This document shows, in pieces, positions 1-64,000 of a stretch of 64,000 nt of DNA. The first letter of the stretch is position 1. Each line of letters opens with the position of its first letter. The notes beneath the pieces are model-generated. The model saw only the letters and a list, made by a program, of their open reading frames with translations. It did not search any database and had not been told where the DNA came from. Source of the DNA: Candidatus Methanosuratincola subterraneus (GTDB lineage Archaea; Thermoproteota; Methanomethylicia; Methanomethylicales; Methanomethylicaceae); the NCBI GenBank assembly GCA_004028775.1, contig RXGA01000002.1, positions 62,001-126,000 of the forward strand, given 5' to 3'. Position numbers and translations under genes: made by a program.

Positions 1-866
1 TCGATCATGGGCCTTACAGGGGTCTCTGGGCTGAGGGCAGCGAGAGCCGCCTTCTGGACGAACGATGCGGGGCAGCTCGCAGAGTGCTGCTGGAGCTTGT
101 TCATCGCGGCTATCACGTCGCGCGGGCCCGCGGCGTAACCGATGCGCCACCCGGTCATCGCGTAAGTCTTCGAGAACCCGTTGACGGTGATCACCAGATC
201 ATCTACGCCCGGAAATGATCCAAAGCTCCTGAATTCCCCCTCGTAGAGCATCTTCTCATAGATCTCGTCAGAGAGGACGTATATCCTCGAGTCTGAGGCT
301 ATCTCTGCAAGGGCCCCCAGCTCTTCCTTGGTGTAGACATACCCGGTCGGGTTGTTCGGCGAGTTCAGGATCATCAGCTTGGTCCTCTCGTTCACGGCTG
401 ACTTTATCCCTTCGATGTCAGGCGAAAAGCCGTCTTTTGCAGGGATCTCCCTCACCGTCCCGCCCGCGACAGTCACCATCTCAACGTATGAGGGCCAGGC
501 TGGCGTGGGCACAATCACCTCCTCGCCCTCCTCGACCAGAGCCATCACCGCGTAGAAAAGCGCCTGTTTTGAGCCAGGCGTTATCAGCACGTTCTCGCGC
601 CTGACGTCCAGCCCGTTCTCGGACCTGAGCTTCTCCGCGACTGCATCCCTAAGCTCAGGGATCCCGGCGCTGGGGGTGTAGTGGGTGAACCCTTCGAGCA
701 TCGCCCGGTGGGCAGCCTCAACGATGTTCCTAGGAGTGTCGAAGTCAGGCTCGCCAACGTCTAGCTGGATCACGTCAATCCCCTTGGACTGAAAGGACTT
801 GACCTTGTCGAGTATTTTCAGCGTGCCAGACTCCTTGAGGTTAAGCATTCGGCCAGAGAGCGACAA
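1..866 (-). CDS. Class I/II PLP-dependent aminotransferase, 3' end outside window
   Basis: Reading leftward from a TTG at 866, the frame encodes at least 288 residues of a fold-type I aminotransferase of the aspartate/aromatic group. Visible landmarks are LDVGEPDFDTP near residue 40, the NSPNNPTG cofactor-site motif near the middle, SDEIYE, and NGFSKTYAMTGWR containing the PLP-binding lysine. The enzyme would transfer amino groups between amino acids and 2-oxoacids in the cytoplasm. TTG 866 is chosen because ggtgag lies five bases upstream; an ATG seven codons in is an alternative. The C-terminal domain lies beyond position 1. Exact substrate cannot be told from sequence. Confidence 0.9.
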   Translation of the reverse strand, partial: MSLSGRMLNLKESGTLKILDKVKSFQSKGIDVIQLDVGEPDFDTPRNIVEAAHRAMLEGFTHYTPSAGIPELRDAVAEKLRSENGLDVRRENVLITPGSKQALFYAVMALVEEGEEVIVPTPAWPSYVEMVTVAGGTVREIPAKDGFSPDIEGIKSAVNERTKLMILNSPNNPTGYVYTKEELGALAEIASDSRIYVLSDEIYEKMLYEGEFRSFGSFPGVDDLVITVNGFSKTYAMTGWRIGYAAGPRDVIAAMNKLQQHSASCPASFVQKAALAALSPETPVRPMI

Positions 867-1019
867 TCTCTCACCACTTCTCTTATTGGGTAGAGTCAGG
901 TTTAATAAAAGCTTCCAAAAGCGACTCTAGGAAGCCCGATTCGCAATGGGGCATCCATCAATCGCAGCGAGGGCGCCTGCTAACGCCCAGAGGACAGCTG
1001 CTGATCCATCCCTGCTGCA

Positions 1020-1919
1020 TCACTGATTGCGAGGCATCGGGTAGTTGAATATTATATACTCCGGGATCCTCCCCCTGCCGTCCCCCAGGCACGAGATCGC
1101 CCTTGCAGCCATCGCAACCCTGAATTGCCCCCTTGATATGTAATCGCGGTAAAGACCCTCCACCAGCGGGCTGGAGGAGTTGCTCATCACGACCTTGCAC
1201 CCCCTCCCGTCCAGATCCCTGAATGCCTCAGCAAGCGCCCGCTGGTCCTCCTCGGAGAATGAATCGGGCGTGTACTGCGTGAAAGAGGATGTTCGGCTGA
1301 GCGGTTGGTATGGAGGGTCAAAGTAGACGAGGTCTCCGGCTCTAGCCAGCTTCACCGCCTCCCTGTAGTCGCAGCACATTATCTCAACCCATCTCTGATC
1401 AAGCGCCCTGCTCACAGCCCTTAGGTTCGCCTCGTCGAAGAGCGAGGGGGAGTCATACCGACCCCAAGGGACATTGAACTCCCCCTTCGAGTTAACTCGG
1501 TAGAGCCCGTTGAAGCAGGTCTTGTTCAGGTATATCAGCAGCGCAGCCTTCTCGACATTCTTCTCAAGTCCATTCTTCAGCCTGATCTTGTTGAACGAAG
1601 GCCGTGCGACCTCGTAGAAGAAGTCCTTCGCTCCGACATACTTCTGGTAGTACTCCAGCCGGGAGATCAGGGCGTCGAGCTCGTCCCTGACCACGACATA
1701 GCAGTTTATCAGGTCCCTGTTCAGATCTGAAAGGATGGCGCGCCTCACCTTCCCCATCGAGACGAGCCTGAAGAAGAGCGCGCCGCCTCCGAGGAAAGGC
1801 TCAAAGTAAGTCCCGAAGTCCTCCGGCATGCACCCCACGATGTTGTCCAGCAGCTGGGACTTTCCGCCAGCCCACTTAAGGAATGGGTAGATTGGGGGGG
1901 AGGAAGAGTTGCCTGGCAT
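1020..1919 (-). CDS. D12-class DNA adenine N6-methyltransferase (GC-rich copy)
   Basis: A 299-residue D12-class (Dam/DpnM-like) N6-adenine methyltransferase. Seen: the SAM-binding motif FLKWAGGKSQLL near residue 13, the FLGGGALFF motif near residue 44, and the catalytic DPPY near residue 200 followed by QPLSRTSSFTQY. It would transfer methyl from SAM to adenine in a short recognition site, GATC in many relatives, though the site cannot be read here. No cognate restriction endonuclease is adjacent. Composition matches the flanking chromosome, unlike the second D12 enzyme at 33035-33862, so this is likely the resident copy. Confidence 0.92.
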   Translation of the reverse strand: MPGNSSSPPIYPFLKWAGGKSQLLDNIVGCMPEDFGTYFEPFLGGGALFFRLVSMGKVRRAILSDLNRDLINCYVVVRDELDALISRLEYYQKYVGAKDFFYEVARPSFNKIRLKNGLEKNVEKAALLIYLNKTCFNGLYRVNSKGEFNVPWGRYDSPSLFDEANLRAVSRALDQRWVEIMCCDYREAVKLARAGDLVYFDPPYQPLSRTSSFTQYTPDSFSEEDQRALAEAFRDLDGRGCKVVMSNSSSPLVEGLYRDYISRGQFRVAMAARAISCLGDGRGRIPEYIIFNYPMPRNQ

Positions 1920-2106
1920 GTGCCTCGCTCAGAATATCGTGCGAGGTTTTAAAAACAGTATCGGAGCTGCAGATCAAGTCAAGGAGATTCCCTGATCTGA
2001 TGCGCATCAAGATGGGCCCGCGCCTCGCTCCTGCACGTCCAGCCAATCCCAGCACGGTCCCCGGCAGCGCCAAGAAAGCTGAACGGAATATTTAGGAACG
2101 GTATAA

Positions 2107-2115
2107 TTTAAATAT
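2107..2115 (+). promoter_or_regulatory. Putative TATA box for the queT-queC operon
   Basis: TTTAAATAT in a purine-rich context, about 25 bases before a stretch starting near 2135. That spacing predicts a leader of about 60 nt ahead of queT containing the hairpin described at 2139-2194. Assigned by pattern only. Confidence 0.5.
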
Positions 2116-2138
2116 CAGGGCTTGAATGTTTTAGAACC

Positions 2139-2194
2139 CTAGGCGGGTGAGTGGTCTCCCACCCGTTCCGCCTTAGAAAACCCGGAGTTGGGAG
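2139..2194 (+). promoter_or_regulatory. Structured 5' leader of queT-queC, candidate translational riboswitch
   Basis: CTAGGCGG (2139-2146) pairs with CCGCCTTAG (2168-2176), giving an eight-pair stem with one bulged base. GGGTG (2145-2149) can alternatively pair with CACCC (2160-2164). CTCCC (2156-2160) in the loop region is complementary to the Shine-Dalgarno GGGAG (2190-2194) just before the queT ATG. A hairpin loop able to mask the ribosome site through a pseudoknot fits a translation-off riboswitch. Known preQ1-II RNAs control QueT (COG4708) genes in Firmicutes, but this sequence does not match a consensus I can recite, so ligand sensing is an inference. Confidence 0.4.
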
Positions 2195-2197
2195 ATT

Positions 2198-2674
2198 ATG
2201 CAAAAGCCAACACCTTCGAAAACTAGGGCTGTCGTCAAGACAGCCATAATAGCCGCAGTCTATGCGGCTTTAACAATTTCCTTGGCTCCAATAAGCTTCG
2301 GCGCGATCCAGATCAGGGTTGCGAACGCGCTCATCGGCATCGTCCCGCTGATCGGGCTTCCGGCAGCTCTTGGGATCAGCCTGGGGGTATTCATAGGCAA
2401 CCTTGCCAGCCCGCTCGGCCCCCTGGACCTGCTCAGCGCGATCCCGACCTTCATCGCACTTTTGATAGTCCTGAGGCTCAGGGGCAGGTCAGTCATCGCC
2501 GGGCTCGTGTGCTACACCATGATAATCTCAGCTTGGGTCGGGGCGCTCCTCAACTACGTGCTGGGGCTGCCTTTCCTGATCACATTCGCGTACCTGATCG
2601 TCGGCGTCGGCATCGCCACGATCGGGCTCGGTTACCTGCTATATGTTTCACTCAAGAGGGCAGGGGTGAGGTGA
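2198..2674 (+). CDS. queT: QueT-like queuosine/archaeosine-precursor transporter, ECF S component
   Basis: A 158-residue integral membrane protein with about five hydrophobic segments, resembling the QueT family (COG4708), the substrate-binding S component of an energy-coupling-factor transporter for 7-deazaguanine precursors. The N-terminal RAVVKTAIIAAVYAALT and the stretch around SFGAIQIRVANAL match the family's start. It begins at ATG 2198 behind GGGAG and its stop abuts the queC ATG, so the two are co-translated. In archaea imported precursor would feed archaeosine in tRNA. No ECF ATPase or T component is visible nearby, so a shared energizing module elsewhere is presumed. Confidence 0.82.
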   Translation: MQKPTPSKTRAVVKTAIIAAVYAALTISLAPISFGAIQIRVANALIGIVPLIGLPAALGISLGVFIGNLASPLGPLDLLSAIPTFIALLIVLRLRGRSVIAGLVCYTMIISAWVGALLNYVLGLPFLITFAYLIVGVGIATIGLGYLLYVSLKRAGVR

Positions 2675-3358
2675 ATGGCATCCAGGATGGCATCCAAAAA
2701 GGAGGGCGCGGTCGTAGTAATCTCGGGCGGCCTCGACAGCACCACGGTGCTCTACTATGCCCTAGACAAAGGCTTCAGCGCCTTCCCGATAACCTTCGAC
2801 TACGGGCAGATCGCCAGGGCCGAGATCAGGAGCGCCAGGGAGGTTTCCAAAAGGCTTGGGCTCCCGTGGAGGCTTGTGGACCTCAGCGGGCTCTCGGAGC
2901 TCTACATGGGCGCCACCTCGCTGGTCGACCGCGGGATAGAGATAACCAGGGAGTTCTCGAAGCCGATAATAGTCCCGTTCAGGAACGCGGTGCTCCTATC
3001 TGCGGCGGTCGCCTATGCAGACTCGATAGGCGCCAGGCATGTGCTCTACGGGGCACATGCGTCGGACGCCGAGAACTACCCTGACTGCAGGAGGGAGTTC
3101 GTGGAGGCGATGGAGAGGGCTGCAAGGCTCGGGACCGGATCCGACATCTCAATCGAGGCCCCATTGCTCTCGCTTAAGAAGAGCGAGGTCGTCAGGCTTG
3201 GCGCGAGGCTAGGCGTCCCGTTCGAGCTCACCTGGAGCTGCTACCGGGACGGGGAGATCCACTGCGGGTCCTGCGAGTCCTGCGAGAACAGGAAAAGGGC
3301 TTTTGCCGAGGCCGGCGTCAAGGACCCGACGGAGTACCTGATCGGCGGATCGCCATGA
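2675..3358 (+). CDS. queC: 7-cyano-7-deazaguanine (preQ0) synthase
   Basis: A 227-residue QueC/ExsB ATPase that converts 7-carboxy-7-deazaguanine to preQ0, the base inserted into archaeal tRNA at position 15. The ATP-pyrophosphatase motif SGGLDSTTVLYYA lies at about residues 18-30, followed by FDYGQ. The C-terminal zinc site is visible as CYRDGEIHCGSCESCENRKRAF. The ATG immediately follows the queT stop; a second in-frame ATG four codons on is possible. Coupling to queT links import and synthesis of the same precursor. Confidence 0.95.
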   Translation: MASRMASKKEGAVVVISGGLDSTTVLYYALDKGFSAFPITFDYGQIARAEIRSAREVSKRLGLPWRLVDLSGLSELYMGATSLVDRGIEITREFSKPIIVPFRNAVLLSAAVAYADSIGARHVLYGAHASDAENYPDCRREFVEAMERAARLGTGSDISIEAPLLSLKKSEVVRLGARLGVPFELTWSCYRDGEIHCGSCESCENRKRAFAEAGVKDPTEYLIGGSP

Positions 3359-3388
3359 GGCATTTGACAAGGGGGCAAAATTGGTAGC

Positions 3389-3997
3389 ATGCTGCGCAGG
3401 ATAAGGAGATTCAGGAAGAGGGCAAGGAAGTACTTCAGCGTTGCGGGGGCGGCCGAGCTGTCCAGGAGGTACTTCGTGATGAACTCCTTCGACGGGGCGC
3501 TCGCCATTCTCGGGGTGGTGATGGGGGCTTACATAACGGGGAAGGCCGATGCGCACCTCATAATCAACTCGGGGTTAGGGCTCGCGCTCGCGACCGGAAT
3601 CTCCGGGTTCGTCGGGGCGTTCCTATCAGAGAAAGCTGAGCGCTCCAGGAAGATCAAGGAGATAGAAGAGAGCATAATGATGGAGATCAAGGACAGCATT
3701 ATATACCGGGCATCGAAATTCGTGACTTTTGCGCTCGCGGTCGTTGACGGGATCTCCCCTGCGCTGACCATATTCCTCACGCTGATCCCGTTCATGATCC
3801 ACGAAATATCCCCATCTGCGCTCTCGCTGCAGTATGCGATGGTAGCCTCGATCGCGATCAACCTCTCGACCCTAGCGCTGCTCGGGATTTACCTAGGCAA
3901 GATTGCGTCAGCCAACCGGCTCAAGTACAGCCTGCTGACCGTCGCGATGGGGCTGGCCATAGTGGCAATACTCTTCCTCACCGGCGCGGGTGTCTAA
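3389..3997 (+). CDS. VIT1/CCC1-family (DUF125-like) membrane transporter
   Basis: A 202-residue protein with a basic N-terminus (MLRRIRRFRKRARKYF), a first hydrophobic block near residues 36-75, a charged amphipathic stretch SEKAERSRKIKEIEESI, and three more membrane segments toward the C-terminus. This layout matches the VIT1/CCC1 iron/manganese transporter family, whose cytoplasmic metal-binding helices follow the first transmembrane pair. The substrate is inferred from family only. It follows queC by 30 bases and may be in the same transcript. Confidence 0.7.
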   Translation: MLRRIRRFRKRARKYFSVAGAAELSRRYFVMNSFDGALAILGVVMGAYITGKADAHLIINSGLGLALATGISGFVGAFLSEKAERSRKIKEIEESIMMEIKDSIIYRASKFVTFALAVVDGISPALTIFLTLIPFMIHEISPSALSLQYAMVASIAINLSTLALLGIYLGKIASANRLKYSLLTVAMGLAIVAILFLTGAGV

Positions 3998-4136
3998 ACT
4001 CAGACCCAAATAAATGAAGCCATAGCTAGCAATTGAAGGTCGAAAAATTAAGCAGTGCCAAACCGGCAATTTCCGCATTTTTTGGAAAGGGAAAAGGTAA
4101 AAAACTGCAAGCGGATCTTATTCCAGGGGTATCCTA

Positions 4137-4415
4137 TTGAGCATAGACATAAAGAAGCTCGTGCTGGACGCGCTGAAGCCGAGGGAGATCTCTATAGCCG
4201 AGCTCTCCAAGGCCATATGCAAGATTGAGGGTGTAGACAACGTGAGCATCAACGTCGTGGAGACCGACATAAAGACCGAGACGATCAGGATGATCATACA
4301 GGGGAACAGCATCTGCTACGAGGAGGTAGCCAAGGTTCTGGCTGAGAACAGCACAGCGCTAAAGAGTGTCGACGAGATAGCGGTGAGCAAGAAGATCACC
4401 CCGAAGCTCGTCTGA
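4137..4415 (+). CDS. DUF211 family protein
   Basis: A 92-residue protein matching DUF211, a small archaeal family with a ferredoxin-like alpha/beta fold of unknown role. The opening IKKLVLDALKPREISIAELSKAI and the central IEGVDNVSINVVETDIKTETI are typical. It starts at TTG 4137 with AGGGGT seven bases upstream; no ATG is available nearby in frame. It stands alone, convergent with the B12-domain gene. Some relatives have been described as forming large oligomers; nothing here decides function. Confidence 0.85.
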   Translation: MSIDIKKLVLDALKPREISIAELSKAICKIEGVDNVSINVVETDIKTETIRMIIQGNSICYEEVAKVLAENSTALKSVDEIAVSKKITPKLV

Positions 4416-4484
4416 TCTCCCACCAACTTCTTCCAGCTTGTCCTTCGCCGTCCGCCGATCCCGGATGATCTGGATGACTGATTT

Positions 4485-5099
4485 TTACACCCCGAGTACC
4501 TTGAGCAGATCGTATGGGTCGTTGACAACTATGTCTGCGCCCACTTTTTCAGCTTGGGGGCCTCCTGCGACCGCACGGAGATCGGGTCGCTTCTGCTTCG
4601 CCCACCTTATAATCGCGGACACCTGTTCGTTCAGGTCAGCCTCGGTGCACGACACCACCAGCCATTTGAGCGAAGGGTCGGAGATCGGGTCCGCGAGATC
4701 CTCCTGGACGAGGCCTTTCCTGCTGCTGTAGACCCTGACGCCTCGCGACCGAAGTAGGAGGGAGAGGACGTCGCGCATGAGCACGTGCCCTTCGCCCCTC
4801 ACTGTGAAGACGGCAGCCGAGAAGGGCGGGTTCTCAGGCGCCCTGATCGCAGCCTCGAGCGCCCTCAGCACCCTGTTGGTTGCATTGTACGACTCCATCC
4901 AACCCTTGAGCGCGCCGTCTGGATCCCTGTCGTACCAGGCGGCGAACTCGAGCCATGCGCCTATCACGCCCTTGGCAAGGATCTCGTCCACGCCCAAGCC
5001 CTGCTCGAGGCATGAGAGGGCGATCTCCTGGGAGCCTTGCTTTCCGTGGAGTATAGACTCCGCGAGCCTCCTGAGCGCATCACCTGACTGGCTCGCCAT
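4485..5099 (-). CDS. Cobalamin-binding-fold protein, corrinoid-protein-like
   Basis: A 204-residue protein with a helical N-terminal half (residues 1-90) like the cap domain of methyltransferase corrinoid proteins and a Rossmann-like C-terminal half (95-204) like a B12-binding domain. In place of the DxHxxG cobalt-ligating motif it has RGEGHVLMRD near residue 102; the histidine is kept but the aspartate and glycine are changed. AVAGGP near residue 180 fits the glycine-rich nucleotide-tail pocket. Its start overlaps the 3' end of the M29 peptidase gene by 20 bases, so they are translationally coupled. Whether it binds cobalamin is uncertain. Confidence 0.6.
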   Translation of the reverse strand: MASQSGDALRRLAESILHGKQGSQEIALSCLEQGLGVDEILAKGVIGAWLEFAAWYDRDPDGALKGWMESYNATNRVLRALEAAIRAPENPPFSAAVFTVRGEGHVLMRDVLSLLLRSRGVRVYSSRKGLVQEDLADPISDPSLKWLVVSCTEADLNEQVSAIIRWAKQKRPDLRAVAGGPQAEKVGADIVVNDPYDLLKVLGV

Positions 5100-6219
5100 G
5101 CTCCATCACCAGCTTCCCGTCGAAGAAGAGCTGCCCTCCGCGCATATCCTTGATCATGTCGAGGTGGCTCGAGGCCTGGTTCGTCCCGTGGTAGGATCCG
5201 GTGTTGTTCCCGATCGCGATGTGGACCGTCCTGTAGATCTTCTCGTCTATGATTATGCTTCCGCCGGTGAACTCCGCCCCTGGGTTGCAGCCTATGCCCA
5301 GCTCGGCGATCCTGTCCTTCTCGCCCGTATTAGCCTCAAGGAACTTTGCGAAGCGATCTGCGCCATTTTCGGCGAGGTAAGAGGCGACCTTCCCGTCCCT
5401 GAACTCGAGCCTGAGGCGGTCGATCCTCCCGAATCCTGGTATGACCACGACCGGGAAGGTGATGTATCCGTTGGCGCTTGTCTCAAGCGGGGCTATGAAG
5501 ACCTCCCCGGACGGTATGTTTAGACCGACGTCGCCACTCTCAATGTCCTCCCTCGAGATTATGCCGTCGTCGACTATCACCGGCCTGCCCTTGACGCTGA
5601 AGGATAGGTCGGTGTCCTCAGCCAGTATCCTGACCCGATCGACGCCGCTGAGCGCCCGCGAGTAGTAGCCGCAGAGGTCTAGGAGCTCGGCCGAGAAGGA
5701 GGCCCTGATGCTGTTGAAGAAGATCTCCCTGAACCTCTCCACTGGGCACCCGTAGCCTTTTGCAGCCCCTGGGATCGGCCACCCGAAGTAGACCCACCGG
5801 ACGCCCCGCCTGTCCATTATCTCGTAGAGCTTCTGCCTGTTAGGCGCGGTCAGCCTCACCTTATCGGAAACCCCCTCGGACCAGTAAGGGTCGTCCTCCT
5901 CGCCTATGAACATCCTGACGTCAACGGTCTCTGCGATTGCCCTCGCGATCGGGTCCAACCCCTTCAAGGACTCCTCTGGGGAGAGCTCGTACTTCCTCCT
6001 GTTCCTAACGGAGGAGTACCCCCTGATTATCGTGTAGGAACCCTGCCTCCAGCACTCCTCCTCCACCAGTTCGGCAAACTCCCTGCAGGAGGGGTCCTGG
6101 TCGTTGTACATGATCGAGACCGAGTCGAAGCCCCCTCCCGGCTTCCTCCCGATTGACATCGAGCGCTTCACGAGCAATGAAGCGAGTTCAAGCATCTCAT
6201 CCCTCGTCAGTTCTGGCAT
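5080..6219 (-). CDS. M29-family (thermophilic) aminopeptidase
   Basis: A 379-residue metalloaminopeptidase of family M29 (AmpS/PepS/AmpT type), which removes N-terminal residues from peptides using two metal ions. Diagnostic features are the N-terminal half with SIMYND and MFIGEEDD, and the C-terminal metal site: NIPSGEVFIAPLE near residue 240, LGIGCNPGAEFTGGSIIIDEKIYRTVHIAIG near 315, and SSHLDMI near 355. Length is normal for the family. It starts at ATG 6219 and leads a two-gene operon with the B12-domain protein, an unusual pairing. Confidence 0.92.
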   Translation of the reverse strand: MPELTRDEMLELASLLVKRSMSIGRKPGGGFDSVSIMYNDQDPSCREFAELVEEECWRQGSYTIIRGYSSVRNRRKYELSPEESLKGLDPIARAIAETVDVRMFIGEEDDPYWSEGVSDKVRLTAPNRQKLYEIMDRRGVRWVYFGWPIPGAAKGYGCPVERFREIFFNSIRASFSAELLDLCGYYSRALSGVDRVRILAEDTDLSFSVKGRPVIVDDGIISREDIESGDVGLNIPSGEVFIAPLETSANGYITFPVVVIPGFGRIDRLRLEFRDGKVASYLAENGADRFAKFLEANTGEKDRIAELGIGCNPGAEFTGGSIIIDEKIYRTVHIAIGNNTGSYHGTNQASSHLDMIKDMRGGQLFFDGKLVMEHGEPVR

Positions 6220-6385
6220 TTTGGAACACCTTGCTTAAGCATACGAATCATGGTCTTATAAGGCAAGCTCAACCAAAACCAGCAAGCCACAATGCCTGGC
6301 GCGTTGCTAGGCCCGCGGAGGCTTCTTAGAAGGCAGCGGATGGAGCGGGAAAGGTTTTTATTACGGCGCCATGATTGGTAAGGGG

Positions 6386-6484
6386 ATGCGTATGGAAAGG
6401 ACGGAAACCAAAAGGTTCATTCTGGCTGGTGCGCTGATTACCGCATCGTTCGCCTATCTCTTGATAAGGATGGTTTTAGGATAG
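6386..6484 (+). CDS. Small single-span membrane protein (32 aa)
   Basis: A short frame encoding a charged head (MRMERTETKR) followed by one hydrophobic helix FILAGALITASFAYLLIRMVLG. It has its own signals: a T-rich TATA-like TTTTTATTA at 6355-6363, GGGG before ATG 6386, and a strong hairpin with T-tract at 6493-6533 just after the TAG. That self-contained arrangement in a 330-base gap between two leftward genes argues for a real microprotein. No family is recognised. Confidence 0.5.
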   Translation: MRMERTETKRFILAGALITASFAYLLIRMVLG

Positions 6485-6492
6485 GTTTGCGG

Positions 6493-6533
6493 CGCGGGCG
6501 CGTGCCCGCGGATTGCTTTTGGGTTTTTGTTAA
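6493..6533 (+). terminator. Hairpin plus T-tract after the 32-aa microprotein
   Basis: CGCGGGC (6493-6499) and GCCCGCG (6504-6510) form a perfect seven-pair stem with a GCGT loop, followed by CTTTTGGGTTTTTGTT. The 3' T-runs fit archaeal transcription termination and the stem would reinforce it. Confidence 0.6.
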
Positions 6534-6553
6534 AAAAAAATAATTATGAAGGG

Positions 6554-7066
6554 CTAGAGGAGCCTGAGGACTGCTTCGGCAAATGCTTTTGCAGCGTCAG
6601 GGCCGTCGCCGGTCACTACTTTGCCGTCCACTACAACGTGATCCTTCTGCAGCCTGCCCCCTGCCGCCTCGATTTCCTGTACTGAATCAGGCATCCTGAA
6701 GACCGTGCACCTCCTCCCGCTCAAGAGGCCGGCCCTCGCAAGCGCCACCGGCGCCAGGCAGATCGCAGCGACGACGCCTCCCTTTCCGCTTACGCCCCGG
6801 AGTATCTCGTGGAGCTTCCTGTTCGGCCAAAGGTAGGTAGGCGACCCCGGACCCCCTGCGATCACCACTGCGTCGAATTTCGACGGGTCCACGGCGTCCA
6901 CCGTGGTGTCAGGCTTGACCCGCATCCCAAGCTTACCCTCAGCCACCCCAGGGCCCGTGCTCGCCACGGTAACCTCGTGCCCTGCTGCCTTGAAAGCCTT
7001 GTAAGGCACGTCGAACTCCTCGTCCCTGAAGCCCTTCTCAGCAACTACGACGAGAACCCTTGCCAA
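6554..7066 (-). CDS. DJ-1/PfpI family protein
   Basis: A glutamine-amidotransferase-like alpha/beta protein of the PfpI/DJ-1 family, 170 residues from TTG 7066 (start ARVLVVVAEKGF), which has GGGGGT about eight bases upstream; a longer frame to 7150 adds unlikely residues. The elbow cysteine is in AAICLAPVALARAG; PfpI proteases normally have Cys-His-Gly here, so the catalytic histidine is replaced by Leu and protease activity is doubtful. FRDEEFDVPYKAF near the start keeps the conserved glutamate. Likely stress-related glyoxalase, deglycase or chaperone-like role by family. Confidence 0.85.
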   Translation of the reverse strand: MARVLVVVAEKGFRDEEFDVPYKAFKAAGHEVTVASTGPGVAEGKLGMRVKPDTTVDAVDPSKFDAVVIAGGPGSPTYLWPNRKLHEILRGVSGKGGVVAAICLAPVALARAGLLSGRRCTVFRMPDSVQEIEAAGGRLQKDHVVVDGKVVTGDGPDAAKAFAEAVLRLL

Positions 7067-7332
7067 AAGGCATGACCCCCATATAGTGATGGGCGCGATG
7101 GCTTTTATCTTTTTTAAGGCCGTGCGCGGGCGGGGGATCGGCTTCAGCATGGACTACATGCTGGTCGGAATCCCTAGACCCGGCTCCCACTTTATGAAGC
7201 CGGCAGAATCCTGGAAGATTTCCTTGGGACGCGGATGGGCGCAGTGCAGCCAGCGTCAGCAAGAAGCCAGACGATAACCCGCACAATAAGCGATCAGGAG
7301 AGAGAGTGTTTGGGGGGCTTTGATCGGTTCTT

Positions 7333-8661
7333 TCAGGGCGCTGGAGGGTTACGATGCTGCATGCCCGAACTGCCAGAACGGACCGTATCAGCGCCAGCAC
7401 CCCCCTTCCCGCCGAATGTCTCCCTGCTCAGCACCCCGAGTACGAGCGAGACGGCCATGAATGCCACGCACATAAGGAATATCGCCTGATACGCGGGGAA
7501 CGTCCTCGCGCCAGACTCGAAGGTGTCGAGCATGAAGCCCATAAAGTACTGGAAGAAGCCAGCCCCCATGAAGTTGAAGAGGTTGATCGCGGCCATCGAG
7601 GTCCCAGAGATCCTCGATCCGAACATCTCCTTGGAGATCGTCATGTAGATGTTGGCAAAGCCGAAGCCGAAGCCGAGCAGGAAGAACGACGAGGCGATCA
7701 GGCACGGACTCATGGAGCCGCCAACAGTAGCCAAAATGGACCAGAAGGCCAGACCGATCACGATGCCAGCGACCATGACCGGCTTTCGCCTCATCAGGAA
7801 GCGGTCAGAGATGAATCCGCCTGTGGGCCCCGCGATGGTGAAGCCGATCGCAATGAACATCAGGTAAAAACCAGCCGCAGCCTTGTCCATCCCGTAGACG
7901 TCCATCAGGAATGGGCCTCCCCAGAGCCCCTGGAAGCTGATGAAGAAGCCATAGACGAAGAAAGGAATTATCGCAAGCAGCAGGAAAGACCTGTTGCTGA
8001 AGATCTCCCTTAGGTCGGCTACCACGCTGGATCCGCTCTTGAAAGATTCACCTTCGTCCCCCGATATTGTGAACCACGCTATGGCTGCGAAGGCTACCAT
8101 CAGGGCGGTTATGATCAGGAACGTGCCCCTCCAGCCAATTGCCAGCGTCAGGAGCGCGAGCGGGGAGGTCGCGACGATGCCCCCGACATTGCCGAGCGAG
8201 GTGAGGAGCCCGGCGAGCGTGGCGAAGCGCCTTGGGCCAAACCAGATCGCTATAGCCTTAAGGGCGGAGACGTAAAAACCGCCGACGCCGAACCCGACCA
8301 GCGCCCTGCCCAAAGAGAGGACAAGCAAGGAGTTCCCGGTTGAGAATATCAGGCTGCCCAGGCAGGCTACGGCTGCAAGAGAGACCACGGTCTTCCTCAC
8401 GCCGATCCGGTCCAGGAGTATCCCGACCGGGAGCTGGGCGATTGCATACGGGAAGAAATAGGTTGAGGACATTAGGCCGAGGAGCGATGCGTCTGTGTTG
8501 AACTCCCTCATTATGTCGAATGATATCACGGCGATCCCGACCCTGTGGAGGATCGAGAAGAAGTAGAGCACGGACATGACCGAGAACACAATCAGGGCGA
8601 GGCTGCCCCTGCTTTTTCCACCATCACGGTTTCCAAGCGCGGTCTTTCGGTTGAAGCCCAT
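7333..8661 (-). CDS. MFS transporter
   Basis: A 442-residue, roughly 12-span major facilitator permease. Seen: LHRVGIAVISFDIMREF in helix 1, the loop motif LLDRIGVRKTVV after helix 2, and GRALVGFGVGGFYVSA. The second half has GFISDRFLMRRKPVM. The pattern is close to organic-anion/metabolite symporters, but the solute cannot be read. ATG 8661 opens the frame; the gene runs leftward and is divergent from the rubredoxin gene about 200 bases away. Confidence 0.9.
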   Translation of the reverse strand: MGFNRKTALGNRDGGKSRGSLALIVFSVMSVLYFFSILHRVGIAVISFDIMREFNTDASLLGLMSSTYFFPYAIAQLPVGILLDRIGVRKTVVSLAAVACLGSLIFSTGNSLLVLSLGRALVGFGVGGFYVSALKAIAIWFGPRRFATLAGLLTSLGNVGGIVATSPLALLTLAIGWRGTFLIITALMVAFAAIAWFTISGDEGESFKSGSSVVADLREIFSNRSFLLLAIIPFFVYGFFISFQGLWGGPFLMDVYGMDKAAAGFYLMFIAIGFTIAGPTGGFISDRFLMRRKPVMVAGIVIGLAFWSILATVGGSMSPCLIASSFFLLGFGFGFANIYMTISKEMFGSRISGTSMAAINLFNFMGAGFFQYFMGFMLDTFESGARTFPAYQAIFLMCVAFMAVSLVLGVLSRETFGGKGGAGADTVRSGSSGMQHRNPPAP

Positions 8662-8860
8662 CCAGCTCAGCCCTTCACATGATTGTCAAATTATCTGCGG
8701 GCTTGAGATATATAGCTTAAGAGATTGGCTGCTCCTCCTCGCTGCACCCGGAGGATCGCAAATGCGGCGGGGATCATCTGGGATAAAAAGCTGAAGATAA
8801 TGCTTAAGACTTCGGGAACCTATCTCATTCTCAGAGCGATCCAAACCAAGGGGTGTCCTT

Positions 8861-9025
8861 TTGAAAAAGTGGAGATGCACAGTCTGCGGATACATATACG
8901 ACCCTGAGAAGGGCGATCCGGACGGGGGAATAAAGCCAGGCACGCCATTCGAGAGCATACCTGACGACTGGGTCTGCCCGGCATGTGGCGCCTCGAAGGA
9001 CATGTTCGAGGAGATAACAGAGTAG
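8861..9025 (+). CDS. rub: Rubredoxin
   Basis: A 54-residue rubredoxin starting at TTG 8861 with AAGGGGTG upstream. Two iron-binding knuckles, CTVCGY near residues 6-11 and CPACGA near 39-44, surround the classic [19 protein letters not shown] and DDWVCP motifs. It is a single-iron electron carrier, normally passing electrons to rubrerythrin or flavodiiron proteins. Rubrerythrin follows about 100 bases downstream and a flavodiiron gene lies 3 kb away, so these form an oxygen/peroxide detoxification set. Confidence 0.97.
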
Positions 9026-9127
9026 GTCAAGCCCAGACCCTCCAATTCTTTTTTGGTGAACTTTTGTTAAGCAAAGCTGAAATTGGCTTAAATATTTGAG
9101 TATGATAATTACCAAGAGGTGCTGGAT

Positions 9128-9631
9128 ATGAGGAAGATGACTGAGGAGAACTTGAAAGCAGCATTCTCAGGGGAGAGCCAGGCCCACATGAAGTATATGC
9201 TCTTCGCCGACATTGCTGAGGAAGAAGGGCTTAGCAACACGGCAAGGCTCTTCAGGGCGATCGCCTATGCGGAGCTCGTGCACGCGAGGAACCATGCGAA
9301 CGAGCTTGGCATGCTGAGGGAGACGAGGGAGAACCTCGAGAGCTGCATCAACGGGGAGAACTACGAGGTGAACGAGATGTACCCTGCCTTCAAGGCTGTG
9401 GCTGAGCTGCAGGGAGAGAAGGGGGCTGTAAGATCCACCAACTACGCGCTCCAGGCGGAGAAGATCCACGAGGCGATGTACACCAAGGCTAAGCAGACCG
9501 TTGATGAAGGCAAAGACATACAGTTGGGCGACGTTTACATCTGCCCTGTTTGCGGCTACACCACCAACGGGCAGGTCCCAGACAAGTGCCCAGTCTGCGG
9601 CGCCCCGAAGGAGAAGTTCAAGAAGTTCTAA
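9128..9631 (+). CDS. rbr: Rubrerythrin
   Basis: A 167-residue rubrerythrin from ATG 9128 (GAGGTG upstream). It has an N-terminal ferritin-like diiron four-helix bundle with glutamate ligands in ENLKAAFSGESQAHMKY, IAYAELVHARNH and the AEKIHEAMY helix, and a C-terminal rubredoxin-like iron site CPVCGY and CPVCGAP. It reduces hydrogen peroxide to water with electrons from rubredoxin. A TATA-like TTAAATATTT near 9090 gives it its own promoter, and T8 just after the stop is a likely terminator. Confidence 0.97.
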   Translation: MRKMTEENLKAAFSGESQAHMKYMLFADIAEEEGLSNTARLFRAIAYAELVHARNHANELGMLRETRENLESCINGENYEVNEMYPAFKAVAELQGEKGAVRSTNYALQAEKIHEAMYTKAKQTVDEGKDIQLGDVYICPVCGYTTNGQVPDKCPVCGAPKEKFKKF

Positions 9632-9750
9632 AATTTTTTTTCTAGGATACCAACGATAAAATTAATCGGCTTCGATTGAGATTTGATAATTTTACATGGA
9701 GGATCCTAGAGAGTGATGTAGTAGTAAAACAGGTTCAACAAAAAGTAGAA

Positions 9751-10212
9751 TTATATTACGATATCAAACGGTGTAGTTAATGATCCTAACGGCGTGTCGA
9801 AGTACGCAGTCCCTTTTACTCTCCAGGTCACTTCCCCTCCCGTTGTGAAGCAAGACCATAATACAGAGAGCGCTCCGGAGTAGGACAGTGTGAATGGCGC
9901 TGATACAGTTATTGTACTGCCAGGCGGGATGTCGGTCCTGGAGAGTGTCCCGTCGCCCAGGTAAATGCCATTCGCATAGAGTGAGTAGGTCACCCTGTCT
10001 AGGGTGGCAGTTATGCTGTTAGGGTTGTATATACTCAGACTTACCTCCAACGTCGCGCTCGCAAGACCTATGCTCTTCACATGCACGTCGGCTAATTTCA
10101 CCTCACATGACTTTAATGCCTCTCTTTTCATGGACTCGTAATAGGCTAGCCCACCCAAGACCAGGATCACAATTGCGATTGCAGCTGTAAGTGTTATTTT
10201 CTTCCCGCTAAT
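9751..10212 (-). CDS. LEA14/WHy-domain membrane-anchored protein, apparent ATT start
   Basis: A type-2 LEA (WHy) domain protein: LASATLEVSLSIYNPNSITATLDRVTYSLYANG and the later DIPPGSTITV are characteristic of this immunoglobulin-like stress fold. The first canonical codon in frame, GTG 10170, falls inside the hydrophobic anchor. Upstream in frame, ATT at 10212 preceded by GAGGTGAT at about six-base spacing gives SGKKITLTAAIAIVILVLGG, a complete signal anchor; a TGA closes the frame just before. The start at ATT is therefore preferred but unproven. Predicted to be anchored in the membrane with the domain outside. Confidence 0.65.
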   Translation of the reverse strand: MSGKKITLTAAIAIVILVLGGLAYYESMKREALKSCEVKLADVHVKSIGLASATLEVSLSIYNPNSITATLDRVTYSLYANGIYLGDGTLSRTDIPPGSTITVSAPFTLSYSGALSVLWSCFTTGGEVTWRVKGTAYFDTPLGSLTTPFDIVI

Positions 10213-10360
10213 CTCGCATCACCTCAACCTGAATGCCACAGCTAATACAACGATCAGTACGGCGGAAGCTTTACCATCATTTTTTAAATAAAAATAATTT
10301 TTCTAAAGACTTTTTAATCTTTTTCTAACGGAGCGGCGGTACTTAAAGATTAGGATTTAA

Positions 10361-11899
10361 TCAGTGCCCGAATTTCTTTAGTGCATAAGGCAGGGCATCC
10401 ACCAAGTCGCGGGCAGTGAACCGCTGCCCCAACTCCTCCTCGAGCAGGTCCCCTGCATAGGAGTTTATGAAAGAGGCAGCAACGGCCGCCCTGAATGGCT
10501 CAGCCCCCCTGCTTAGGAGAGCCCCCGTGACTCCCGCTAGCACATCGCCGGTGCCGCCGACTGTCATGCCAGGGTTCCCGATGTTCTTCACCCTGTACCT
10601 GAAGCCGTCCGATACCACGTCGTACCTCGACTTGAGCAGTATCGTGACCCCCAGCTTTGAGGCCCACTCCATCACGATCGGGAGGCGGTCCCTCCACCCC
10701 TCCTCCTTCTCCTCCGGGAGTCGAACTCCTGTCAGGGCTAGGAACTCTCCAGCGTGGGGCGTGAGGACCGACTTTGTGCCCCGCACAGCCCCGGGGGACC
10801 TGCCCAGCGCCTTTATCGCGTCGGCGTCGATTACCGCCGGAACACCTGCCTTGGAGAGAAGCCCCACGATCTCGAGGACGGAATCAGCAGTCTCCGGATC
10901 TTCGCCCAGCCCCATCCCAATCACGACCGCGTCAGCCCTGGCGATCTCCCCGGATATCTGCGGTATTGACTCCGCAGAGAGATGGTCCTCTGAATTTAGC
11001 GGAAGCACGATCAGGTCCGGGGAGTAGCACCTCACCTCCCTTGCGATGGAGCGCGGGACCGCTACCACAGCGAGGTCAATCCCTGTCCTCAGCGCTGCCA
11101 TCGCCGCGAGCGCAGGCGCCCCGGTGTATCTGGAAGATCCACCGATCACGAGCAAGCGCCCATTCTCACCCTTGTGCGAGTGGAGCCTCCTCGGGGGGAG
11201 CGCGAGGGATATGTCCCCGGGTCCGGCGAATATCTCAGCCTCTGGGGGGACCCCAATGCTTATCGTCTTCAGGTCGCCCACATAACCCCTCGCGATGTCC
11301 TTCACTATGCCGGACTTCGGCTTATGGTGCGTGACCGTGAGGTCTGCCCTGAAGGCGTCCCCCATCACCTCCCCGGTCCCGGAGTCGATGCCCGTCGGGA
11401 CGTCTATCGCGACCTTCAACGCCTTCGCCGAGTTCGCCATCCTGACGGCAGTCCTCACAGGCTCCCTCAGTACGCCCCTCGCCCCAGTGCCCAGCATCGC
11501 GTCGATGATTATGTCAGCCGAACAGAAGAGGCCCTCAAGGAGGGCGAGCTCGGACTCGGTCGGCGCCGTGAGGACGGTTATAGAGTGTCGCATCTTCGAG
11601 ACCGCAAGGAAATTGGCGCGGGCCTCCTCCGTGATGATCTGGTCGGGCTTGGCAAGGAGCACGACCGTCACCCGGGCGCCCATCGAGGCGGCGTGCCTGG
11701 CAGAGACGAAGCCGTCACCGCCCTTGTTGCCGGTGTGCGCCAGCACGAGGACGGACTTGCCTGAGAGTGCCCCCGCAGCACCAATAACATCAACCACGCC
11801 TTTCCCGGCGTTCTCCATCAGCTGGAGCCTGCTCACGCCGAGGAACTCGGCATTCATGTCTATTGCCCTTATCTCTTCCGGGGAGAGAGCCTCAACCAT
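10361..11899 (-). CDS. nnr: Bifunctional NAD(P)HX epimerase/ADP-dependent dehydratase
   Basis: A 512-residue Nnr protein that repairs hydrated NAD(P)H. The N-terminal half (1-215) is the YjeF-N epimerase: SRLQLMENAGKGVVDV, HTGNKGGDGFVSARHAA and the IDAMLGTGARG loop. The C-terminal half (about 230-510) is the YjeF-C/CARKD kinase-like dehydratase: LVIGGSSRYTGAPALAAMAALRTG, VIGMGLG, DADAIKAL, LTPHAGEF and NPGMTVGGTGDVLAG with the catalytic aspartate. Both modules are full length and motifs intact. It is divergent from the flavodiiron gene. Confidence 0.96.
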   Translation of the reverse strand: MVEALSPEEIRAIDMNAEFLGVSRLQLMENAGKGVVDVIGAAGALSGKSVLVLAHTGNKGGDGFVSARHAASMGARVTVVLLAKPDQIITEEARANFLAVSKMRHSITVLTAPTESELALLEGLFCSADIIIDAMLGTGARGVLREPVRTAVRMANSAKALKVAIDVPTGIDSGTGEVMGDAFRADLTVTHHKPKSGIVKDIARGYVGDLKTISIGVPPEAEIFAGPGDISLALPPRRLHSHKGENGRLLVIGGSSRYTGAPALAAMAALRTGIDLAVVAVPRSIAREVRCYSPDLIVLPLNSEDHLSAESIPQISGEIARADAVVIGMGLGEDPETADSVLEIVGLLSKAGVPAVIDADAIKALGRSPGAVRGTKSVLTPHAGEFLALTGVRLPEEKEEGWRDRLPIVMEWASKLGVTILLKSRYDVVSDGFRYRVKNIGNPGMTVGGTGDVLAGVTGALLSRGAEPFRAAVAASFINSYAGDLLEEELGQRFTARDLVDALPYALKKFGH

Positions 11900-12030
11900 C
11901 GCGATTCCCAGCCATCCTACTCTGAGTATCCCGCACCCTAGATATTACTTTATTCGAAGATGCAATGCGCTGGTGCCGAATGGAAAAAGGATTTCAGATC
12001 GGGCGCCCATTATGGTTGCAGGGATCTGAT

Positions 12031-13215
12031 TTGTCGAAGATTGAAGTGAAAGACGGGATATACTGGGTCGGGGCGGTCGACTGGGACATAAGGAACTTCC
12101 ACGGCTTCTCGTACACGACCCACAGGGGGACGAGCTACAACGCATATCTCATCGTTGACGAGAAGATCGCACTCGTCGACACAGTGTTGAAGCCCTTCTC
12201 GGCGGAGATGCTGGAGAGGATAAGCGAAGTGGTGGATCCGTCCAAGATAGACTATATCGTGATGAACCATGTGGAGTCGGACCACTCGAGCGCGCTCCCT
12301 GAACTGCTGAAAATAGTCCCGAACGCAAAGGTATTCGGCACCGCCAAGTGCAAGTCAGGGCTCGAGAAGCACTTTTTCTGCAGAATGGACTTCCAGACGG
12401 TGAAGACCGGGGACGAGCTCAAGCTGGGTAATAGGACGCTGATGTTCATCGAGGCTGCGATGCTGCACTGGCCCGACAGCATGTTCACTTACGTCAAGGA
12501 GGACGGGCTGCTACTGCCGAACGACGCGTTCGGACAGCACCTCGCGAGCTCATGGAGGTTCGACGACGAGGTCGACCAGCACGTCCTGATGGAGGAGGCG
12601 GCCAAGTACTACGCGAACATACTCCTGCCGCTGGGCCCTCTCGTGAAGAAGAAGATCGAGGAGATCGTCGGGATGAAAATCCCCATAAACATGATCGCCC
12701 CGAGCCACGGGATCATCTGGCGGAGGGACCCGATGAAGATAGTCCAGGCATACATGAAGTGGGCAACCAATACCACAGAGAAGCGGGTGATCATAGCCTA
12801 CGACACCATGTGGGGGAGCACTGAGAAGATGGCCAGGGCGATTCTTGAGGGCATAAGATCCGAGGGGGTGGAGGCAAGGATATACAGGTTCCCTTACTCG
12901 GACGCCAGCGACATAATCGGTGACATCTTGGAGGCGAGGGGCCTTCTCGTCGGGTCATCCACGATCAACAACGGGATACTCCCGACCCTGGCGCCTTTCC
13001 TGACCGACGTTAAGGGGCTCAAGCCGAAGGGGAGGAAGGCCGCGGCTTTCGGGTCCTACGGATGGATGGGCGGCGCGACCGACGAGATCGAGGCTGCGCT
13101 GAAGGCTGCAGGGATGGAGATCGTGATGCCCGCGCTCAAGCTCAACTGGGTCCCCACCGAGGAGGAGCTGAAGAGGTGCGTGGAATTCGGGAGGGAGTTC
13201 GCGAGGAAGCTCTGA
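12031..13215 (+). CDS. fprA: Flavodiiron protein (FprA/A-type flavoprotein)
   Basis: A 394-residue A-type flavoprotein that reduces O2 (or NO) to water. The N-terminal metallo-beta-lactamase-like diiron domain shows HVESDHSS near residue 82 and later APSHGIIWR; the C-terminal flavodoxin domain starts near residue 255 with IIAYDTMWGSTEKMA and has FGSYGWMGG for FMN binding. Start TTG 12031 is chosen because the family begins just before KIEVKDGIYWVGAVDWD and AGGGAT lies upstream; ATGs at 11965 and 11980 would add about 17-22 odd residues. Electrons likely come from the rubredoxin encoded upstream, or from F420H2 as in methanogen FprA. Confidence 0.93.
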   Translation: MSKIEVKDGIYWVGAVDWDIRNFHGFSYTTHRGTSYNAYLIVDEKIALVDTVLKPFSAEMLERISEVVDPSKIDYIVMNHVESDHSSALPELLKIVPNAKVFGTAKCKSGLEKHFFCRMDFQTVKTGDELKLGNRTLMFIEAAMLHWPDSMFTYVKEDGLLLPNDAFGQHLASSWRFDDEVDQHVLMEEAAKYYANILLPLGPLVKKKIEEIVGMKIPINMIAPSHGIIWRRDPMKIVQAYMKWATNTTEKRVIIAYDTMWGSTEKMARAILEGIRSEGVEARIYRFPYSDASDIIGDILEARGLLVGSSTINNGILPTLAPFLTDVKGLKPKGRKAAAFGSYGWMGGATDEIEAALKAAGMEIVMPALKLNWVPTEEELKRCVEFGREFARKL

Positions 13216-13245
13216 TTCTGGTCTCCTCCCCGGCTTTTTCCTTTT

Positions 13246-14871
13246 TTATTCCCCATCTCTCCCTATTGCACTTTCTGATTGATCGCCCGTTCCCGAAATC
13301 CTGTTCCTCTGGAGGTAATAGTCGTACCCGTCGACGAGCGCTTCCTTGCTGGCCTCGAGTATGTTCGTGGATACCCCGACCGTGACCCAGTGCGACCTCC
13401 CGTCCGAGAACTCGACGAAGTTCCTCACCGAGGAGGCGGTGCCCTCGGCGGTCTCTGCGATTGAGACCTTGTAGTTGACAAGCTGTACCCTCTCTATCTC
13501 GGGGAAGAATCCGTACATCGCCTTCCTGAGGGCCCTGTCCTGCGCGTTCACGGGGCCGTTCCCCTCCTCGATGACGTACAGTTCGCGGTCGCCGACCCTG
13601 AGCTTGATGGAGCTCTCGGCAGCGAACCCGCCGTTGCGGGACTCGCTGATCGTCCTCCACTGGACGACCTCGAAGAGCTTCCTGTAGTGCCCAAGCTCCT
13701 TAGCGATTAGCAGGTAGAGCGAAGCGTCGGCGCCCTCAAGAAGGTAACCGCGGTACTCGAGATCCTTGATCTTCTTCAGCAGGGCTGTGACCGCGGGCGA
13801 GTTCTTGTCCGCCTGCAGGCCGAACTCCCTGATCTTTGCCATGATGTTAGCCTTGCCAGAGAGCTCGGAGACCGAGAAGATCCGGACGTTGCCGACGAGC
13901 GATGGGTCTATGTGCTCGTAAGCCACGCAGTTCTTCATCACCGCGTCGACATGGACTCCGCCCTTGTGAGCGAATGCATTCTCGCCGACGTAGGGCTGGC
14001 GTGGGTCCGGCCTCATGTGGAGGACCTCGTAGACGTATAGGGAGAGGGACTTGAGCCCCCTCAGCCTGCCAGCTGGGAGCCTCGACGTGGAGAAGCCCAT
14101 CTTGATCTCGAGGGCAGGGATTATCTGGCAGAGGTCAGCGTTCCCGCACCTCTCGCCGATTCCGTTGATCGTCCCCTGGACGTGCCTGGCCCCGGCAAGC
14201 ACGCCTAGAATGGAGTTGGCCACGGCGGTGCCCGAGTCGTTGTGGCAGTGAACGCCGACCCTGGCCTTCAGGAGAGAGGCTACTTCCCTGGTTATCCTCT
14301 CAAACTCTGCAGGCAGCGTACCGCCGTTGGTGTCGCAGAGGACAACGGTCTCAGCCCCAGCGTCCTGGGCAGCCTTCACGACTTCGATCGCGTAATCCTT
14401 GGAAGACTTGTAGCCGTCGTAGAAGTGCTCCGCGTCAAATATGACGCGCAGCCCGTGATCCCTGAGGTACCTGACCGAGTCGTAGACCATCTCCACGTTT
14501 GTCTCTGGCGCCGTGTTGAGTATGCTCCTCACGTGCAGGTCCCATGACTTCCCGAATATCGTAGCGGTCCTGACCCCGCTGCCCACGATCGCGTTCAGGT
14601 TCTGGTCCTCTGCCGCCTTCACCGAGGTGCGCCTCGTGCTCCCGAAAGCGACCACCTCGGCGTTCTCCAGCGGGATGTCCCTCACCGCCCGGAAGTACTC
14701 CTCGTCCTTCGGGTTCGACCCTGGCCATCCGCCCTCGATGAACGACACCCCAAACTCGTCCAGCTTTGAGGTGATCCTGAGCTTGTCCTGGAGGGAGAAG
14801 TTCACGTCTTTGCCCTGTGCCCCATCACGGAGCGTCGTGTCGTAGACCTCAACAAAGTTCGATTTGGCAAT
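13246..14871 (-). CDS. cimA: Citramalate synthase-like (DRE-TIM) enzyme, start codon unclear
   Basis: A DRE-TIM metallolyase with C-terminal LeuA-type allosteric domain, closest to the CimA/TIGR00977 citramalate-synthase branch: IEGGWPGSNPKDEEYF, CDTNGGTLP, VHCHNDSGTAVANS, NGIGERCGNADL, and a regulatory domain after about residue 380. It would condense acetyl-CoA with pyruvate for isoleucine synthesis. The essential VEVYDTTLRDGAQ (metal and active-site residues) is encoded upstream of the first canonical codon, GTG 14805. In that frame no ATG/GTG/TTG occurs before a TGA; ATT 14871 is the best candidate, though GGGGG abuts it. Confidence 0.85.
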   Translation of the reverse strand: MAKSNFVEVYDTTLRDGAQGKDVNFSLQDKLRITSKLDEFGVSFIEGGWPGSNPKDEEYFRAVRDIPLENAEVVAFGSTRRTSVKAAEDQNLNAIVGSGVRTATIFGKSWDLHVRSILNTAPETNVEMVYDSVRYLRDHGLRVIFDAEHFYDGYKSSKDYAIEVVKAAQDAGAETVVLCDTNGGTLPAEFERITREVASLLKARVGVHCHNDSGTAVANSILGVLAGARHVQGTINGIGERCGNADLCQIIPALEIKMGFSTSRLPAGRLRGLKSLSLYVYEVLHMRPDPRQPYVGENAFAHKGGVHVDAVMKNCVAYEHIDPSLVGNVRIFSVSELSGKANIMAKIREFGLQADKNSPAVTALLKKIKDLEYRGYLLEGADASLYLLIAKELGHYRKLFEVVQWRTISESRNGGFAAESSIKLRVGDRELYVIEEGNGPVNAQDRALRKAMYGFFPEIERVQLVNYKVSIAETAEGTASSVRNFVEFSDGRSHWVTVGVSTNILEASKEALVDGYDYYLQRNRISGTGDQSESAIGRDGE

Positions 14872-14989
14872 CCCCCATTTCAGACCCTCGACAGTGGAAT
14901 AGCATCATATGGATCGCTAATAACCCTTTCGGATTCCTTGCCTGTATGAAAAAATGGAGACTTGTTCAGGGCCTTCGTTCGTTCCCCAG

Positions 14990-15445
14990 TCAGCGGCGCG
15001 TGATCTTGTGGCCCAGCACCGCGGAGAATATCACCAACAGCCCGAGGGCTATCAGGACAAGCGGCCACCAGCTGGAGATCGAGTAGCTCCATGCGAGGAT
15101 CGCGATGATCCCTATCGCGAGGATTACGACCCCTCCCGTTATCGGCCCGGAGTCTTTGCCAGACCTTGCATTGTTGATGCCGAGCAGGATCAGCAGAGCC
15201 CCCAAGCCACAGAGGAAGTATGCCCACCATATCGCCCATGAGATCGTGCCAGAAGTGGCGAGCCAGAACGAGAGCCCCAGGACAATTAGGACGCCGCCCC
15301 CGAAGAGCGGCCCAGCGAGGTCCCTTCTCGGCGCCGAGATCTGGGTCTGGGGAGGGGCCTGCTGCACCGGGGATCCGCAGAACGGGCAGAATAATGAGTC
15401 GCCAGGCACGGCCCTACCGCACTTGCCGCAGATGCGTCCACTCAT
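14990..15445 (-). CDS. Zinc-ribbon membrane protein
   Basis: A 151-residue protein with an N-terminal zinc ribbon (CGKCGRAVPGDSLFCPFCGSP, four cysteines) followed by a proline-rich linker and about four hydrophobic helices from residue 48 to 145. The type is common in archaea; function unknown. ATG 15445 is the only good start. It lies between the citramalate synthase gene and an unknown gene on the same strand. Confidence 0.75.
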   Translation of the reverse strand: MSGRICGKCGRAVPGDSLFCPFCGSPVQQAPPQTQISAPRRDLAGPLFGGGVLIVLGLSFWLATSGTISWAIWWAYFLCGLGALLILLGINNARSGKDSGPITGGVVILAIGIIAILAWSYSISSWWPLVLIALGLLVIFSAVLGHKITRR

Positions 15446-15533
15446 AGCAATAACAAGCGCGCGCCTGCTTATAAAAGGTCATGGATGCGCGCTGGATCAG
15501 CTTTCCCAGAAGCGTCGACCCTTTTGAATCAAC

Positions 15534-15989
15534 TCAACCGATCATCCGCTTCAGATCCGCCCTAGCCGATTCGGGGATCCCCAATGTGCCGATCCTGTAC
15601 CCGACAAGGCGCCACCCAGTGCCAAGGTTCGAGAGGACGATAGCGCCCTCTGAAGGCGGTAGCGCGCTGAACAGATCCCGAACCAGGCTGGTGAGGGCCT
15701 CGGATATGCTCGCCTTGCCGTACCTTGCGATCCAAGGCTCCCCTGAAAGCTTCTTCTTGTCAGATATCGAGATGACAGTCTTGCCGAGGATCATCCGGGC
15801 AGCATCGATCAAAGGGGCGCCGAGCGAAGGGAATGACTCCTCTGACATCTCAAGCACAGTGAATGGCACCCTCCGAGTTTTGAGCAGCACAGAGTTACCG
15901 GTCTTTGCTGCCAGGAGCACAAGGAAGCCCCTTGCGCCAGGCCGCTCAGAGTACTCCGACTCGGGAAGTTCCACATTTTGTTCTGGCAT
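15534..15989 (-). CDS. Unrecognised 151-aa soluble protein
   Basis: A 151-residue protein with no recognised motif. It has alternating hydrophobic strands (GFLVLLAA, VPFTVLEM, GAIVLSNLG) and two helices, with a DLFSALPPSEGAIVLSNLGTGWRLVGYRIGTLG core, looking like a compact alpha/beta domain. ATG 15989, TGA 15534. Codon usage matches neighbouring genes and it is on the same strand as them, supporting a real gene. Confidence 0.6.
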   Translation of the reverse strand: MPEQNVELPESEYSERPGARGFLVLLAAKTGNSVLLKTRRVPFTVLEMSEESFPSLGAPLIDAARMILGKTVISISDKKKLSGEPWIARYGKASISEALTSLVRDLFSALPPSEGAIVLSNLGTGWRLVGYRIGTLGIPESARADLKRMIG

Positions 15990-16110
15990 GGCTAAAACTG
16001 GTCTCCCGCGATTTAATAACGCTTGCCGGTTGGTCGCAGAAAAGGAGGGGAGGGATGGATGGAGAGGAAGAAGGAAGGGAAAAAGTGGCGGGGGCGGGCG
16101 CAGGGATCGA

Positions 16111-18318
16111 TCATTGCCGCCTGACCATTGCGCTGAGGCGCTTCCTGAAGACGATAGCCAAGATCGCTGCTAGGACAACAACAGCCGCATACCAGAGGGG
16201 CGAAATGCCAGGGGTTGGCGCAATCGGGAGGTCGCGGTAGGAGGCATCGCTCAGCTGGCGCCCGTCCTGCACCCAGGAGAGCTCCACGTCGACTCCCAAG
16301 CTGCCGGGCGCAACCTTCTGGTCAACGTCGACCTCCATCATCACGATCTTTGAGGAGTTGCCCGGCAGGCTGCCGACGAGCGTGGACGTGGATCCCGTGA
16401 TGTACCCTGAGACCAGGGAGAGGCGCAGCTGCTCAGCGGTCTGGCTTCCGTTGTTTGAGAGCTGCACGAAGACCTTCACATTCCTGGCGCCTGGAGTGAC
16501 CTCCCTGTCGAAGTAGATCCTTTCGACTGAGACAGGCGCCTTCTCCCTCACCGTCAGCGGGATCGATGTCGTGGAGTTCCCGGAGGCGGTCTCGATCGTG
16601 ATGGGGATCTCATAGTATCCCGGGGCGGCACTTCCAGCTATGTCAACCAGGAACTGGATCTGAACCGAGGATCCGACCTGCAGGTATGGGATCGTGAACC
16701 GGTCAGTCCCTGCGTAGGAAGGCTCCACCACGCCGGGTATTCCCCCCATCCTTATCCTCACATTCTCAGCCGTGTAGTTCCCGCTGTTGACGATCAGGCA
16801 GACCACCCTCACCACCTTGTCACCCGGGAATGCCGGCGATGGGATAGTGCTCACGGTTGAGACTACCACCTCAGGCTCTGCCGCCACCGAAAAGCCGTAC
16901 GCCGACGTGTATGAGTAGTAGTTGCCAAGCCTGTCGCGGTACTGGACCTGGACGTACACCGGGACCGCCCCGAAGACGCCGGGCTGGACAAAGATGCCCC
17001 TCTCGGCCTTCAGGGACCCGTTGGCTGGGATCTCCCACGCGCTCGATGTGCCTGGGCCGACGACGACCGCCACCTGCGGGGACTGGGAGAAGAGGCTGAC
17101 CGTTACGTTCTGGGCAGAGTCTGTGCCTATGTTCCTGACTATGAAGGTTACATGGTTGACTGAGTTCGGGCTGAGCGATGAGGAGTTTGCCGAGACTTCG
17201 AGGAGCGGCGCCGGGGGATCGGCTGAGATGAAGCCGATGGAGACTGTGTCTGCGTAAGTCGCATTCCTCCAGTCGCTGCACCCGAGCGAGACGGAGAGCC
17301 GGAGGGAGCCGTAGACCTGCTTGTCAAGGTAGAGCTGGATCGGGATCCCCGTGGACTGACCTGGAGCCAGGTCGCCCAGATGGAAGGAGTTTGCGCCGAT
17401 GAGCGTCAGCCTGTCGGACACCGGCGTGACCTTTACAGTGATGTCCGTTGCGGCGGATCCGCCGTTGTTCGAAATGAGGAGGGTCACGTTGTTGACCGCC
17501 CCCGCAATGAGCTCGGTCGTCCCAGCCGATGCGGCCAGGCGGGGCTCCTCCGGGCTCTCAGCCTTCACCCCTACCGAGATCGAGCGCGTGTAAGGCGTGC
17601 CGTCCTCCCCGTCGTACGTCACTGTTACCGAGAAGGCGCTCCCGTCCCCAATGCTGTTCTCCGCGAATAGGGCCAGCGTGACCAGCCCAGAAGCCCCGGG
17701 CTGTAGCGCGCCGAGGTCGAAGCGGTTGGATCCGATGAGCGTGAGGTAGATGTCCTGGCTCTGGACTGCAACCTTGACGTTCCTCGCGAGGCCGTCCCCC
17801 TTGTTCTCCACGAGGATCTGGATCGCATTGACCCCTCCTTTCACGAGCGTGGTGCCCAGCGGCTCCACCGCTATATCCGGGCTCCCCCTCAGATCCGCCC
17901 TGACGCTGGACTCGAAAGATGAAGTTGTGTTCCCCACCAGGTACTCAACGCGGAGGGGCAGGAGGTAGCTTCCCGCGACCGCCGAGGAGGATACATTGAA
18001 GCCGAATTCGAGGTAGACGGTGTCGCCGCTGGCTAGGGTGCCGTTGTATGAAGACTCAACTGCCTGGGTCTGGGCGTCGGCGGAAATCTGGGAGACGTCG
18101 AGCGACGCGTTCAACGAGGCGGCAGTCGATGACCCACAATATGAGAGGACCACGACCAGCGTCCTGTTCTCGGGGAAGGAAGGGGTTGCCCAGTAGACGT
18201 CCTTGATGGCGAAGTCGTGCGCCGCCGCTAGGACCTGAGTGCCGCCCTGGCAGCATCCCGCCGTGGCAATCAACAGCAGCAGAAGGAAGACCGCATTTTT
18301 TCTTTCTCCAAATTCCAT
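16111..18318 (-). CDS. COG1361-type S-layer-like repeat protein, exporter partner
   Basis: A 735-residue secreted protein: an N-terminal hydrophobic signal (NAVFLLLLLIATAGCC), then tandem immunoglobulin-like CARDB/NEW3 repeats of about 115 residues, several carrying variants of LVKGGVNAIQILVENKGDGLARNVKV, NNVTLLISNNGGSAATDI and VNHVTFIVRNIGTDSAQNV, then a C-terminal membrane helix (WYAAVVVLAAILAIVF) and basic tail. Such COG1361 proteins commonly sit beside ABC-2 exporters in archaea. The stop-to-start gap to the permease is six bases, so permease and repeat protein likely act together at the cell surface. Confidence 0.85.
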   Translation of the reverse strand: MEFGERKNAVFLLLLLIATAGCCQGGTQVLAAAHDFAIKDVYWATPSFPENRTLVVVLSYCGSSTAASLNASLDVSQISADAQTQAVESSYNGTLASGDTVYLEFGFNVSSSAVAGSYLLPLRVEYLVGNTTSSFESSVRADLRGSPDIAVEPLGTTLVKGGVNAIQILVENKGDGLARNVKVAVQSQDIYLTLIGSNRFDLGALQPGASGLVTLALFAENSIGDGSAFSVTVTYDGEDGTPYTRSISVGVKAESPEEPRLAASAGTTELIAGAVNNVTLLISNNGGSAATDITVKVTPVSDRLTLIGANSFHLGDLAPGQSTGIPIQLYLDKQVYGSLRLSVSLGCSDWRNATYADTVSIGFISADPPAPLLEVSANSSSLSPNSVNHVTFIVRNIGTDSAQNVTVSLFSQSPQVAVVVGPGTSSAWEIPANGSLKAERGIFVQPGVFGAVPVYVQVQYRDRLGNYYSYTSAYGFSVAAEPEVVVSTVSTIPSPAFPGDKVVRVVCLIVNSGNYTAENVRIRMGGIPGVVEPSYAGTDRFTIPYLQVGSSVQIQFLVDIAGSAAPGYYEIPITIETASGNSTTSIPLTVREKAPVSVERIYFDREVTPGARNVKVFVQLSNNGSQTAEQLRLSLVSGYITGSTSTLVGSLPGNSSKIVMMEVDVDQKVAPGSLGVDVELSWVQDGRQLSDASYRDLPIAPTPGISPLWYAAVVVLAAILAIVFRKRLSAMVRRQ

Positions 18319-18324
18319 GGCAGA

Positions 18325-19440
18325 TCACTCCACTCTCAACTTTAATATGGCTGGCGCGATCGACATCATCGCGCCCATGTAAACTAGGAGGGCCGCGACA
18401 GGCTGGAGGAGCTGGGGGATCCCGTACCCTTTGATCATTATGCTCCTGAAAGCCATTATGAAGTGGTACATGGGGTTCACGTTTGCAATCGCCGCGGCCT
18501 GCGGGGAGAGGAGCTCGACCGGGGCGAGGCCGCCGCAGAATAGCAGGAAGGGTATGAAGATGAAAATGGCAGCCTGGTTAGCCTGGAGCTGGTTCCTCGA
18601 CAGGACTGAAATGAGCATCCCGAGCCCCAGCGATCCCAGCAGGTATACCGTCGAGATCAGCAATAGGTCAAAGATCGATCCCCTGATCACCACCCCGAAG
18701 ACGTTTATCGCGACGAAGAGCGTGATGAGCATGTCAGCGATGGTAGCGATGAAGTATGCTGCGAGCTTACCGAAGATTATGTCGAGCCTGCCGACAGGGG
18801 ACATGATGAGCTGCTCGAACGTCCCCTTCTCCTTCTCCCTGCATATCGCGATCGAGATCAGGGTCGTCGGGACGAGCTGCAAGACCAGCGCTATCACGAA
18901 GGGGGTGAAGGCCTCCAAGTTGGTCACGGTTGGCCCATACACAGAGTTGTAGATCAGCTCGACCGAAGGCCCGTGGACCTGCCTGGCGAACTCCTGCTGG
19001 AAGTTGTAGGTGACCGCGAGCATCGAGTCCTTCACAGTGCTAGCGAGCGTCGGCGAGCTCTCGTCGATGATCACCAGGACCCGGACCGGGCTCCCGCTCA
19101 GCAGGGAGGATGTGAAACCCTCCGGGATGATGAGGGCCGCGGGCGCAACCCCCTTGCTGACCATCGTGCGCGCCTCCTCGATCGAGTGCGCATTGGCCTT
19201 CACGGAGACCGTCGGGGTCTCTGAGATCGCGCTGACCAGGGCGGTGCCCATCTGCCCCCCGTCCATGTCCACGATGACTATCCCGACCTTCCCGGTCGAT
19301 CCGCCGTACCCTATGCCGAAGAGGAGCATCACGACGAGTGGTATCAGCGCGATCATCACAAGGGACCTAGGGTCCCTCGTCAGCTGTATCAGCTCCTTCC
19401 TGACTACAGCCATCACCTTCGGCGTCGCGCCCTCAGGCAA
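18325..19440 (-). CDS. ABC-2 type exporter permease
   Basis: A 371-residue permease of the YhhJ/YbhR-like ABC-2 group: cytoplasmic start VMAVVRKELIQLTRDPRSL, first helix LVMIALIPLVVMLLFGIGYGG, a large extracytoplasmic domain (about 45-170), then five helices with ICREKEKGTFEQLIMSPV between helices 2 and 3 and FCGGLAPVELLSPQ near the end. It overlaps the ATPase gene by eight bases. Exports an unknown substrate together with the adjacent ATPase and COG1361 protein. Confidence 0.9.
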   Translation of the reverse strand: MPEGATPKVMAVVRKELIQLTRDPRSLVMIALIPLVVMLLFGIGYGGSTGKVGIVIVDMDGGQMGTALVSAISETPTVSVKANAHSIEEARTMVSKGVAPAALIIPEGFTSSLLSGSPVRVLVIIDESSPTLASTVKDSMLAVTYNFQQEFARQVHGPSVELIYNSVYGPTVTNLEAFTPFVIALVLQLVPTTLISIAICREKEKGTFEQLIMSPVGRLDIIFGKLAAYFIATIADMLITLFVAINVFGVVIRGSIFDLLLISTVYLLGSLGLGMLISVLSRNQLQANQAAIFIFIPFLLFCGGLAPVELLSPQAAAIANVNPMYHFIMAFRSIMIKGYGIPQLLQPVAALLVYMGAMMSIAPAILKLRVE

Positions 19441-20404
19441 CCCTGCCAGCCCCCTCGACCACGCTGATGAAAACGTCCTCGAGCGTCACGTAGGTCGGCG
19501 AAGCCGATAGGACGGTGAATCCCGCCCTCTCCAGTGCGCTGATCATCGCTGGGATCTCGCGGGGGGCGTCTTGGGCGAGAACCCTCAGCTTCACCGCCGA
19601 TCCCAATGCACAATCCGGCCCACCCTCGCCCGCCACCTGGCGATCGATCACCCTGCAGAAGCTCAGGGCGGAGGCGGGGTCGCCGCGCCCCCTTACGGTC
19701 ACCTCGACCAGGTCTCCGCCGAAGACCCTCCTCTTCAGATCGCGCGGGGTCCCCTCGGCCACAACCCTCCCCCTGTTGACGAGGGCGATCCTGTCGCAGT
19801 TCTCAGCCTCGTCCATGTAGTGGGTCGTGACGAGTATGGTGACCGACTCCTTGTTCAGCCCCCTCAGGTACTCCCAGAACATCCTCCTGATGGGAGGGTC
19901 CACGCCTGCGGTCGGCTCGTCCAGTATCAGGAGCCTGGGGCGGTGGATGAGCGCGACCCCGAGGGCTAGCCGCTGCTTCATGCCCCCGCTGAGCCTGCCT
20001 GCGAGCCTCCCTGAGAACTCCTCCAGCGTGAGGAAGGAGAGGAGCTCTGAGACCCGCTCTGCAAGCTCCTTCCTCGGGATCCCGTAGAGCCTGCCGTAGA
20101 ACTCGAGGTTCTCCTTCACTGTCAGGTCCTCGTAGAGGCTGAACTTCTGCGCCATGTAGCCCGTGATCCTTATCAGGGCATCCCTCTCCATCGGCATCCT
20201 GTACCCCCAGACCAGGATTTCCCCAGAGGTGGGCGCCATCAGCCCGCAGATCATCCTGATCGTCGTTGTCTTCCCCGCGCCGTTTGGCCCGAGCAGCCCG
20301 TAGATCTCTCCCTTCTTTATCCGGAGGTCCAGCCCATCCACAGCAACAAAGGTCCCGAAGACCTTCCTGAGGCCGGTGATCTCGACCGCAAGAGAGGGAT
20401 CCAT
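19433..20404 (-). CDS. ABC exporter ATPase
   Basis: A 323-residue ABC ATPase: Walker A GPNGAGKTTT near residue 39, Q-loop in YMAQKFSLYEDL, signature LSGGMKQRLALG near 139, Walker B LLILDEPTAGVD, and H-loop VTTHYMDEAE. A C-terminal extension of about 90 residues is typical of CcmA/drug-export ATPases. First gene of the exporter operon; divergent from the TrmB regulator across a 64-base AT-rich promoter region. Confidence 0.95.
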   Translation of the reverse strand: MDPSLAVEITGLRKVFGTFVAVDGLDLRIKKGEIYGLLGPNGAGKTTTIRMICGLMAPTSGEILVWGYRMPMERDALIRITGYMAQKFSLYEDLTVKENLEFYGRLYGIPRKELAERVSELLSFLTLEEFSGRLAGRLSGGMKQRLALGVALIHRPRLLILDEPTAGVDPPIRRMFWEYLRGLNKESVTILVTTHYMDEAENCDRIALVNRGRVVAEGTPRDLKRRVFGGDLVEVTVRGRGDPASALSFCRVIDRQVAGEGGPDCALGSAVKLRVLAQDAPREIPAMISALERAGFTVLSASPTYVTLEDVFISVVEGAGRVA

Positions 20405-20468
20405 AGGCGTAGATAAAAGGAGGGGAGTATTTTAATTTATTAACTGAAAAGAGTGAAAATCAGGCTTC

Positions 20469-21311
20469 GTGGGGGCGGTCGGGACGGGCAGGGGCAGGGG
20501 CGGCGGTCAAGGGGCGCAGGGCAACGAGCTCCGATCGACGGGGGCGTACCAAGCGCTGAAGGACGCCGGGCTGACTGACTACGAAGCGCTTGCGTACCTC
20601 GGGCTCGTCTTCCGCGGCCCCACCTCCGCGAAGGCGCTGAGCGAGTCTACGGGCATCCCCAACACCAGGGTCTACGATGTCCTCGGCGAGCTCGAGCGCA
20701 GGGGATGGGTCGAGGTGGACGCGAGCAGGCCGATGAGGTTCAGGGCAAAGCCCCCTCCGGAGGTGGTCGGTGTCGTCAGGGCGGAGCAGCAGCAGAGGCT
20801 GGGCAGGGTGGAGGAGGTGCTCATGAAGGAACTACTCCCGGTCTACGAGACCAAGGCTGCAGAGAGCACCGAGATATGGTTCATAAGGTCCGTCCCCGGG
20901 ATGGTCAACCGCATCAGGTCGCTCGTCTCCTCCGCAAAGAAAGAACTGAGGCTGATGATGGGGCACTTCGAGACGGAGGTCTACGGCGGGGTAATCGGCG
21001 AGATCTCCGAGACCACGAAGAAGAAGAGGGTGAGGGCGTTCGTCTCCGAGGATGTGGCGCAGGCCCTCTCGGGGACCGGCCTCCAGGGGGCAGAGATCAT
21101 GATCGGGGCAGCAGTGGCTCCGTTCAACATCATACTCTCGGACAGCGGCGAGGTGCTCTTCCACCTTTGGTCAGGGCTCGACGGACCCCCTGAGAGGAGG
21201 AAGAACTTCATGGTGTACGTCTCGGACAGGTCCATCGAGAAGGTCATCAGGGACTACATCGACGCCCTCTTCTCAGCAGGCCGCACATCCCCATTCAGCC
21301 GCCCACCATAG
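20469..21311 (+). CDS. TrmB-family transcriptional regulator
   Basis: A 280-residue regulator with an N-terminal TrmB winged helix (LTDYEALAYLGLVFRGPTSAKALSESTGIPNTRVYDVLGELERRGWVEV, split here across residues 33-85) followed by a coiled linker and a ligand-binding domain of the TrmB C-terminal type. It is transcribed divergently from the ABC exporter and separated by 64 bases containing TTTTAATTTATT, so it is the probable local regulator. The GTG 20469 start adds a Gly-rich 20-residue leader; a later start is possible. Confidence 0.87.
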   Translation: MGAVGTGRGRGGGQGAQGNELRSTGAYQALKDAGLTDYEALAYLGLVFRGPTSAKALSESTGIPNTRVYDVLGELERRGWVEVDASRPMRFRAKPPPEVVGVVRAEQQQRLGRVEEVLMKELLPVYETKAAESTEIWFIRSVPGMVNRIRSLVSSAKKELRLMMGHFETEVYGGVIGEISETTKKKRVRAFVSEDVAQALSGTGLQGAEIMIGAAVAPFNIILSDSGEVLFHLWSGLDGPPERRKNFMVYVSDRSIEKVIRDYIDALFSAGRTSPFSRPP

Positions 21312-21420
21312 GCACTGCAGCGGCGATCGGATCCCGGCGTAAACAAGAACAAGACTTGCTTTTCCAGGAGGGGGTGCGCGCATTACGATCATGCCTTGGC
21401 GGCTCGGGTTCCATCAACCG

Positions 21421-22686
21421 CTAGAGGAGAAAGCCAAGCGACAAGACTGCTATCGATGAAGTCAAGATCGCGATCGGCGCCCCGACCCTGAGGAACTCCC
21501 AGAACGAGAACGTCTCACCCTTGTTCTCGGCAGCCTCAAGGACGATTATGTTCGCCGCCGCCCCCAGCAGGGTGAGGTTGCCTGCCAGGGTGCTCCCGGC
21601 GGCAAGGGATATCCACTGCGATGGGGTGGCGCCAGCAGCCTTGAAGGCAGGCAGCATTATCGCTACGAACGGGACGTTCGAGGTGATCTGGCTAGCGACC
21701 AGGCTCAGCCCGAATATCGAGGCGACCGACTCCGGACCCTGGGAGAAGAGGGTGGGGCTGAAAAAGTCGATGACCGCCGAGAGGAGCCCGCTCTTCTCGA
21801 CTCCAGCCATCACTACGAACATCGAGGCGAAGAAAACAATCGTTCCCCAGTCAACGCCCCTCAACGCCTGGCGCCTGTCCTTCGAGATGAGGAGGGCGGC
21901 TGTCCCGCCGGCTAAGGCTACCAGGGCGATCGGCCAGCCTATTGTGTCCGCAGATAGGAATGCGATCACCGTCACGGCTGCCACCGCGCCGACCCTTGCC
22001 GCCTCCTCCCTCGAGGAGAGCATCCTCCGCGGATCCGGGAGCGAGACATCGAAGCTCCCGCCCAGGTCCTTCCTGTAGGCGAGAGAAAGGACTAGGAACT
22101 CGGCGGCGCAGCCGAGGGCAACAGGCACTGCCATCCGCTCCATGAAAAGGAGGGTGTTGACGCCGGACTCTATCTTGATCAGGACGTTCTGCGGGTTCCC
22201 AATCGGGGTGAGGGCCGATCCAATGTTGGAGGAGAAGGCGACTGCGAGGATATAGGGAGTCTTCCTCACCTTCGCTAGCCCGCAGGCTGCGATCACAATC
22301 GGGGTCATGACGAGCACAACGGCATCGTTGACGAAGAAAGCCGAGGCGGCTGCGACGAAGGCGATCACCGCAAGGAGGAGCCTCTTCGGGGTGGCTGCCA
22401 CCGCCAGGAACCGGACCGCGAGGTACTGGAGGAGCCCGACCTGGACCATCGCCTCGACTATCAGGAATGTCCCAAAGAGGAACAGTATGACCTCGGCGTT
22501 CACCGCCGCTACAGCCTCGTCGAGGCCCATCGCCCCAACAGCAAGGAGGGCGACCGCCCCCACGAGCATCGCCGTCCAGACCTCAAACTTGAAGCCGCCG
22601 ATGCGCCTCAGAGCGATTGCCGCGTAGACAAACAGGAAAACAGCGAGGACCTCAAACTGGAGCAGCCCCCACTCCGTACCCACCAC
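21421..22686 (-). CDS. ArsB/NhaD/SLC13-superfamily ion transporter
   Basis: A 421-residue permease with about 11 membrane helices of the IT superfamily (ArsB/CitM/NhaD). FFVNDAVVLVMTPIV, the GSALTPIGNPQNVLI loop and TSNVPFVAIMLPAF with SLAAGSTLAGNLTLLGAAANIIVLE are the paired hairpin motifs of the family. Could extrude arsenite or transport Na+ or dicarboxylate; sequence does not decide. Convergent with the TrmB gene. Confidence 0.85.
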   Translation of the reverse strand: MVGTEWGLLQFEVLAVFLFVYAAIALRRIGGFKFEVWTAMLVGAVALLAVGAMGLDEAVAAVNAEVILFLFGTFLIVEAMVQVGLLQYLAVRFLAVAATPKRLLLAVIAFVAAASAFFVNDAVVLVMTPIVIAACGLAKVRKTPYILAVAFSSNIGSALTPIGNPQNVLIKIESGVNTLLFMERMAVPVALGCAAEFLVLSLAYRKDLGGSFDVSLPDPRRMLSSREEAARVGAVAAVTVIAFLSADTIGWPIALVALAGGTAALLISKDRRQALRGVDWGTIVFFASMFVVMAGVEKSGLLSAVIDFFSPTLFSQGPESVASIFGLSLVASQITSNVPFVAIMLPAFKAAGATPSQWISLAAGSTLAGNLTLLGAAANIIVLEAAENKGETFSFWEFLRVGAPIAILTSSIAVLSLGFLL

Positions 22687-22807
22687 CCACCCAACCCAAT
22701 CCAGTCCAATCCAATCAACTGCATCCCTTGCTGGGCAGCAACCGAGTGCCGTGCAAGGCCTTCAGTGAAGCTATTAAGTATCCAGCACGATATACTAGTA
22801 AATAAAG

Positions 22808-23218
22808 GTGCAGGCGTTGATCTCGAGGATCCTGGTCATTGCGGACGGCTCGCCGGTGAGCGAGCAGGCGCTCATCGAGGCGATCCACATCGCAAAGATA
22901 TTCAACTCGACGATAATCGGCATCCACCCCATGCCCAGGCAGGACCCGGTACAGGTCAAGGCAGGGAGGGAGATAATCGAGAGGTACGAGGGGATAGTGA
23001 AGGGGGCGGGGCTGAACTTCGAGTGGCTATTCGTCGAGGACAAGCCCGGACCGGCTGCGGTGAAGGTCGCTGAGAGGAGGGATGTGGACCTCATCGTGGT
23101 CGGGAGCCTCGGGGAGGGGGGAATTAAGAGGACGCTCATCCCGAGCGCCGTCGAGTACATCGTGAAGAATGCAGGCTGCGATGTCTACGTAGTGAAGAAG
23201 AAGGAGCCGCTCTTCTGA
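22808..23218 (+). CDS. Universal stress protein, UspA family
   Basis: A 136-residue UspA domain: ILVIADGSPVSEQALIEAIHIAK at the start and VVGSLGEGGIKRTLIPSAVEYIVKNAGCDVYVVK at the end. The usual ATP-binding G-2x-G-9x-G(S/T) is partly changed to GSLGEGG..TLIPSAVEY, so nucleotide binding is uncertain. GTG 22808 is used, after a TATA-like ATATACTAG near 22790; TTG 22814 is the alternative. AAAAAGAATGATGAGAG follows the stop. Confidence 0.85.
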   Translation: MQALISRILVIADGSPVSEQALIEAIHIAKIFNSTIIGIHPMPRQDPVQVKAGREIIERYEGIVKGAGLNFEWLFVEDKPGPAAVKVAERRDVDLIVVGSLGEGGIKRTLIPSAVEYIVKNAGCDVYVVKKKEPLF

Positions 23219-23389
23219 AAAAGAATGATGAGAGAGACGGAAAGGGAAAGTTGAAAAAAAGGCAGACAGACACAGAAATAAGAAAAAAGGGAAAAGAATC
23301 CACAGGGGGCTTTTGAAACGCAGCCGGAGGCGAAACGAGGTTTTGCTTCCCCCGCTGATCCCGGGGTCTCCAAGAATGCAGTCCTTTTC

Positions 23390-24802
23390 GTGGCGACACT
23401 CGCGACCTTCGTGACCCCATTCAGCATGGCAGCTGTGAGCATCGCTCTCCCGGCGATTGGCGCTGAGTTCGGAATGGACACGATACTGATGGGGTGGGTT
23501 AGCACTTCTTTCCTCCTGTCGTCGGCGGCATTCCTGGTCATATTCGGGAGGCTTGCGGACATCCACGGCAGGAAGCGGATCTTCACATGCGGTGCGATCA
23601 TATTCGCAGCCGCTTCCTTCGCGATAAGCCTCTCGCCATCCCCCGACTTCCTGATCTTCATGAGGATCGTGCAGGGCGTTGGTGGCTCGATGATAGCCAC
23701 CACATCGGTTGCGCTGATCACCAGCGTCTTCCCCCCGGGCGAGCGAGGCAAGGCTCTGGGGATAAACTCGGCTGCAGTGTACACAGGACTCTCAGCCGGG
23801 CCTTTCCTCGGCGGGCTACTGACCCAGCAACTCGGGTGGCGCTCGATATTCCTCGTGATTGTCCCGCTCATGGCGCTAGTCCTGCTCCTCATATCCACGT
23901 CGATGAGGGGGGAGTGGAGGGAGGCGAAGGGCGAGAGCTTCGACTTCGTTGGCTCGGCGATATACGGCTTCATGCTCGTCTCTACGATCTACGGGTTCTC
24001 GATCCTCCCGTCGTACGCCGGGGGGGTGCTGCTGGCAGCAGGGATCATCGGGCTCGTCGCGTTCATCAGGTACGAGTCCTCTGCGAGGAGCCCTGTACTT
24101 GACATGAGTCTCTTCAGGGGGAACAGGGTATTCACCTTCTCGAACCTCGCGGCGCTGATCAACTATGCGTCAACCTCCGCAATCACCTTCCTGATGAGCC
24201 TTTACCTGCAGTATGTGAGGGGGCTAGATCCCCAGGGGGCAGGGCTGATTCTCCTATCCCAGCCCATAGTGCAGGCGTTGCTCTCCCCCATCGCCGGCAG
24301 GCTCTCGGACAGGGTCGAGCCAAGGCTAATCTCCTCAGCAGGGATGGCGATCATCTCTGCCGGACTCTTTTCGCTCGCCACGATCTCTACAGAGACGCCC
24401 CAGTTGCTGATAGTGGCGAACCTGGCAGCGCTCGGATTCGGCTTCGCGCTCTTCATCACCCCGAACACGAACGCGATAATGAGCGCAGTGGAGAAGAAGT
24501 ATTTGGGAGTCGCGTCGGGGACGCTCGCGACGATGCGCCAGGTCGGGCAGACTCTGAGCATGGGCTTTGCGATGATGGTCCTCGCGGTTTACGTCGGGCC
24601 TGTCCAGATCACCCCTCCCCTCTATCCGGCGTTCATGAGCAGCCTCACCACAATCTTCGTCTTCTTCGCCCTGCTCTGCATTGTCGGGATGGCGGCCTCG
24701 CTTGCCAGGGGCAAGGTGCTGAACAACAAGGGACTCCAGAATGGAAAACCCGAGCCCTTGGGCAATGGCAAGCCAGCGAGTGCAACTACCAATCCCAAGT
24801 GA
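23390..24802 (+). CDS. MFS drug/metabolite exporter, DHA2-like
   Basis: A 470-residue, 14-span-type major facilitator: SIALPAIGAEFGMD in helix 1, the motif GRLADIHGRKRIF, RIVQGVGGSMIATTSVALI, and GINSAAVYTGLSAGPFLGGLLTQQLGWRSIF (antiporter motif C region, residues about 118-148). Similar to EmrB/QacA. GTG 23390 is the first canonical codon but trims helix 1; the frame continues open upstream to 23282 without ATG/GTG/TTG, so the start may be wrong or the upstream sequence altered. Confidence 0.87.
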   Translation: MATLATFVTPFSMAAVSIALPAIGAEFGMDTILMGWVSTSFLLSSAAFLVIFGRLADIHGRKRIFTCGAIIFAAASFAISLSPSPDFLIFMRIVQGVGGSMIATTSVALITSVFPPGERGKALGINSAAVYTGLSAGPFLGGLLTQQLGWRSIFLVIVPLMALVLLLISTSMRGEWREAKGESFDFVGSAIYGFMLVSTIYGFSILPSYAGGVLLAAGIIGLVAFIRYESSARSPVLDMSLFRGNRVFTFSNLAALINYASTSAITFLMSLYLQYVRGLDPQGAGLILLSQPIVQALLSPIAGRLSDRVEPRLISSAGMAIISAGLFSLATISTETPQLLIVANLAALGFGFALFITPNTNAIMSAVEKKYLGVASGTLATMRQVGQTLSMGFAMMVLAVYVGPVQITPPLYPAFMSSLTTIFVFFALLCIVGMAASLARGKVLNNKGLQNGKPEPLGNGKPASATTNPK

Positions 24803-24865
24803 GCCCCATGGGACAATAACGCTAGTGGCGATGAACGGGAGGAGAAAAATAAAAAAAAGGAGAGT

Positions 24866-25285
24866 TTACTTGGGGAGTATCACCTTGTCGATCGCGTGGC
24901 AGACGCCATTGTCCACGACTATATCGCCCTGGACGATCTTGGCGTCATTCACAAATAGGGCTCCGGCTTTGAAGGAGATCTTGACCGGCTGCCCCTGGAC
25001 GGTCTTCAACTCCTTCAATTTCTTCAGATCGACGAACGCATATCTCCCAGCCACGACGTGGTAGGTCAGCACCTTCTTGAGTGCAGGTATGTCCTTCAGC
25101 AAAGAGTCTACAGTCCCCGGCGGCAGGGCAGCGAAAGCCTCGTCCGTGGGGGCGAATACCGTGAAAGGTCCCTTGCCCTTCAGCGTGTCTACCAGCCCGG
25201 CTGCCTTGACTGCTGCGACGAGCGTGTTGAACTTTCCGCTAGCTACAGCTGCGTCAACTATATCTGGCAAAAATAAGCCACCCAT
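24866..25285 (-). CDS. Fasciclin (FAS1) domain protein
   Basis: A 139-residue single FAS1 domain: [28 protein letters not shown], the H1 motif [27 protein letters not shown], and the terminal [16 protein letters not shown]. No signal peptide is encoded, which is unusual because FAS1 proteins are generally adhesive and extracellular; it may be cytoplasmic or the secretion route is not seen. ATG 25285 lies about 26 bases from a TATA-like box, so the mRNA is probably leaderless. Confidence 0.92.
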
Positions 25286-25306
25286 GTACTATTACATGTT
25301 ATCTCA

Positions 25307-25315
25307 CTTATATTT
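25307..25315 (-). promoter_or_regulatory. TATA box for the fasciclin gene (leaderless spacing)
   Basis: On the minus strand AAATATAAG is centred about 26 bases upstream of ATG 25285. With the usual 25-base TATA-to-start distance the transcript would begin at or next to the ATG. Confidence 0.5.
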
Positions 25316-25320
25316 GATCC

Positions 25321-25655
25321 CACTGGTTTTGCAGCTTCCAGAATGAAAACGGATTTGAATCATGAACTTCATTTAGCTCGCGAGTTTTCACCATCATGTT
25401 TTTGCAGCCCAATCCCCCCGCAGACGGGCAAGTGCGCAAAACATGGCTGGGGAGGCCGCCAGGCGCGGCAAAGGTCCGGAAGAGATGAACTGCAGGCGGA
25501 AAAGGGTTGGGAGCGCGAATGATCAGGAAAGAAAAACGCTGGAGATAACTATGAGCCGTTTTCTGATTCTTTTTGCCCAGGGGCGATCACTGAAGGCTTT
25601 TCCAGAGCCTCAGAGAGCGTTATAAGCCCTAAAAGCAAATCTTATTGCGATAACC
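25321..25655. other. Intergenic region without a supported gene
   Basis: Between the divergent fasciclin and RNase J genes. Short frames exist but none has a convincing start signal or familiar protein. Scattered TGAT and CTGA motifs are present, without a proper pair of C and D boxes. TATAAGC near 25622 could serve as the RNase J promoter. Confidence 0.4.
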
Positions 25656-27017
25656 ATGGTGAGGCTCTCATTCTACGGCGGGGTCGGCGAGATAGGCGGG
25701 AACAAGATCCTTGTTGAGGAGCGGGGCACGAAAATTTTCCTTGACTTCGGGCAGTCGTTCACCTTTGGGGCGGGCTTTTTTGTCGACTATCTGCAGCCCA
25801 GAACCCTGAGCATGCTGAAGGACCTCCTCGAGTTCGACCTCCTGCCCAGGATCAAGGGGCTCTACGCGGAGGGGCTGCTTGAAAGGACCGGGATCGGATA
25901 CACTGAGCCGGAGATAGATGCGGTCCTGCTCTCGCATGCGCACTTCGACCACTGCCAGCACATCTGCTACATCGACCCGAAGATACCCGTCTTCCTGGGG
26001 GAGGGGACTAAGATATTCCTCGAGTGCATGGAGGAGATCTCCTACAGCTGCAAGTACGGCGACCACGACTACCGCACGTTCAGGAGCGGCGCTAAGATAA
26101 AGGCAGGAGGGATGCGGATCGAGCCGGTGCACGTCGACCACTCGATCCCCGGTGCCTACGGTTATCTGGTCGAGACTTCAGCGGGCGTGATCGCGTACAC
26201 GGGGGACCTGAGGGCGCACGGGCCCAGGAAGGACATGACCGAGGAGTTCGTGGAGAAGGCAGCAGCTGCCGAGCCAGTGGCGCTCATCTGCGAGGGGACG
26301 AGGATGGAGGAGGTCGAGAGGAGGCAGAACTATTCGGAGGCTCAGGTCAGGGAGAAGGGCGAGGAGATCGTGGGCGGGACGGACAAGATCGTATTTGTGA
26401 TGAGGTACAGCCGGGACATTGACCGGTTCAGGACCTTCTACGAGATCGCAAAGGCGAACGGCAGGGATCTGGTGATCTCGCCCAAGAGTGCATACTTGCT
26501 GGGCAGGCTCATAGAGGACGAGCATCTGGACGTGCCGGACCCGCGCACTGACGGGGCCATACGGGTCTATTACAGGAGGAAGAAGAGCGGCACCTACGAC
26601 GATTCGGACTACTACAAGTGGGAGAGGGAGTACCTGGACAGGATGGTGACTTGCGAGGAAATCAGGAAGAGGCAGAAGGAGTATTTGATGGAGCTCGACT
26701 TTTACCAGCTGACCGAGCTCATAGACATCAGGCCGGAGAGGGGGGCGCACCTGATCAGGAGCATGAGCGAGCCGTTCAGCGACGAAGACCTCTCGGAGGA
26801 GGTGCTCCAGAACTGGGTGGAGCACTTCGGGCTGGAGTTCCACCAGATGCACGCCTCGGGGCACCTGAGCAGGGAGCAGCTCGAGTGGCTGGTTGATACG
26901 ATTGCGCCCAAGAAGATATTCCCGGTGCACACGGAGAACCCGCAGCTGTTCAAGAAGAGATGGAAGAATGTTGAAAGTTTTAAATGTGGAAAGCAATTAA
27001 ATTTTGATTTTAAATGA
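25656..27017 (+). CDS. RNase J-like metallo-beta-lactamase/beta-CASP nuclease
   Basis: A 453-residue MBL-fold ribonuclease of the archaeal RNase J-like group. Motif I GGVGEIGGNKILVE leads; the zinc motif SHAHFDHCQH sits near residue 92; later VHVDHSIPGAYGYLVE and YTGDLRAHG complete the metal site; ASGHLSREQLEW and FPVHTENP near the C-terminus are beta-CASP motifs. Probably a 5'-3' exo/endonuclease in RNA decay. The final 15 or so codons, from KNVESFKCG on, are AT-rich, unlike the rest of the gene, marking the left edge of the AT-rich island inside the coding sequence. Confidence 0.9.
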   Translation: MVRLSFYGGVGEIGGNKILVEERGTKIFLDFGQSFTFGAGFFVDYLQPRTLSMLKDLLEFDLLPRIKGLYAEGLLERTGIGYTEPEIDAVLLSHAHFDHCQHICYIDPKIPVFLGEGTKIFLECMEEISYSCKYGDHDYRTFRSGAKIKAGGMRIEPVHVDHSIPGAYGYLVETSAGVIAYTGDLRAHGPRKDMTEEFVEKAAAAEPVALICEGTRMEEVERRQNYSEAQVREKGEEIVGGTDKIVFVMRYSRDIDRFRTFYEIAKANGRDLVISPKSAYLLGRLIEDEHLDVPDPRTDGAIRVYYRRKKSGTYDDSDYYKWEREYLDRMVTCEEIRKRQKEYLMELDFYQLTELIDIRPERGAHLIRSMSEPFSDEDLSEEVLQNWVEHFGLEFHQMHASGHLSREQLEWLVDTIAPKKIFPVHTENPQLFKKRWKNVESFKCGKQLNFDFK

Positions 27018-27090
27018 AAAAAGGTAAAAATATATTTAAAAAATTCATAAGCAATTTATGCTGTTATCACATTAGTGTCGGTTTGGAAAA

Positions 27091-27100
27091 ATATATAAAT
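27091..27100 (+). promoter_or_regulatory. TATA box of the NurA-HerA-SMC operon
   Basis: GGAAAAATATATAAATATAA contains an A-rich BRE-like element and a strong TATA box. It lies about 28 bases before GTG 27124, consistent with a leaderless or nearly leaderless transcript. It is the only good promoter seen before five same-strand genes. Confidence 0.55.
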
Positions 27101-27123
27101 ATAATGTACATAAAATAATTTCA

Positions 27124-28182
27124 GTGCTGGTTATGTTAAGTCAGGATGAAAATGAGAGGGCAAAGATCAAATTAAACAACGGTTGTCTTATAATTCATCC
27201 AGCATTTAATGAAACGCTTAAAGAACTCGGAAGGAAGAAAATAAGATTACCGAAAGAGGTTACTCAAATTGAAATAGATTTTAGTTCTTATGGGTATCCG
27301 GTTAATGGTAGACTTGTTTCAGGCATTGAGGAACCTGGAAAATTCGAGCTTGATTGTAGAAAAGGACAGAAATTCTGTGATCAGAATAAAATCTGTGCCT
27401 ATGACGAATCAATAAACAAATTTGAAGGACTTGAAGGCACGGGATTTCTTACATCACATTCGATGATAATTCACGGGGATATGGACTATATCCCGATAAA
27501 CCTCTTAACTTTTTATTTCTATACAAGGTCATTATATCTAACTAAAAATTCAAAATATATTAAATTTTCAAACGATTTCGAGGTAGATTCAAAGAGAGAT
27601 TACGTTTCGGATCGTGAGAAATTACTAGTTGAAAATGTCCCAGAAGACTGCACCATTTTTATCGATGGTCCACTTATTGGAGGGCAGATGACAAAATATA
27701 CGTTGGATTTGAATGAGGCTCTTCTCAAAAAGAATTCAATTCCGATATTTTTTGTTAAAAACAGCAGAAGTAATCTGGTCGTAGACAATGTAGAAGAACT
27801 CAAAAGCAAATATAACTCAGATATGCATTGGGCATATAGCTATCTAAAACCTGGTGAAAGAACGAAATTCTTTAGGTATGTGGATAAAGAAAATTGTAAT
27901 TTTGCAAAAATTTTCTGTTACCTAAAAGCATTTGAAAGTAGTCCTTGCAGAATAGAAATAGACATAAATACCTTCAAAAAATACAAGGATGAGATCAATC
28001 AAATAATGGACCTAGCATATTATTTATTAATTGCACAAGGAGATTTGCATAACCCACAAATACGATCGATAGCTATTGCAGAGAAATATGCTAGAGCAAC
28101 TTTAAAACTTATAAATTTTGAAGAACTAATTAAAACCCTTGGAATTACCCCTACAATAAATCAAGAGAGGTTTGCGTGGTAA
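27124..28182 (+). CDS. NurA-like nuclease, first gene of the island operon
   Basis: A 352-residue protein that resembles the NurA 5'-3' nuclease. Matches are in the C-terminal two-thirds: IFIDGPLIGG near 178-187 (acidic motif), PIFFVKNSRSN near 207-217 (lysine motif), FCYLKAFESSPCRIEID near 264-280 (Y/R/E motif), and a last helix with NPQIRSIAIAEKYAR. The expected N-terminal DGS is not seen; IEIDFSSYG near 49-57 may replace it. It is followed by HerA, NurA's usual partner, with a seven-base overlap. Start GTG 27124 fits the TATA spacing; ATG 27133 is the alternative. Coding is AT-rich, unlike flanking genes. Confidence 0.62.
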   Translation: MLVMLSQDENERAKIKLNNGCLIIHPAFNETLKELGRKKIRLPKEVTQIEIDFSSYGYPVNGRLVSGIEEPGKFELDCRKGQKFCDQNKICAYDESINKFEGLEGTGFLTSHSMIIHGDMDYIPINLLTFYFYTRSLYLTKNSKYIKFSNDFEVDSKRDYVSDREKLLVENVPEDCTIFIDGPLIGGQMTKYTLDLNEALLKKNSIPIFFVKNSRSNLVVDNVEELKSKYNSDMHWAYSYLKPGERTKFFRYVDKENCNFAKIFCYLKAFESSPCRIEIDINTFKKYKDEINQIMDLAYYLLIAQGDLHNPQIRSIAIAEKYARATLKLINFEELIKTLGITPTINQERFAW

Positions 28183-29741
28183 AAATGTGGATAGTAGTCG
28201 GTGAAGAAAAAGGAAAAATTAAGCTTGTTTCATCAAAGGAAGTGAATGCAATTCTGCCTAAAGGGGCATTCCTCACGATAGAAGATGAGGAAAGAAAACA
28301 TGTTTTAATGGTTACTGACAGCCAACAATTTGAACCTTATTCACCATCACCCATGTTAGCGGATATGAATTTATCTCCACTCAAACAGGATCAAAAATGT
28401 CAAAACATAATACATGGAATAAGAATTGGAGACATACCCGAACGAACCGACGGGTTCATCGATTTTATACGACCACAGTCGCTTGCAAGGCGTTCGAGCC
28501 AAGAGGAGATCGATTCGGTTTTAGGATTAAAAAACACAGGGCCTGCGTTATTTCTTGCTACAGTTCATGGCGGAAAGAATCAGATTCTTAGAGATGAAAA
28601 AGGAAACCCCATAAAGGTTTGCTTTCCAACCGAAGCATTTTACCATCAGATACTAATCTGCGGAAAAACGGGGAGTGGAAAAACTGTAGCCTCCAAATAT
28701 TTAGCGCAGTATTTTGTTGAGGAAATGGAAAATTTTGGGGCAGTATTGGCGGTTAATGTGAAAGATGTTGATTTTTTAAGGATGGATAAACCTTCAGTCA
28801 CAAATAATCCAGATGTTTTAAATGAATGGAAGTTTTTGGGTAAAAACGCCAGTGGAATTAAGAATTTTGTTGTATATTACCCTGCTAATTCGATTATACC
28901 TTCAGGCAATAACGTTAACAGGGATATATGCAGAAAGATAACCCTCGATGTTATGAGGCTTGATCCTGAAGCACTTTCAGGTCTTTTATTAGGCATATCG
29001 GATACAGCAGCGCAACATCTTCCTGGAATTTTCAGAAAATGGCAAGAGGACAATAGAAATGCTAAGAGGCGGATTACGTTTAATGACTTTGTTCAGTATT
29101 TTGCAAGAGGAGAACAAGACAAGTACACTTACGAGACTATGAATTCGAGAAGAGATATTTTGCAAGTAACACTTCCATGGGGCACGTATCAAAACATACT
29201 TCGTAACCTTGAATATGCAATAGAGTTCTTTGATAACGAAGATGCAGAAATTATTGATGCCAAGGACATTCTTGTCCGTGGAAAAATGTCGGTCATAAAT
29301 GTGGCTGGAGAAAAAGGAGCGAAATTCGGAGCGGTGATACTAAGACACCTTCTAAAAGACATTGTGGAAGAGAAAAGAATGGGACTATCAAAAGTTCCGA
29401 TTTTAATACTAATAGATGAAGTCCATCAGTTCTACGATACAAACAGTTCTAAGGAGGCGCTGGGAGAATTAGACACAATATGTAGGACAGGACGTAGTCA
29501 GGAAATAGGTGTCATATTCTCATCCCAAAATCCTTCAGACATACCATCAGGACTTGCAAATGTAATAAACACGAAGATCTTCTTCAAATCAGACAGTTCT
29601 GCAGCGAAATTACACGACATTTCAGTTTCGTCTGAGGAAATATTGACGCTTAGAAAGGGATATGCAATTGCAAATATTCATGGCATACCTCAAGTTAGAG
29701 TTATGAAATTTCCACTAGCATTTGCAGGTGTTTTTGAGTAG
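28176..29741 (+). CDS. HerA-family DNA translocase ATPase
   Basis: A 521-residue FtsK/HerA-superfamily ATPase. Residues 1-150 form the small HAS-barrel-like region; Walker A GKTGSGKT is at 163-170, Walker B ILILIDEVHQF at about 409-419, and TICRTGRSQEIGVIFSSQNPSDIP contains the sensor and arginine-finger region. HerA normally forms a hexamer that drives NurA in DNA end resection. GTG 28176 overlaps the NurA stop and has GAGAGG upstream, so the two are translationally coupled. A Shine-Dalgarno GGAGGAGG follows its stop for the next small gene. Confidence 0.9.
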   Translation: MVKMWIVVGEEKGKIKLVSSKEVNAILPKGAFLTIEDEERKHVLMVTDSQQFEPYSPSPMLADMNLSPLKQDQKCQNIIHGIRIGDIPERTDGFIDFIRPQSLARRSSQEEIDSVLGLKNTGPALFLATVHGGKNQILRDEKGNPIKVCFPTEAFYHQILICGKTGSGKTVASKYLAQYFVEEMENFGAVLAVNVKDVDFLRMDKPSVTNNPDVLNEWKFLGKNASGIKNFVVYYPANSIIPSGNNVNRDICRKITLDVMRLDPEALSGLLLGISDTAAQHLPGIFRKWQEDNRNAKRRITFNDFVQYFARGEQDKYTYETMNSRRDILQVTLPWGTYQNILRNLEYAIEFFDNEDAEIIDAKDILVRGKMSVINVAGEKGAKFGAVILRHLLKDIVEEKRMGLSKVPILILIDEVHQFYDTNSSKEALGELDTICRTGRSQEIGVIFSSQNPSDIPSGLANVINTKIFFKSDSSAAKLHDISVSSEEILTLRKGYAIANIHGIPQVRVMKFPLAFAGVFE

Positions 29742-29752
29742 GAGGAGGAAAT

Positions 29753-29902
29753 ATGGACGAGTATTCAATTGTTGATTTTCTTATGGCACTGACAGAAGAT
29801 AACTTTGAAAAACAGACAATAAAACTAATTTCCGAGGGCTATACTGACGATCTATTATTAGAAAAACTACTTGAAATTATCAAGGGGGAAAAGAAGTGTT
29901 AA
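29753..29902 (+). CDS. 49-aa acidic protein between HerA and SMC-like genes
   Basis: A short frame starting at ATG 29753 behind a perfect GGAGGAGG and ending at TAA 29902, seven bases inside the next gene (GTG 29896). The product is helical and acidic (MDEYSIVDFLMALTEDNFEK then LLLEKLLEIIKGEKKC). Its strong ribosome site and overlap on both coupling sides show it is a real operon member, perhaps a bridging subunit between HerA and the SMC-like ATPase; that role is inference. No family recognised. Confidence 0.75.
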   Translation: MDEYSIVDFLMALTEDNFEKQTIKLISEGYTDDLLLEKLLEIIKGEKKC

Positions 29903-32046
29903 AATACGATTATGTAATTGAGAGAACAACAGGGCCTAGCCAGATAGACAGATTTTCCCCTAATAAAATACCCAAGGAACTCGACAATCTTGTTTTAATC
30001 GAAGGCCCAAATTCGTCTGGTAAAAGTACCTTACTAAATATAATCGCATTGGGACTTTTTGGCAATAAAAGCTCAAAGATCAATTCAGCCTTGCAGGCAA
30101 AAATGAATTCATTATTAGATGCCAAACATCAAAAGTTGCAGTTTTCCTTTGAAATAAAATCTGATTTGGATAAATTGATAATTAGATCTAAGAAAACGGA
30201 TCCTAATAGTTCAGAAATCATAGTTGAAGAAAGTTTGGATGGGGAAAATTTTTCGCCGGTGATTTATGAGAATTTTGAAAAAAAGTATAATTTAATTTAT
30301 GATATTCCAAGTAATCCAACCGAGAGACTGCCCGAACTTCTAAAGGAACTAAGGGATGAACAACGACAATATGGGAACAGGATCAAGGACTTTGGAATGT
30401 TTGTGCATTACACAATACAACAGATAGAAAAATCACGTGATCTTCAACGTTTAAAAGAAGTTGAAGAACGTTTAAAAGAACAACGAGAAAAAAAGAAGAC
30501 TATTGAAGACGAGTTGCCATCAAGTAGAGATTTTTTGAACATGCTTCAAAAAGCAGCATTTATAATGTATTATTATCATTACCTTTCGGAAAAATCCAGA
30601 TTAGAAACACGAAGTGAAGAAATAAAAAAGGCTATCGAAGATATTGATAAAACTGGGAGAAAGGTGGTTAGAGAGAAAATTCAAGAAAAAAGAAAGATAG
30701 GTGAATTAAGCAATAAACTAGCAGAGAATTATAATAAAGTCACTCCTCAATTAGAATCTATTTTACCAAAAAAATTAAAGAAAAGCTTTACAATATGGAA
30801 AGAATTTAATCCTTACACAATTGAACATGACGAATTAACAGATATCGAAATTGAGGCCTCTAACTATATCAAATATATACAAGAAGAAATGGATGAAATT
30901 AGTAAAAATCCAGTTTACAAGGATGTAAGTTCTATAGAGAGAATTCTTGATTTACTAAAAGAATTTGAATATTCTGAGCTAAGGATATCAAAGTTAAATG
31001 TTACAATTCAAGATTTAATCAACATATTAAGAGAAGAAAATGAAAAAAGAAATAGTATAATAAAAAAATATAAAAATTATGATAACATAAATAGAATTTT
31101 AAATGAGATAAAGGGTATTGTAAAAGAGATGAAAGAATCACTAGAAGCTTATAAAAAGGAGAGCGTTGCAGCAGAAGAATATTCCAAAAGTTCCGACTTG
31201 AAGTATTCGCAACTTAATATCGAGCTATCACAGGTTACGAATGAACTTGAGCGTGCAAATAAAAAATGCAGAGAATACCATAGCAGATGTATTTTATTGG
31301 GAATCGAAGCAAAAAAACTTGATGGGCCATACGCGGAAATCCTAAAGGAAATTCCAAAAAATGAACATGTTAAAGAATGTTTAGATTTAGGAGAAGAGAA
31401 TGTACTAAAAACAATAACAGATTTAGAAGGAGAAATTAGCGAAAAACAAAAAGAGATGAGAGCTCTAGAAATTACAATTAAACAATACCAAACAGAAAAA
31501 GAACGCCTAGAAAAATTGGAACCTCACAAATACGAATCGTTTTATAATGAGTTAAATATCATCTATACTAAAGTAAATAGATTGAGTCAAAAATTACTAA
31601 GCATATACAATAATGACCTTAATAATTTAATTAATAATACATTAAAAGAAGATGATTTAAAAAATAATGACAACAGTAGAAAATATTTTGATGAAGTTTC
31701 AAAATATCTTGCTCATAGAATCGGAAATTTTAGACACATAGATAGAACATATAAAGCTAAAACAGTAAATCTAATCTTAAAAACCATAATCACAGAAGAC
31801 GGATCAACAATATATCTCAGTGACATGGGTACAGGTCAAAGTCAAAGTGCATTTCTTCTAAGTTTGTTGAATATCAAAAATGATAACCGAAAAATAATTG
31901 CATTATTTGATGAAATTGCAATGATGGATGATATTTCATTAAAACCAGTTTATGAAAAGATGAAGGAGCTATACTATGAAAAGCGTCTTTTATTAGGAGT
32001 TCTTGTTCAGAAAGGTAATGAAATTAACATTAAATCTCTGATATAG
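29896..32046 (+). CDS. SMC/Rad50-like ATPase with coiled coil, no zinc hook
   Basis: A 716-residue ABC-type ATPase with the SMC/RecN/Rad50 layout: Walker A GPNSSGKST at 37-45; a Lys/Glu-rich coiled coil from about 165 to 560; a degenerate signature SDMGTGQSQS at about 642-651; Walker B IIALFDE near 667-673. The coil lacks a CxxC hook; only CREYHSRC occurs in the middle, so it is not a canonical Rad50, and no Mre11 gene adjoins. Such compact SMC-like proteins are frequent in antiviral systems (Lamassu-, ABC-3C- or Wadjet-type). GTG start preceded by AAGGGGG. Confidence 0.88.
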   Translation: MLKYDYVIERTTGPSQIDRFSPNKIPKELDNLVLIEGPNSSGKSTLLNIIALGLFGNKSSKINSALQAKMNSLLDAKHQKLQFSFEIKSDLDKLIIRSKKTDPNSSEIIVEESLDGENFSPVIYENFEKKYNLIYDIPSNPTERLPELLKELRDEQRQYGNRIKDFGMFVHYTIQQIEKSRDLQRLKEVEERLKEQREKKKTIEDELPSSRDFLNMLQKAAFIMYYYHYLSEKSRLETRSEEIKKAIEDIDKTGRKVVREKIQEKRKIGELSNKLAENYNKVTPQLESILPKKLKKSFTIWKEFNPYTIEHDELTDIEIEASNYIKYIQEEMDEISKNPVYKDVSSIERILDLLKEFEYSELRISKLNVTIQDLINILREENEKRNSIIKKYKNYDNINRILNEIKGIVKEMKESLEAYKKESVAAEEYSKSSDLKYSQLNIELSQVTNELERANKKCREYHSRCILLGIEAKKLDGPYAEILKEIPKNEHVKECLDLGEENVLKTITDLEGEISEKQKEMRALEITIKQYQTEKERLEKLEPHKYESFYNELNIIYTKVNRLSQKLLSIYNNDLNNLINNTLKEDDLKNNDNSRKYFDEVSKYLAHRIGNFRHIDRTYKAKTVNLILKTIITEDGSTIYLSDMGTGQSQSAFLLSLLNIKNDNRKIIALFDEIAMMDDISLKPVYEKMKELYYEKRLLLGVLVQKGNEINIKSLI

Positions 32047-32967
32047 GTGGAAAAAATGATTTCTGACGATTACCTAAACCAATTTTATATATTATTAAAA
32101 AATAAACTTAAAAGAGAGAGAAAAATAAAAAACAACTCAGTTTTCATTACATTCCTTGAAATAAATAGTACTTCAAGATTCAGGTTATTAAACGAGGCCA
32201 CCATCAATTCTAACGAAATCCCGAAAAATGTTCTTAATTTGCTTCTAGATAAAAACTACATTCAGGCGCTTACTAGTATAGGAAATTATGCAATTACTGC
32301 AAAAGGCGTATGGTATTGTGAAAATCAGTTAAAATTGATTGATGAAGAAAAGCTATTATCATACATTAATAAAAAATTTTTTACGGATGGCCAAAAAAAT
32401 AGTCAAGAAAAGACAACGCTGGACGATAAGGAAAAAATCATACTTTTTACAATGATATCTGCAAGAGCTTTTTCAGAGAAATCTTCAGTAAATTTGAAAC
32501 CAAGCGAAAATAAAAGAGACAAATGGTTGGAATTACTTGAAGCATCCTATGATTTTCTTAAAAATTTTGGAAAAATAAATAAAATTAGAAAAGAAGACCT
32601 TTTTAAGAAAATGGGAAACGAACATATAGCTAGCAGCATCTTTAGACATAATAATCGCATGGCACAAAAAACTAAATTGATCTATAAATATACTGGAGAT
32701 TATGAATATTTCTTAGACATTTACTCAAATTATGAGTTTTCAACTGAAAAGATGAGTTATCTATTTTGGAAGCTGTTCCAAGGAGAGCTATCAGAAGAAA
32801 TGATCGATAAGATAATAGAACATTGTAATAGAATCTCAAAAAATGAGAGCATATATCTATTTAATCTCAGCGAACATATTTTTTCTTTGCCATGTTACGA
32901 CAATAAATTAAGAGATAGTTTATTAGATTCAATCATATCTAGATCTAAATGGGAAAATATTGGCTAA
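32047..32967 (+). CDS. Unrecognised 306-aa protein, last gene of the island operon
   Basis: The frame begins at GTG 32047 directly after the SMC-like stop (ATG 32056 is the alternative). The product is Lys/Ile/Asn-rich; residues 40-110 resemble a winged helix ending in YAITAKGVWYCENQL, and the remainder is all-helical. No catalytic motif is visible. Zero-base spacing suggests coupled expression with the SMC-like ATPase, and its place is that of an accessory or adaptor subunit in SMC-containing defence systems. Function unknown. Confidence 0.72.
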   Translation: MEKMISDDYLNQFYILLKNKLKRERKIKNNSVFITFLEINSTSRFRLLNEATINSNEIPKNVLNLLLDKNYIQALTSIGNYAITAKGVWYCENQLKLIDEEKLLSYINKKFFTDGQKNSQEKTTLDDKEKIILFTMISARAFSEKSSVNLKPSENKRDKWLELLEASYDFLKNFGKINKIRKEDLFKKMGNEHIASSIFRHNNRMAQKTKLIYKYTGDYEYFLDIYSNYEFSTEKMSYLFWKLFQGELSEEMIDKIIEHCNRISKNESIYLFNLSEHIFSLPCYDNKLRDSLLDSIISRSKWENIG

Positions 32968-33034
32968 TTATATTTTAATGATTTAAACAATTAATGAAAT
33001 TTCTATATTATTATAATCTATCATTATACATAAA

Positions 33035-33862
33035 TTATACAATATTTGTAAGAAATAACTCTTTACCTTTTACAGTTTTCTTCCCGTTAACATTTGTCAT
33101 ACCATAGTGCATTTCCCATGACTCAATACGTGCAAATCCAAATAAATTATGAATTAGCTCTGAATCATCATAAGTGATAAGCCATTTATGCTTGCATTCA
33201 CGAACTCTTTCAGAAAATTTTTCATGATCAAAGGATTTATGAAGTGCCCCTTTTTTTCCATAAAGCCCTTCTTTTCTAGTTTTCCAATATGGCGGATCCA
33301 TGAAGAGGAGCACATTTTTTCCTTCTTTTGCAAGTACTGATTCATAACTATCATTTGTAATTTTAACATCTTTTAGCAATAAAGATAAATTTTTAAGTTT
33401 TGAAATGTTAGAAATTGTAAATCTTTTTTTAAATGCTTCTGATGAATATCCTCCAGAATCAACTGTCCCAGAATAAGTAATACGATTCAATACATAAAAT
33501 CTTACGGCTTTATAAAACTCATCTTTGCAAAATTCCTGATTTAAATATGGCAACGACATCATTTCATTAAAGAGTAATTTACCATCCTGATGGGTATTTT
33601 TAATGCGGGTTACCTCAGCGACGAACTCGTCTACATTTTTCTTTACCTGATTCCAAAAGCAAATCAAATCACTGTTTAAATCATTAATCCAATATTTTGC
33701 ATTAGGCCGTAATTGTTTTAGAGCGATGAAAACTGACCCCCCGCCCACAAAAGGCTCTCTATATTCATCAAAATCTATTGATGTTAAATGAGGCAAAATT
33801 TTATTGAGGGCTTTTGATTTGCCACCAGGATATCTAAGAGGACTCTTTATTTTTTGGGACAT
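33035..33862 (-). CDS. D12-class DNA adenine methyltransferase (AT-rich island copy)
   Basis: A 275-residue D12 adenine methylase convergent with the NurA-HerA-SMC operon. SAM motif LRYPGGKSKALNKI near residue 7, FVGGGSVFIALKQL near 39, catalytic FMDPPYWKTRKEG near 191, and a typical C-terminal ITYDDSELI. Its AT-rich codons match the island. It could mark host DNA so that the operon spares it, as in modification-linked defence, or be an independent passenger. ATG 33862 chosen. Confidence 0.9.
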   Translation of the reverse strand: MSQKIKSPLRYPGGKSKALNKILPHLTSIDFDEYREPFVGGGSVFIALKQLRPNAKYWINDLNSDLICFWNQVKKNVDEFVAEVTRIKNTHQDGKLLFNEMMSLPYLNQEFCKDEFYKAVRFYVLNRITYSGTVDSGGYSSEAFKKRFTISNISKLKNLSLLLKDVKITNDSYESVLAKEGKNVLLFMDPPYWKTRKEGLYGKKGALHKSFDHEKFSERVRECKHKWLITYDDSELIHNLFGFARIESWEMHYGMTNVNGKKTVKGKELFLTNIV

Positions 33863-34206
33863 AAACGGTTTTTCTCCTTATCACTTTAGAAATCACTGAT
33901 TTTTTAAGGGTTACTATAAAAATGCAGGATACTTAAGATCACCGTATTATTACATGAAAAATTCGATTAAAATATTATAATTAAATAATAAAATGGCATT
34001 TTAAGCTATTAAAGTATATTTAATCTAACTTTATATTATAATATTAACTAAAAATATATTTAAAACTAATTTTTTAAACACAGCAATAATGCCATCATAA
34101 ACGCAGAAAGAGACTTTGAGGCGGCAAAAATAGATAAACCGCTTGAAAGTCCCAATAGTTCCGCTGCACCAATTACCGAAGGCCCACGGCTCCCTTCCCG
34201 TTTATA
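33863..34206. other. Non-coding right flank of the AT-rich island
   Basis: About 340 bases with no credible frame. AT-rich runs end near 34080, where composition returns toward that of the rest of the chromosome. It contains many TTATAATATTA-like stretches and no clear direct repeat matching the left edge. Confidence 0.5.
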
Positions 34207-34432
34207 CTATGGATCCAGAAGGTGCTCGAATGCGATGACGCCTTTTTTGTGCAAGCATTCTGAGGCGATTGATGGGAATACTGGAATGCCGCTGAATGTG
34301 AATGTCCCTAGCAAGCCAAGCAGCTCAACATTAAGCAGTCCAGAGATCAGAATCGCAACAAACGAATAGACGGGAAGAGAATGCTCAAGAATGTTCTGAT
34401 TGACGCGATCTGCTTGAATGCTTTCTATATTT
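34207..34432 (-). pseudogene. Possible gene remnant next to the island
   Basis: On the minus strand an open frame of about 75 codons reads like a membrane-protein tail: ILEHSLPVYSFVAILISG then LLNVELLGLLGTFTFSGIPVF, ending ...AFEHLLDP and TAG at 34207. It has no ATG/GTG/TTG start and is closed upstream by TGA. Base composition is like the chromosome, not the island. It may be a fragment of a gene cut off when the island arrived. Family not recognised. Confidence 0.3.
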
Positions 34433-34592
34433 CAAACAAAGATTGTTTCGTCTTACAATTTTGATCCCTGGCGACGGATCAAAAATCGCGGATCGGCCCA
34501 TATCACGGAATTAGCCGGGACTGTGCGGGACACCACAAGCCTCAGAAAATTATATATACCATATCGATATATCCCTTCGGGAGGCGATCCGG

Positions 34593-34799
34593 ATGAACCC
34601 GTTCTCTTACCTGTTTGCATATTTGAAGGATGTCAAGAACCTCGCAACACACTTCTTAGTTGGTGTCATAATGCTGGCACTTTTGCTATTCGTGCCGGTT
34701 GATATCCACATCAGGCTAGCAGTCCTTGCTGGGGTAGTGTGCCTCAATGTTGCGAGGATGAGGCTAGAGGGAAGAAATCGTTCGCCAGGGCATGAATGA
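34593..34799 (+). CDS. Small membrane protein (68 aa)
   Basis: A 68-residue protein with an amphipathic start (MNPFSYLFAYLKDVKNLA) and two hydrophobic segments (FLVGVIMLALLLFVPV and IRLAVLAGVVCLNVA), then a basic tail. A TATA-like ATTATATATACC at about 34550 and GGGAGG before ATG 34593 support expression. No family recognised. Confidence 0.62.
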   Translation: MNPFSYLFAYLKDVKNLATHFLVGVIMLALLLFVPVDIHIRLAVLAGVVCLNVARMRLEGRNRSPGHE

Positions 34800-35037
34800 A
34801 TCAGCCAATGGGCCGGCACGTCAATGAACCTTACAGGATTTTTCAATCCTTGAAGCCCCTAACAAGATTTTTTCAACGCTTTACTCCAATCCCGACAGAT
34901 CCAAGGAAAAGGGATCCTCCTTCCTATCCGGGCATCGCCGGATCATAACAGAGTTCGCATAATCCAAAGGAAATCCAACAGATGCAGACAAATGCTTATT
35001 TAAAAAAGGGTCGTTATAAATTTCAGGAGTAATTTTT
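34800..35037. promoter_or_regulatory. Upstream region of the secreted beta-helix gene
   Basis: No gene seen. CTTATTTAAA near 34994 is a TATA candidate for the gene at 35038, whose ATG is preceded by CAGGAG. ATCCGGGCATCGCCGGAT near 34937 is a small inverted repeat of unknown meaning. Confidence 0.4.
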
Positions 35038-36660
35038 ATGGGAAGAACAGCCTATCCCATATTCTTGGCAGCCCTGCTTTTGATGGCGATCCAGTCACCA
35101 CCGATCCAAGGATCTCCCGATCCTCCATATCCGCCGCCCAACCACGGCACAATCATTATCGTCGGGAATTCTGGCTTCGCAGCCTCGGGCGCGGTCGTTT
35201 CTGGGGACGGCAGCGAATCGGATCCTTACATTATAGAGGGATGGGTAATAGACGCGAGCGCATCCGATGGTATATCCATAACGGGCGCTGACGCCCACTT
35301 TGTGATCAGGAACTGCACCATCTACGGAGCAGGGGAGAATTACGGCATAATCGTCGCAAACTCCTCGAATGGGAAGATAGAGGGCAATATGCTAATGGCT
35401 CTCGAACAAGGCATCCGCATGGATGGGGCAGAGAGGATCGCTGCAGAGTGGAATAGCATCCAGAACTGCACGACGGGGGCTTTCGTCCAATCTTCAACTG
35501 GGATCACGGTATCAAACAACAGCATCGATGTCAGATACTGCGGGATTTTAATTTCTCATTCCAGCGGCGTCTCGGCCATCGGGAATGACTGCTCGGGGAG
35601 CGGCGCGTACGGCATCTTGCTGCAGGAGGCGCATTTGTGCACGGTGAGCGGCAACAACTGCTCGGGCTGCGCCTCCTCCGGCATTAGCGTCTCGGGTGGA
35701 TCCAATGGCAACATCATCTCCGGCAATGATTGCACCCGGAACAGCTACAACGGCATTGAGATGTATGACTCGTTCATGAATGTCATCGAATGGAACGACT
35801 GCACCCACAACGGAATAGGGATGCTCGTAATCAATTCCTCCTCGAATTCTTTCACGGGAAACAACGCTTCCTTCTGCGGCAACTACGGAATGCGCGTCCA
35901 ATCGTCCTTGAACAACACGTTCGATCGCTGCGACTTTTCAGGCATTGCATCGGGCACGGGCGCCCTGCTCCACGTCTCGTCTGACAATAACACGCTTGCC
36001 AACTGCAGCTTCTCGTTCAACCAATACGGGATCCAGGTAGACGGCTGCAAAGGTATTTTGATTTCTGCATGCAGGATGCACAATAATTCAGTCGGGGGAC
36101 TCTGGAACTACGCCTCAGACCCTGCCTTCTTGGTTCTTGCAAGGGACTGCTGGTGGGGCGCCCCTAGCGGTCCATCATGGAGCGGACCAGGATCCGGCGA
36201 CAGGGTGTCAAAGAACGTGGTGTATTACCCGTGGATAGGGGAGAAGGCGGCTGCGGCGATCTCAATAAGGACGGGCACTACAGCGCTGAACCTCACCGCC
36301 CCGAATTCGCCTGCCACAGTGATGATCAGCTGCAACCTCACGCCATTCATAACGACGACTCCAGTGAACGTCAGGGTTACGGATCCGGACGGGAAGACAA
36401 CCACCATTGCGGTGAACGCGACAGCCTCGAAGTTTTCCGTGAATGTGACTGTCAACAAGCCTGGCAACTGGACTATCCTTGCGGAGGTCCCTGAGAGCGA
36501 GGTGCTCAAGCCCGCGGCTTCCAATACCCTGTCGATTTCCGTCGCTGCCCCAGCCGCAGCTGCACCAGGAGCGGAGATCCTTTACGCGGGCGTTACTATC
36601 CTCCTTATTATCGCCGGGGCATCCTATGCTCTAATCAGGTCGAGGAAAGGGAAGAAGTAG
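35038..36660 (+). CDS. Secreted right-handed beta-helix (NosD-like) surface protein
   Basis: A 540-residue exported protein. Signal peptide: MGRTAYPIFLAALLLMAIQS. Residues about 70-350 are a parallel beta-helix of NosD/CASH type with repeats of about 23 residues, each with N-G/N-N steps such as SSNGKIEGNMLM, SSGVSAIGNDCSGSGAYGILL and SGNNCSGCASSGI. Residues 400-500 form an Ig-like domain, and a C-terminal helix (ILYAGVTILLIIAGASYAL) with RSRKGKK anchors it. Likely a cell-surface adhesin or polysaccharide-binding protein; family-level inference only. Confidence 0.87.
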   Translation: MGRTAYPIFLAALLLMAIQSPPIQGSPDPPYPPPNHGTIIIVGNSGFAASGAVVSGDGSESDPYIIEGWVIDASASDGISITGADAHFVIRNCTIYGAGENYGIIVANSSNGKIEGNMLMALEQGIRMDGAERIAAEWNSIQNCTTGAFVQSSTGITVSNNSIDVRYCGILISHSSGVSAIGNDCSGSGAYGILLQEAHLCTVSGNNCSGCASSGISVSGGSNGNIISGNDCTRNSYNGIEMYDSFMNVIEWNDCTHNGIGMLVINSSSNSFTGNNASFCGNYGMRVQSSLNNTFDRCDFSGIASGTGALLHVSSDNNTLANCSFSFNQYGIQVDGCKGILISACRMHNNSVGGLWNYASDPAFLVLARDCWWGAPSGPSWSGPGSGDRVSKNVVYYPWIGEKAAAAISIRTGTTALNLTAPNSPATVMISCNLTPFITTTPVNVRVTDPDGKTTTIAVNATASKFSVNVTVNKPGNWTILAEVPESEVLKPAASNTLSISVAAPAAAAPGAEILYAGVTILLIIAGASYALIRSRKGKK

Positions 36661-36810
36661 GCAGACGCCTTCCTTACCTTTTTCTTTCTTAATTTGTACT
36701 CCTCCACAAAGTGAAAGCAGAATGGGCTCAAGCGCATTCTCCCGAGGGCTTGCACACAGTCGTTCTTTGACAGAGGAAGATCAGGAGCCCAAGATAAAAG
36801 GGACAGCCGG

Positions 36811-37905
36811 TTATGGCCTGAGCATCCGGTCGAGGATCGGGTCCACAAGCGAATACTTGCGGTCAGCACCAGTTTTCTCCACGAAGCCGAATTTGACTAG
36901 GCGATCGAGCAGCCTGTTGAATTGGCTATCAGTTATTGGGCCGTCCTTCAACTCAAGGTAATCCTTAATCTCAGTCCAGCTGCGCATCCCTTTGGCAATA
37001 GACCGGAGGATAAGCATGTACCGCGCCTTCGAAGGATAGATCAACCGGTTGAGCTCGTCGGCTACAATCGCCTGGGCTTCCTTCAGGGTCGATTCAAGGC
37101 TCTCCCCGTGATCCCTTCCAGCGCGCCTGTAGCGCCCGTAGATCGTCAGCCAGCCCGCTATTCCGTCCAGCGCATTCACAGCTTCCTCAATCTCATGAGT
37201 GCCGTACTTTACGCCAGCCTCATCCAGCCCCCTCCTCAAGAACTCGAGGCTCTGTTCCCGGCTGAACCGATCAACCATTATTTCGAACTTCAATCTGCCC
37301 CCAAGCGGGCGCCCACTCTTTTTTGATTCCAAGAAGTCCTTCAAGAGCCCTACTTCGCTTCCAGCCAATACGATGACTAAGCCCTTAAGGTTATCATATA
37401 TCCATCCGATCAGCATCGGGTAATACTTTGAATATCGGAGGTACTGAGCCTCGTCCAATCCCAGGACGAACCGCGTACCATTGCTCAAGCACCAAGCATC
37501 AAGATCCCTGAGGACGTCGCGTGTGTCGACCTTGGCACCTAGGCTTAGCTCAATGTCAAGCCCGCGGATCCTTATCCCATCTATGCGCTTGAGGGCGGAT
37601 TTCACGTCGAATTTTAGCCTGTCATACAGCGGCATATTGCTCCGCATTGCGGAAATCAGACCCTTCAGGAAGAGCTGCTCGCTGACGTTCCCGCTGCTGT
37701 CGTATATTCCCCTGACATCGATATATGCGAATGGGATTCCGGCCTCGTTCAGAGCGACCCTCATCAAGCTCGTCTTGCCGACCCTTCTTACTCCGTAGAT
37801 CACCACCAGCCTCTCCTGCCGGAGGTAATTTTCCAACTTCTCCAGCTCAACCTCCCTGTCGAAGAAGTCCGATCTCGAAGTCTTCGGCTCCGGATCAAAG
37901 AGCAT
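36811..37905 (-). CDS. Archaeal AAA-type ATPase (PF01637-like)
   Basis: A 364-residue archaeal ATPase. FFDREVELEKLENYL opens the domain; Walker A YGVRRVGKTSL near 36-46; Walker B VLGLDEAQYL near 147-156; a C-terminal winged helix (residues 285-350) follows. These abundant archaeal STAND-like ATPases have unknown roles, often linked to mobile or stress functions. Two tandem palindromes lie directly upstream of the ATG. Convergent with the beta-helix gene. Confidence 0.9.
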   Translation of the reverse strand: MLFDPEPKTSRSDFFDREVELEKLENYLRQERLVVIYGVRRVGKTSLMRVALNEAGIPFAYIDVRGIYDSSGNVSEQLFLKGLISAMRSNMPLYDRLKFDVKSALKRIDGIRIRGLDIELSLGAKVDTRDVLRDLDAWCLSNGTRFVLGLDEAQYLRYSKYYPMLIGWIYDNLKGLVIVLAGSEVGLLKDFLESKKSGRPLGGRLKFEIMVDRFSREQSLEFLRRGLDEAGVKYGTHEIEEAVNALDGIAGWLTIYGRYRRAGRDHGESLESTLKEAQAIVADELNRLIYPSKARYMLILRSIAKGMRSWTEIKDYLELKDGPITDSQFNRLLDRLVKFGFVEKTGADRKYSLVDPILDRMLRP

Positions 37906-37946
37906 TACTACGCCCCCCTAGTAGTAACTACTACACCCCCGTAGTA
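37906..37946 (-). promoter_or_regulatory. Two tandem palindromic operator-like elements before the ATPase gene
   Basis: Copy A (37906-37923) is TACTAC-GCCCCCC-TAGTA and copy B (37929-37946) is TACTAC-ACCCCC-GTAGTA; each is an 18-base element with inverted arms around a C-run. Centres are 23 bases apart, about two helical turns. GTAGTAACTAC between them is another palindrome. The pair lies between the TATA-like TATAAAA (37945-37951, for the minus-strand gene) and the ATG at 37905, where a repressor would block initiation. Confidence 0.55.
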
Positions 37947-38204
37947 TAAAACTTTAGTGAATCGGGGCTCAAAGTTCAAATGCCTCAAACCAAATTAACA
38001 GGTTGCCTAGCTGAACTAAGCATATTTATCAAGTCATTGAATGCATCGACGCTTCCAAACAGGCAGGGAGAAAAACCCTTTGTTCTTCGGAACCATGAGC
38101 AGAACAGAAATCACCAGGGAGCACAACTTGGCAGCTTTGCCAGCATTTCAGAAAGGCAGAAAAACTGCGAAAAGCAGATAATCTTTGGTGGCAGGGGGCT
38201 AACG

Positions 38205-39359
38205 ATGGCTGATTTACTGGCGGAGCGCATACTTCTTCTCCTCGCGATAAAGGCGCCGGATGCCAAGATAGACCTTGGCCACATCTACGAGAAGGTCTCC
38301 AGGGACGTGGCATGCGCGGGCGGGGAAGTCTCGGAGGGGGGCCTCGAGCTGGAGCTGAAGAGGCTTGAGGCAGAGGGCCTGGTCGAGGAGAGGGGAGGGC
38401 AATACTACATCACAGAGGGCGGGAGATCGGCGCTCATGTCCAGGCTGCCATCGGTCTCGGGCAAAATGAACCTCTCGTACCGGATGGTCCTAGCCGCAAA
38501 GGAGTACTACCCGAGGGTAGCGGACCAGATCCTGCCTTTCCTGCGGGGGAGACCAGTGAGCGTTGTCAAGGTCTTCAGCGACGAGGCGGACCCGTTGAAC
38601 AAGGTGAAGCCGCTCTTTGTCAGGTACGCCAGGTACAAGCCAAAGCCCAAATTCATAGAGATCGGGGACAGGAGAGATCTGATGGAGTATGTCGATGACC
38701 ATGCCGTGGACTTCGTCCCATATGTGCACGGGTTCGAGGCGAAGGAGCCTGACTGGCTGATTATCGACCTGGACGCGGGCGAGGGGCTCAAGTCATCGGC
38801 AGAAGGTTTCCTGGCGGTGAAGTTCGTCGCGGAAAAGGTCTACAGGCTGCTCGAGGGCTGCGGGATCCGACCAGCGGTGAAGTTCAGCGGGTCGAGGGGG
38901 ATGCAGGTGTGGGCTTCGCTCGACAACTCGGGGATGCCCAAGGGGGACCTCTTTGCGCACTACAGGAGGCTCGTCCAGCTCATCCAGAAAAAGGTGGAGG
39001 AGGATATCGCCAGAGAAGGGGTCCCGGAGGGGCTCAGGGGTCTATTCGGGAAGCCGGACGGGTCAGAAGGGCTCACGACTGCAAAAGTGGCAGGGAAGGA
39101 GGAACGCACCAAGAAGGTCCTACTCGACTGGAGCTCGATGAAGCCGATGGGCGACGTCAGGGCGCCCTTCAGCATGCACTACAAGACCGGGCTTGTCTCA
39201 TGCCCCGTGGATCCCAACAGGATAATGCAATTCGACCCCTCTGGGGCGGCGCCGGATAAGGTGGCGGAGAAAGCCGAGACGCTTGGCAGGCTCTTCCTAT
39301 TGGAGAAGAGCAGCGCAGCAGAGCTGCTGAGGCAGCTTGGGCTTGAGGGCGGCAATTAG
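38205..39359 (+). CDS. Stand-alone LigD-type primase-polymerase with N-terminal winged helix
   Basis: A 384-residue archaeo-eukaryotic primase-type polymerase of the LigD-Pol group. Residues 1-80 form a winged helix (ELKRLEAEGLVEERGGQYYITEGG). Catalytic motif I is DWLIIDLDAGEG (DxD at 188-190); motif II is SGSRGMQ (228-234), where the usual histidine is Gln; motif III is LLDWSSMKPMGD (Asp 308). It would extend or repair ends in archaeal NHEJ-type repair. ATG 38205 is preceded by GGGGGC; the frame extends further upstream but without a better signal. A partner phosphoesterase is encoded 3 kb downstream. Confidence 0.85.
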   Translation: MADLLAERILLLLAIKAPDAKIDLGHIYEKVSRDVACAGGEVSEGGLELELKRLEAEGLVEERGGQYYITEGGRSALMSRLPSVSGKMNLSYRMVLAAKEYYPRVADQILPFLRGRPVSVVKVFSDEADPLNKVKPLFVRYARYKPKPKFIEIGDRRDLMEYVDDHAVDFVPYVHGFEAKEPDWLIIDLDAGEGLKSSAEGFLAVKFVAEKVYRLLEGCGIRPAVKFSGSRGMQVWASLDNSGMPKGDLFAHYRRLVQLIQKKVEEDIAREGVPEGLRGLFGKPDGSEGLTTAKVAGKEERTKKVLLDWSSMKPMGDVRAPFSMHYKTGLVSCPVDPNRIMQFDPSGAAPDKVAEKAETLGRLFLLEKSSAAELLRQLGLEGGN

Positions 39360-39543
39360 GCGGCGCGCCCATGGAAACGCCCCTCCATAATAGAACAAAT
39401 CTCAAGGCGATTAGGGAAAAATCGTAAAAAATTTGAATTCGGTTCCCGGAATTCTGATCGGAGTGCAAGTTTTTTATTTATTTTTGAATGGGGGTTTGGC
39501 TAGGGCAGGTGGACTAGAATGAAAATGAAGGGGGTGAGAGAAG

Positions 39544-40818
39544 CTGAGGGGGAAAGCACTGTTAACGTTTTTTGCAACCCTGCTCCTCTTGGCATCATTC
39601 AACCAAGTGCACTGCACCCCAATTCCGGCAGGATCTGGTCCTTTAGTCCAGGCTTCTGTAATGGTTGTGAATTCGGATCAGGCATGGCAAGGGGACATCG
39701 CCATATTGCCTGATAGTGATTTGCTCGTGGAAGGCTGCACGATAACAATTTCTGGCGGAAACCTTACCGTCTATGGAAACGTTACAATCCAAGACGCGAG
39801 CATTGTTACCAGTGAGGAGGCGGTTGCCTGCATATCCGTCGCGGGGGATGGATACATTAAAATGAACAATTCGAAGATCGCACCCGAGATCACGCTGGTG
39901 CTGAAGGACTCAGCCAAAGCCGAGATTTATGATTCAAATGTATTCAGCGTAGAGGGTCGCAATTCGTCTAAAGTGAAAATTATCCGATCTCAGATTAGCC
40001 AGATTCGCGTCTTTGATGATTCCGTTCAGTACCTCGAAGGTCTGTTCGGAATGATGACTGATGTTGATAAATATAGCAGCTCTGGAAGCCCCTGTCCACG
40101 CATGGAGATCTATAACTGCTCCCTCCGCTCAGTGCGGATATGGGAAGATGGATATTCGATATTGAGCGTGGCGCATTCTAAGATCGGCTTCCTCCAGACC
40201 AGGGGTCAAACAAGAATCACTTTCGAGAACATGAGCGTTGTTTCGAACTGGACGCACAACGGAAGCGTTGTCTGGAACCGAAGACAGTTCGACCACATCG
40301 GCAACTTCCAGATTGAGTGGGGAGAGTCTTACGCCGGAGGCGAGATAAACAGCAGCGGGGCGGAAGTCGTGATCAGGCAACTAGAAGTCGTTGACGATCC
40401 GCCAGCGCCATTGCCTCCGGGCTTGCTTGGCGCCGGGAAATTCATAAACATGACGATCTATGGGCCTAAATGGGCAAAGAAAGAGACGATGTGCTTCATC
40501 AATTTCACAGGGAACCAAGTTGCGAGCATGGATCCGGCAACCCTCAAGATTTACAGGTACACGCCAGGGCTAGGGTGGCAGCAGCTCCAAACCACAGGAG
40601 TGGACTTGAGCGGGCAGTACGCATGGTGCAACATCACCTCAGAGGAAGAGGTGTTCATGGCATTTTTGGCGGCGCTAGGGAAGGGCTCAGGTGGAGGGGC
40701 TCTGCCTGAATTGGCTTCGCAGTACTTCGACGTCACCCTTGTCTTCGGATTGGCAATAATTGTCGCAGCATTGGTGATTGCGGCAGCCTACATCAAGTAC
40801 ACCAGACGCGGCAGATGA
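39544..40818 (+). CDS. Secreted surface protein, apparent CTG start
   Basis: A secreted protein of about 424 residues. Starting at CTG 39544 gives RGKALLTFFATLLLLASF, a full signal peptide; GGGGTGA is seven bases upstream. The first canonical codon lies inside the signal. A TGA closes the frame just before. The body is a beta-strand-rich domain with SFDS/N-type turns similar to a short beta-helix, and a C-terminal helix (YFDVTLVFGLAIIVAALVIAAAY) then RRGR. Family not certain. Alternatively a frameshift joins it to ATG 39519. Confidence 0.7.
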   Translation: MRGKALLTFFATLLLLASFNQVHCTPIPAGSGPLVQASVMVVNSDQAWQGDIAILPDSDLLVEGCTITISGGNLTVYGNVTIQDASIVTSEEAVACISVAGDGYIKMNNSKIAPEITLVLKDSAKAEIYDSNVFSVEGRNSSKVKIIRSQISQIRVFDDSVQYLEGLFGMMTDVDKYSSSGSPCPRMEIYNCSLRSVRIWEDGYSILSVAHSKIGFLQTRGQTRITFENMSVVSNWTHNGSVVWNRRQFDHIGNFQIEWGESYAGGEINSSGAEVVIRQLEVVDDPPAPLPPGLLGAGKFINMTIYGPKWAKKETMCFINFTGNQVASMDPATLKIYRYTPGLGWQQLQTTGVDLSGQYAWCNITSEEEVFMAFLAALGKGSGGGALPELASQYFDVTLVFGLAIIVAALVIAAAYIKYTRRGR

Positions 40819-40987
40819 GCCAAAACCCGGGTAAAATGGACAACGATGGCACCGAACAGCAGAAGACCACGGTGCGTGGGAGAACCGCGGCTCTTGCAGA
40901 ATGATCGGTAGGAAACAGCAGTGGAGGGTAGTGAATTTGGAAAACGTTGCGGGCATTTAGGCTTGTAAGCAATGCCTCCTCGCTATT

Positions 40988-42343
40988 TTGCCCAAGAGCC
41001 GAATGGAAGAAGCAGATCTTATATCAAAAGCCCAACAGCCCGAACCCCGAGGAGCAGGCACAGATATGCTTATCCGTAGCCCATTCGATATTCCCAGCAA
41101 CCATCATGAATGGGGGCTGCAAGAGGTGGGCGCAAGAGGGCCGAGCTCGAGGGGCAATCTGCTGGCAGGGGTCCCGCGAAGCATAGTACTGATGGTCATA
41201 GTACTCTCGATCAACAACTTTGCTTTCGGCTACCTGATGGTATACATTTCTGCCTATCTTCCCGAGATCGGCGTGCCAGCCACCACGGTTGGGCTCATGC
41301 TGGGGATGGAAGGACTCACCATGGCTGTGATGGCGATACCATTCGGGATCATCTCAGACCGCAAGGGGAGAAAGCGCCTACTCATAACCGGTTCGCTCGG
41401 GCCATTCCCGATGTTCCTGGCTTTTGCGCTCACAACCGATGCTGCAGTAATGATCGCAGCCTCAGCGCTTGGAGGGCTATTCGAGGGGGTCTACCTCGCA
41501 ACTGTGAACGCGCTCATCGCAGACCAGACCGCCCCTGAAGACAGGAACGTGGCGTTCACGCTCTCATTCATTCTAGGCGGGGCCGGAAGCGCGCTTGGGA
41601 TGGCCTTCCCGTTCTTCCTTCCGGAGCTGGGCATACTGCTAGGGATTGAAAAGGCAGCGCTGCACGCTGGGCTCCTTTACATATTCGCGCTTATCAGCCT
41701 GGCCACGCCACCAGCACTTTGGTCAATACTGAGTGGGGTGAAGGAGAGCGTAAGGGGCTCTCCGGGGGCGTGGAGGGGCAAGGGGCTGGGGATACTGTTC
41801 AAGTTTTCGGGCATAAACAGCATAATAGGGCTGGGGGCTGGCTTCATCATCCCGCTGATACCGACTTGGCTCTACCTGAAGTTTGCAGTCCCCGACTCCT
41901 TCAGCGGTCCGATCCTCGCAATCGCAAACGCGACGATTGGCCTGGGCGCAGCCTTCAGCCCTAAGCTCGCCTCCAAGCTCGGATCCGTAAAGGCGATAGT
42001 CTTCACGCAGGGGCTCTCTCTTGCGTTCATGGTCGCGCTGGCATTCATTGGGGACTTCTTTACAGCAGCATTCCTGTACGTGATAAGGACGGGGCTGATG
42101 AACATGGCATCCCCCCTGATGGACGCGTTCCTCATGGGGATAGTCCACCCTGAGCAGCGCGGCTTCGCCAGTTCGCTGAACTCGGTCATATGGAGGATAC
42201 CAAACAGCATCACGACAATAATAGGGGGAGCGATCCTGGCTTCAGGCAACTTTGAGCTGCCCTTCCTCGTGGCAGGCGGGTTCTATGTCGTCGGCATATC
42301 CCTCTTCTATCTTGTCTTCAAGGACGTCAAGCAAGTTGGCTGA
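40988..42343 (+). CDS. MFS transporter
   Basis: A 451-residue major facilitator with a 55-residue hydrophilic leader, then about 12 helices: FGYLMVYISAYLPEIGVPATTVG, the motif GIISDRKGRKRLL, GLFEGVYLATVNALIADQTAPEDR and FILGGAGSALGMAFPFF. The unusual leader suggests the true start may be ATG 41066 or later. Substrate unknown. It ends just before the phosphoesterase gene. Confidence 0.85.
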   Translation: MPKSRMEEADLISKAQQPEPRGAGTDMLIRSPFDIPSNHHEWGLQEVGARGPSSRGNLLAGVPRSIVLMVIVLSINNFAFGYLMVYISAYLPEIGVPATTVGLMLGMEGLTMAVMAIPFGIISDRKGRKRLLITGSLGPFPMFLAFALTTDAAVMIAASALGGLFEGVYLATVNALIADQTAPEDRNVAFTLSFILGGAGSALGMAFPFFLPELGILLGIEKAALHAGLLYIFALISLATPPALWSILSGVKESVRGSPGAWRGKGLGILFKFSGINSIIGLGAGFIIPLIPTWLYLKFAVPDSFSGPILAIANATIGLGAAFSPKLASKLGSVKAIVFTQGLSLAFMVALAFIGDFFTAAFLYVIRTGLMNMASPLMDAFLMGIVHPEQRGFASSLNSVIWRIPNSITTIIGGAILASGNFELPFLVAGGFYVVGISLFYLVFKDVKQVG

Positions 42344-42414
42344 ATGGCAGGGCACGCCAATAAGTGAAACTTTTTTGTGCTCAAGATGAAAGATCACTTT
42401 GGAAGTCAGCCCAT

Positions 42415-42801
42415 ATGGAATGGACCCAAACGGGAAGAATATTTGTCGTTCATGAGCACCATGCGAGGCGGCTGCACTACGACTTGAGGCTTGAGAAGGA
42501 CGGCGTGCTGAAGAGTTGGACGGTTCCCAAGGGGATCCCGCTCGAGAAGGGGGTCAAGAGGCTCGCGATACAGGTAGAGGACCACCCGCTCGGGTACGCG
42601 GGCTTCGAGGGGACTATACCGGAGGGGGAGTACGGAGCAGGGACAGTCTCCATCTGGGACAGCGGGGTCTACGAGGCGATTGTTTGGGAAGAGGGAAAGA
42701 TCGAGGTGGTCTTCAGGGGGAGAAAACTCTCCGGGAGGTACGCGCTGGTCAGGTTCAGCAGGGCGGGGGAGAACCAGTGGCTCATCTTCCGAGCCGGGTA
42801 G
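42415..42801 (+). CDS. Stand-alone DNA ligase D 3'-phosphoesterase domain
   Basis: A 128-residue LigD-PE domain. VVHEHHARRLHYDLRLEKDG near residues 9-28 has the catalytic His/Arg/Asp; WTVPKGIPLEKGVKRLAIQVEDHP and FEGTIPEGEYGAGTV follow; KLSGRYALVRF ends it. It trims 3' ends by removing a ribonucleotide or phosphate during end-joining. ATG 42415 is preferred; GTG 42364 would add 17 odd residues. With the polymerase at 38205 it reconstitutes two of LigD's three domains as separate genes; no ligase or Ku gene appears in the window. Confidence 0.93.
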   Translation: MEWTQTGRIFVVHEHHARRLHYDLRLEKDGVLKSWTVPKGIPLEKGVKRLAIQVEDHPLGYAGFEGTIPEGEYGAGTVSIWDSGVYEAIVWEEGKIEVVFRGRKLSGRYALVRFSRAGENQWLIFRAG

Positions 42802-42840
42802 AGCGATCGGCGAATCGGGCGGTGCAGGAGGGAAAAAGGA

Positions 42841-44211
42841 TTGCGAGGGGCATCAGTCTTGGATAAGGCAGGCAGGGCCCTCACCGTAAAAGAGCCCTCT
42901 GGGAGCGGCAATGTAGTCGTGTATTGGATGCAGGGCGCATTCAGGGTGTCGCATAACCCCAGCCTGGAGTATGCGGTCGAGGCAGCCAACAGATCCGGGA
43001 GGCCGCTGATTGTCCTAGCCGTGCTGGACCTGGGATATCCGGAGGCGAACGCCAGGAGCTTCAAGTTCTTCCTCGAGGGGCTCGTGGATGTCAGGGAGGG
43101 GCTAGCCAGGAGGGGGATCGCCCTCCACCTCAGGAAGGGGAAGTTCGAGAAGATATTAGCCGAGTACGCGGCTGAGGCGTACACGCTGGTCTCCGACGCC
43201 GCCTATCTCCCGGCGATGAGGGGGATCAGGGAGAGGGTCTACCGGAGTTTTGAGTCGGGGATCGTGGAGGTCGAGCCCAACGTCTTGGTCCCGGTGAAGG
43301 CGGCGAGCGGCAGGATGGAGTACGGAGCCTACACGCTGAGGCCGAAGATAACGAGGCTTGCCCCGATCTATGAGGGGGATTTCGCGACGCGCGAGTACAG
43401 GGGCGAGAGGCTGGATGACGAGCTTGACTTCGACCCCTCAGACCACGCAAGGATACTGAAGGGGCAGGTTGAGGATGTCCCACCGTGCGGCACGCCGGGA
43501 GGGAGCGGAAATGCGTCCAGGCTGCTCGGAAATTTCCTTGAGAGGAAGTATCCCACCTTCGCTGCACGGAGGGGGGACCCGGCAGCACAGGCGGAAAGCG
43601 ATCTCAGCCCCTACCTCCACTTCGGCCACATAAGCCCAGCCCAGATCCTCGAGGGCGCCCGGCGCGCAGGACCGCCAAACGAGAATTACAGAGCCATCTT
43701 CGAGCAGCTGATAGTGAGGAGGGAGCTCGCCCACAATTTCACGCTTTACGCGAAGTCGCTAAGCAGCCCCTTCGACTTCATCCCCGGATGGGCCGCGGAG
43801 AGCCTGAAGGCACATGAGGGGGATCGGAGGGAATATGTGTACAGCCTGGGCGAACTCGAGGGCGCCAGGACGCACGACAAGTACTGGAACGCAGCCCAGT
43901 ACGAGCTCCTCACCAAGGGGAAGATACACAACTACATGAGAATGTACTGGGGGAAGAAAATAATCGAGTGGTCGGAGGGGGTCGAGGAGGCGTACCATGC
44001 GATGGTCTACCTCAACAACAAGTACGCGCTCGACGGCAGGGATCCGAACAGCTACGCCGGCATCGGGTGGTGCTTCGGGCTCCACGACCGGCCGTTCAGG
44101 GAGCGGGGCATCTTTGGCAAGGTCCGCTACATGTCCGAGGGCGGCTTGACCAGGAAGTTTGACATGGAGGCATACATCAAGAGGGCATACAGTGCAGTTG
44201 TTCCAGAGTGA
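42841..44211 (+). CDS. phr: Class II deoxyribodipyrimidine photolyase
   Basis: A 456-residue class II CPD photolyase. Start motif YWMQGAFRVSHNPSLEYAV near residue 22; the FAD-domain signature THDKYWNAAQ near 352 and MRMYWGKKIIEW then NKYALDGRDPNSYAGIGWCFG near 400 are class II specific; it uses light to reverse cyclobutane pyrimidine dimers. TTG 42841 has AGGAGGG upstream; TTG 42859 is the alternative. Located after the LigD-PE gene on the same strand. Retention suggests exposure to light at some stage of the organism's life. Confidence 0.94.
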   Translation: MRGASVLDKAGRALTVKEPSGSGNVVVYWMQGAFRVSHNPSLEYAVEAANRSGRPLIVLAVLDLGYPEANARSFKFFLEGLVDVREGLARRGIALHLRKGKFEKILAEYAAEAYTLVSDAAYLPAMRGIRERVYRSFESGIVEVEPNVLVPVKAASGRMEYGAYTLRPKITRLAPIYEGDFATREYRGERLDDELDFDPSDHARILKGQVEDVPPCGTPGGSGNASRLLGNFLERKYPTFAARRGDPAAQAESDLSPYLHFGHISPAQILEGARRAGPPNENYRAIFEQLIVRRELAHNFTLYAKSLSSPFDFIPGWAAESLKAHEGDRREYVYSLGELEGARTHDKYWNAAQYELLTKGKIHNYMRMYWGKKIIEWSEGVEEAYHAMVYLNNKYALDGRDPNSYAGIGWCFGLHDRPFRERGIFGKVRYMSEGGLTRKFDMEAYIKRAYSAVVPE

Positions 44212-44292
44212 TCAAGGCTTGGATGCCGGGAAAAAGACGCTGATTTTGAAGGCTTAATTACCAGCGTGCGTATCTATTAACCAGGGAATTTT

Positions 44293-44763
44293 ATGAAGGT
44301 CTTGGTCGTCTACGACTCTGTCTCGCCCTCCAAGGTCACGATGAGGGTTGCGCAGACCATCGCAGAAGAGATGAAGGCAAAAGGGGCGGACGCAGACTGC
44401 CTCTACTGCAAGGATTTCGACAGGGAGAGAGTGAAGGAATATGGCTGCCTGATAGTTGGCGCGCCCACAATGGCATTCCAACCATCGAAAGACATCACCC
44501 GGCTCCTCGATGAGATCAGAACGGAGGATGTGAAGGACAAGAAGGGCGCGGCATTCGACACGCAGATCAAGTCGGCGCTGAGCGGGAACGCAGCCAAGGG
44601 GATCGAGAAGAGGCTTTCGGGGCTGGGCGCAACCATATTCAAGCCCCATCTTGTCGCATACGTCGAAGGGAGGGGCAAGAACACATGGGAGCTCAGGGAG
44701 GGAGAGCTGGAGAAGGTCAAGAAATGGGCGCAGGGGGCGGCAGAGGCTATCCTTTCGGGCTGA
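44293..44763 (+). CDS. Flavodoxin-domain protein
   Basis: A 156-residue flavodoxin. The P-loop VVYDSVSPSKVTMRVA near residue 5 binds FMN phosphate; VGAPTMAFQPS near 56 is the ring-binding loop and KKGAAFDTQI the later strand. It has no clear partner nearby; may carry electrons or relate to heme/menaquinone reduction. ATG 44293 is preceded by AGGGAA. The P-loop substitutes S-P-S-K for the usual T-G-N-T pattern. Confidence 0.85.
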   Translation: MKVLVVYDSVSPSKVTMRVAQTIAEEMKAKGADADCLYCKDFDRERVKEYGCLIVGAPTMAFQPSKDITRLLDEIRTEDVKDKKGAAFDTQIKSALSGNAAKGIEKRLSGLGATIFKPHLVAYVEGRGKNTWELREGELEKVKKWAQGAAEAILSG

Positions 44764-44959
44764 AGAAGAAAAAAGGCGATGGAAGAAAGGGGCCCTCATT
44801 ACAGCCCAGTGCACATTTATCGGATAATCCAGGTTTGCTTTGCGCCACGGAAGAGCTGGTCCGGAAAGACCGTGCGCCAAAGCGCATGATAAATAGCCCT
44901 GCACGTTTAAAAATAATCAAAATAAGCAAAATTTAGAAGAGGTTAAGTTCTGCACGCGC
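44764..44959. other. Intergenic region without a supported gene
   Basis: No credible frame on either strand. The stretch contains GAAGAAGAAAAAAGG just after the flavodoxin stop and several T-rich and A-rich runs near 44900-44935, possibly serving transcript termination for both sides. Confidence 0.4.
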
Positions 44960-45076
44960 CTACTTCTTAGCAACTACCCAACTCATCGTCTTCCTGCGCG
45001 GCTTCTTGAAGGCGCCGCCCGTAATTCGCCTTTTCCTGTCAAACTTCTTCTTCCAGTGCCCTGTAGATTCTGGCAT
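44960..45076 (-). CDS. 38-aa highly basic protein
   Basis: A short frame with ATG 45076 and TAG 44960, GGAG about ten bases upstream. The product starts MPESTGHWKKKFDRKR and continues with RITGGAFKKPRRKTMSW, about 40 percent Lys/Arg, resembling a nucleic-acid-binding tail or small ribosomal protein, although no known archaeal r-protein is recognised. It occupies a 490-base gap with no other gene. Divergent from the PadR gene. Confidence 0.45.
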   Translation of the reverse strand: MPESTGHWKKKFDRKRRITGGAFKKPRRKTMSWVVAKK

Positions 45077-45214
45077 TTGCATTAACTCCAGATACCAAGT
45101 AGCCAGACCTAGTGATAAAGTCGACTGTTGCAAAGAAAGACAAAACCGCCTGCTTAGTCCGCATTGCCCCAGGCAGATCGGACCAGGGGCTTTCTTGGGG
45201 AAAGAAAACGCATT

Positions 45215-45233
45215 TATCTTAGTAACTAAGATA
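45215..45233 (+). promoter_or_regulatory. 19-bp palindromic operator for the PadR regulator
   Basis: TATCTTAGT-A-ACTAAGATA is a perfect inverted repeat with nine-base arms, ending 18 bases before the padR ATG and lying just past a TTTATC TATA-like element. Its place over the expected transcription start fits autorepression of the PadR-ABC operon. Confidence 0.65.
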
Positions 45234-45251
45234 CTTAAGTAGGTAATTTAT

Positions 45252-45713
45252 ATGTGCCATAGAAGAGAAGAGTTCATCGGCGAAGAGATCGGGAGAGAAC
45301 CTGACCCGAGGTGTGGACCGCCGTGCGGATGTGGGCCACATATGGGGCATCCTGCCTTCAGGCAGATCCCTGGAAGGGAGGCGGCCCCAAAGGGGCTGCT
45401 GCACCTTGCTATACTGAGCTTGCTGAAGGAAAAGGAGTTGCACGGGGGCAGCATACACCAAAGCCTGAAGGAGAAGTTCGGAGTTGATCCCGCGAAGTCG
45501 ATCGTTTACATAATGCTGAGGAGGATGGAGAAGGCGGGGCTCTTGGTATCCGAGTGGGACACGTCTGAGGGCGGCCCGGCGAAGAGGGTGTACAGGATAA
45601 CACAGGAAGGGCTGGACTACCTCGAGGAGGCGACAGGGAGGCTCAGGAACGCCGCCAGAATAATAAGGATCCTCCTTGGCGAGGGGGATGGTCCAGATGC
45701 CCAGCGCAGTTGA
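45252..45713 (+). CDS. PadR-family regulator with Cys/His-rich N-terminus
   Basis: A 153-residue PadR-type winged-helix repressor. The domain from about residue 48 (LLHLAILSLLKEKELHGGSIHQSLKEKFG ... MLRRMEKAGLLVSEWD ... YRITQEG) is standard. Ahead of it is an unusual 45-residue segment with a CGPPCGCGPHMGHP cluster that may bind metal or sense redox state. It begins an operon with an ABC ATPase (overlap) and permease; its own palindrome lies upstream. Confidence 0.9.
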   Translation: MCHRREEFIGEEIGREPDPRCGPPCGCGPHMGHPAFRQIPGREAAPKGLLHLAILSLLKEKELHGGSIHQSLKEKFGVDPAKSIVYIMLRRMEKAGLLVSEWDTSEGGPAKRVYRITQEGLDYLEEATGRLRNAARIIRILLGEGDGPDAQRS

Positions 45714-46650
45714 GCTGTCTGGGCTTACGAAGCGCTACGGTGAGATTGTTGCAGTAGACCACATAAGCTTCGAAGTGAAGGAGGGGGAGATATTCGGTTT
45801 CTTGGGCCCGAACGGGGCCGGTAAGACAACGACAATCAGCATGCTGACGGGCCTCGTGACCCCGACGGAGGGCACGGCGAAAATCTTCGGGCACGACATC
45901 CGAAAGGAGGCTAAGGAGGCTAAGAGATGCGTAGGGATAGTCTGGGAGGAGTCGAATGTATACCCGGAGCTCTCTGCCTTGGAGAACCTGAACTTCGCGG
46001 GCGAGATCTACCACGTGGTAAAGAGGCAGAGGGAGGCTAAAGCGCTTGAGCTGCTGGAGAAGTTCGGGCTCTCTGAAAGGAAGGATGGCAAGGTCGGGGG
46101 CTTCTCGAAGGGGATGAAGAGGCGGATCGCGATCTCGATGGCGCTGATCAACAGCCCGCGGCTCCTTTTCCTCGATGAGCCAACGGCAGGGCTCGATGTC
46201 CAAAGCAACATTGTGATCAGGGAGGCTGTCAAGGAGGAGAACAGGAAGGGGACCACGGTTTTCCTGACTACCCACAACATCGAGGAGGCGAACCAGATGT
46301 GCCACAGGATAGCCATAATCAACCACGGAAAGATCATCGCAATAGACAGGCCAGAAAACCTGAGGAGGACAATAAAGAGCGCGCAGTCTGTCCAAGTCTC
46401 CTTTGAAGAGGATGCTGAGACGGGCGAGGCAGAACTCGGCAAGATCCCATCGGTAAGACGGGTGATCAAGGAAGGGCACAGGTTTAGGCTCTTCACGGAA
46501 GACCCGCCCGCCGCTTTGGAGGGCATCTGGGACTATGCGCGCAGTCACGGGATCAGGATATTGGAAATCAACACGCTCGGGCCGACCCTTGAGGACGTAT
46601 TCATCAACCTGACAGGCACAGCCCAAGCAGGAGCAGGGGGGAGATCGTAG
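45697..46650 (+). CDS. ABC exporter ATPase of the PadR operon
   Basis: A 317-residue ABC ATPase from ATG 45697: Walker A GPNGAGKTTTISM, signature FSKGMKRRIAIS (LSGG changed to FSKG), Walker B LLFLDEPTAGLD, H-loop LTTHNIEEANQ, and a C-terminal domain of about 100 residues. Its start overlaps the end of the PadR gene by 17 bases. Codes for the energy unit of an exporter, likely of a toxic compound or drug. Confidence 0.93.
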   Translation: MPSAVELSGLTKRYGEIVAVDHISFEVKEGEIFGFLGPNGAGKTTTISMLTGLVTPTEGTAKIFGHDIRKEAKEAKRCVGIVWEESNVYPELSALENLNFAGEIYHVVKRQREAKALELLEKFGLSERKDGKVGGFSKGMKRRIAISMALINSPRLLFLDEPTAGLDVQSNIVIREAVKEENRKGTTVFLTTHNIEEANQMCHRIAIINHGKIIAIDRPENLRRTIKSAQSVQVSFEEDAETGEAELGKIPSVRRVIKEGHRFRLFTEDPPAALEGIWDYARSHGIRILEINTLGPTLEDVFINLTGTAQAGAGGRS

Positions 46651-47409
46651 ATGGCACAATGCACAAGGAAATCAGCTTTACTCGAAGAGCTGGAGGCTGC
46701 ATGGGCAATAGCCAAGAAAGACATCAAGATCTATTACCTGAAGGCGCCGACGCTCATGTTTGCAATACTCTTCCCCTTCGCGATGTTCTTCGCCTTCGCA
46801 GTTGGCAGGGAGATGCCAGTTGCTACGCTGGTCCCTGGCCTGGTCTCCATAACCGTCTTCTTCAGCGCCTCCTCCATAGGGCCCTCGGCACTGCCTTTGG
46901 AGAGGAGGATAAAGGCATACGACAGGCTCGTGTGCGCGCCCATCTCCCCATACACAGTAATGGTGGGCAAGGTGCTCAGCGGTGCCATATTCGGGCTCGT
47001 AATAGGATCAATCATACTTGCGGCATGCCTGCCGGTCTTCGGTTTACAGATAATCAGCCTGCCCGGGCTGCTGCTCGGGCTTATTCTGGCTTCTTTCTGC
47101 TTCTCAATGCTCGGGATAATGCTCGCGATGTTTCCGCGCGAGAACCCAGGGGACGTGATGCTGCTACTGAACTTCATCAGGCTCCCCCTCATATTCATCA
47201 GCGGCATTTTCATAAAGATCGAAATGCTGCCGTACTGGGGGCAGGTAGCATCCGCATTCTCGCCACTCACCTATGCCAACGACCTCATGAGGCTAGCCTT
47301 GGAAGGGGCTTCTGCGTTCGATCCGCTACTCAGCGCGGCTTTGCTCATCAGCTTCTCTGCAGCATTCCTTTACATCGGCAGGAGGATAGACCTGAAATTC
47401 AGGGAGTGA
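46651..47409 (+). CDS. ABC-2 type exporter permease of the PadR operon
   Basis: A 252-residue ABC-2 permease whose ATG follows the ATPase stop directly. It has about six membrane helices beginning TLMFAILFPFAMFFAFAVG, and the loop PLERRIKAYDRLVCAPISP between helices 2 and 3, plus PLIFISGIFIKIEMLP near residue 177, both typical of the family. Completes a PadR-ATPase-permease operon. Substrate unknown. Confidence 0.92.
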   Translation: MAQCTRKSALLEELEAAWAIAKKDIKIYYLKAPTLMFAILFPFAMFFAFAVGREMPVATLVPGLVSITVFFSASSIGPSALPLERRIKAYDRLVCAPISPYTVMVGKVLSGAIFGLVIGSIILAACLPVFGLQIISLPGLLLGLILASFCFSMLGIMLAMFPRENPGDVMLLLNFIRLPLIFISGIFIKIEMLPYWGQVASAFSPLTYANDLMRLALEGASAFDPLLSAALLISFSAAFLYIGRRIDLKFRE

Positions 47410-47509
47410 GCCCCCATCCGGGATCCAAGATAAATCGGAGAAACAAGGAATTGGATCCCGCTCGCCCTCCTTCCCCCGCTTTCTCATCAAGCTGATTTTC
47501 CCCGGCTAA

Positions 47510-48595
47510 CTAACTCCCAATTTCCCTTTGCCCCGCATCCCTCAAGATGGGGGCGTTAACCCTGCCCAGGCGCTGGAACACCCTGTAGAAGACACTGGCA
47601 TTGACCGTCTGGAACGCTGCGGACACCGCTATCGGGAGCGCTGCCCCGGCCCCGAAGGAGGCGAAGGCAATCCCCATGGCGAGCGGGAGGTGCTTCATCC
47701 CAGAGCTGTAGACAATTGCATTTGTCTCGCCGAGCGGCAGGCAGAGGACTTTTGAGCATATCAGGTGGGAGAGCCCGAAGGCTATTGGAAATAGGATGAT
47801 GGGCGGGAGCACCAACAGCACGACTATGGACAGGTCGCCCGGCACCATTGCCATGTTTATTGCGAGCATGGAGAACATCAGGATCATCGCTGTGATTGCT
47901 GAGACGGGCGGGAAGGCTGGCAGGTACTTCGGCAAGGACTTCCCAAGCTTAGCCTCAAGCGCCTGGCGGGTAAGAATGCCGAGGATGAGCGGGATTGCGA
48001 GGACGGTTGCGATCGACCAGAGGAGATCTGCTGCATTCACGCTCACGTAAACGCCGGCGAGGAGAGCGGTTATCCCAGGTATTGTGACTATCCCAAGGAT
48101 CATTGTGAGCGCTGCCAGGATCAGCGCAAGCGGGACGTCCCCCTTCAGGAGCCCAGTCCATACCACATTCATGCCCGCGCAAGGGACTGTCCCCATCAGT
48201 ATGAAGCCGGCTGCCCACTCCGGTCTCGATGATAGGAACGCCAACGCGAGGAAGAAGCAGAGAAGCGGCAGCAGTATGAAGTTCAGCAGCAGCCCCAGCG
48301 TGATCTGTTTGAGCTTTTTGGTCACTTGGACGAGCTCCCTGAACCTTATCGTGACCGTCATCGCATAGACCATTATGCTCACTAGGGGGAGCATCAGCGG
48401 CTTGAGTGACTGAACATGCATGGGTGCTGCAATGCCTGCCACTATGCCTAGGAAGACCATCGAAAAGACCATGTATGAATAGTTCCTCTGAATGAAAGAA
48501 GCGACCCTTTCAATGCCAGAGGGGCGTTTGCCGGGCTGCGGCGCAGCAGGGGCGCCGGCTCCACCTGTTTTTCCCAAGCCTGGAGGATCGGGCAC
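47510..48595 (-). CDS. BASS-family (bile acid:Na+ symporter/ACR3-like) transporter
   Basis: A 361-residue permease from GTG 48595, with GGGGGCG upstream; the frame extends further but conserved sequence starts here. About ten helices, with GTVPCAGMNVVWTGLLKGDVPLAL (helices 4-5 crossover) and YSSGMKHLPLAMGIAFASFG (helix 9) matching the BASS/ACR3 fold. Cys in TVPCAGMN recalls the ACR3 arsenite-site cysteine. Grouped with a DGC-domain protein and DUF169, it may handle a metalloid, sulfur compound or organic anion. Confidence 0.85.
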   Translation of the reverse strand: MPDPPGLGKTGGAGAPAAPQPGKRPSGIERVASFIQRNYSYMVFSMVFLGIVAGIAAPMHVQSLKPLMLPLVSIMVYAMTVTIRFRELVQVTKKLKQITLGLLLNFILLPLLCFFLALAFLSSRPEWAAGFILMGTVPCAGMNVVWTGLLKGDVPLALILAALTMILGIVTIPGITALLAGVYVSVNAADLLWSIATVLAIPLILGILTRQALEAKLGKSLPKYLPAFPPVSAITAMILMFSMLAINMAMVPGDLSIVVLLVLPPIILFPIAFGLSHLICSKVLCLPLGETNAIVYSSGMKHLPLAMGIAFASFGAGAALPIAVSAAFQTVNASVFYRVFQRLGRVNAPILRDAGQREIGS

Positions 48596-48612
48596 AGTTA
48601 CGCCCCCAGCGA

Positions 48613-49026
48613 TCAGAGCCCTGCCTCTTTCATTACAATCTCGGCTATGCGCTTCACGTCCGCCTGGTAGATGTCGAGCGTCGGCACCTTCTGCAGGTAC
48701 TTCGAAATGTCGATCGCGTACCCTATCTTGACCCCAGCCTTCTCCAGCACCTTGGAGGCGCAGCGGTTGCCGCAGCCGTCTATGACTATGTTCTTCTTGG
48801 CTTTTCCGGCAATCTCCAGATGGGGCTTCGAGCCTGCAGCCACAGCGGTTGTGCAGCACATCCTCGCCTTGTCCATGTTGGTGAGGAGCACGCCGACCTC
48901 GTGCCCAATCTGCCCGACGTTTGCAGCCCCATCGCACACCCAGATTATGTTCTCATGATCTGCGACCTTGTAGCAGAGCGGGAGTATCTTGGGAGCCTTA
49001 CCAGATCCCTCATTTTCATCAACCAT
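48613..49026 (-). CDS. DGC-domain putative zinc-binding protein
   Basis: A 137-residue protein of the DGC family: WVCDGAANVGQIGHEVG near residue 28, MCCTTAVAAG near 55, and IDGCGNRCASKVLEKAG near 80 give the conserved Asp-Gly-Cys and paired cysteines thought to bind metal. ATG 49026 is chosen because GGAGG lies about nine bases upstream; the frame opens at 49077 overlapping the DUF169 gene. Same-strand neighbours DUF169 and BASS suggest a metal-linked operon. Confidence 0.87.
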   Translation of the reverse strand: MVDENEGSGKAPKILPLCYKVADHENIIWVCDGAANVGQIGHEVGVLLTNMDKARMCCTTAVAAGSKPHLEIAGKAKKNIVIDGCGNRCASKVLEKAGVKIGYAIDISKYLQKVPTLDIYQADVKRIAEIVMKEAGL

Positions 49027-49048
49027 ACTTTTTTCAACCTCCTTTTGC

Positions 49049-49768
49049 CTATTTCTTCGCAACCCTCTGCTTGACATAGCCTATCTTGTCTATGTTGTTG
49101 ACGACCTCGCCGATTTGGTCGCCAGGCACCCCCACGAGAACGCCTTCATCAGAGTATTCAAGACCGACTGGCTTCGCTGCCATTCTAGCCGACTCGCATG
49201 CAAAGGAGACGTTCAAGTCGCCCAGATATGGCCTAACGGTCAAGGCAGCGCAAACCTGCCTTGGCGCAGAAACCATGCTCTCTATCCAGCCGCCACTTTC
49301 GAAGACCGAGGCGTGCACGAGCTCAAGAGCCCTCCTGGGCAGGGCCTCAATGAGCACGACATCAGGGTCGATAGGGGCCTTCTCTAGCGGCGACATCAAG
49401 GTTGCATATATGCTGCCAGCCTCGAGCTGCGGTGACCGCGTTACAGTCCTGGTCGCGGCCCTCATCGAGCCGAAAGACGACTTGTTGGTGTAGAACTCGC
49501 CTGTCCTCTCGTCATCTGGGATCTTGGCGAGACCGAGCGCCGCAGCACCCCTCCTGCAGGCATGGGCACAGTCCCTGGCGAAGAAGACGTTTCCTAACAT
49601 CGCGTGCTTGACCATGGCGCAATAGAACATCGGCTTATCGAGCTCCATGACGCCTTGGGGTATGTCCGAAGCCCTTCGGATGAGGCTCACCGCGACAGGG
49701 GGGAACTTGAGACCGAGCACCTGGGTCAATTTGTCCTGCATTGCTGCATAATCTTGCTTCATTTCCAT
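49049..49768 (-). CDS. DUF169 family protein
   Basis: A 239-residue DUF169 protein: LGLKFPPVAVSLIRRASDIPQGV near the start, then FYCAMVKHAMLGNVFFARDCAHACRRGAAALGL near residue 48 with conserved cysteines, and a C-terminal VGVPGDQIGEVVNNIDKIGYVKQRV. The family is common in anaerobic archaea and bacteria; function is unknown. It is the first gene in a three-gene group with DGC and BASS. Confidence 0.9.
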   Translation of the reverse strand: MEMKQDYAAMQDKLTQVLGLKFPPVAVSLIRRASDIPQGVMELDKPMFYCAMVKHAMLGNVFFARDCAHACRRGAAALGLAKIPDDERTGEFYTNKSSFGSMRAATRTVTRSPQLEAGSIYATLMSPLEKAPIDPDVVLIEALPRRALELVHASVFESGGWIESMVSAPRQVCAALTVRPYLGDLNVSFACESARMAAKPVGLEYSDEGVLVGVPGDQIGEVVNNIDKIGYVKQRVAKK

Positions 49769-50187
49769 TACCTGAAGACAACTACCTTATTGGACTTAAT
49801 AAATTCATCGCTATATTACGATATTTGAATTTTAACATGTTGTGCTCAATTTCTGCCCGGCCGTAGGCACAACCAAGACCGATACGCCACAGACAGCCCA
49901 GATGGTGCACATGAACAAATCGCATAACGAGGAATTAAACAGCCATTCGGAATGTTCCGCCCTGTGATCACTCCAATCAGGTCAGACCCTCTTTTGATAG
50001 AACAAGAAGGCAACAGCTTTAAAGAAACAAATATCTAGACGTTCCCTGGGATCAGCTGCCTTTTTGATGAGTCGCCAACTTTATGGTTGTGATTGAGGTG
50101 GCTATTAGCTTGCCCCATATTGATTATCTGCTTTGAAAACCCAGAAAGGGCTTTTATTCACCTTCTTGAGAACATTTATCGGTGCAT
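49769..50187. other. Divergent promoter region without a supported gene
   Basis: About 420 bases between DUF169 and nitroreductase. No convincing CDS or structured RNA is seen. TTTTATTC near 50152 is a TATA candidate for the nitroreductase and TAATAAATTC near 49796 for DUF169. A TTGATGA similar to a C box occurs at about 50063 but no matching D box at correct distance. Confidence 0.4.
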
Positions 50188-50721
50188 ATGGAAGTCTTCG
50201 AGGCGATTCTAAGGAGGAGGTCCGTCAGGTCTTACTTGCCAGACCCAGTCCCGCAGGAGAAGCTGAACAGGATACTCGAGGCTGGGAGGCTGTCGCCCTC
50301 GGCAATGAACAAGCAGCCCTGGCACTTCATCGTTGTCACCGATCCGGAAAAGAGGAGAGAGCTGGCGCACGGCAAGTTCGCGTGGATGCTCAAGGAATGC
50401 CCGGCGGTCATAGTGGGGTGCGGCGACAGGGAGGCTTCACCCAAGTGGTATAAGGTCGACACCGCGATAGCGCTCCAGACGATGGTCATAGCAGCCACGG
50501 GCGAGGAGCTCGGCACTTGCTGGGTCGGTAGCTTCGACGAATCCAGAGTGAAGGAGACCCTAAGGATACCGGACAGGTACGAGGTTGTCGCAATGCTAGC
50601 TGTCGGGTACCCGAAGGATGGCTTCAGCCTGACAGGCACAATTACTTCAATACTGAGGAACAAGAAAAAGATGGGGGAGATAGTCAGCTACGAGGAATAC
50701 GGGAGAAGCCAGCTCGCATGA
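50188..50721 (+). CDS. Nitroreductase-family FMN oxidoreductase
   Basis: A 177-residue nitroreductase: ILRRRSVRSYLPDPVPQEKLNRILEAG near residue 7 and SPSAMNKQPWHFIVV near 37 bind FMN; ATGEELGTCWVGSFD near 110 and LAVGYPKDGF near 145 complete the fold. Reduces flavins, quinones or nitro compounds with NAD(P)H. ATG 50188 chosen. Little Shine-Dalgarno is seen, and the TATA spacing suggests a near-leaderless mRNA. Confidence 0.93.
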   Translation: MEVFEAILRRRSVRSYLPDPVPQEKLNRILEAGRLSPSAMNKQPWHFIVVTDPEKRRELAHGKFAWMLKECPAVIVGCGDREASPKWYKVDTAIALQTMVIAATGEELGTCWVGSFDESRVKETLRIPDRYEVVAMLAVGYPKDGFSLTGTITSILRNKKKMGEIVSYEEYGRSQLA

Positions 50722-50751
50722 GTGGAGATAACGCTCCAATTCTCCAGCGCA

Positions 50752-51319
50752 TCACTTTTCAGGCAAGCTTTGACCGGACATCAAGGCGGCATCGATGGGG
50801 CCCAAGGATTCAGGGTCTATCTCGACAGCGACCTCGTTCCTCCGCATGAACCAAGGCGTGTAGGGCGGGTTGTAAAGCATCGTAAAAATCTCGCCCTTGG
50901 TCCTGATCCCCTCTTTCGAGAGGGTGCCCAAGAGCTCCCCCGACTTTTCTTCAAACTTCGACTGGGACCATCTGCCGGAGAAACGGATGACCCCGATTGT
51001 CCTGGCAGGCATTTGGATTACCCTGATCCTGCTGTCCAGAGGCTCAGGCGCGGTTTCGAGCGTGTATGAAGATGGGAGTACAAACGACATAGAGCTAGAG
51101 TCCGAGATTACCGGTGCTGTCATGGCAATTTTTTTCCGAGATGACGGGCACTGTCATCGAGACCTTCTTCTTCTGCCTGTTCTTCCCTGAGATGTAAGCG
51201 AAGAGCAGGCTGAATGGATCTTCAGTGCCCTCAGCCCTAGCCACGACGATAGGCGGGTATCGCCTTATCTCCACATCGCCCAATTTCTTTATGATCTTAT
51301 ACCTGGGCTCCTCAACCAT
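50752..51319 (-). pseudogene. SOUL heme-binding protein, frameshifted at an A7 run
   Basis: Two overlapping minus-strand frames make one SOUL domain. 51319-51137 gives YKIIKKLGDVEIRRYPPIVV and KKKVSMTVPVISEK; 51123-50752 gives MTAPVISDSSSMSFVLPS and later IFTMLYNPPYTPWFMRRNEVAVEI. They join at a seven-A run near 51130-51136; with six A's the frame would read SEKIAMTAPVIS, which is the family sequence. Either a real inactivating indel, an assembly error, or slippage. SOUL proteins bind heme or tetrapyrroles. Confidence 0.75.
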
Positions 51320-51471
51320 AATTAATTACTCGCGGAAAAAGGATATAACTGTATTCGGCAAAAAAATTTGGGATATATAAAACTTGAACAGCTTCATTGA
51401 TTAGGAATCGTGGTTCAAATCAAGTATTTATAGCACAGATTGCAAGAATATAAACAAGCTGACCTTCAGCT

Positions 51472-52476
51472 ATGAAAAGGATTGTGCGGTTTATGGGTGT
51501 TCGTGCCCGGCCAATAGTCGTTGTCAGCAAATGCCTCGGATTTGAGCACTGCAGGTGGAATGCCCAGATCATCTCGAATGAATTTGTGAATTTGCTGCAA
51601 AGCCACGTGGAGTTCATGCCCGTCTGCCCAGAGGTAGAAATCGGGCTAGGGGTCCCGAGGAACCCGATAAGGGTTGTCCATGATCCCAGCTCAGGAACGC
51701 TTCGGCTGGTCCAGCCAGCGACTGGGAAAGATCTGACCGAAGCGATGCAGGCCTTTTGCGAATCGTTCCTGTCGTCGCTCAGCGGCATCGACGGCTTCAT
51801 ACTCAAAGGAGGATCCCCGTCCTGCGGGCTCAAGAATGTGAAGATCTATTCAGGGATCGGCAGCCCCTACGTGAAAGAGAAGGGAAGGGGAATATTCGGG
51901 GGTGCAGTATTCGAGAGGTTCCCCCGGCTCGCAGTGGAGGACGAGGAAAGGCTGTCAAACCCGCTGATCAGGGAGCACTTCCTGACGAAGCTGTTCACCT
52001 TGGCTGCCTTCCGTCAGGCGCAGGCCAGGGGGAGGGCCACGGACCTTGTGGAGTTCCATTCGAACAACAAATTCCTGCTGATGGCATATAGCCAAAGCGC
52101 AATGCGAAAGCTTGGCAAGGTCGTTGCCGACCAGAAGGCGATAGGCATAGAGAACGCGTTCAGGGTCTACCGCGAGACCCTCGAGAATGCGCTTTACCGC
52201 CCTCCCAAGAGGGGCAGCGTGGTGAATGTTCTGAAACACATGTTCGGGTACTTCTCTCAGAAACTGAACGAAGGAGAGAGGAAATTCCTCTTAGAGGCGG
52301 TGGAGAACTACAGGAAGGGGATGGCCCCTCTCATCGTGAGCGTAAATCTGGTGAGGTCCTACGCGATAAGGTTCGGGATAGATTATCTGCTCAGGCAGAG
52401 CTTCCTTGAGCCATACCCGCTTGAGCTCATGGAAAAGCCGACTTATGACGAGGACAGGGACTACTGGCGGTTCTGA
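51472..52476 (+). CDS. DUF523-DUF1722 fusion protein (YbgA-like C-terminus)
   Basis: A 334-residue protein joining DUF523 (residues 10-155: VSKCLGFEHCRWN, PVCPEVEIGLGVPRNPI, FILKGGSPSCGL, with conserved cysteines perhaps binding a metal cluster) and DUF1722/YbgA (175-300: HFLTKLFTLAAF, FHSNNKFLLMAYSQ). The fusion is common in bacteria and archaea, function not known. ATG 51472 is used; ATG 51493 possible. Divergent from the SOUL gene. Confidence 0.9.
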   Translation: MKRIVRFMGVRARPIVVVSKCLGFEHCRWNAQIISNEFVNLLQSHVEFMPVCPEVEIGLGVPRNPIRVVHDPSSGTLRLVQPATGKDLTEAMQAFCESFLSSLSGIDGFILKGGSPSCGLKNVKIYSGIGSPYVKEKGRGIFGGAVFERFPRLAVEDEERLSNPLIREHFLTKLFTLAAFRQAQARGRATDLVEFHSNNKFLLMAYSQSAMRKLGKVVADQKAIGIENAFRVYRETLENALYRPPKRGSVVNVLKHMFGYFSQKLNEGERKFLLEAVENYRKGMAPLIVSVNLVRSYAIRFGIDYLLRQSFLEPYPLELMEKPTYDEDRDYWRF

Positions 52477-52521
52477 CGCGGAATTTCACTTCGCGGATAG
52501 AAGCCTTAGTTGTTTCTGGCT

Positions 52522-52938
52522 CTATTGGCTCTCCAGCGCCCTCTTTATGAATGGCAAATAATACCGACTGCAGCACCTTCCGTATGGGTTTGTGAACTTG
52601 CAGAGGCCGCCACCGCCGATCCCAGTAGCCTCGATTACATCCTCCACGGTTTTTGCCCCTTGCTTGATCGCGCTGATAACGTCCTCTTCAGTGACCTGCT
52701 TGCAGTAGCAAAGGGGGCGAGGCGGACCGCTCTCCTTGAATGTGACCCTAGTCTTAACATCGGCCTTCTTCAAGCACCCTCCGGAAGAGAAGTAAACGAC
52801 TTCGCAACCAGGGTTCTCGCAGATGTGATATGGGTTATCGCCTATGGGCCAAGCCGATTCCTTCGCATGGCAAATCACGGTAGCCCTATCCACTGGAATG
52901 CCCCGCTTTTTGCAGAGGGGGCAGGCTGGGCTGGTCAC
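52522..52938 (-). CDS. CopZ/BFD-like [2Fe-2S]-domain protein
   Basis: A 138-residue Cys-rich protein. The N-terminal ribbon (CPLCKKRG ... CHAKES ... CENPGCEVVYF) resembles the zinc/2Fe-2S N-terminal domain of archaeal CopZ; the C-terminal CYCKQVTEEDV and CKFTNPYGRCC surround a BFD-like helix pair. A heavy-metal-binding HMA domain is absent. May ferry copper or iron, or donate electrons. ATG 52938; the gene is convergent with DUF523/1722. Confidence 0.8.
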   Translation of the reverse strand: MTSPACPLCKKRGIPVDRATVICHAKESAWPIGDNPYHICENPGCEVVYFSSGGCLKKADVKTRVTFKESGPPRPLCYCKQVTEEDVISAIKQGAKTVEDVIEATGIGGGGLCKFTNPYGRCCSRYYLPFIKRALESQ

Positions 52939-53000
52939 AATTTACACCGTAATAAGAGGGGCTTTGATAGCAAATAAGCATTTGCAGGGCTCCATTCCAA

Positions 53001-53399
53001 TCAGCCCGTTCCCTTATCGCCTTTTCGCCTCACGTCAAGCATGAGGCCCTCGTGCCCGACGATCTCCACCTCTTCGCCCTTGGGGATCGGGTAAGGGGCC
53101 CTTGCGGTCCAGTAGGCGCCATCAACAAAGACTGTCCCTTCCGGATCAATGTCTGCAGAAACGGTTCCGCTTCTGCCTACCAGCGCCTCAGCCCCCACCG
53201 CAGGCTTCCTCACCTGCGCCTGCCAGACCTTGACGAACACGATTCCGAAGAATACAGCGAGGAAAGCGCCGATTACGATTGCAGAGAAAAGGTCTATCAC
53301 CCCGAGTGATGAGAGCGCAACTATCACTGCGGCTGCTGCAAGGGCAATTATCAGCATCTCGTCCGAGAGGGCAAGCGTTACCTCAAGCCTTGATGGCAT
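53001..53399 (-). CDS. NfeD-family membrane protein (short form)
   Basis: A 132-residue NfeD protein: two membrane segments (residues 15-35, 40-60) and a C-terminal OB-like domain with VGRSGTVSADIDPEGTVFVDGAYWTARA and KGEEVEIVGHEGLMLDV. Short NfeD proteins pair with stomatin/SPFH proteins in membrane microdomains, but no stomatin is adjacent. ATG 53399 chosen over the longer frame to 53474. Confidence 0.85.
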   Translation of the reverse strand: MPSRLEVTLALSDEMLIIALAAAAVIVALSSLGVIDLFSAIVIGAFLAVFFGIVFVKVWQAQVRKPAVGAEALVGRSGTVSADIDPEGTVFVDGAYWTARAPYPIPKGEEVEIVGHEGLMLDVRRKGDKGTG

Positions 53400-53530
53400 C
53401 AAGCATCGACCAGGGGCATTTCCCCTGAAAGGACTATGAGAGATCCCCCTAATTATTGTTTCACGCCTGAGCAAGAAAAATGGCGGCGCTCACCGAATCG
53501 ACCAGATGAGTGGGGGGCGCAATCAGACCG

Positions 53531-54667
53531 CTATGCGAAGGAGATGATTATGCCCGCCACTATCGCTGATCCGATGACCCCGGCGACATTGGGACCCATG
53601 GCGTGCATCAGCAGAAAGTTCTCCGGATCCTCCTTGGATGCCATGCGCTGGACCACCCTAGCCGACATGGGCACTGCAGATACCCCGGCTGCGCCGATCA
53701 TAGGGTTGTATTTCCCCTTGGTGATCACGTAGAAGAGCTTCCCGAAAAGGACCCCGCCTGCAGTAGCGGTCGCAAAGGCGAAGGCACCCAATGCAATTAT
53801 CAGCAAGGTGCTGTAGTTCAGGAATGCTCCCGCCTCCATCGTGCCGCCCACCCCGAGCCCCAGCAGGATTGTGGAAAGGTTGATAAGCTCATTCTGGGCA
53901 GCCTTCGAGAGCCGGTCTGTCACGCCGGATTCCCTCAGGAGGTTGCCCGCCATCAACGAACCTATCAGCGGCGCCGCGGTCGGGACCAAAAGGCAGGCAA
54001 CGATCGTGGTTATCACCGGGAAGAGTATCTTCTCCCGCTTCGAGACCTCACGCAGGATGGGCGGCATCCTGACCGACCTCTCTTTCTTAGTCGTTAGGAG
54101 CCTGATCACGGGCGGCTGTATTACAGGGACGAGCGACATGTATGAGTAGGCGGCTACGGCGACTGGGCCGAGCAGCTGCGGGGCAAGCTTGGACGCGGTG
54201 TAGATTGTGGTCGGGCCGTCTGCGCTGCCTATTATGCCAATGGCACCGGCCTCGCTGGTGCTGAACCCCAGGGCCATGGCAGAGAAGAGCGCCAGGAATA
54301 TCCCGATCTGGGCAGCCGCGCCGAGTATGAATGACTTTGGGCTGGAGATCAGTGGGCCGAAATCGGTCATAGCGCCTATCCCGATGAAAATGAGGATCGG
54401 TATTATTCCGGTGTTAAGGAGGTACTCGTGTATGTAAAAGAGGAAGCCGCCTGGGCCGGATATCCCGCTGAGCGGGAGGTTAGCCAGCAATGCGCCGAAA
54501 CCTATCGGGAGCAGCAGCAGGGGCTCATACTCCTTCTTAACTGCCAGGTAGATCAGGAGCAGGGCAACGCCCATCATCACCAAGTTGCCCAAGGTCAGGT
54601 TGGAGTACCCGCTGCTTGCAAGGAACTCAAGGATCTTTGCTAGGACCTCGTCGAGCAAATCACTCAC
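53531..54667 (-). CDS. Na+-translocating decarboxylase beta subunit
   Basis: A 378-residue membrane subunit (OadB/MmdB/GcdB type) that couples biotin decarboxylation to Na+ export. Conserved NTGIIPILIFIGIGAMTDFGPLI, GIIGSADGPTTIYTAS near residue 150 with the Na+-site aspartate, and MAGNLLRESGVTDRLS, LGLGVGGTMEAGAFL near 280 and NPMIGAAGVSAVPMSARV near 330. Overlaps the biotin carrier gene by eight bases. The carboxyltransferase alpha subunit is not in the window. Confidence 0.95.
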   Translation of the reverse strand: MSDLLDEVLAKILEFLASSGYSNLTLGNLVMMGVALLLIYLAVKKEYEPLLLLPIGFGALLANLPLSGISGPGGFLFYIHEYLLNTGIIPILIFIGIGAMTDFGPLISSPKSFILGAAAQIGIFLALFSAMALGFSTSEAGAIGIIGSADGPTTIYTASKLAPQLLGPVAVAAYSYMSLVPVIQPPVIRLLTTKKERSVRMPPILREVSKREKILFPVITTIVACLLVPTAAPLIGSLMAGNLLRESGVTDRLSKAAQNELINLSTILLGLGVGGTMEAGAFLNYSTLLIIALGAFAFATATAGGVLFGKLFYVITKGKYNPMIGAAGVSAVPMSARVVQRMASKEDPENFLLMHAMGPNVAGVIGSAIVAGIIISFA

Positions 54668-55166
54668 CGTCTTCCTCGAGCTTGAGAAGCGGATCGCCTA
54701 TGTTTACGGTCTCCCCGCTGCTCTTCATGATCTCTGCTACCCGCCCGTTCGAAGGGGAGACAATGTCGTTGAGCATCTTCATCGACTCTATGTACATGAG
54801 GAGGGTTCCTTTCTCGACACGCTGACCGGGGCGAACTTCTACGCTGGAAACTACCCCTGGGAGCGGGGACTTGACGACGCGGATGCTTTTTTGCTTGACG
54901 AGCGGCTCTTCGCTGAGCGTCACGAGGGCTTGAGCGGAGGCAGCAGGGGGGAGAGGATCGACACCGGCAGCGCCGTTTGCCCCTATGGGAAAAGCTGCGG
55001 CGGGTGCGCTTCCGGTCATTTCGGATCTGGCTCCGCCCTGCGTGGACGAATCTACTTTCACGGAATAAGCCTTCCCGTTAACCTTGACGCTAAGCAGATC
55101 CCCCCCTTCTGGAGAGACTTCAACTTCCTTCCTTGCCCCATTGACGGTAATAACGAACTTCATCAT
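54660..55166 (-). CDS. Biotin carboxyl carrier subunit of the Na+ decarboxylase
   Basis: A 168-residue biotin carrier: N-terminal KFVITVNGARKEVEVSPEG, an Ala/Pro linker, and a biotinyl domain with ESMKMLNDIVSPSNGRV near residues 131-147, whose MKM lysine accepts biotin. ATG 55166 is preferred as its start overlaps the OadG-like stop by four bases and GGTGGGG is upstream. Carries CO2 from the transferase to the beta subunit. Confidence 0.94.
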   Translation of the reverse strand: MMKFVITVNGARKEVEVSPEGGDLLSVKVNGKAYSVKVDSSTQGGARSEMTGSAPAAAFPIGANGAAGVDPLPPAASAQALVTLSEEPLVKQKSIRVVKSPLPGVVSSVEVRPGQRVEKGTLLMYIESMKMLNDIVSPSNGRVAEIMKSSGETVNIGDPLLKLEEDGE

Positions 55167-55555
55167 CTCAACCCCACCGAGCAGAGCCGTGCGCTCCGCT
55201 TCCACTCTTTCCTGCACTCTTCGTCAGCTGATTTCATGGATCCTGATCCTCTTTGACTGTTGCCGCTTAGGTAGAGGTAGACCCCAGCTGCTATGAAAGG
55301 AAGATCCTCCTCCTGAGCTGGGACTTCACCAGCCGCTGCTGTCCCGAGACCTGCATTTTGAGTGGCCGCGCCGGCCGGGGTAGCAGCAGACGCGGGAGCG
55401 GGTGCCACTTCCTCCGCAGGCGGGGATTTGGATGCAGTAATCCAGCGATCAACCTTCCCTATTGCATAGAATATGGCTCCGAGAAGCCCAAGGAGCAGTA
55501 TCGTGACGCCCATGCCAACGAGTGCCTCGGTCGCAGCAAATACAATAGGATCCAT
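55163..55555 (-). CDS. OadG-like small membrane subunit
   Basis: A 130-residue subunit of the OadG/MmdD type: ATG 55555, one N-terminal membrane helix (ALVGMGVTILLLGLLGAIFYAIGKVDRW), then a long Ala/Pro-rich linker and a C-terminal region that includes LPFIAAGVYLYLSGN. It anchors or assembles the decarboxylase complex. First gene of a delta-biotin carrier-beta operon. Confidence 0.85.
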   Translation of the reverse strand: MDPIVFAATEALVGMGVTILLLGLLGAIFYAIGKVDRWITASKSPPAEEVAPAPASAATPAGAATQNAGLGTAAAGEVPAQEEDLPFIAAGVYLYLSGNSQRGSGSMKSADEECRKEWKRSARLCSVGLR

Positions 55556-55661
55556 AGTCAGAATATTCTTTCGGGCTTGCAAATTAACTTTTAGTGATGT
55601 TTAAGAAGAGGGGTTCAGATCTATTTGATGCTGGAAAAGTTTCCGCCAGGGGTGAAAACAC

Positions 55662-55946
55662 ATTTCCCGGATTGGGGCGAAAGCCTTTGCAGCCGCAGCG
55701 CTGCTTCTGATAGCTCTGGCGCTTCTTGCCTGGTCCCCATGGCTGGACGACCAGGACGTGCACGACATGGTGTTCAGGGAGAAGGCCGAGAAGGATGGCA
55801 CGATGGGTTGGGTGACAATGCCAGATGGCAGTGCCGAGTACATGCTCATCTGCGACTACAACGTCATGTGGGTTCCATTCGGGAGATGGGTAGCCAGCTG
55901 CGAGGGCGGCTACTTCGTCACGTTTTGGGGGAAGATCGTGCCTTAG
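55662..55946 (+). CDS. Membrane-anchored 94-aa protein, apparent ATT start
   Basis: An in-frame protein from ATT 55662 to TAG 55946. GGGGTGA (55649-55655) precedes the ATT at about six bases. It begins SRIGAKAFAAAALLLIALALLAW, a perfect signal anchor, followed by about 70 residues with conserved-looking VTMPDGSAEYMLICDYNVMWVPFGRWVASCEGGYFVTFWG. The first canonical codon, GTG 55758 (ATG 55767 shortly after), would remove the anchor. Function unknown. Confidence 0.55.
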   Translation: MSRIGAKAFAAAALLLIALALLAWSPWLDDQDVHDMVFREKAEKDGTMGWVTMPDGSAEYMLICDYNVMWVPFGRWVASCEGGYFVTFWGKIVP

Positions 55947-56004
55947 CTCCATGGCAAGGAAAAATGGCGGATTGGTACGAACGGCACCGCAATCCGTAGA
56001 GCGG

Positions 56005-56373
56005 CTAGATAACAATAATCGTGTAGCCCATGTCCACGTACTTTGCCATGCTGGGATGCCCGCTCATCTCGTCGCACAGGGGCAGGCGCTGCTCCTCAGC
56101 CGACTTCAGACCTCCGGACTGGGCCGCGCAGGCCCTGCAGACGCAGTCAATAAGGCCAGCCTCCTTCACTTTCGCGAAGAGGTTAGAGAAGGGCTTCTTC
56201 GGATCTCCAAGCTCGGGCAGCAGCGCCGTGGCGCAGCCCTCGATGACAAGCTTAACGTCGTAGCCCTTCGACCTCATGTCCATGGCATTCAGGAGCGCAT
56301 GGGCAAAGCATGGGAGCTCACCGTTGAATGCGAATATTGCAATCTTTCTTGAAGATTCGGGCAATAAAAACAC
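56005..56373 (-). CDS. DsrE-like protein
   Basis: A 122-residue DsrE/DsrF-like protein: KIAIFAFNGELPCFAHALLNAMDMRSKGYDVKLVIEGCATAL at the start and VDMGYTIIVI at the end, with cysteines at CVCRACAA. Related proteins transfer sulfur from persulfide carriers. The frame start is uncertain (conserved sequence begins at KIAIF, about residue 10). Confidence 0.8.
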   Translation of the reverse strand: MFLLPESSRKIAIFAFNGELPCFAHALLNAMDMRSKGYDVKLVIEGCATALLPELGDPKKPFSNLFAKVKEAGLIDCVCRACAAQSGGLKSAEEQRLPLCDEMSGHPSMAKYVDMGYTIIVI

Positions 56374-56428
56374 CTAATTGAATAGCATCTTCCTGGAATA
56401 TAAGTGCGCCGTGCGCCAGCAGCGATGA

Positions 56429-56881
56429 TCAGGATGCCAGCTTGGGGGAGCTGAACCACAGCCCTGTGATCTTTGCCGGGCCGTTCACAGAGGTGAAGAC
56501 CACCTTCACAGTAACGCCCGCCGGCTCGTTCGTGTAATTCGCCTTGTAGTAGGCGATTATGAATTCGCCAACACGCTCCCCCTTGACGAACGACTTCGAT
56601 CCGGGGACATAGTCGCCGATCTTTGAATCGAATCGAGAGGCAAGTTGCTGGAAGCTTGCCAGGTTGAGGGCATTCTTCATCGCATCGTCGAAGTCCCTTG
56701 AGAATTCGGTGTAGTTCCCGTTTTCGATCGCGAGCAGGACGTTCTCTGTCATCGGGTCGGAGTATATCCTGAGGGAGGCCTCGTCCACGGGCTGCGGCAG
56801 CGAGAGCCAGTATGCAGCTCCTCCAACCGCAGCCAGCGCGACGATCAGTACGATTATGATTCGGGAGGCCTTCACGCGCAC
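56429..56881 (-). CDS. Membrane-anchored DUF3887-like protein
   Basis: A 150-residue protein with an N-terminal anchor (RIIIVLIVALAAVGGAAYWLSL), then residues 40-145 resembling DUF3887: GNYTEFSRDFDDAMKNAL, FQQLASRFDSKIGDYVPGSKSF and TVKVVFTSVNG. Extracytoplasmic. Function unknown. GTG 56881 start. Ends about 55 bases before the DsrE gene. Confidence 0.75.
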   Translation of the reverse strand: MRVKASRIIIVLIVALAAVGGAAYWLSLPQPVDEASLRIYSDPMTENVLLAIENGNYTEFSRDFDDAMKNALNLASFQQLASRFDSKIGDYVPGSKSFVKGERVGEFIIAYYKANYTNEPAGVTVKVVFTSVNGPAKITGLWFSSPKLAS

Positions 56882-56899
56882 CTGGATCCCCTGCGAACC

Positions 56900-57769
56900 T
56901 TACTGCTCATTTCTAATAACATTTGTGTCCCTCGGGGCTATCCGGTTTATGTTCAGCATCCCGAGGAGGCCTACGAGACCCATAACTGCGACAAATGCTT
57001 CGGTAATCACAATGTAGTAGGGGGAGCTGGCGAGGTACTCCTGGAGGATCGGGATTGGGGCGTCGAGCACGGACTTGTAGGCGACCGCGCCGCCGAGGAG
57101 GATCAGGCGCCTTTGAGCCACCGACAGATAGGCTAGCACGGTGGCGAAGACGTGGGCAAGTATCGCAAAGGCCCTCTCCCAGGCTGCGGCCGCAGCCATC
57201 CAAGTCGGCTGGCTCAGTTGCGATTCGATTGCTGCAACCTGTTCTGGGGGCAGGCCGGATAGGATCGACGGGTCGAGGAAGATGGCGGCCATCTGCACGA
57301 GCGACGGCAGGGCCAAGACTATAGCCTCGAAGGCACCGAACCCAACACCGACCGCCACAGCCTCGCTGTACCCCATATTCTGCCCAGCTGCACCCTCCCA
57401 GGAGGATGCTTTGGCTATGCCAGCTTCATTGACCTGATTGGTCTTTCTTGCAAACGCCCTGAATCCCAGGTAAGCAGCCCCGCACTCAAAAATGCCGGTC
57501 CTCAGCCCCACGTACACCCCGAGCAGAAGAAGGGCTCCAGATGCGCCAAATGACGAAGCCCACCAGACGTAGAGCGGCTGAGTCACGGTGTAGTCCATTA
57601 TGATCTTCGGGATAATGGCTGCAGCCCAAAGCAGGCCCCCGAATATGAAAAACCTGATTGGGACACCTTTCCCCGAATCTCGCCTCACCCTCTCCCTCCA
57701 GAAGAGCATGTAGAAGATGCCGACAATCATCATGCCAGAGGGTCCGAGGATCAGCCAGGGGTTCAGCAT
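56900..57769 (-). CDS. YhfC-family multi-span membrane protein
   Basis: A 289-residue protein of the YhfC type with about eight membrane helices. GVGFGAFEAIVLALPSLVQM near residue 140 carries the conserved glutamate and WERAFAILAHVFATVLAYLSV near 198 the Glu/Arg and His, a layout like CPBP-type intramembrane proteases. Activity is inferred. ATG 57769. Confidence 0.82.
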   Translation of the reverse strand: MLNPWLILGPSGMMIVGIFYMLFWRERVRRDSGKGVPIRFFIFGGLLWAAAIIPKIIMDYTVTQPLYVWWASSFGASGALLLLGVYVGLRTGIFECGAAYLGFRAFARKTNQVNEAGIAKASSWEGAAGQNMGYSEAVAVGVGFGAFEAIVLALPSLVQMAAIFLDPSILSGLPPEQVAAIESQLSQPTWMAAAAAWERAFAILAHVFATVLAYLSVAQRRLILLGGAVAYKSVLDAPIPILQEYLASSPYYIVITEAFVAVMGLVGLLGMLNINRIAPRDTNVIRNEQ

Positions 57770-58027
57770 GAATTCAACACCTGTAATAGAAAAAGATGCA
57801 GCCCATGATTTAAAAACATAAGCGTTCAGGGCGCAGGCTCATGGAGCTTCTCGGACCAGCTCTTCCTTTTTCCCATAGGTAAAGGTCCGCATGGGTGTGA
57901 TGAAAGCCTTTAAAGACAAGAGACCAAAGAATGCTTATGCCCGGCATCCTGAAAGGCTTTTCAGTCAACTATAACCTTGATTTTAAAATTTTTTAAACGC
58001 TTATATACAATTTTCAGCAATATAAAA
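57770..58027 (+). promoter_or_regulatory. Promoter region of the contractile-tail operon
   Basis: The TATA box TTATATAC (58001-58008) lies about 26 bases from ATG 58028, giving a leaderless transcript. A/T-rich TTTTAAAATTTTTTAAA just before it may be the BRE. A second weak site GCCTTTAAAGAC is at about 57906. No gene seen in this stretch. Confidence 0.55.
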
Positions 58028-59395
58028 ATGGGGTCTAATTTGGTACGAATTCTGCCAGGTGTAGAGGTTCAGGTAGTCAAGGAAATAGTGCCCCAGCAGC
58101 TCCACCCGTCCGGAGTAGTCGGGATTATCGGGACCGCCGAGAAGGGACCAGTCCTGACGCCAGTCCCGGCCACTAGCTACAGGGAGTACCAGGAGAAGTT
58201 CGGTTCTGACCTCTCCTTCAGCCTCACGAAGGAGGCCAGGATTTGCTTCATGAATGGCGTATTCGAGGTCTTTGCGACCCGCATAGAGGCCGCTGGGACA
58301 ACGAATGCGTCCGCAGTGCTGAAGGACGCGGAGGGGGAGGAGGCGCTGAGGCTTGAAGCAAGGTATGTGGGGGAATCCGGAAATAAGCTGAGGTACGCAG
58401 TCTCAGCTGGCGCGATAGAGGGCTCTTTCTCGCTCCAGATTACCGACGGGACGAGGTTCGAGGCATTCGACAATATAACAATGGACAGGTCGAGCGAGCT
58501 CTATGCTGTCGATGTGATAAACAGGGGCTCGAAGCTCGCGACCGCCAAGGACCTCGGGAAGAGGGGCAAAGCTGCACCAAAGGCGCTCATGGCCGGCGAA
58601 GGGCAGTTCGAGGGCGGCGTCACTGCGAAGCCAGATCCTTCATCCTACGAGAAGGCGCTTGAGATGCTTGAGATGGAGGAAGATGTCGACGTAGTACTGG
58701 TAGCAGACTGCTGGGATCCGAAGGTCCACGCCATGGTCGACGCGCACTGCATGAACATGAGCAAGGACGCGAAGAACCGCATTGGGATCGGCACGGTCGG
58801 GCCAGGCGAGAGCGTCCAGGAGATCGTGAAGAGGACCAGCGCGCTAGCCAGCGACAGGTTCGTGCTAGTCGCCCCGTATGGCGTCGCCGGTGCGGTTGCC
58901 GGACTGATAAGCAGGCTGAACTACTACGAGTCGCCGACGTTCAAGGCGCTGACAGGGATCGCAGAGCTTGAGAGGAGGTATACGCCATCCGAGTTGATGG
59001 AGCTCCTCAAGGCAGGAGTACTCGCGATCGAGGCGCGGCGCGGCAGGGGGCTAATCGTGGAGAAGGCGATCACCACGAGCAAGGAGCAGATAAGCGTCAT
59101 CAGGATAGCCGACCACGCGGTGAGGGGCACCAAGAACATCTCGGAGAACTTCATAGGGACCCTCAACACGACCCAGGGCCGGGGAGCTTTGAAGGAGAAG
59201 ATCACGGAGTTCATGATCCAAATGGAGCGCGAGAACGCGATAGTCCCGAGCACAGACGGCAAGGAGCCGGCATTCCTGGTGGACGTCTACTCCTCGCAGA
59301 TGGACTTTGCGCAGGGGGTCGTCCGAGTCGACATAGCGGTGAGGCCTGTGAGGGCAATGGATTACATCTACGCGACCATAACGGTCCAGGCATGA
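58028..59395 (+). CDS. Contractile tail sheath protein
   Basis: A 455-residue tail sheath (P2 FI / T4 gp18-type). N-terminus RILPGVEVQVVKEIVPQQ then GVVGIIGTAEKGP is the sheath start motif; C-terminus with GRGALKEKITEFMIQMERENAI, SSQMDFAQGVVRVDIAVRPVRAMDYIYATITVQ is the inner domain that links sheath to tube. It would form the contracting outer cylinder. First gene of the tail operon; ATG 58028 is fixed by TATA spacing. Composition is that of the host chromosome. Confidence 0.93.
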   Translation: MGSNLVRILPGVEVQVVKEIVPQQLHPSGVVGIIGTAEKGPVLTPVPATSYREYQEKFGSDLSFSLTKEARICFMNGVFEVFATRIEAAGTTNASAVLKDAEGEEALRLEARYVGESGNKLRYAVSAGAIEGSFSLQITDGTRFEAFDNITMDRSSELYAVDVINRGSKLATAKDLGKRGKAAPKALMAGEGQFEGGVTAKPDPSSYEKALEMLEMEEDVDVVLVADCWDPKVHAMVDAHCMNMSKDAKNRIGIGTVGPGESVQEIVKRTSALASDRFVLVAPYGVAGAVAGLISRLNYYESPTFKALTGIAELERRYTPSELMELLKAGVLAIEARRGRGLIVEKAITTSKEQISVIRIADHAVRGTKNISENFIGTLNTTQGRGALKEKITEFMIQMERENAIVPSTDGKEPAFLVDVYSSQMDFAQGVVRVDIAVRPVRAMDYIYATITVQA

Positions 59396-59409
59396 GGGGG
59401 TGAAGCGCA

Positions 59410-59808
59410 GTGTCAGAGTCAATAATATCAGCGAATGTGAGCAGCATCACTGTTGACGGGAAGACGATACCCGGGCTGATGTCGATAGAGTACAAGATAG
59501 TCAGGAACCGACAGAACATACACCACATCGGGGTCGATGAGAGGATAGGCGTCGACTATGGCCCAATGTTCATCTCCGGGTCGATGCGGGTCAGGTCCAC
59601 CTACCCTCCGTTCGACAAGAAGCTACTCAGCAGCGTGACTGAGAAGAACTCGTTCCAGCTCGTCGTTGAGCTGAAGAAGTGGGGAAGCACTGTGAAGAAG
59701 CTGATCTTCGACGACTGCTACCTCGAGGGCAAGAGCTTTGCGATGGACGCAAATGGCGTAGGGGTAACCGACTACACTTGGACGGCGACGAGGCTCAGGG
59801 AGGAGTGA
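59410..59808 (+). CDS. Tail tube protein
   Basis: A 132-residue tube (P2 FII-like) protein with many beta strands: ITVDGKTIPGLMSIEYKIVRNRQNIHHIGVDERIG near the start and GVTDYTWTATRLREE at the end. Forms stacked hexameric rings inside the sheath. GTG 59410 has GGGGGTGAAG upstream; the intergenic gap after sheath is 14 bases, three bases before the next gene. Family membership rests on position and fold-like pattern more than a motif. Confidence 0.85.
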   Translation: MSESIISANVSSITVDGKTIPGLMSIEYKIVRNRQNIHHIGVDERIGVDYGPMFISGSMRVRSTYPPFDKKLLSSVTEKNSFQLVVELKKWGSTVKKLIFDDCYLEGKSFAMDANGVGVTDYTWTATRLREE

Positions 59809-59811
59809 TAG

Positions 59812-60195
59812 TTGGCTGAGAGCCCACGCCTGACGAAGCAGGCCATACTCGAGGGGGCGAATGCCAGGGCAACGGTGCACGTCAGAGAGTACGGGGCGGA
59901 CGTGGTGATCCGCCCCCTGACCGACGGCGAATTGACCAAGGTCTTTGCCACGGTGGGCGCGGTGAGCCTCAAGGAAGACGGGACTCCTGACTTCTCAAAG
60001 GTGGATCTCTCCAAGAACTTCGAGGCGCTCAGGCTGGTCGTGTCGATGGGGATGGTGGAACCCAAGCTGACGGTCGAAGAGGTAGGATCGATGAAATTCG
60101 GGGTTCCGGAGTACATTGGAATGAAGATCCTCGAGATGAGCGGCGTGGCAGGCGTTGAGGCCCCTAAAAAAAAAGATGATGGACGAGTTCGTTAG
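59812..60195 (+). CDS. Tail assembly chaperone, frame 1 (P2 E-like)
   Basis: A 127-residue protein in the place of P2 gpE. TTG 59812 is preceded by AGGAGG. The body has alternating strands and helices (ATVHVREYGADVVIRPLTDGELTKVF) as in TAC proteins. Near its 3' end CCT AAA AAA AAA GAT holds nine A's (60166-60174); the second chaperone frame overlaps here in another frame, consistent with programmed slippage. Normally such proteins guide tube polymerisation around the tape measure. Confidence 0.78.
   Translation: MAESPRLTKQAILEGANARATVHVREYGADVVIRPLTDGELTKVFATVGAVSLKEDGTPDFSKVDLSKNFEALRLVVSMGMVEPKLTVEEVGSMKFGVPEYIGMKILEMSGVAGVEAPKKKDDGRVR
60166..60174 (+). promoter_or_regulatory. Candidate frameshift site (A9) joining the two chaperone frames
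   Basis: Nine A's in codons AAA AAA AAA of frame 1. The second frame is +1 relative to frame 1 (equivalently -2), so +1 or -2 slippage here fuses the proteins. Phage Mu uses -2 and most others -1 at the same gene. No independent ribosome site is close to ATG 60176 or 60179. Confidence 0.55.
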
Positions 60196-60385
60196 GAGCC
60201 CGGAGGGGCTGGAGCTCGCTGCCCTCTGCCTAGACTGCGGTTACAAGCTTGCTGATAGGCCAGGCGACCTGACTAGGGACCAGATACTCTTCTTGACAGC
60301 TGCAATGGCGCACAGGCAGAGGGTTGCAGAGTCTGCAAGGCTGGCTGCAGAGGGGATCACCCGGATCGAAGTGGTAGAGGACTAG
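60176..60385 (+). CDS. Tail assembly chaperone, frame 2 (E'-like extension)
   Basis: An approximately 69-residue frame (MMDEFVRSPEGLELAALCLDC then DLTRDQILFLTAAMAHRQRV). It lies where P2 E' is expected, overlaps the end of frame 1 and opens in another frame. It is likely made by frameshift at the A9 run, although a low-level internal start at ATG 60176 cannot be excluded. Fusion would give about 190 residues, which matches the size class of long tail chaperones. Confidence 0.7.
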   Translation: MMDEFVRSPEGLELAALCLDCGYKLADRPGDLTRDQILFLTAAMAHRQRVAESARLAAEGITRIEVVED

Positions 60386-60416
60386 GGGGTCCATAAAAAA
60401 GAGTGGATCGGAGATC

Positions 60417-62150
60417 ATGGTTACAATCTGGGATCTTTTGGGCAGTAGACTAATGCCAGAGCACGCAGGCACAGGAGGTGGCGCTCTCAGTGCGCACCTC
60501 ATAGTGACTGGGGCATGGGCATCCTCCAGGGCGCTGAGGGCCGCGATCAGGAGCCTCAGGTCGCTCCTTTTATCGTTCTCCAAGGTCCAGGAGGCAGTCA
60601 GGGTGGCGGCCACTGGAGGTGCGACGATTGCGAGGGTCTATGCGCCCTATGCTGGCGGTTTGCTTTGGTCTCGTCAAAAGGGCGGGTCCATAGCAGGATC
60701 TGGTGCAACAGCACCAAAAAAGGGGAGAGTGCCATCCCCGAGGCGGGGAACGGCGCCGCTCACAGTGATCCTGAGCCTCTCAGCCGCAGTGGGCGTCGCA
60801 AAGGCCGCTGGTGCGTACTCCGGCGCGATCTCCAAGCACATGCCCCCCGCTTTTGCGCCACACCAGGGTGAAACATCCGTAATTCCCACGGCGGTTGAGG
60901 GGGAGGGATCGGAGCCCGGGGAGGAGGAAAGCGGGGGCGCTTACATGCCAGCCCCGTCAGCACGGACAGTGATCGGGGAAGAGTCTGCTCGAGCCGCAGG
61001 CATAACCATGCCCGAAAAGGAAGCCGGAAAGGGTGTTGGGAGGAAGGTTCACCAGATCCCAGGTCTCAGCGGTGTGGCTCTTTCATCCAGCTTCATGGCA
61101 ACCGCGGCGGTGCTCGGCGCACAGGCAAAAGCTGCGCTCTCAGGCGCCGCAGGGAGCGCGTTCCGCGGATGGGCACCACGAGCCCTGCCTCTCGAATGGA
61201 AGGCAGCCGGCGGCGCACTAGCCGGCACTTCGGAGCCAGCAAGAGCCCCCTCCCTGCCAGCAGGCGTCCATTCACCTCCCGGAACCGGGCTCCCGGGTCC
61301 CCTGCCGATGGGCGAAGCAAGGGGGGGCATGGCAAGCATTGCGGAAGGGGCAGCGACCACGGGAACGGGCATCAGGATGCCGGCAGTGGTTGAGTTGACC
61401 AAGAAGCAGCTTCCTCGAGCTCCGACACTGACTGGAACCACAGAGATCAGTGGTAGAGGGATGGTGCCGCCTGAAGCAGGCGGGATGGCACCAGCGAGAT
61501 ACCCAGAGGCGGAAGGCGCGCCAATAGGGCACGGATTGGAAGGGTTCAAGTTCCAGCATGGGACCGGGTCAGGGGGGGCGGCATTTCTGCCTCTTGCTGC
61601 CGCGATTGGGAGGACGGAGTTCCGCAAGGCGGCAGGCATCTGGAAGCCCATATTCGGGGCAGTTTCCCCAGCGCTATTTGCGCTTTCGGTACCAACAATG
61701 GCACTCGGGCTGCCCGGCAGGAAAAGAATGCTGCCCCCTACAGCCCAAGCGGTTCCCAGCAGGCAGGTTGCTGACGGACAGGTTGCAACCGCGGGAGTGA
61801 CTTCCGTTAGCCCCTTGCTTGGGAGCGGGTTGCTAGGCCAATGGAAGCGGGTGCCTCTTGCTGCGCTCAACCTGGCTGCCATGGCTGAGGAGGTCAGGTC
61901 CAGCATAATCGCTCCGCAGTTGGCCATCCCCCATGGTGAAGAGGCGAGATCAGGCATTGATGGGGGGCACGAGGCAGCGGCGGAGAGGCTCCCGGTTCCG
62001 GCGGAGCTCGAGGAGCCCCAAGTATACCCGATGCAAAGGGAATTGAGAGTCAACGTCACAGTCGAGGGCGACGAGGACCTCTTGGAGCTGCAGAGGAAGA
62101 TCTCGAGGATAATCGAGGATGAGATGCGGAGGCACTACGGTGAGGGATGA
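60417..62150 (+). CDS. Tape measure-position protein
   Basis: A 577-residue protein at the position of P2 gpT. It is Ala/Gly/Pro-rich (for example APHQGETSVIPTAVEGEGSEPGEEESGG) with hydrophobic segments near 110-140 and 220-250, and ends in a helical, charged tail QRKISRIIEDEMRRHY. It lacks the long coiled coil typical of tape measures; if it is one, at about 1.5 angstroms per residue it would set a tail near 85 nm. The frame overlaps the next by ATGA. Identification relies on synteny. Confidence 0.6.
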   Translation: MVTIWDLLGSRLMPEHAGTGGGALSAHLIVTGAWASSRALRAAIRSLRSLLLSFSKVQEAVRVAATGGATIARVYAPYAGGLLWSRQKGGSIAGSGATAPKKGRVPSPRRGTAPLTVILSLSAAVGVAKAAGAYSGAISKHMPPAFAPHQGETSVIPTAVEGEGSEPGEEESGGAYMPAPSARTVIGEESARAAGITMPEKEAGKGVGRKVHQIPGLSGVALSSSFMATAAVLGAQAKAALSGAAGSAFRGWAPRALPLEWKAAGGALAGTSEPARAPSLPAGVHSPPGTGLPGPLPMGEARGGMASIAEGAATTGTGIRMPAVVELTKKQLPRAPTLTGTTEISGRGMVPPEAGGMAPARYPEAEGAPIGHGLEGFKFQHGTGSGGAAFLPLAAAIGRTEFRKAAGIWKPIFGAVSPALFALSVPTMALGLPGRKRMLPPTAQAVPSRQVADGQVATAGVTSVSPLLGSGLLGQWKRVPLAALNLAAMAEEVRSSIIAPQLAIPHGEEARSGIDGGHEAAAERLPVPAELEEPQVYPMQRELRVNVTVEGDEDLLELQRKISRIIEDEMRRHYGEG

Positions 62151-63154
62151 GCATGTATATCAAGCTTGACGACATTGACCTGATAAAGCGCGTTGACGAG
62201 GAGGGCGCCACCGTCGAGATAAGGAGCGTCCACGAGGTCCAGGTCTCGGCAAGGAGAAAGGTGGTCGAGCTCCCAGTGCCTGGATCTCAATCGAACATCT
62301 TCCAAGACATGGGGAGGGATCCCCGGCGTGTGAGGCTAGAGGGGAGGCTGATTGGCAAGGCAGCCTTTGATACGCTGAAGACGATCAGGACCAAGTTCAA
62401 CTCAGGCGATCTAATCCCGTTCTCCTCTGACATCTGGGCCATCGAGGACATCACAACGGTCATATTCGAGGGGTTCTCGGTGGGGGTCCACGACGGGATT
62501 CCATTGGAGATCAGCTATACGATGCTTCTAAGGGAGGCGAAGCCGCCCCCAGAGGAAGGTGCAGGTGAGAAAGGTGCACCGAGCCAGAAGGGGGAAGCGG
62601 AAAAGGAAGTAGAGGAGAAGACGAAGGAGATCACGAAGGAGAAAGAAGGCGGCAAGGAAGAGGGCAAAGGGGAGGAGAAGGGGGAGGGAAAGGAGGAGGG
62701 AAAAGCGGAGAAGCCCAAGGAAAAGGAAGGGGCTCCGGAAGGGAAAGGAGAACTGGATAAGGGGGCCGCCGAAGGGACGCCGAAGGGTGAGGGGGAAGCA
62801 GGAATAAAGAGCGAGAAAGAGGGCGGCAGGAAGGCTGATCAGGACAAGGAGGGAGCGATGAAAGGGGAGGGGGGCAAAGGGCCAGGAGAAAAAGAGGAGG
62901 AAAAGGGACGGGGGAAGGAAAAGGAATCGGGCGAGACCAAGGATGAGGGAGGCGCCTCGGAGGGAGGAGGGCTGGATGAGGAAAAAGGAGCAGAGAAGTC
63001 CAGACCAGCGAAGAGTGAAGAGAAGTACGCTGAGGGCAAGGAAGGCGATGCCGCAGCTGCCGAGGATGGCGGGATCAAGGGCGGGCTCTTCGATCCAGTT
63101 TCCCAGGACGCCCCTAGAGAGGGACCGAAAAAAGCCTCTGAGAAGGGCAAGTAG
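62147..63154 (+). CDS. gpU-like tail/baseplate protein with charged low-complexity tail
   Basis: A 335-residue protein. Residues 1-130 resemble P2 gpU/DNA-circulation-type tail proteins: YIKLDDIDLIKRV, VHEVQVSARRKVVELPVPGSQSNIFQDMG and FNSGDLIPFSSDIWAIEDITTVIFEGFSV. From about residue 131 to 335 the sequence turns into Glu/Lys/Gly repeats such as KEEGKGEEKGEGKEEGKAEK, ending with a normal DPVSQDAPREGPKKASEKGK. Tail lengths of over 200 charged residues are unknown to me for gpU. Overlaps the preceding stop by four bases. Confidence 0.7.
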   Translation: MSMYIKLDDIDLIKRVDEEGATVEIRSVHEVQVSARRKVVELPVPGSQSNIFQDMGRDPRRVRLEGRLIGKAAFDTLKTIRTKFNSGDLIPFSSDIWAIEDITTVIFEGFSVGVHDGIPLEISYTMLLREAKPPPEEGAGEKGAPSQKGEAEKEVEEKTKEITKEKEGGKEEGKGEEKGEGKEEGKAEKPKEKEGAPEGKGELDKGAAEGTPKGEGEAGIKSEKEGGRKADQDKEGAMKGEGGKGPGEKEEEKGRGKEKESGETKDEGGASEGGGLDEEKGAEKSRPAKSEEKYAEGKEGDAAAAEDGGIKGGLFDPVSQDAPREGPKKASEKGK

Positions 63155-63180
63155 GATGATCAACATATGGCGGGAGTTCG

Positions 63181-64000
63181 ATGAAGCACCCTGAATTCGA
63201 GTTGAGGATAGGGGACAAGGTGTTCAGCACGGGTGACGGCGTAAGCTTCATCATGTCAACCTGCGGGATGGGGCTCCCCGTGGACGGGATAACTGCGGTC
63301 ATAAGCAAGGAATCATCGTACAGATTCAAGCCCTTGGAAGAGGCGGAGCTCAAGCTCGGTTATGACGGGTCGTTGGAGAAGATCATGGTCGGGAATCTTG
63401 CAAGGGCAGAGGTGAGGCTCAATTCTGTGTTGATCTCGATCGACGGGATCGGTTCGAAGCTGCTCAGGAAGAGGTCAAACATGGTTTTCATGAGCCGCAC
63501 CTCAGGAGAGATCGTGGTTGCCCTCGCGCAAGAGGCTGGCGTTGACGTGGAGGAGTTCGAGAATGGGATCAATTACCCGTACTACGCCATCGATGATCGC
63601 TCGAACCTGCTCGAGCACATTGTCAGGCTGGGCAAGATTTGCGGCGCGGACGCCTTTTTTGACAAGGACGGGAAGCTCATATTCAGGAGGGCTGGAGGGG
63701 GAAAGGAGCACAGGCTCTCGTACGGGAAGGATCTCCTGGAGGTCTGGGCAATCAGGAAGGGGCCTCCATACGACGGTGTGGCGGTCTTCGGGGAGAGCCC
63801 TGTCGGCTCTAAGGGGGCAGATACCTACCACTGGGCTGCAAAAGAGGAGCTCAAGTTCACGAAGGGCGGTGAGAGGGCGCTGGCTATGGCAGAGGCGTCG
63901 CTCAAGAGCAGCGAAAGTGCGGAAAAGGCAGGAGAGGCTCTGCTCGAGGCATCGAAATACACTTTGATGCTTAACTTGAAGTCGGAGGGGAAGCCGGGCA
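63181..64000 (+). CDS. gpD-like baseplate hub protein, cut by window end
   Basis: Starts at ATG 63181 and continues past 64000 (at least 273 residues). FELRIGDKVFSTGDGVSF, VRLNSVLISIDGIGSKLLRKRSN, INYPYYAIDDRSNLLEHIVRLGKICGADAFFDKDGKLIFR near residue 120 and AIRKGPPYDGVAVFGESPVGSKG match the phage late-control D/gp27 hub domain pattern. P2 order predicts more baseplate genes beyond the window. Spike and tail-fibre genes are not in view. Confidence 0.82.
   Translation, partial: MKHPEFELRIGDKVFSTGDGVSFIMSTCGMGLPVDGITAVISKESSYRFKPLEEAELKLGYDGSLEKIMVGNLARAEVRLNSVLISIDGIGSKLLRKRSNMVFMSRTSGEIVVALAQEAGVDVEEFENGINYPYYAIDDRSNLLEHIVRLGKICGADAFFDKDGKLIFRRAGGGKEHRLSYGKDLLEVWAIRKGPPYDGVAVFGESPVGSKGADTYHWAAKEELKFTKGGERALAMAEASLKSSESAEKAGEALLEASKYTLMLNLKSEGKPG

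Follow-up and report, generated by a model that had tools for sequence, protein, structure and literature searches.

Organisation of the operon

The sequence studied is a window of 64,000 nucleotides from a 1.51-Mb assembly, in which positions 27124-32967 form one AT-rich operon of five plus-strand genes encoding a NurA-family nuclease, a HerA-family hexameric DNA translocase, a 49-residue protein, an SMC-like ATPase and a 306-residue protein. A gene for a D12-class adenine-N6 DNA methyltransferase lies on the minus strand at 33035-33862, convergent to the operon. A preliminary description of this DNA had reported five genes with overlapping or abutting starts and a convergent methylase, and all six open reading frames were found where it had put them; it opened the block at 27018, and the operon actually begins at 27124. 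The GC fraction is 0.33 in the operon core (about 0.28-0.37 along the block) against about 0.57 in the flanks and the region, in agreement with the AT-rich island described earlier.

The NurA gene (27124-28182, 352 residues; Pfam NurA, 4.2e-12) has a GTG start, with an in-frame ATG at 27133, and shares 7 bp with the HerA gene (28176-29741, 521 residues; Pfam HerA_C, 2.1e-8, and DUF87, 8.4e-8). A candidate archaeal TATA-box region read from the sequence, AAAAATATATAAATATAATG (27087-27106, plus strand), is positioned 18-37 bases upstream of the NurA start and would probably yield a leaderless operon mRNA. The 49-residue ORF (29753-29902), which encodes an acidic, probably helical linker or adaptor, is preceded by a strong Shine-Dalgarno sequence, AGGAGGAGGA, at 29740-29749. 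It shares 7 bp with the gene for the SMC/Rad50-like coiled-coil ABC ATPase (29896-32046, 716 residues, no zinc hook; Pfam AAA_23, 2.3e-6), and the ORF for the 306-residue protein, the partner of this ATPase, abuts the latter (32047-32967). Neither the 49-residue nor the 306-residue protein has a significant match in Pfam. The methyltransferase (275 residues) retains an intact DPPY motif and matches Pfam MethyltransfD12 at 3.1e-39 and PADLOC MTase_II at 5.1e-110.

Recurrence and horizontal spread of the cassette

Searching a public genome collection with a NurA profile brought up 12 loci, of which one is the same as L008, in hosts comprising Methanoperedens, Methanosarcinales, Nanoarchaeia, Thermoplasmatota, Asgard-type archaea, Neobacillus, Mucilaginibacter, Neomarinimicrobiota and Bathycorpusculum; a viral collection added one locus, on viral contig L021, and the host phylum contributed three more. 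Several of the loci are MAG contigs. The order NurA-HerA-SMC-306 was found in 12 complete cassettes, window included, across archaea and bacteria, with the 306-residue protein in the same position in every one, and the loci on incomplete contigs agree with this order as far as they extend; the fifth gene of L015 was assigned by position and alignment alone (17% identity). A small ORF of 45-60 residues, related to that of the window and with hydrophobic residues that follow a recurring pattern, occupies the HerA-SMC gap at 14 of 15 loci. Because the order is kept in the 12 complete loci and 14 of 15 loci retain the small ORF, the five-gene arrangement is not due to chance. The NurA and 306 profiles matched the identical 4 of 398 host-phylum genomes (about 1%), so that co-occurrence of the five genes in other genomes, a check set beforehand, held both here and in the complete loci. 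The five genes are a conserved unit.

The gene that precedes the cassette, an MBL gene at 25656-27017, is syntenic in two genomes of the same genus from which the cassette is absent at this site. One of them, G046, carries a divergent cassette about 18 kb away, at the site equivalent to window positions 44763/44960. Relative to the window NurA, identity is 65% in a genome from another family (G367), 58% in Methanosarcinales, 49% in Neobacillus and 36% for the same-genus copy, and horizontal transfer is indicated because the same-genus NurA is more distant than the copies from Methanosarcinales or Neobacillus. By these comparisons the cassette copies are shown to have been acquired horizontally. 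In all 12 loci compared, the cassette core is AT-richer than the distant flanks; the viral contig bears a Phage_Mu_F gene, and locus L017 has an IS21-type transposase pair. A plasmid or phage origin was sought by similarity and rejected, there being no match in the plasmid and phage collections apart from the one viral contig, and no convincing direct repeats were found at the ends of the AT-rich island.

Among gene sets studied by experiment, the closest is an operon of the Thermus element ICETh1, which encodes a type II restriction enzyme, a NurA-like protein, the HerA/FtsK-like pump TdtA and an N4/N6 methylase, and of which every gene but the methylase is needed for efficient DNA donation (PMC5365140, PMC7767461). 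The likeness, a NurA-like protein with a HerA/FtsK-type pump and a methylase or restriction enzyme on an AT-richer mobile element, raises the alternative that the window cassette, itself mobile and AT-rich, is DNA transfer or donation machinery of a mobile element. We consider this very unlikely, since no SMC-like ATPase, small ORF or 306-residue protein is mentioned for ICETh1, and since the top 25 Pfam families listed in the scans of cassette neighbours include transposases and neither a relaxase nor conjugation machinery.

Predicted activities of the encoded proteins and their relation to known systems

The cassette NurA scores 46.5 bits against PF09376 (family cut-off 21), and all 16 relatives match Pfam NurA at E<=0.01. 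Across these 16 members residues D94, E95, S96, D181, G182 and P183 are invariant and E104 nearly so, which fits an intact acidic active site. Of these residues, D181 falls on the IDG motif of the host's canonical NurA, the only segment that the profile aligned, and the remaining active-site residues would map onto the canonical enzyme by extension. The NurA profile matched no PDB sequence. HerA contains the Walker A motif GKTGSGKT, the Walker B motif LIDEVH, an SSQNP sensor with Q451, and R437/R440; Walker A, Walker B, Q451 and R437/R440 are kept in four divergent members. Features of this kind serve to define the HerA/FtsK clade (PMC10853773), and in PDB the protein matches HerA (4d2i, 1.2e-9).

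The SMC-like ATPase contains the Walker A motif GPNSSGKST, the signature GTGQS and the Walker B motif IIALFDEI, all found in most members, with the L021 protein deviating at Walker A. Its AF2 model (pLDDT 87) has structural matches to Rad50, Smc5/6, MukB, Wadjet JetC and LmuB, with Rad50 as the nearest fold. A search of PDB sequences with the SMC-like profile returned mostly coiled-coil and P-loop noise. The coil had been described as lacking CxxC, and this extends to the family: none of 12 relatives has the motif, and the canonical Rad50 of the host has CPTC. The 306-residue protein, modelled at pLDDT 88.7, has a wHTH-like N-terminal half, as expected from its earlier description as a winged-helix protein, and goes beyond a simple winged-helix protein in having a mostly helical remainder; the model has no fold match at E<0.001 in PDB, although the library includes Lamassu complexes, or in BFVD. 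SMC and 306 are 17-55% identical to the window proteins and NurA and HerA 35-73%, and the distance matrices correlate best for HerA-SMC (r=0.95) and SMC-306 (r=0.92). SMC and 306 diverge fastest and together, a pattern to be anticipated for a sensor engaged in an arms race, and we read the pair as a putative fast-evolving sensor and NurA-HerA as a slower effector.

NurA and HerA ordinarily resect DNA ends together with Mre11-Rad50 (PMC9960219). The archaeal end-resection cluster likewise combines adjacent NurA and HerA with a coiled-coil ABC ATPase; the cassette differs from it in having no zinc hook and, as noted earlier, no Mre11 gene, and in adding the 49- and 306-residue proteins and a methylase neighbour. 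A different contig of this genome encodes Rad50 (with the CPTC hook), Mre11, HerA and NurA side by side, so the chromosome has a Rad50 besides the SMC-like gene, a point set beforehand for checking, and the window HerA scores 22.8 bits against the repair equivalog NF040819 (cut-off 970). Because this canonical set stands separately in the same genome, the cassette is not the housekeeping repair machinery of the host. It might instead be a second, specialised end-resection or repair module, gained horizontally, in which the SMC-like protein replaces Mre11-Rad50, a reading to which the normal role of NurA-HerA and the Rad50-like fold of the ATPase both lend themselves. With a canonical set already in the host, carriage by about 1% of phylum genomes, a constant methylase partner and fast divergence of SMC and 306, this is highly improbable.

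A resemblance to the antiviral systems Lamassu and Wadjet, previously suggested, holds for the ATPase fold and fails for membership. SMC-based immunity is established for both systems (reviewed in PMC10586767), LmuABC and JetABCD, which pair an SMC/Rad50-type ATPase sensor with an effector, as the cassette would with NurA-HerA. PADLOC LmuB matches the window SMC-like protein at 4.5e-10 and the Neobacillus protein at 0.0012, and the SMC-like model matches a type II Lamassu chain at 2.1e-5; the cassette has no PADLOC match for the effector LmuA or for LmuC, which rules out Lamassu. JetC matches weakly in PADLOC (0.0079), and Wadjet is ruled out by the lack of the JetA kleisin, JetB KITE and JetD nuclease. 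For ABC-3C, no model so named matched in the libraries used, which may hold none, and no ABC-3C-type effector domain was seen. Among the MADS proteins mad8 matches HerA (6.7e-15) and mad3 matches SMC weakly (NCBIfam MAD3, 15 bits against 420), and membership is ruled out, the other mad proteins being unmatched by the cassette.

DUF4297-HerA and Sir2-HerA also join a HerA pump to an effector enzyme, and DUF4297-HerA is a proven anti-phage HerA-nuclease machine that degrades dsDNA (PMC11291478). These systems have other effectors and neither SMC nor methylase, and their HerA similarity to the cassette is weak: the window protein scores 17 bits against the anti-phage HerA model NF042944 (cut-off 850) and its partner is NurA, which excludes membership. 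The HerA/FtsK capture systems and DndFGH (PMC10853773) share a pump with a nuclease, wHTH proteins and modification-related domains, and differ in ATPase partners and architecture; NurA goes unmentioned in the descriptions of the capture systems (PMC10853773, PMC12839542). PADLOC has no model for a NurA-HerA-SMC-306 system, and we found no literature joining NurA, HerA, SMC and a methylase, though older comparative work or newer defence catalogues may contain an earlier mention. The preliminary description could not name the combination, and neither could the defence libraries and literature consulted here.

The neighbouring methyltransferase and a restriction-type interpretation

A DNA methyltransferase is encoded within 1.7 kb of the cassette at all 14 loci with usable flanks, often overlapping it or falling within about 130 bp, which amounts to restriction-modification in the broad sense of a methyltransferase encoded with a nuclease. 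Three classes are represented: the nearest methyltransferase is D12 in the window, L006, L008, L010, L011, L014, L015, L017 and L021, N6/N4 in L009, L012 and L016, and HsdM-type in L007 and L013, the calls at L009 and L012 being phmmer matches to N6/N4 genes with no intact catalytic motif detected, in ORFs that may be partial. The near flanks contain 14 methyltransferases in about 39.5 kb and the sequence further out 3 in about 94 kb (window excluded), corresponding to densities of about 0.35 and 0.03 per kb, a difference of about tenfold. Of 392 phylum genomes, 2 have the D12 subfamily of the window (>300 bits), in both cases adjoining the cassette; the host genome has two D12 genes in all. 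Methylase distances correlate with those of NurA (r=0.61, p=0.004, for seven closely related methylases and four comparisons), and not significantly with those of HerA, SMC or 306 at seven loci. From these seven loci and four comparisons, the methylase is perhaps matched to the nuclease.

We favour, at a probability of roughly 0.55, the interpretation that the cassette is a restriction-type defence system, spread horizontally, with methylation discriminating self. As they do in archaeal end resection, NurA and the HerA pump would act as a machine that translocates and degrades DNA, and the hookless ATPase, the wHTH-like 306-residue protein and the 49-residue adaptor would constitute a dedicated sensor that replaces Mre11-Rad50 and loads or licenses NurA-HerA. 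The neighbouring methyltransferase, of a class that varies by locus, would be cognate to the nuclease and modify host DNA, so that unmodified incoming DNA alone would trigger NurA-HerA loading and destruction. The proposed single complex, in which the 49-residue protein would bridge HerA and SMC, its division into sensor and effector, its methylation control and its antiviral role, well motivated as the last is, are predictions. This restriction-type reading is supported by the conservation of the unit, the intact catalytic motifs, the constant presence of a methyltransferase, the horizontal spread and the separate repair set, as well as by neighbourhoods rich in restriction-modification genes that also contain a SIR2 gene and PD-lambda-5 A/B-type pairs. 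By analogy, the DUF4297-HerA anti-phage machine (PMC11291478) and the SMC immunity of Wadjet and Lamassu (PMC10586767) would argue for it as well. The idea, raised in the preliminary description, that the methylase may mark self DNA gains strength from the proximity of a DNA methyltransferase at every usable locus.

Since restriction-modification genes gather at defence and mobile loci of every kind, an adjoining methylase does not have to play a functional part. The restriction-type reading is further weakened by the moderate tracking of NurA and the lack of significant tracking of HerA, SMC and 306, by the lack of a PADLOC model, and by the ICETh1 operon of restriction enzyme, NurA, HerA-like pump and methylase, which serves DNA donation (PMC5365140). 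At L008, L014 and L016 a D12 gene comes with one for a ParB-like protein (PADLOC family PD-lambda-5_A), and the D12 methylase there may be part of a distinct PD-lambda-5-like pair, which also detracts from this reading. PD-lambda-5 (PMC9519451), whose A and B components (a ParB-like protein and a D12 methylase) thus adjoin the cassette, is without NurA, HerA or SMC, and the window locus has the D12 methylase alone, of another subfamily.

In a rival reading, an SMC-triggered defence with Lamassu- or Wadjet-like logic would detect DNA topology, DNA ends or replication intermediates, and the methylases would be no more than frequent neighbours in defence islands. The resemblance of the SMC model to Rad50, MukB, JetC and LmuB, the LmuB match of the window protein, the differing methylase classes and the methylase distances that do not significantly follow those of SMC or 306 all accord with it. 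The presence of a methylase within 1.7 kb at every usable locus, the roughly tenfold enrichment there, the frequent overlaps or distances within about 130 bp and the absence of the window subfamily elsewhere in the phylum sample speak against it, and we regard it as rather unlikely. The restriction-type reading can also be put in a stronger form, as a new class of restriction under methylation control, where DNA is inspected by an SMC-306 sensor that licenses NurA-HerA, with interchangeable methyltransferase modules (D12, N6/N4, HsdM and PD-lambda-5-like pairs) giving the self mark; we offer this form tentatively, at somewhat less than even odds.

The copies in named bacteria, among them Neobacillus piezotolerans (L013) and a Mucilaginibacter strain (L014), make the system testable at once. 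If the restriction-type reading is correct, the NurA-HerA end-repair machine would have been repurposed for mobile defence by exchanging Mre11-Rad50 for an SMC-type sensor, giving a mobile defence system common to archaea and bacteria that would join HerA-nuclease systems, SMC-based sensing as in Wadjet and Lamassu, and methylation-based self recognition, which have so far been treated apart.

Apex of the SMC-like coil

The hookless SMC-like ATPase of the cassette (window 29896-32046) carries a conserved apex segment at residues ~355-385, with the consensus IPG...EFI..LK, which is positioned at the tip of the coil where a hook would be found. This segment is possibly a dimerisation element.

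Genes adjoining related cassettes

Pairs consisting of a ParB-like protein and a D12 methylase, of the A/B type of the PADLOC system PD-Lambda-5, adjoin the cassettes of three related loci in other genomes (L008 8432-10755, L014 1310-3509 and L016 4590-6847, numbered within each locus). At a further locus, a SIR2-like protein (SIR2_2, 5.2e-9) and two unassigned neighbours of 380 and 346 aa directly adjoin the cassette (L006 9626-12846), and together they may constitute a second defence operon.

Methylases, a possible integration hot spot and tail genes

The host genome has only two D12 genes, that of the cassette and a second adenine methylase on the minus strand (window 1020-1919; PF02086, 1.5e-61), which belong to different subfamilies. 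The divergent cassette of the same-genus genome G046 occupies a site (L007 4813-15241) corresponding to window 44763-44960, ~18 kb from the window's own copy; this site may be an integration hot spot. At the window end, a phage-tail-sheath gene (PF04984) is followed by more tail-like ORFs (57977-64000), representing, in this archaeal genome, a contractile injection system or a provirus tail module.
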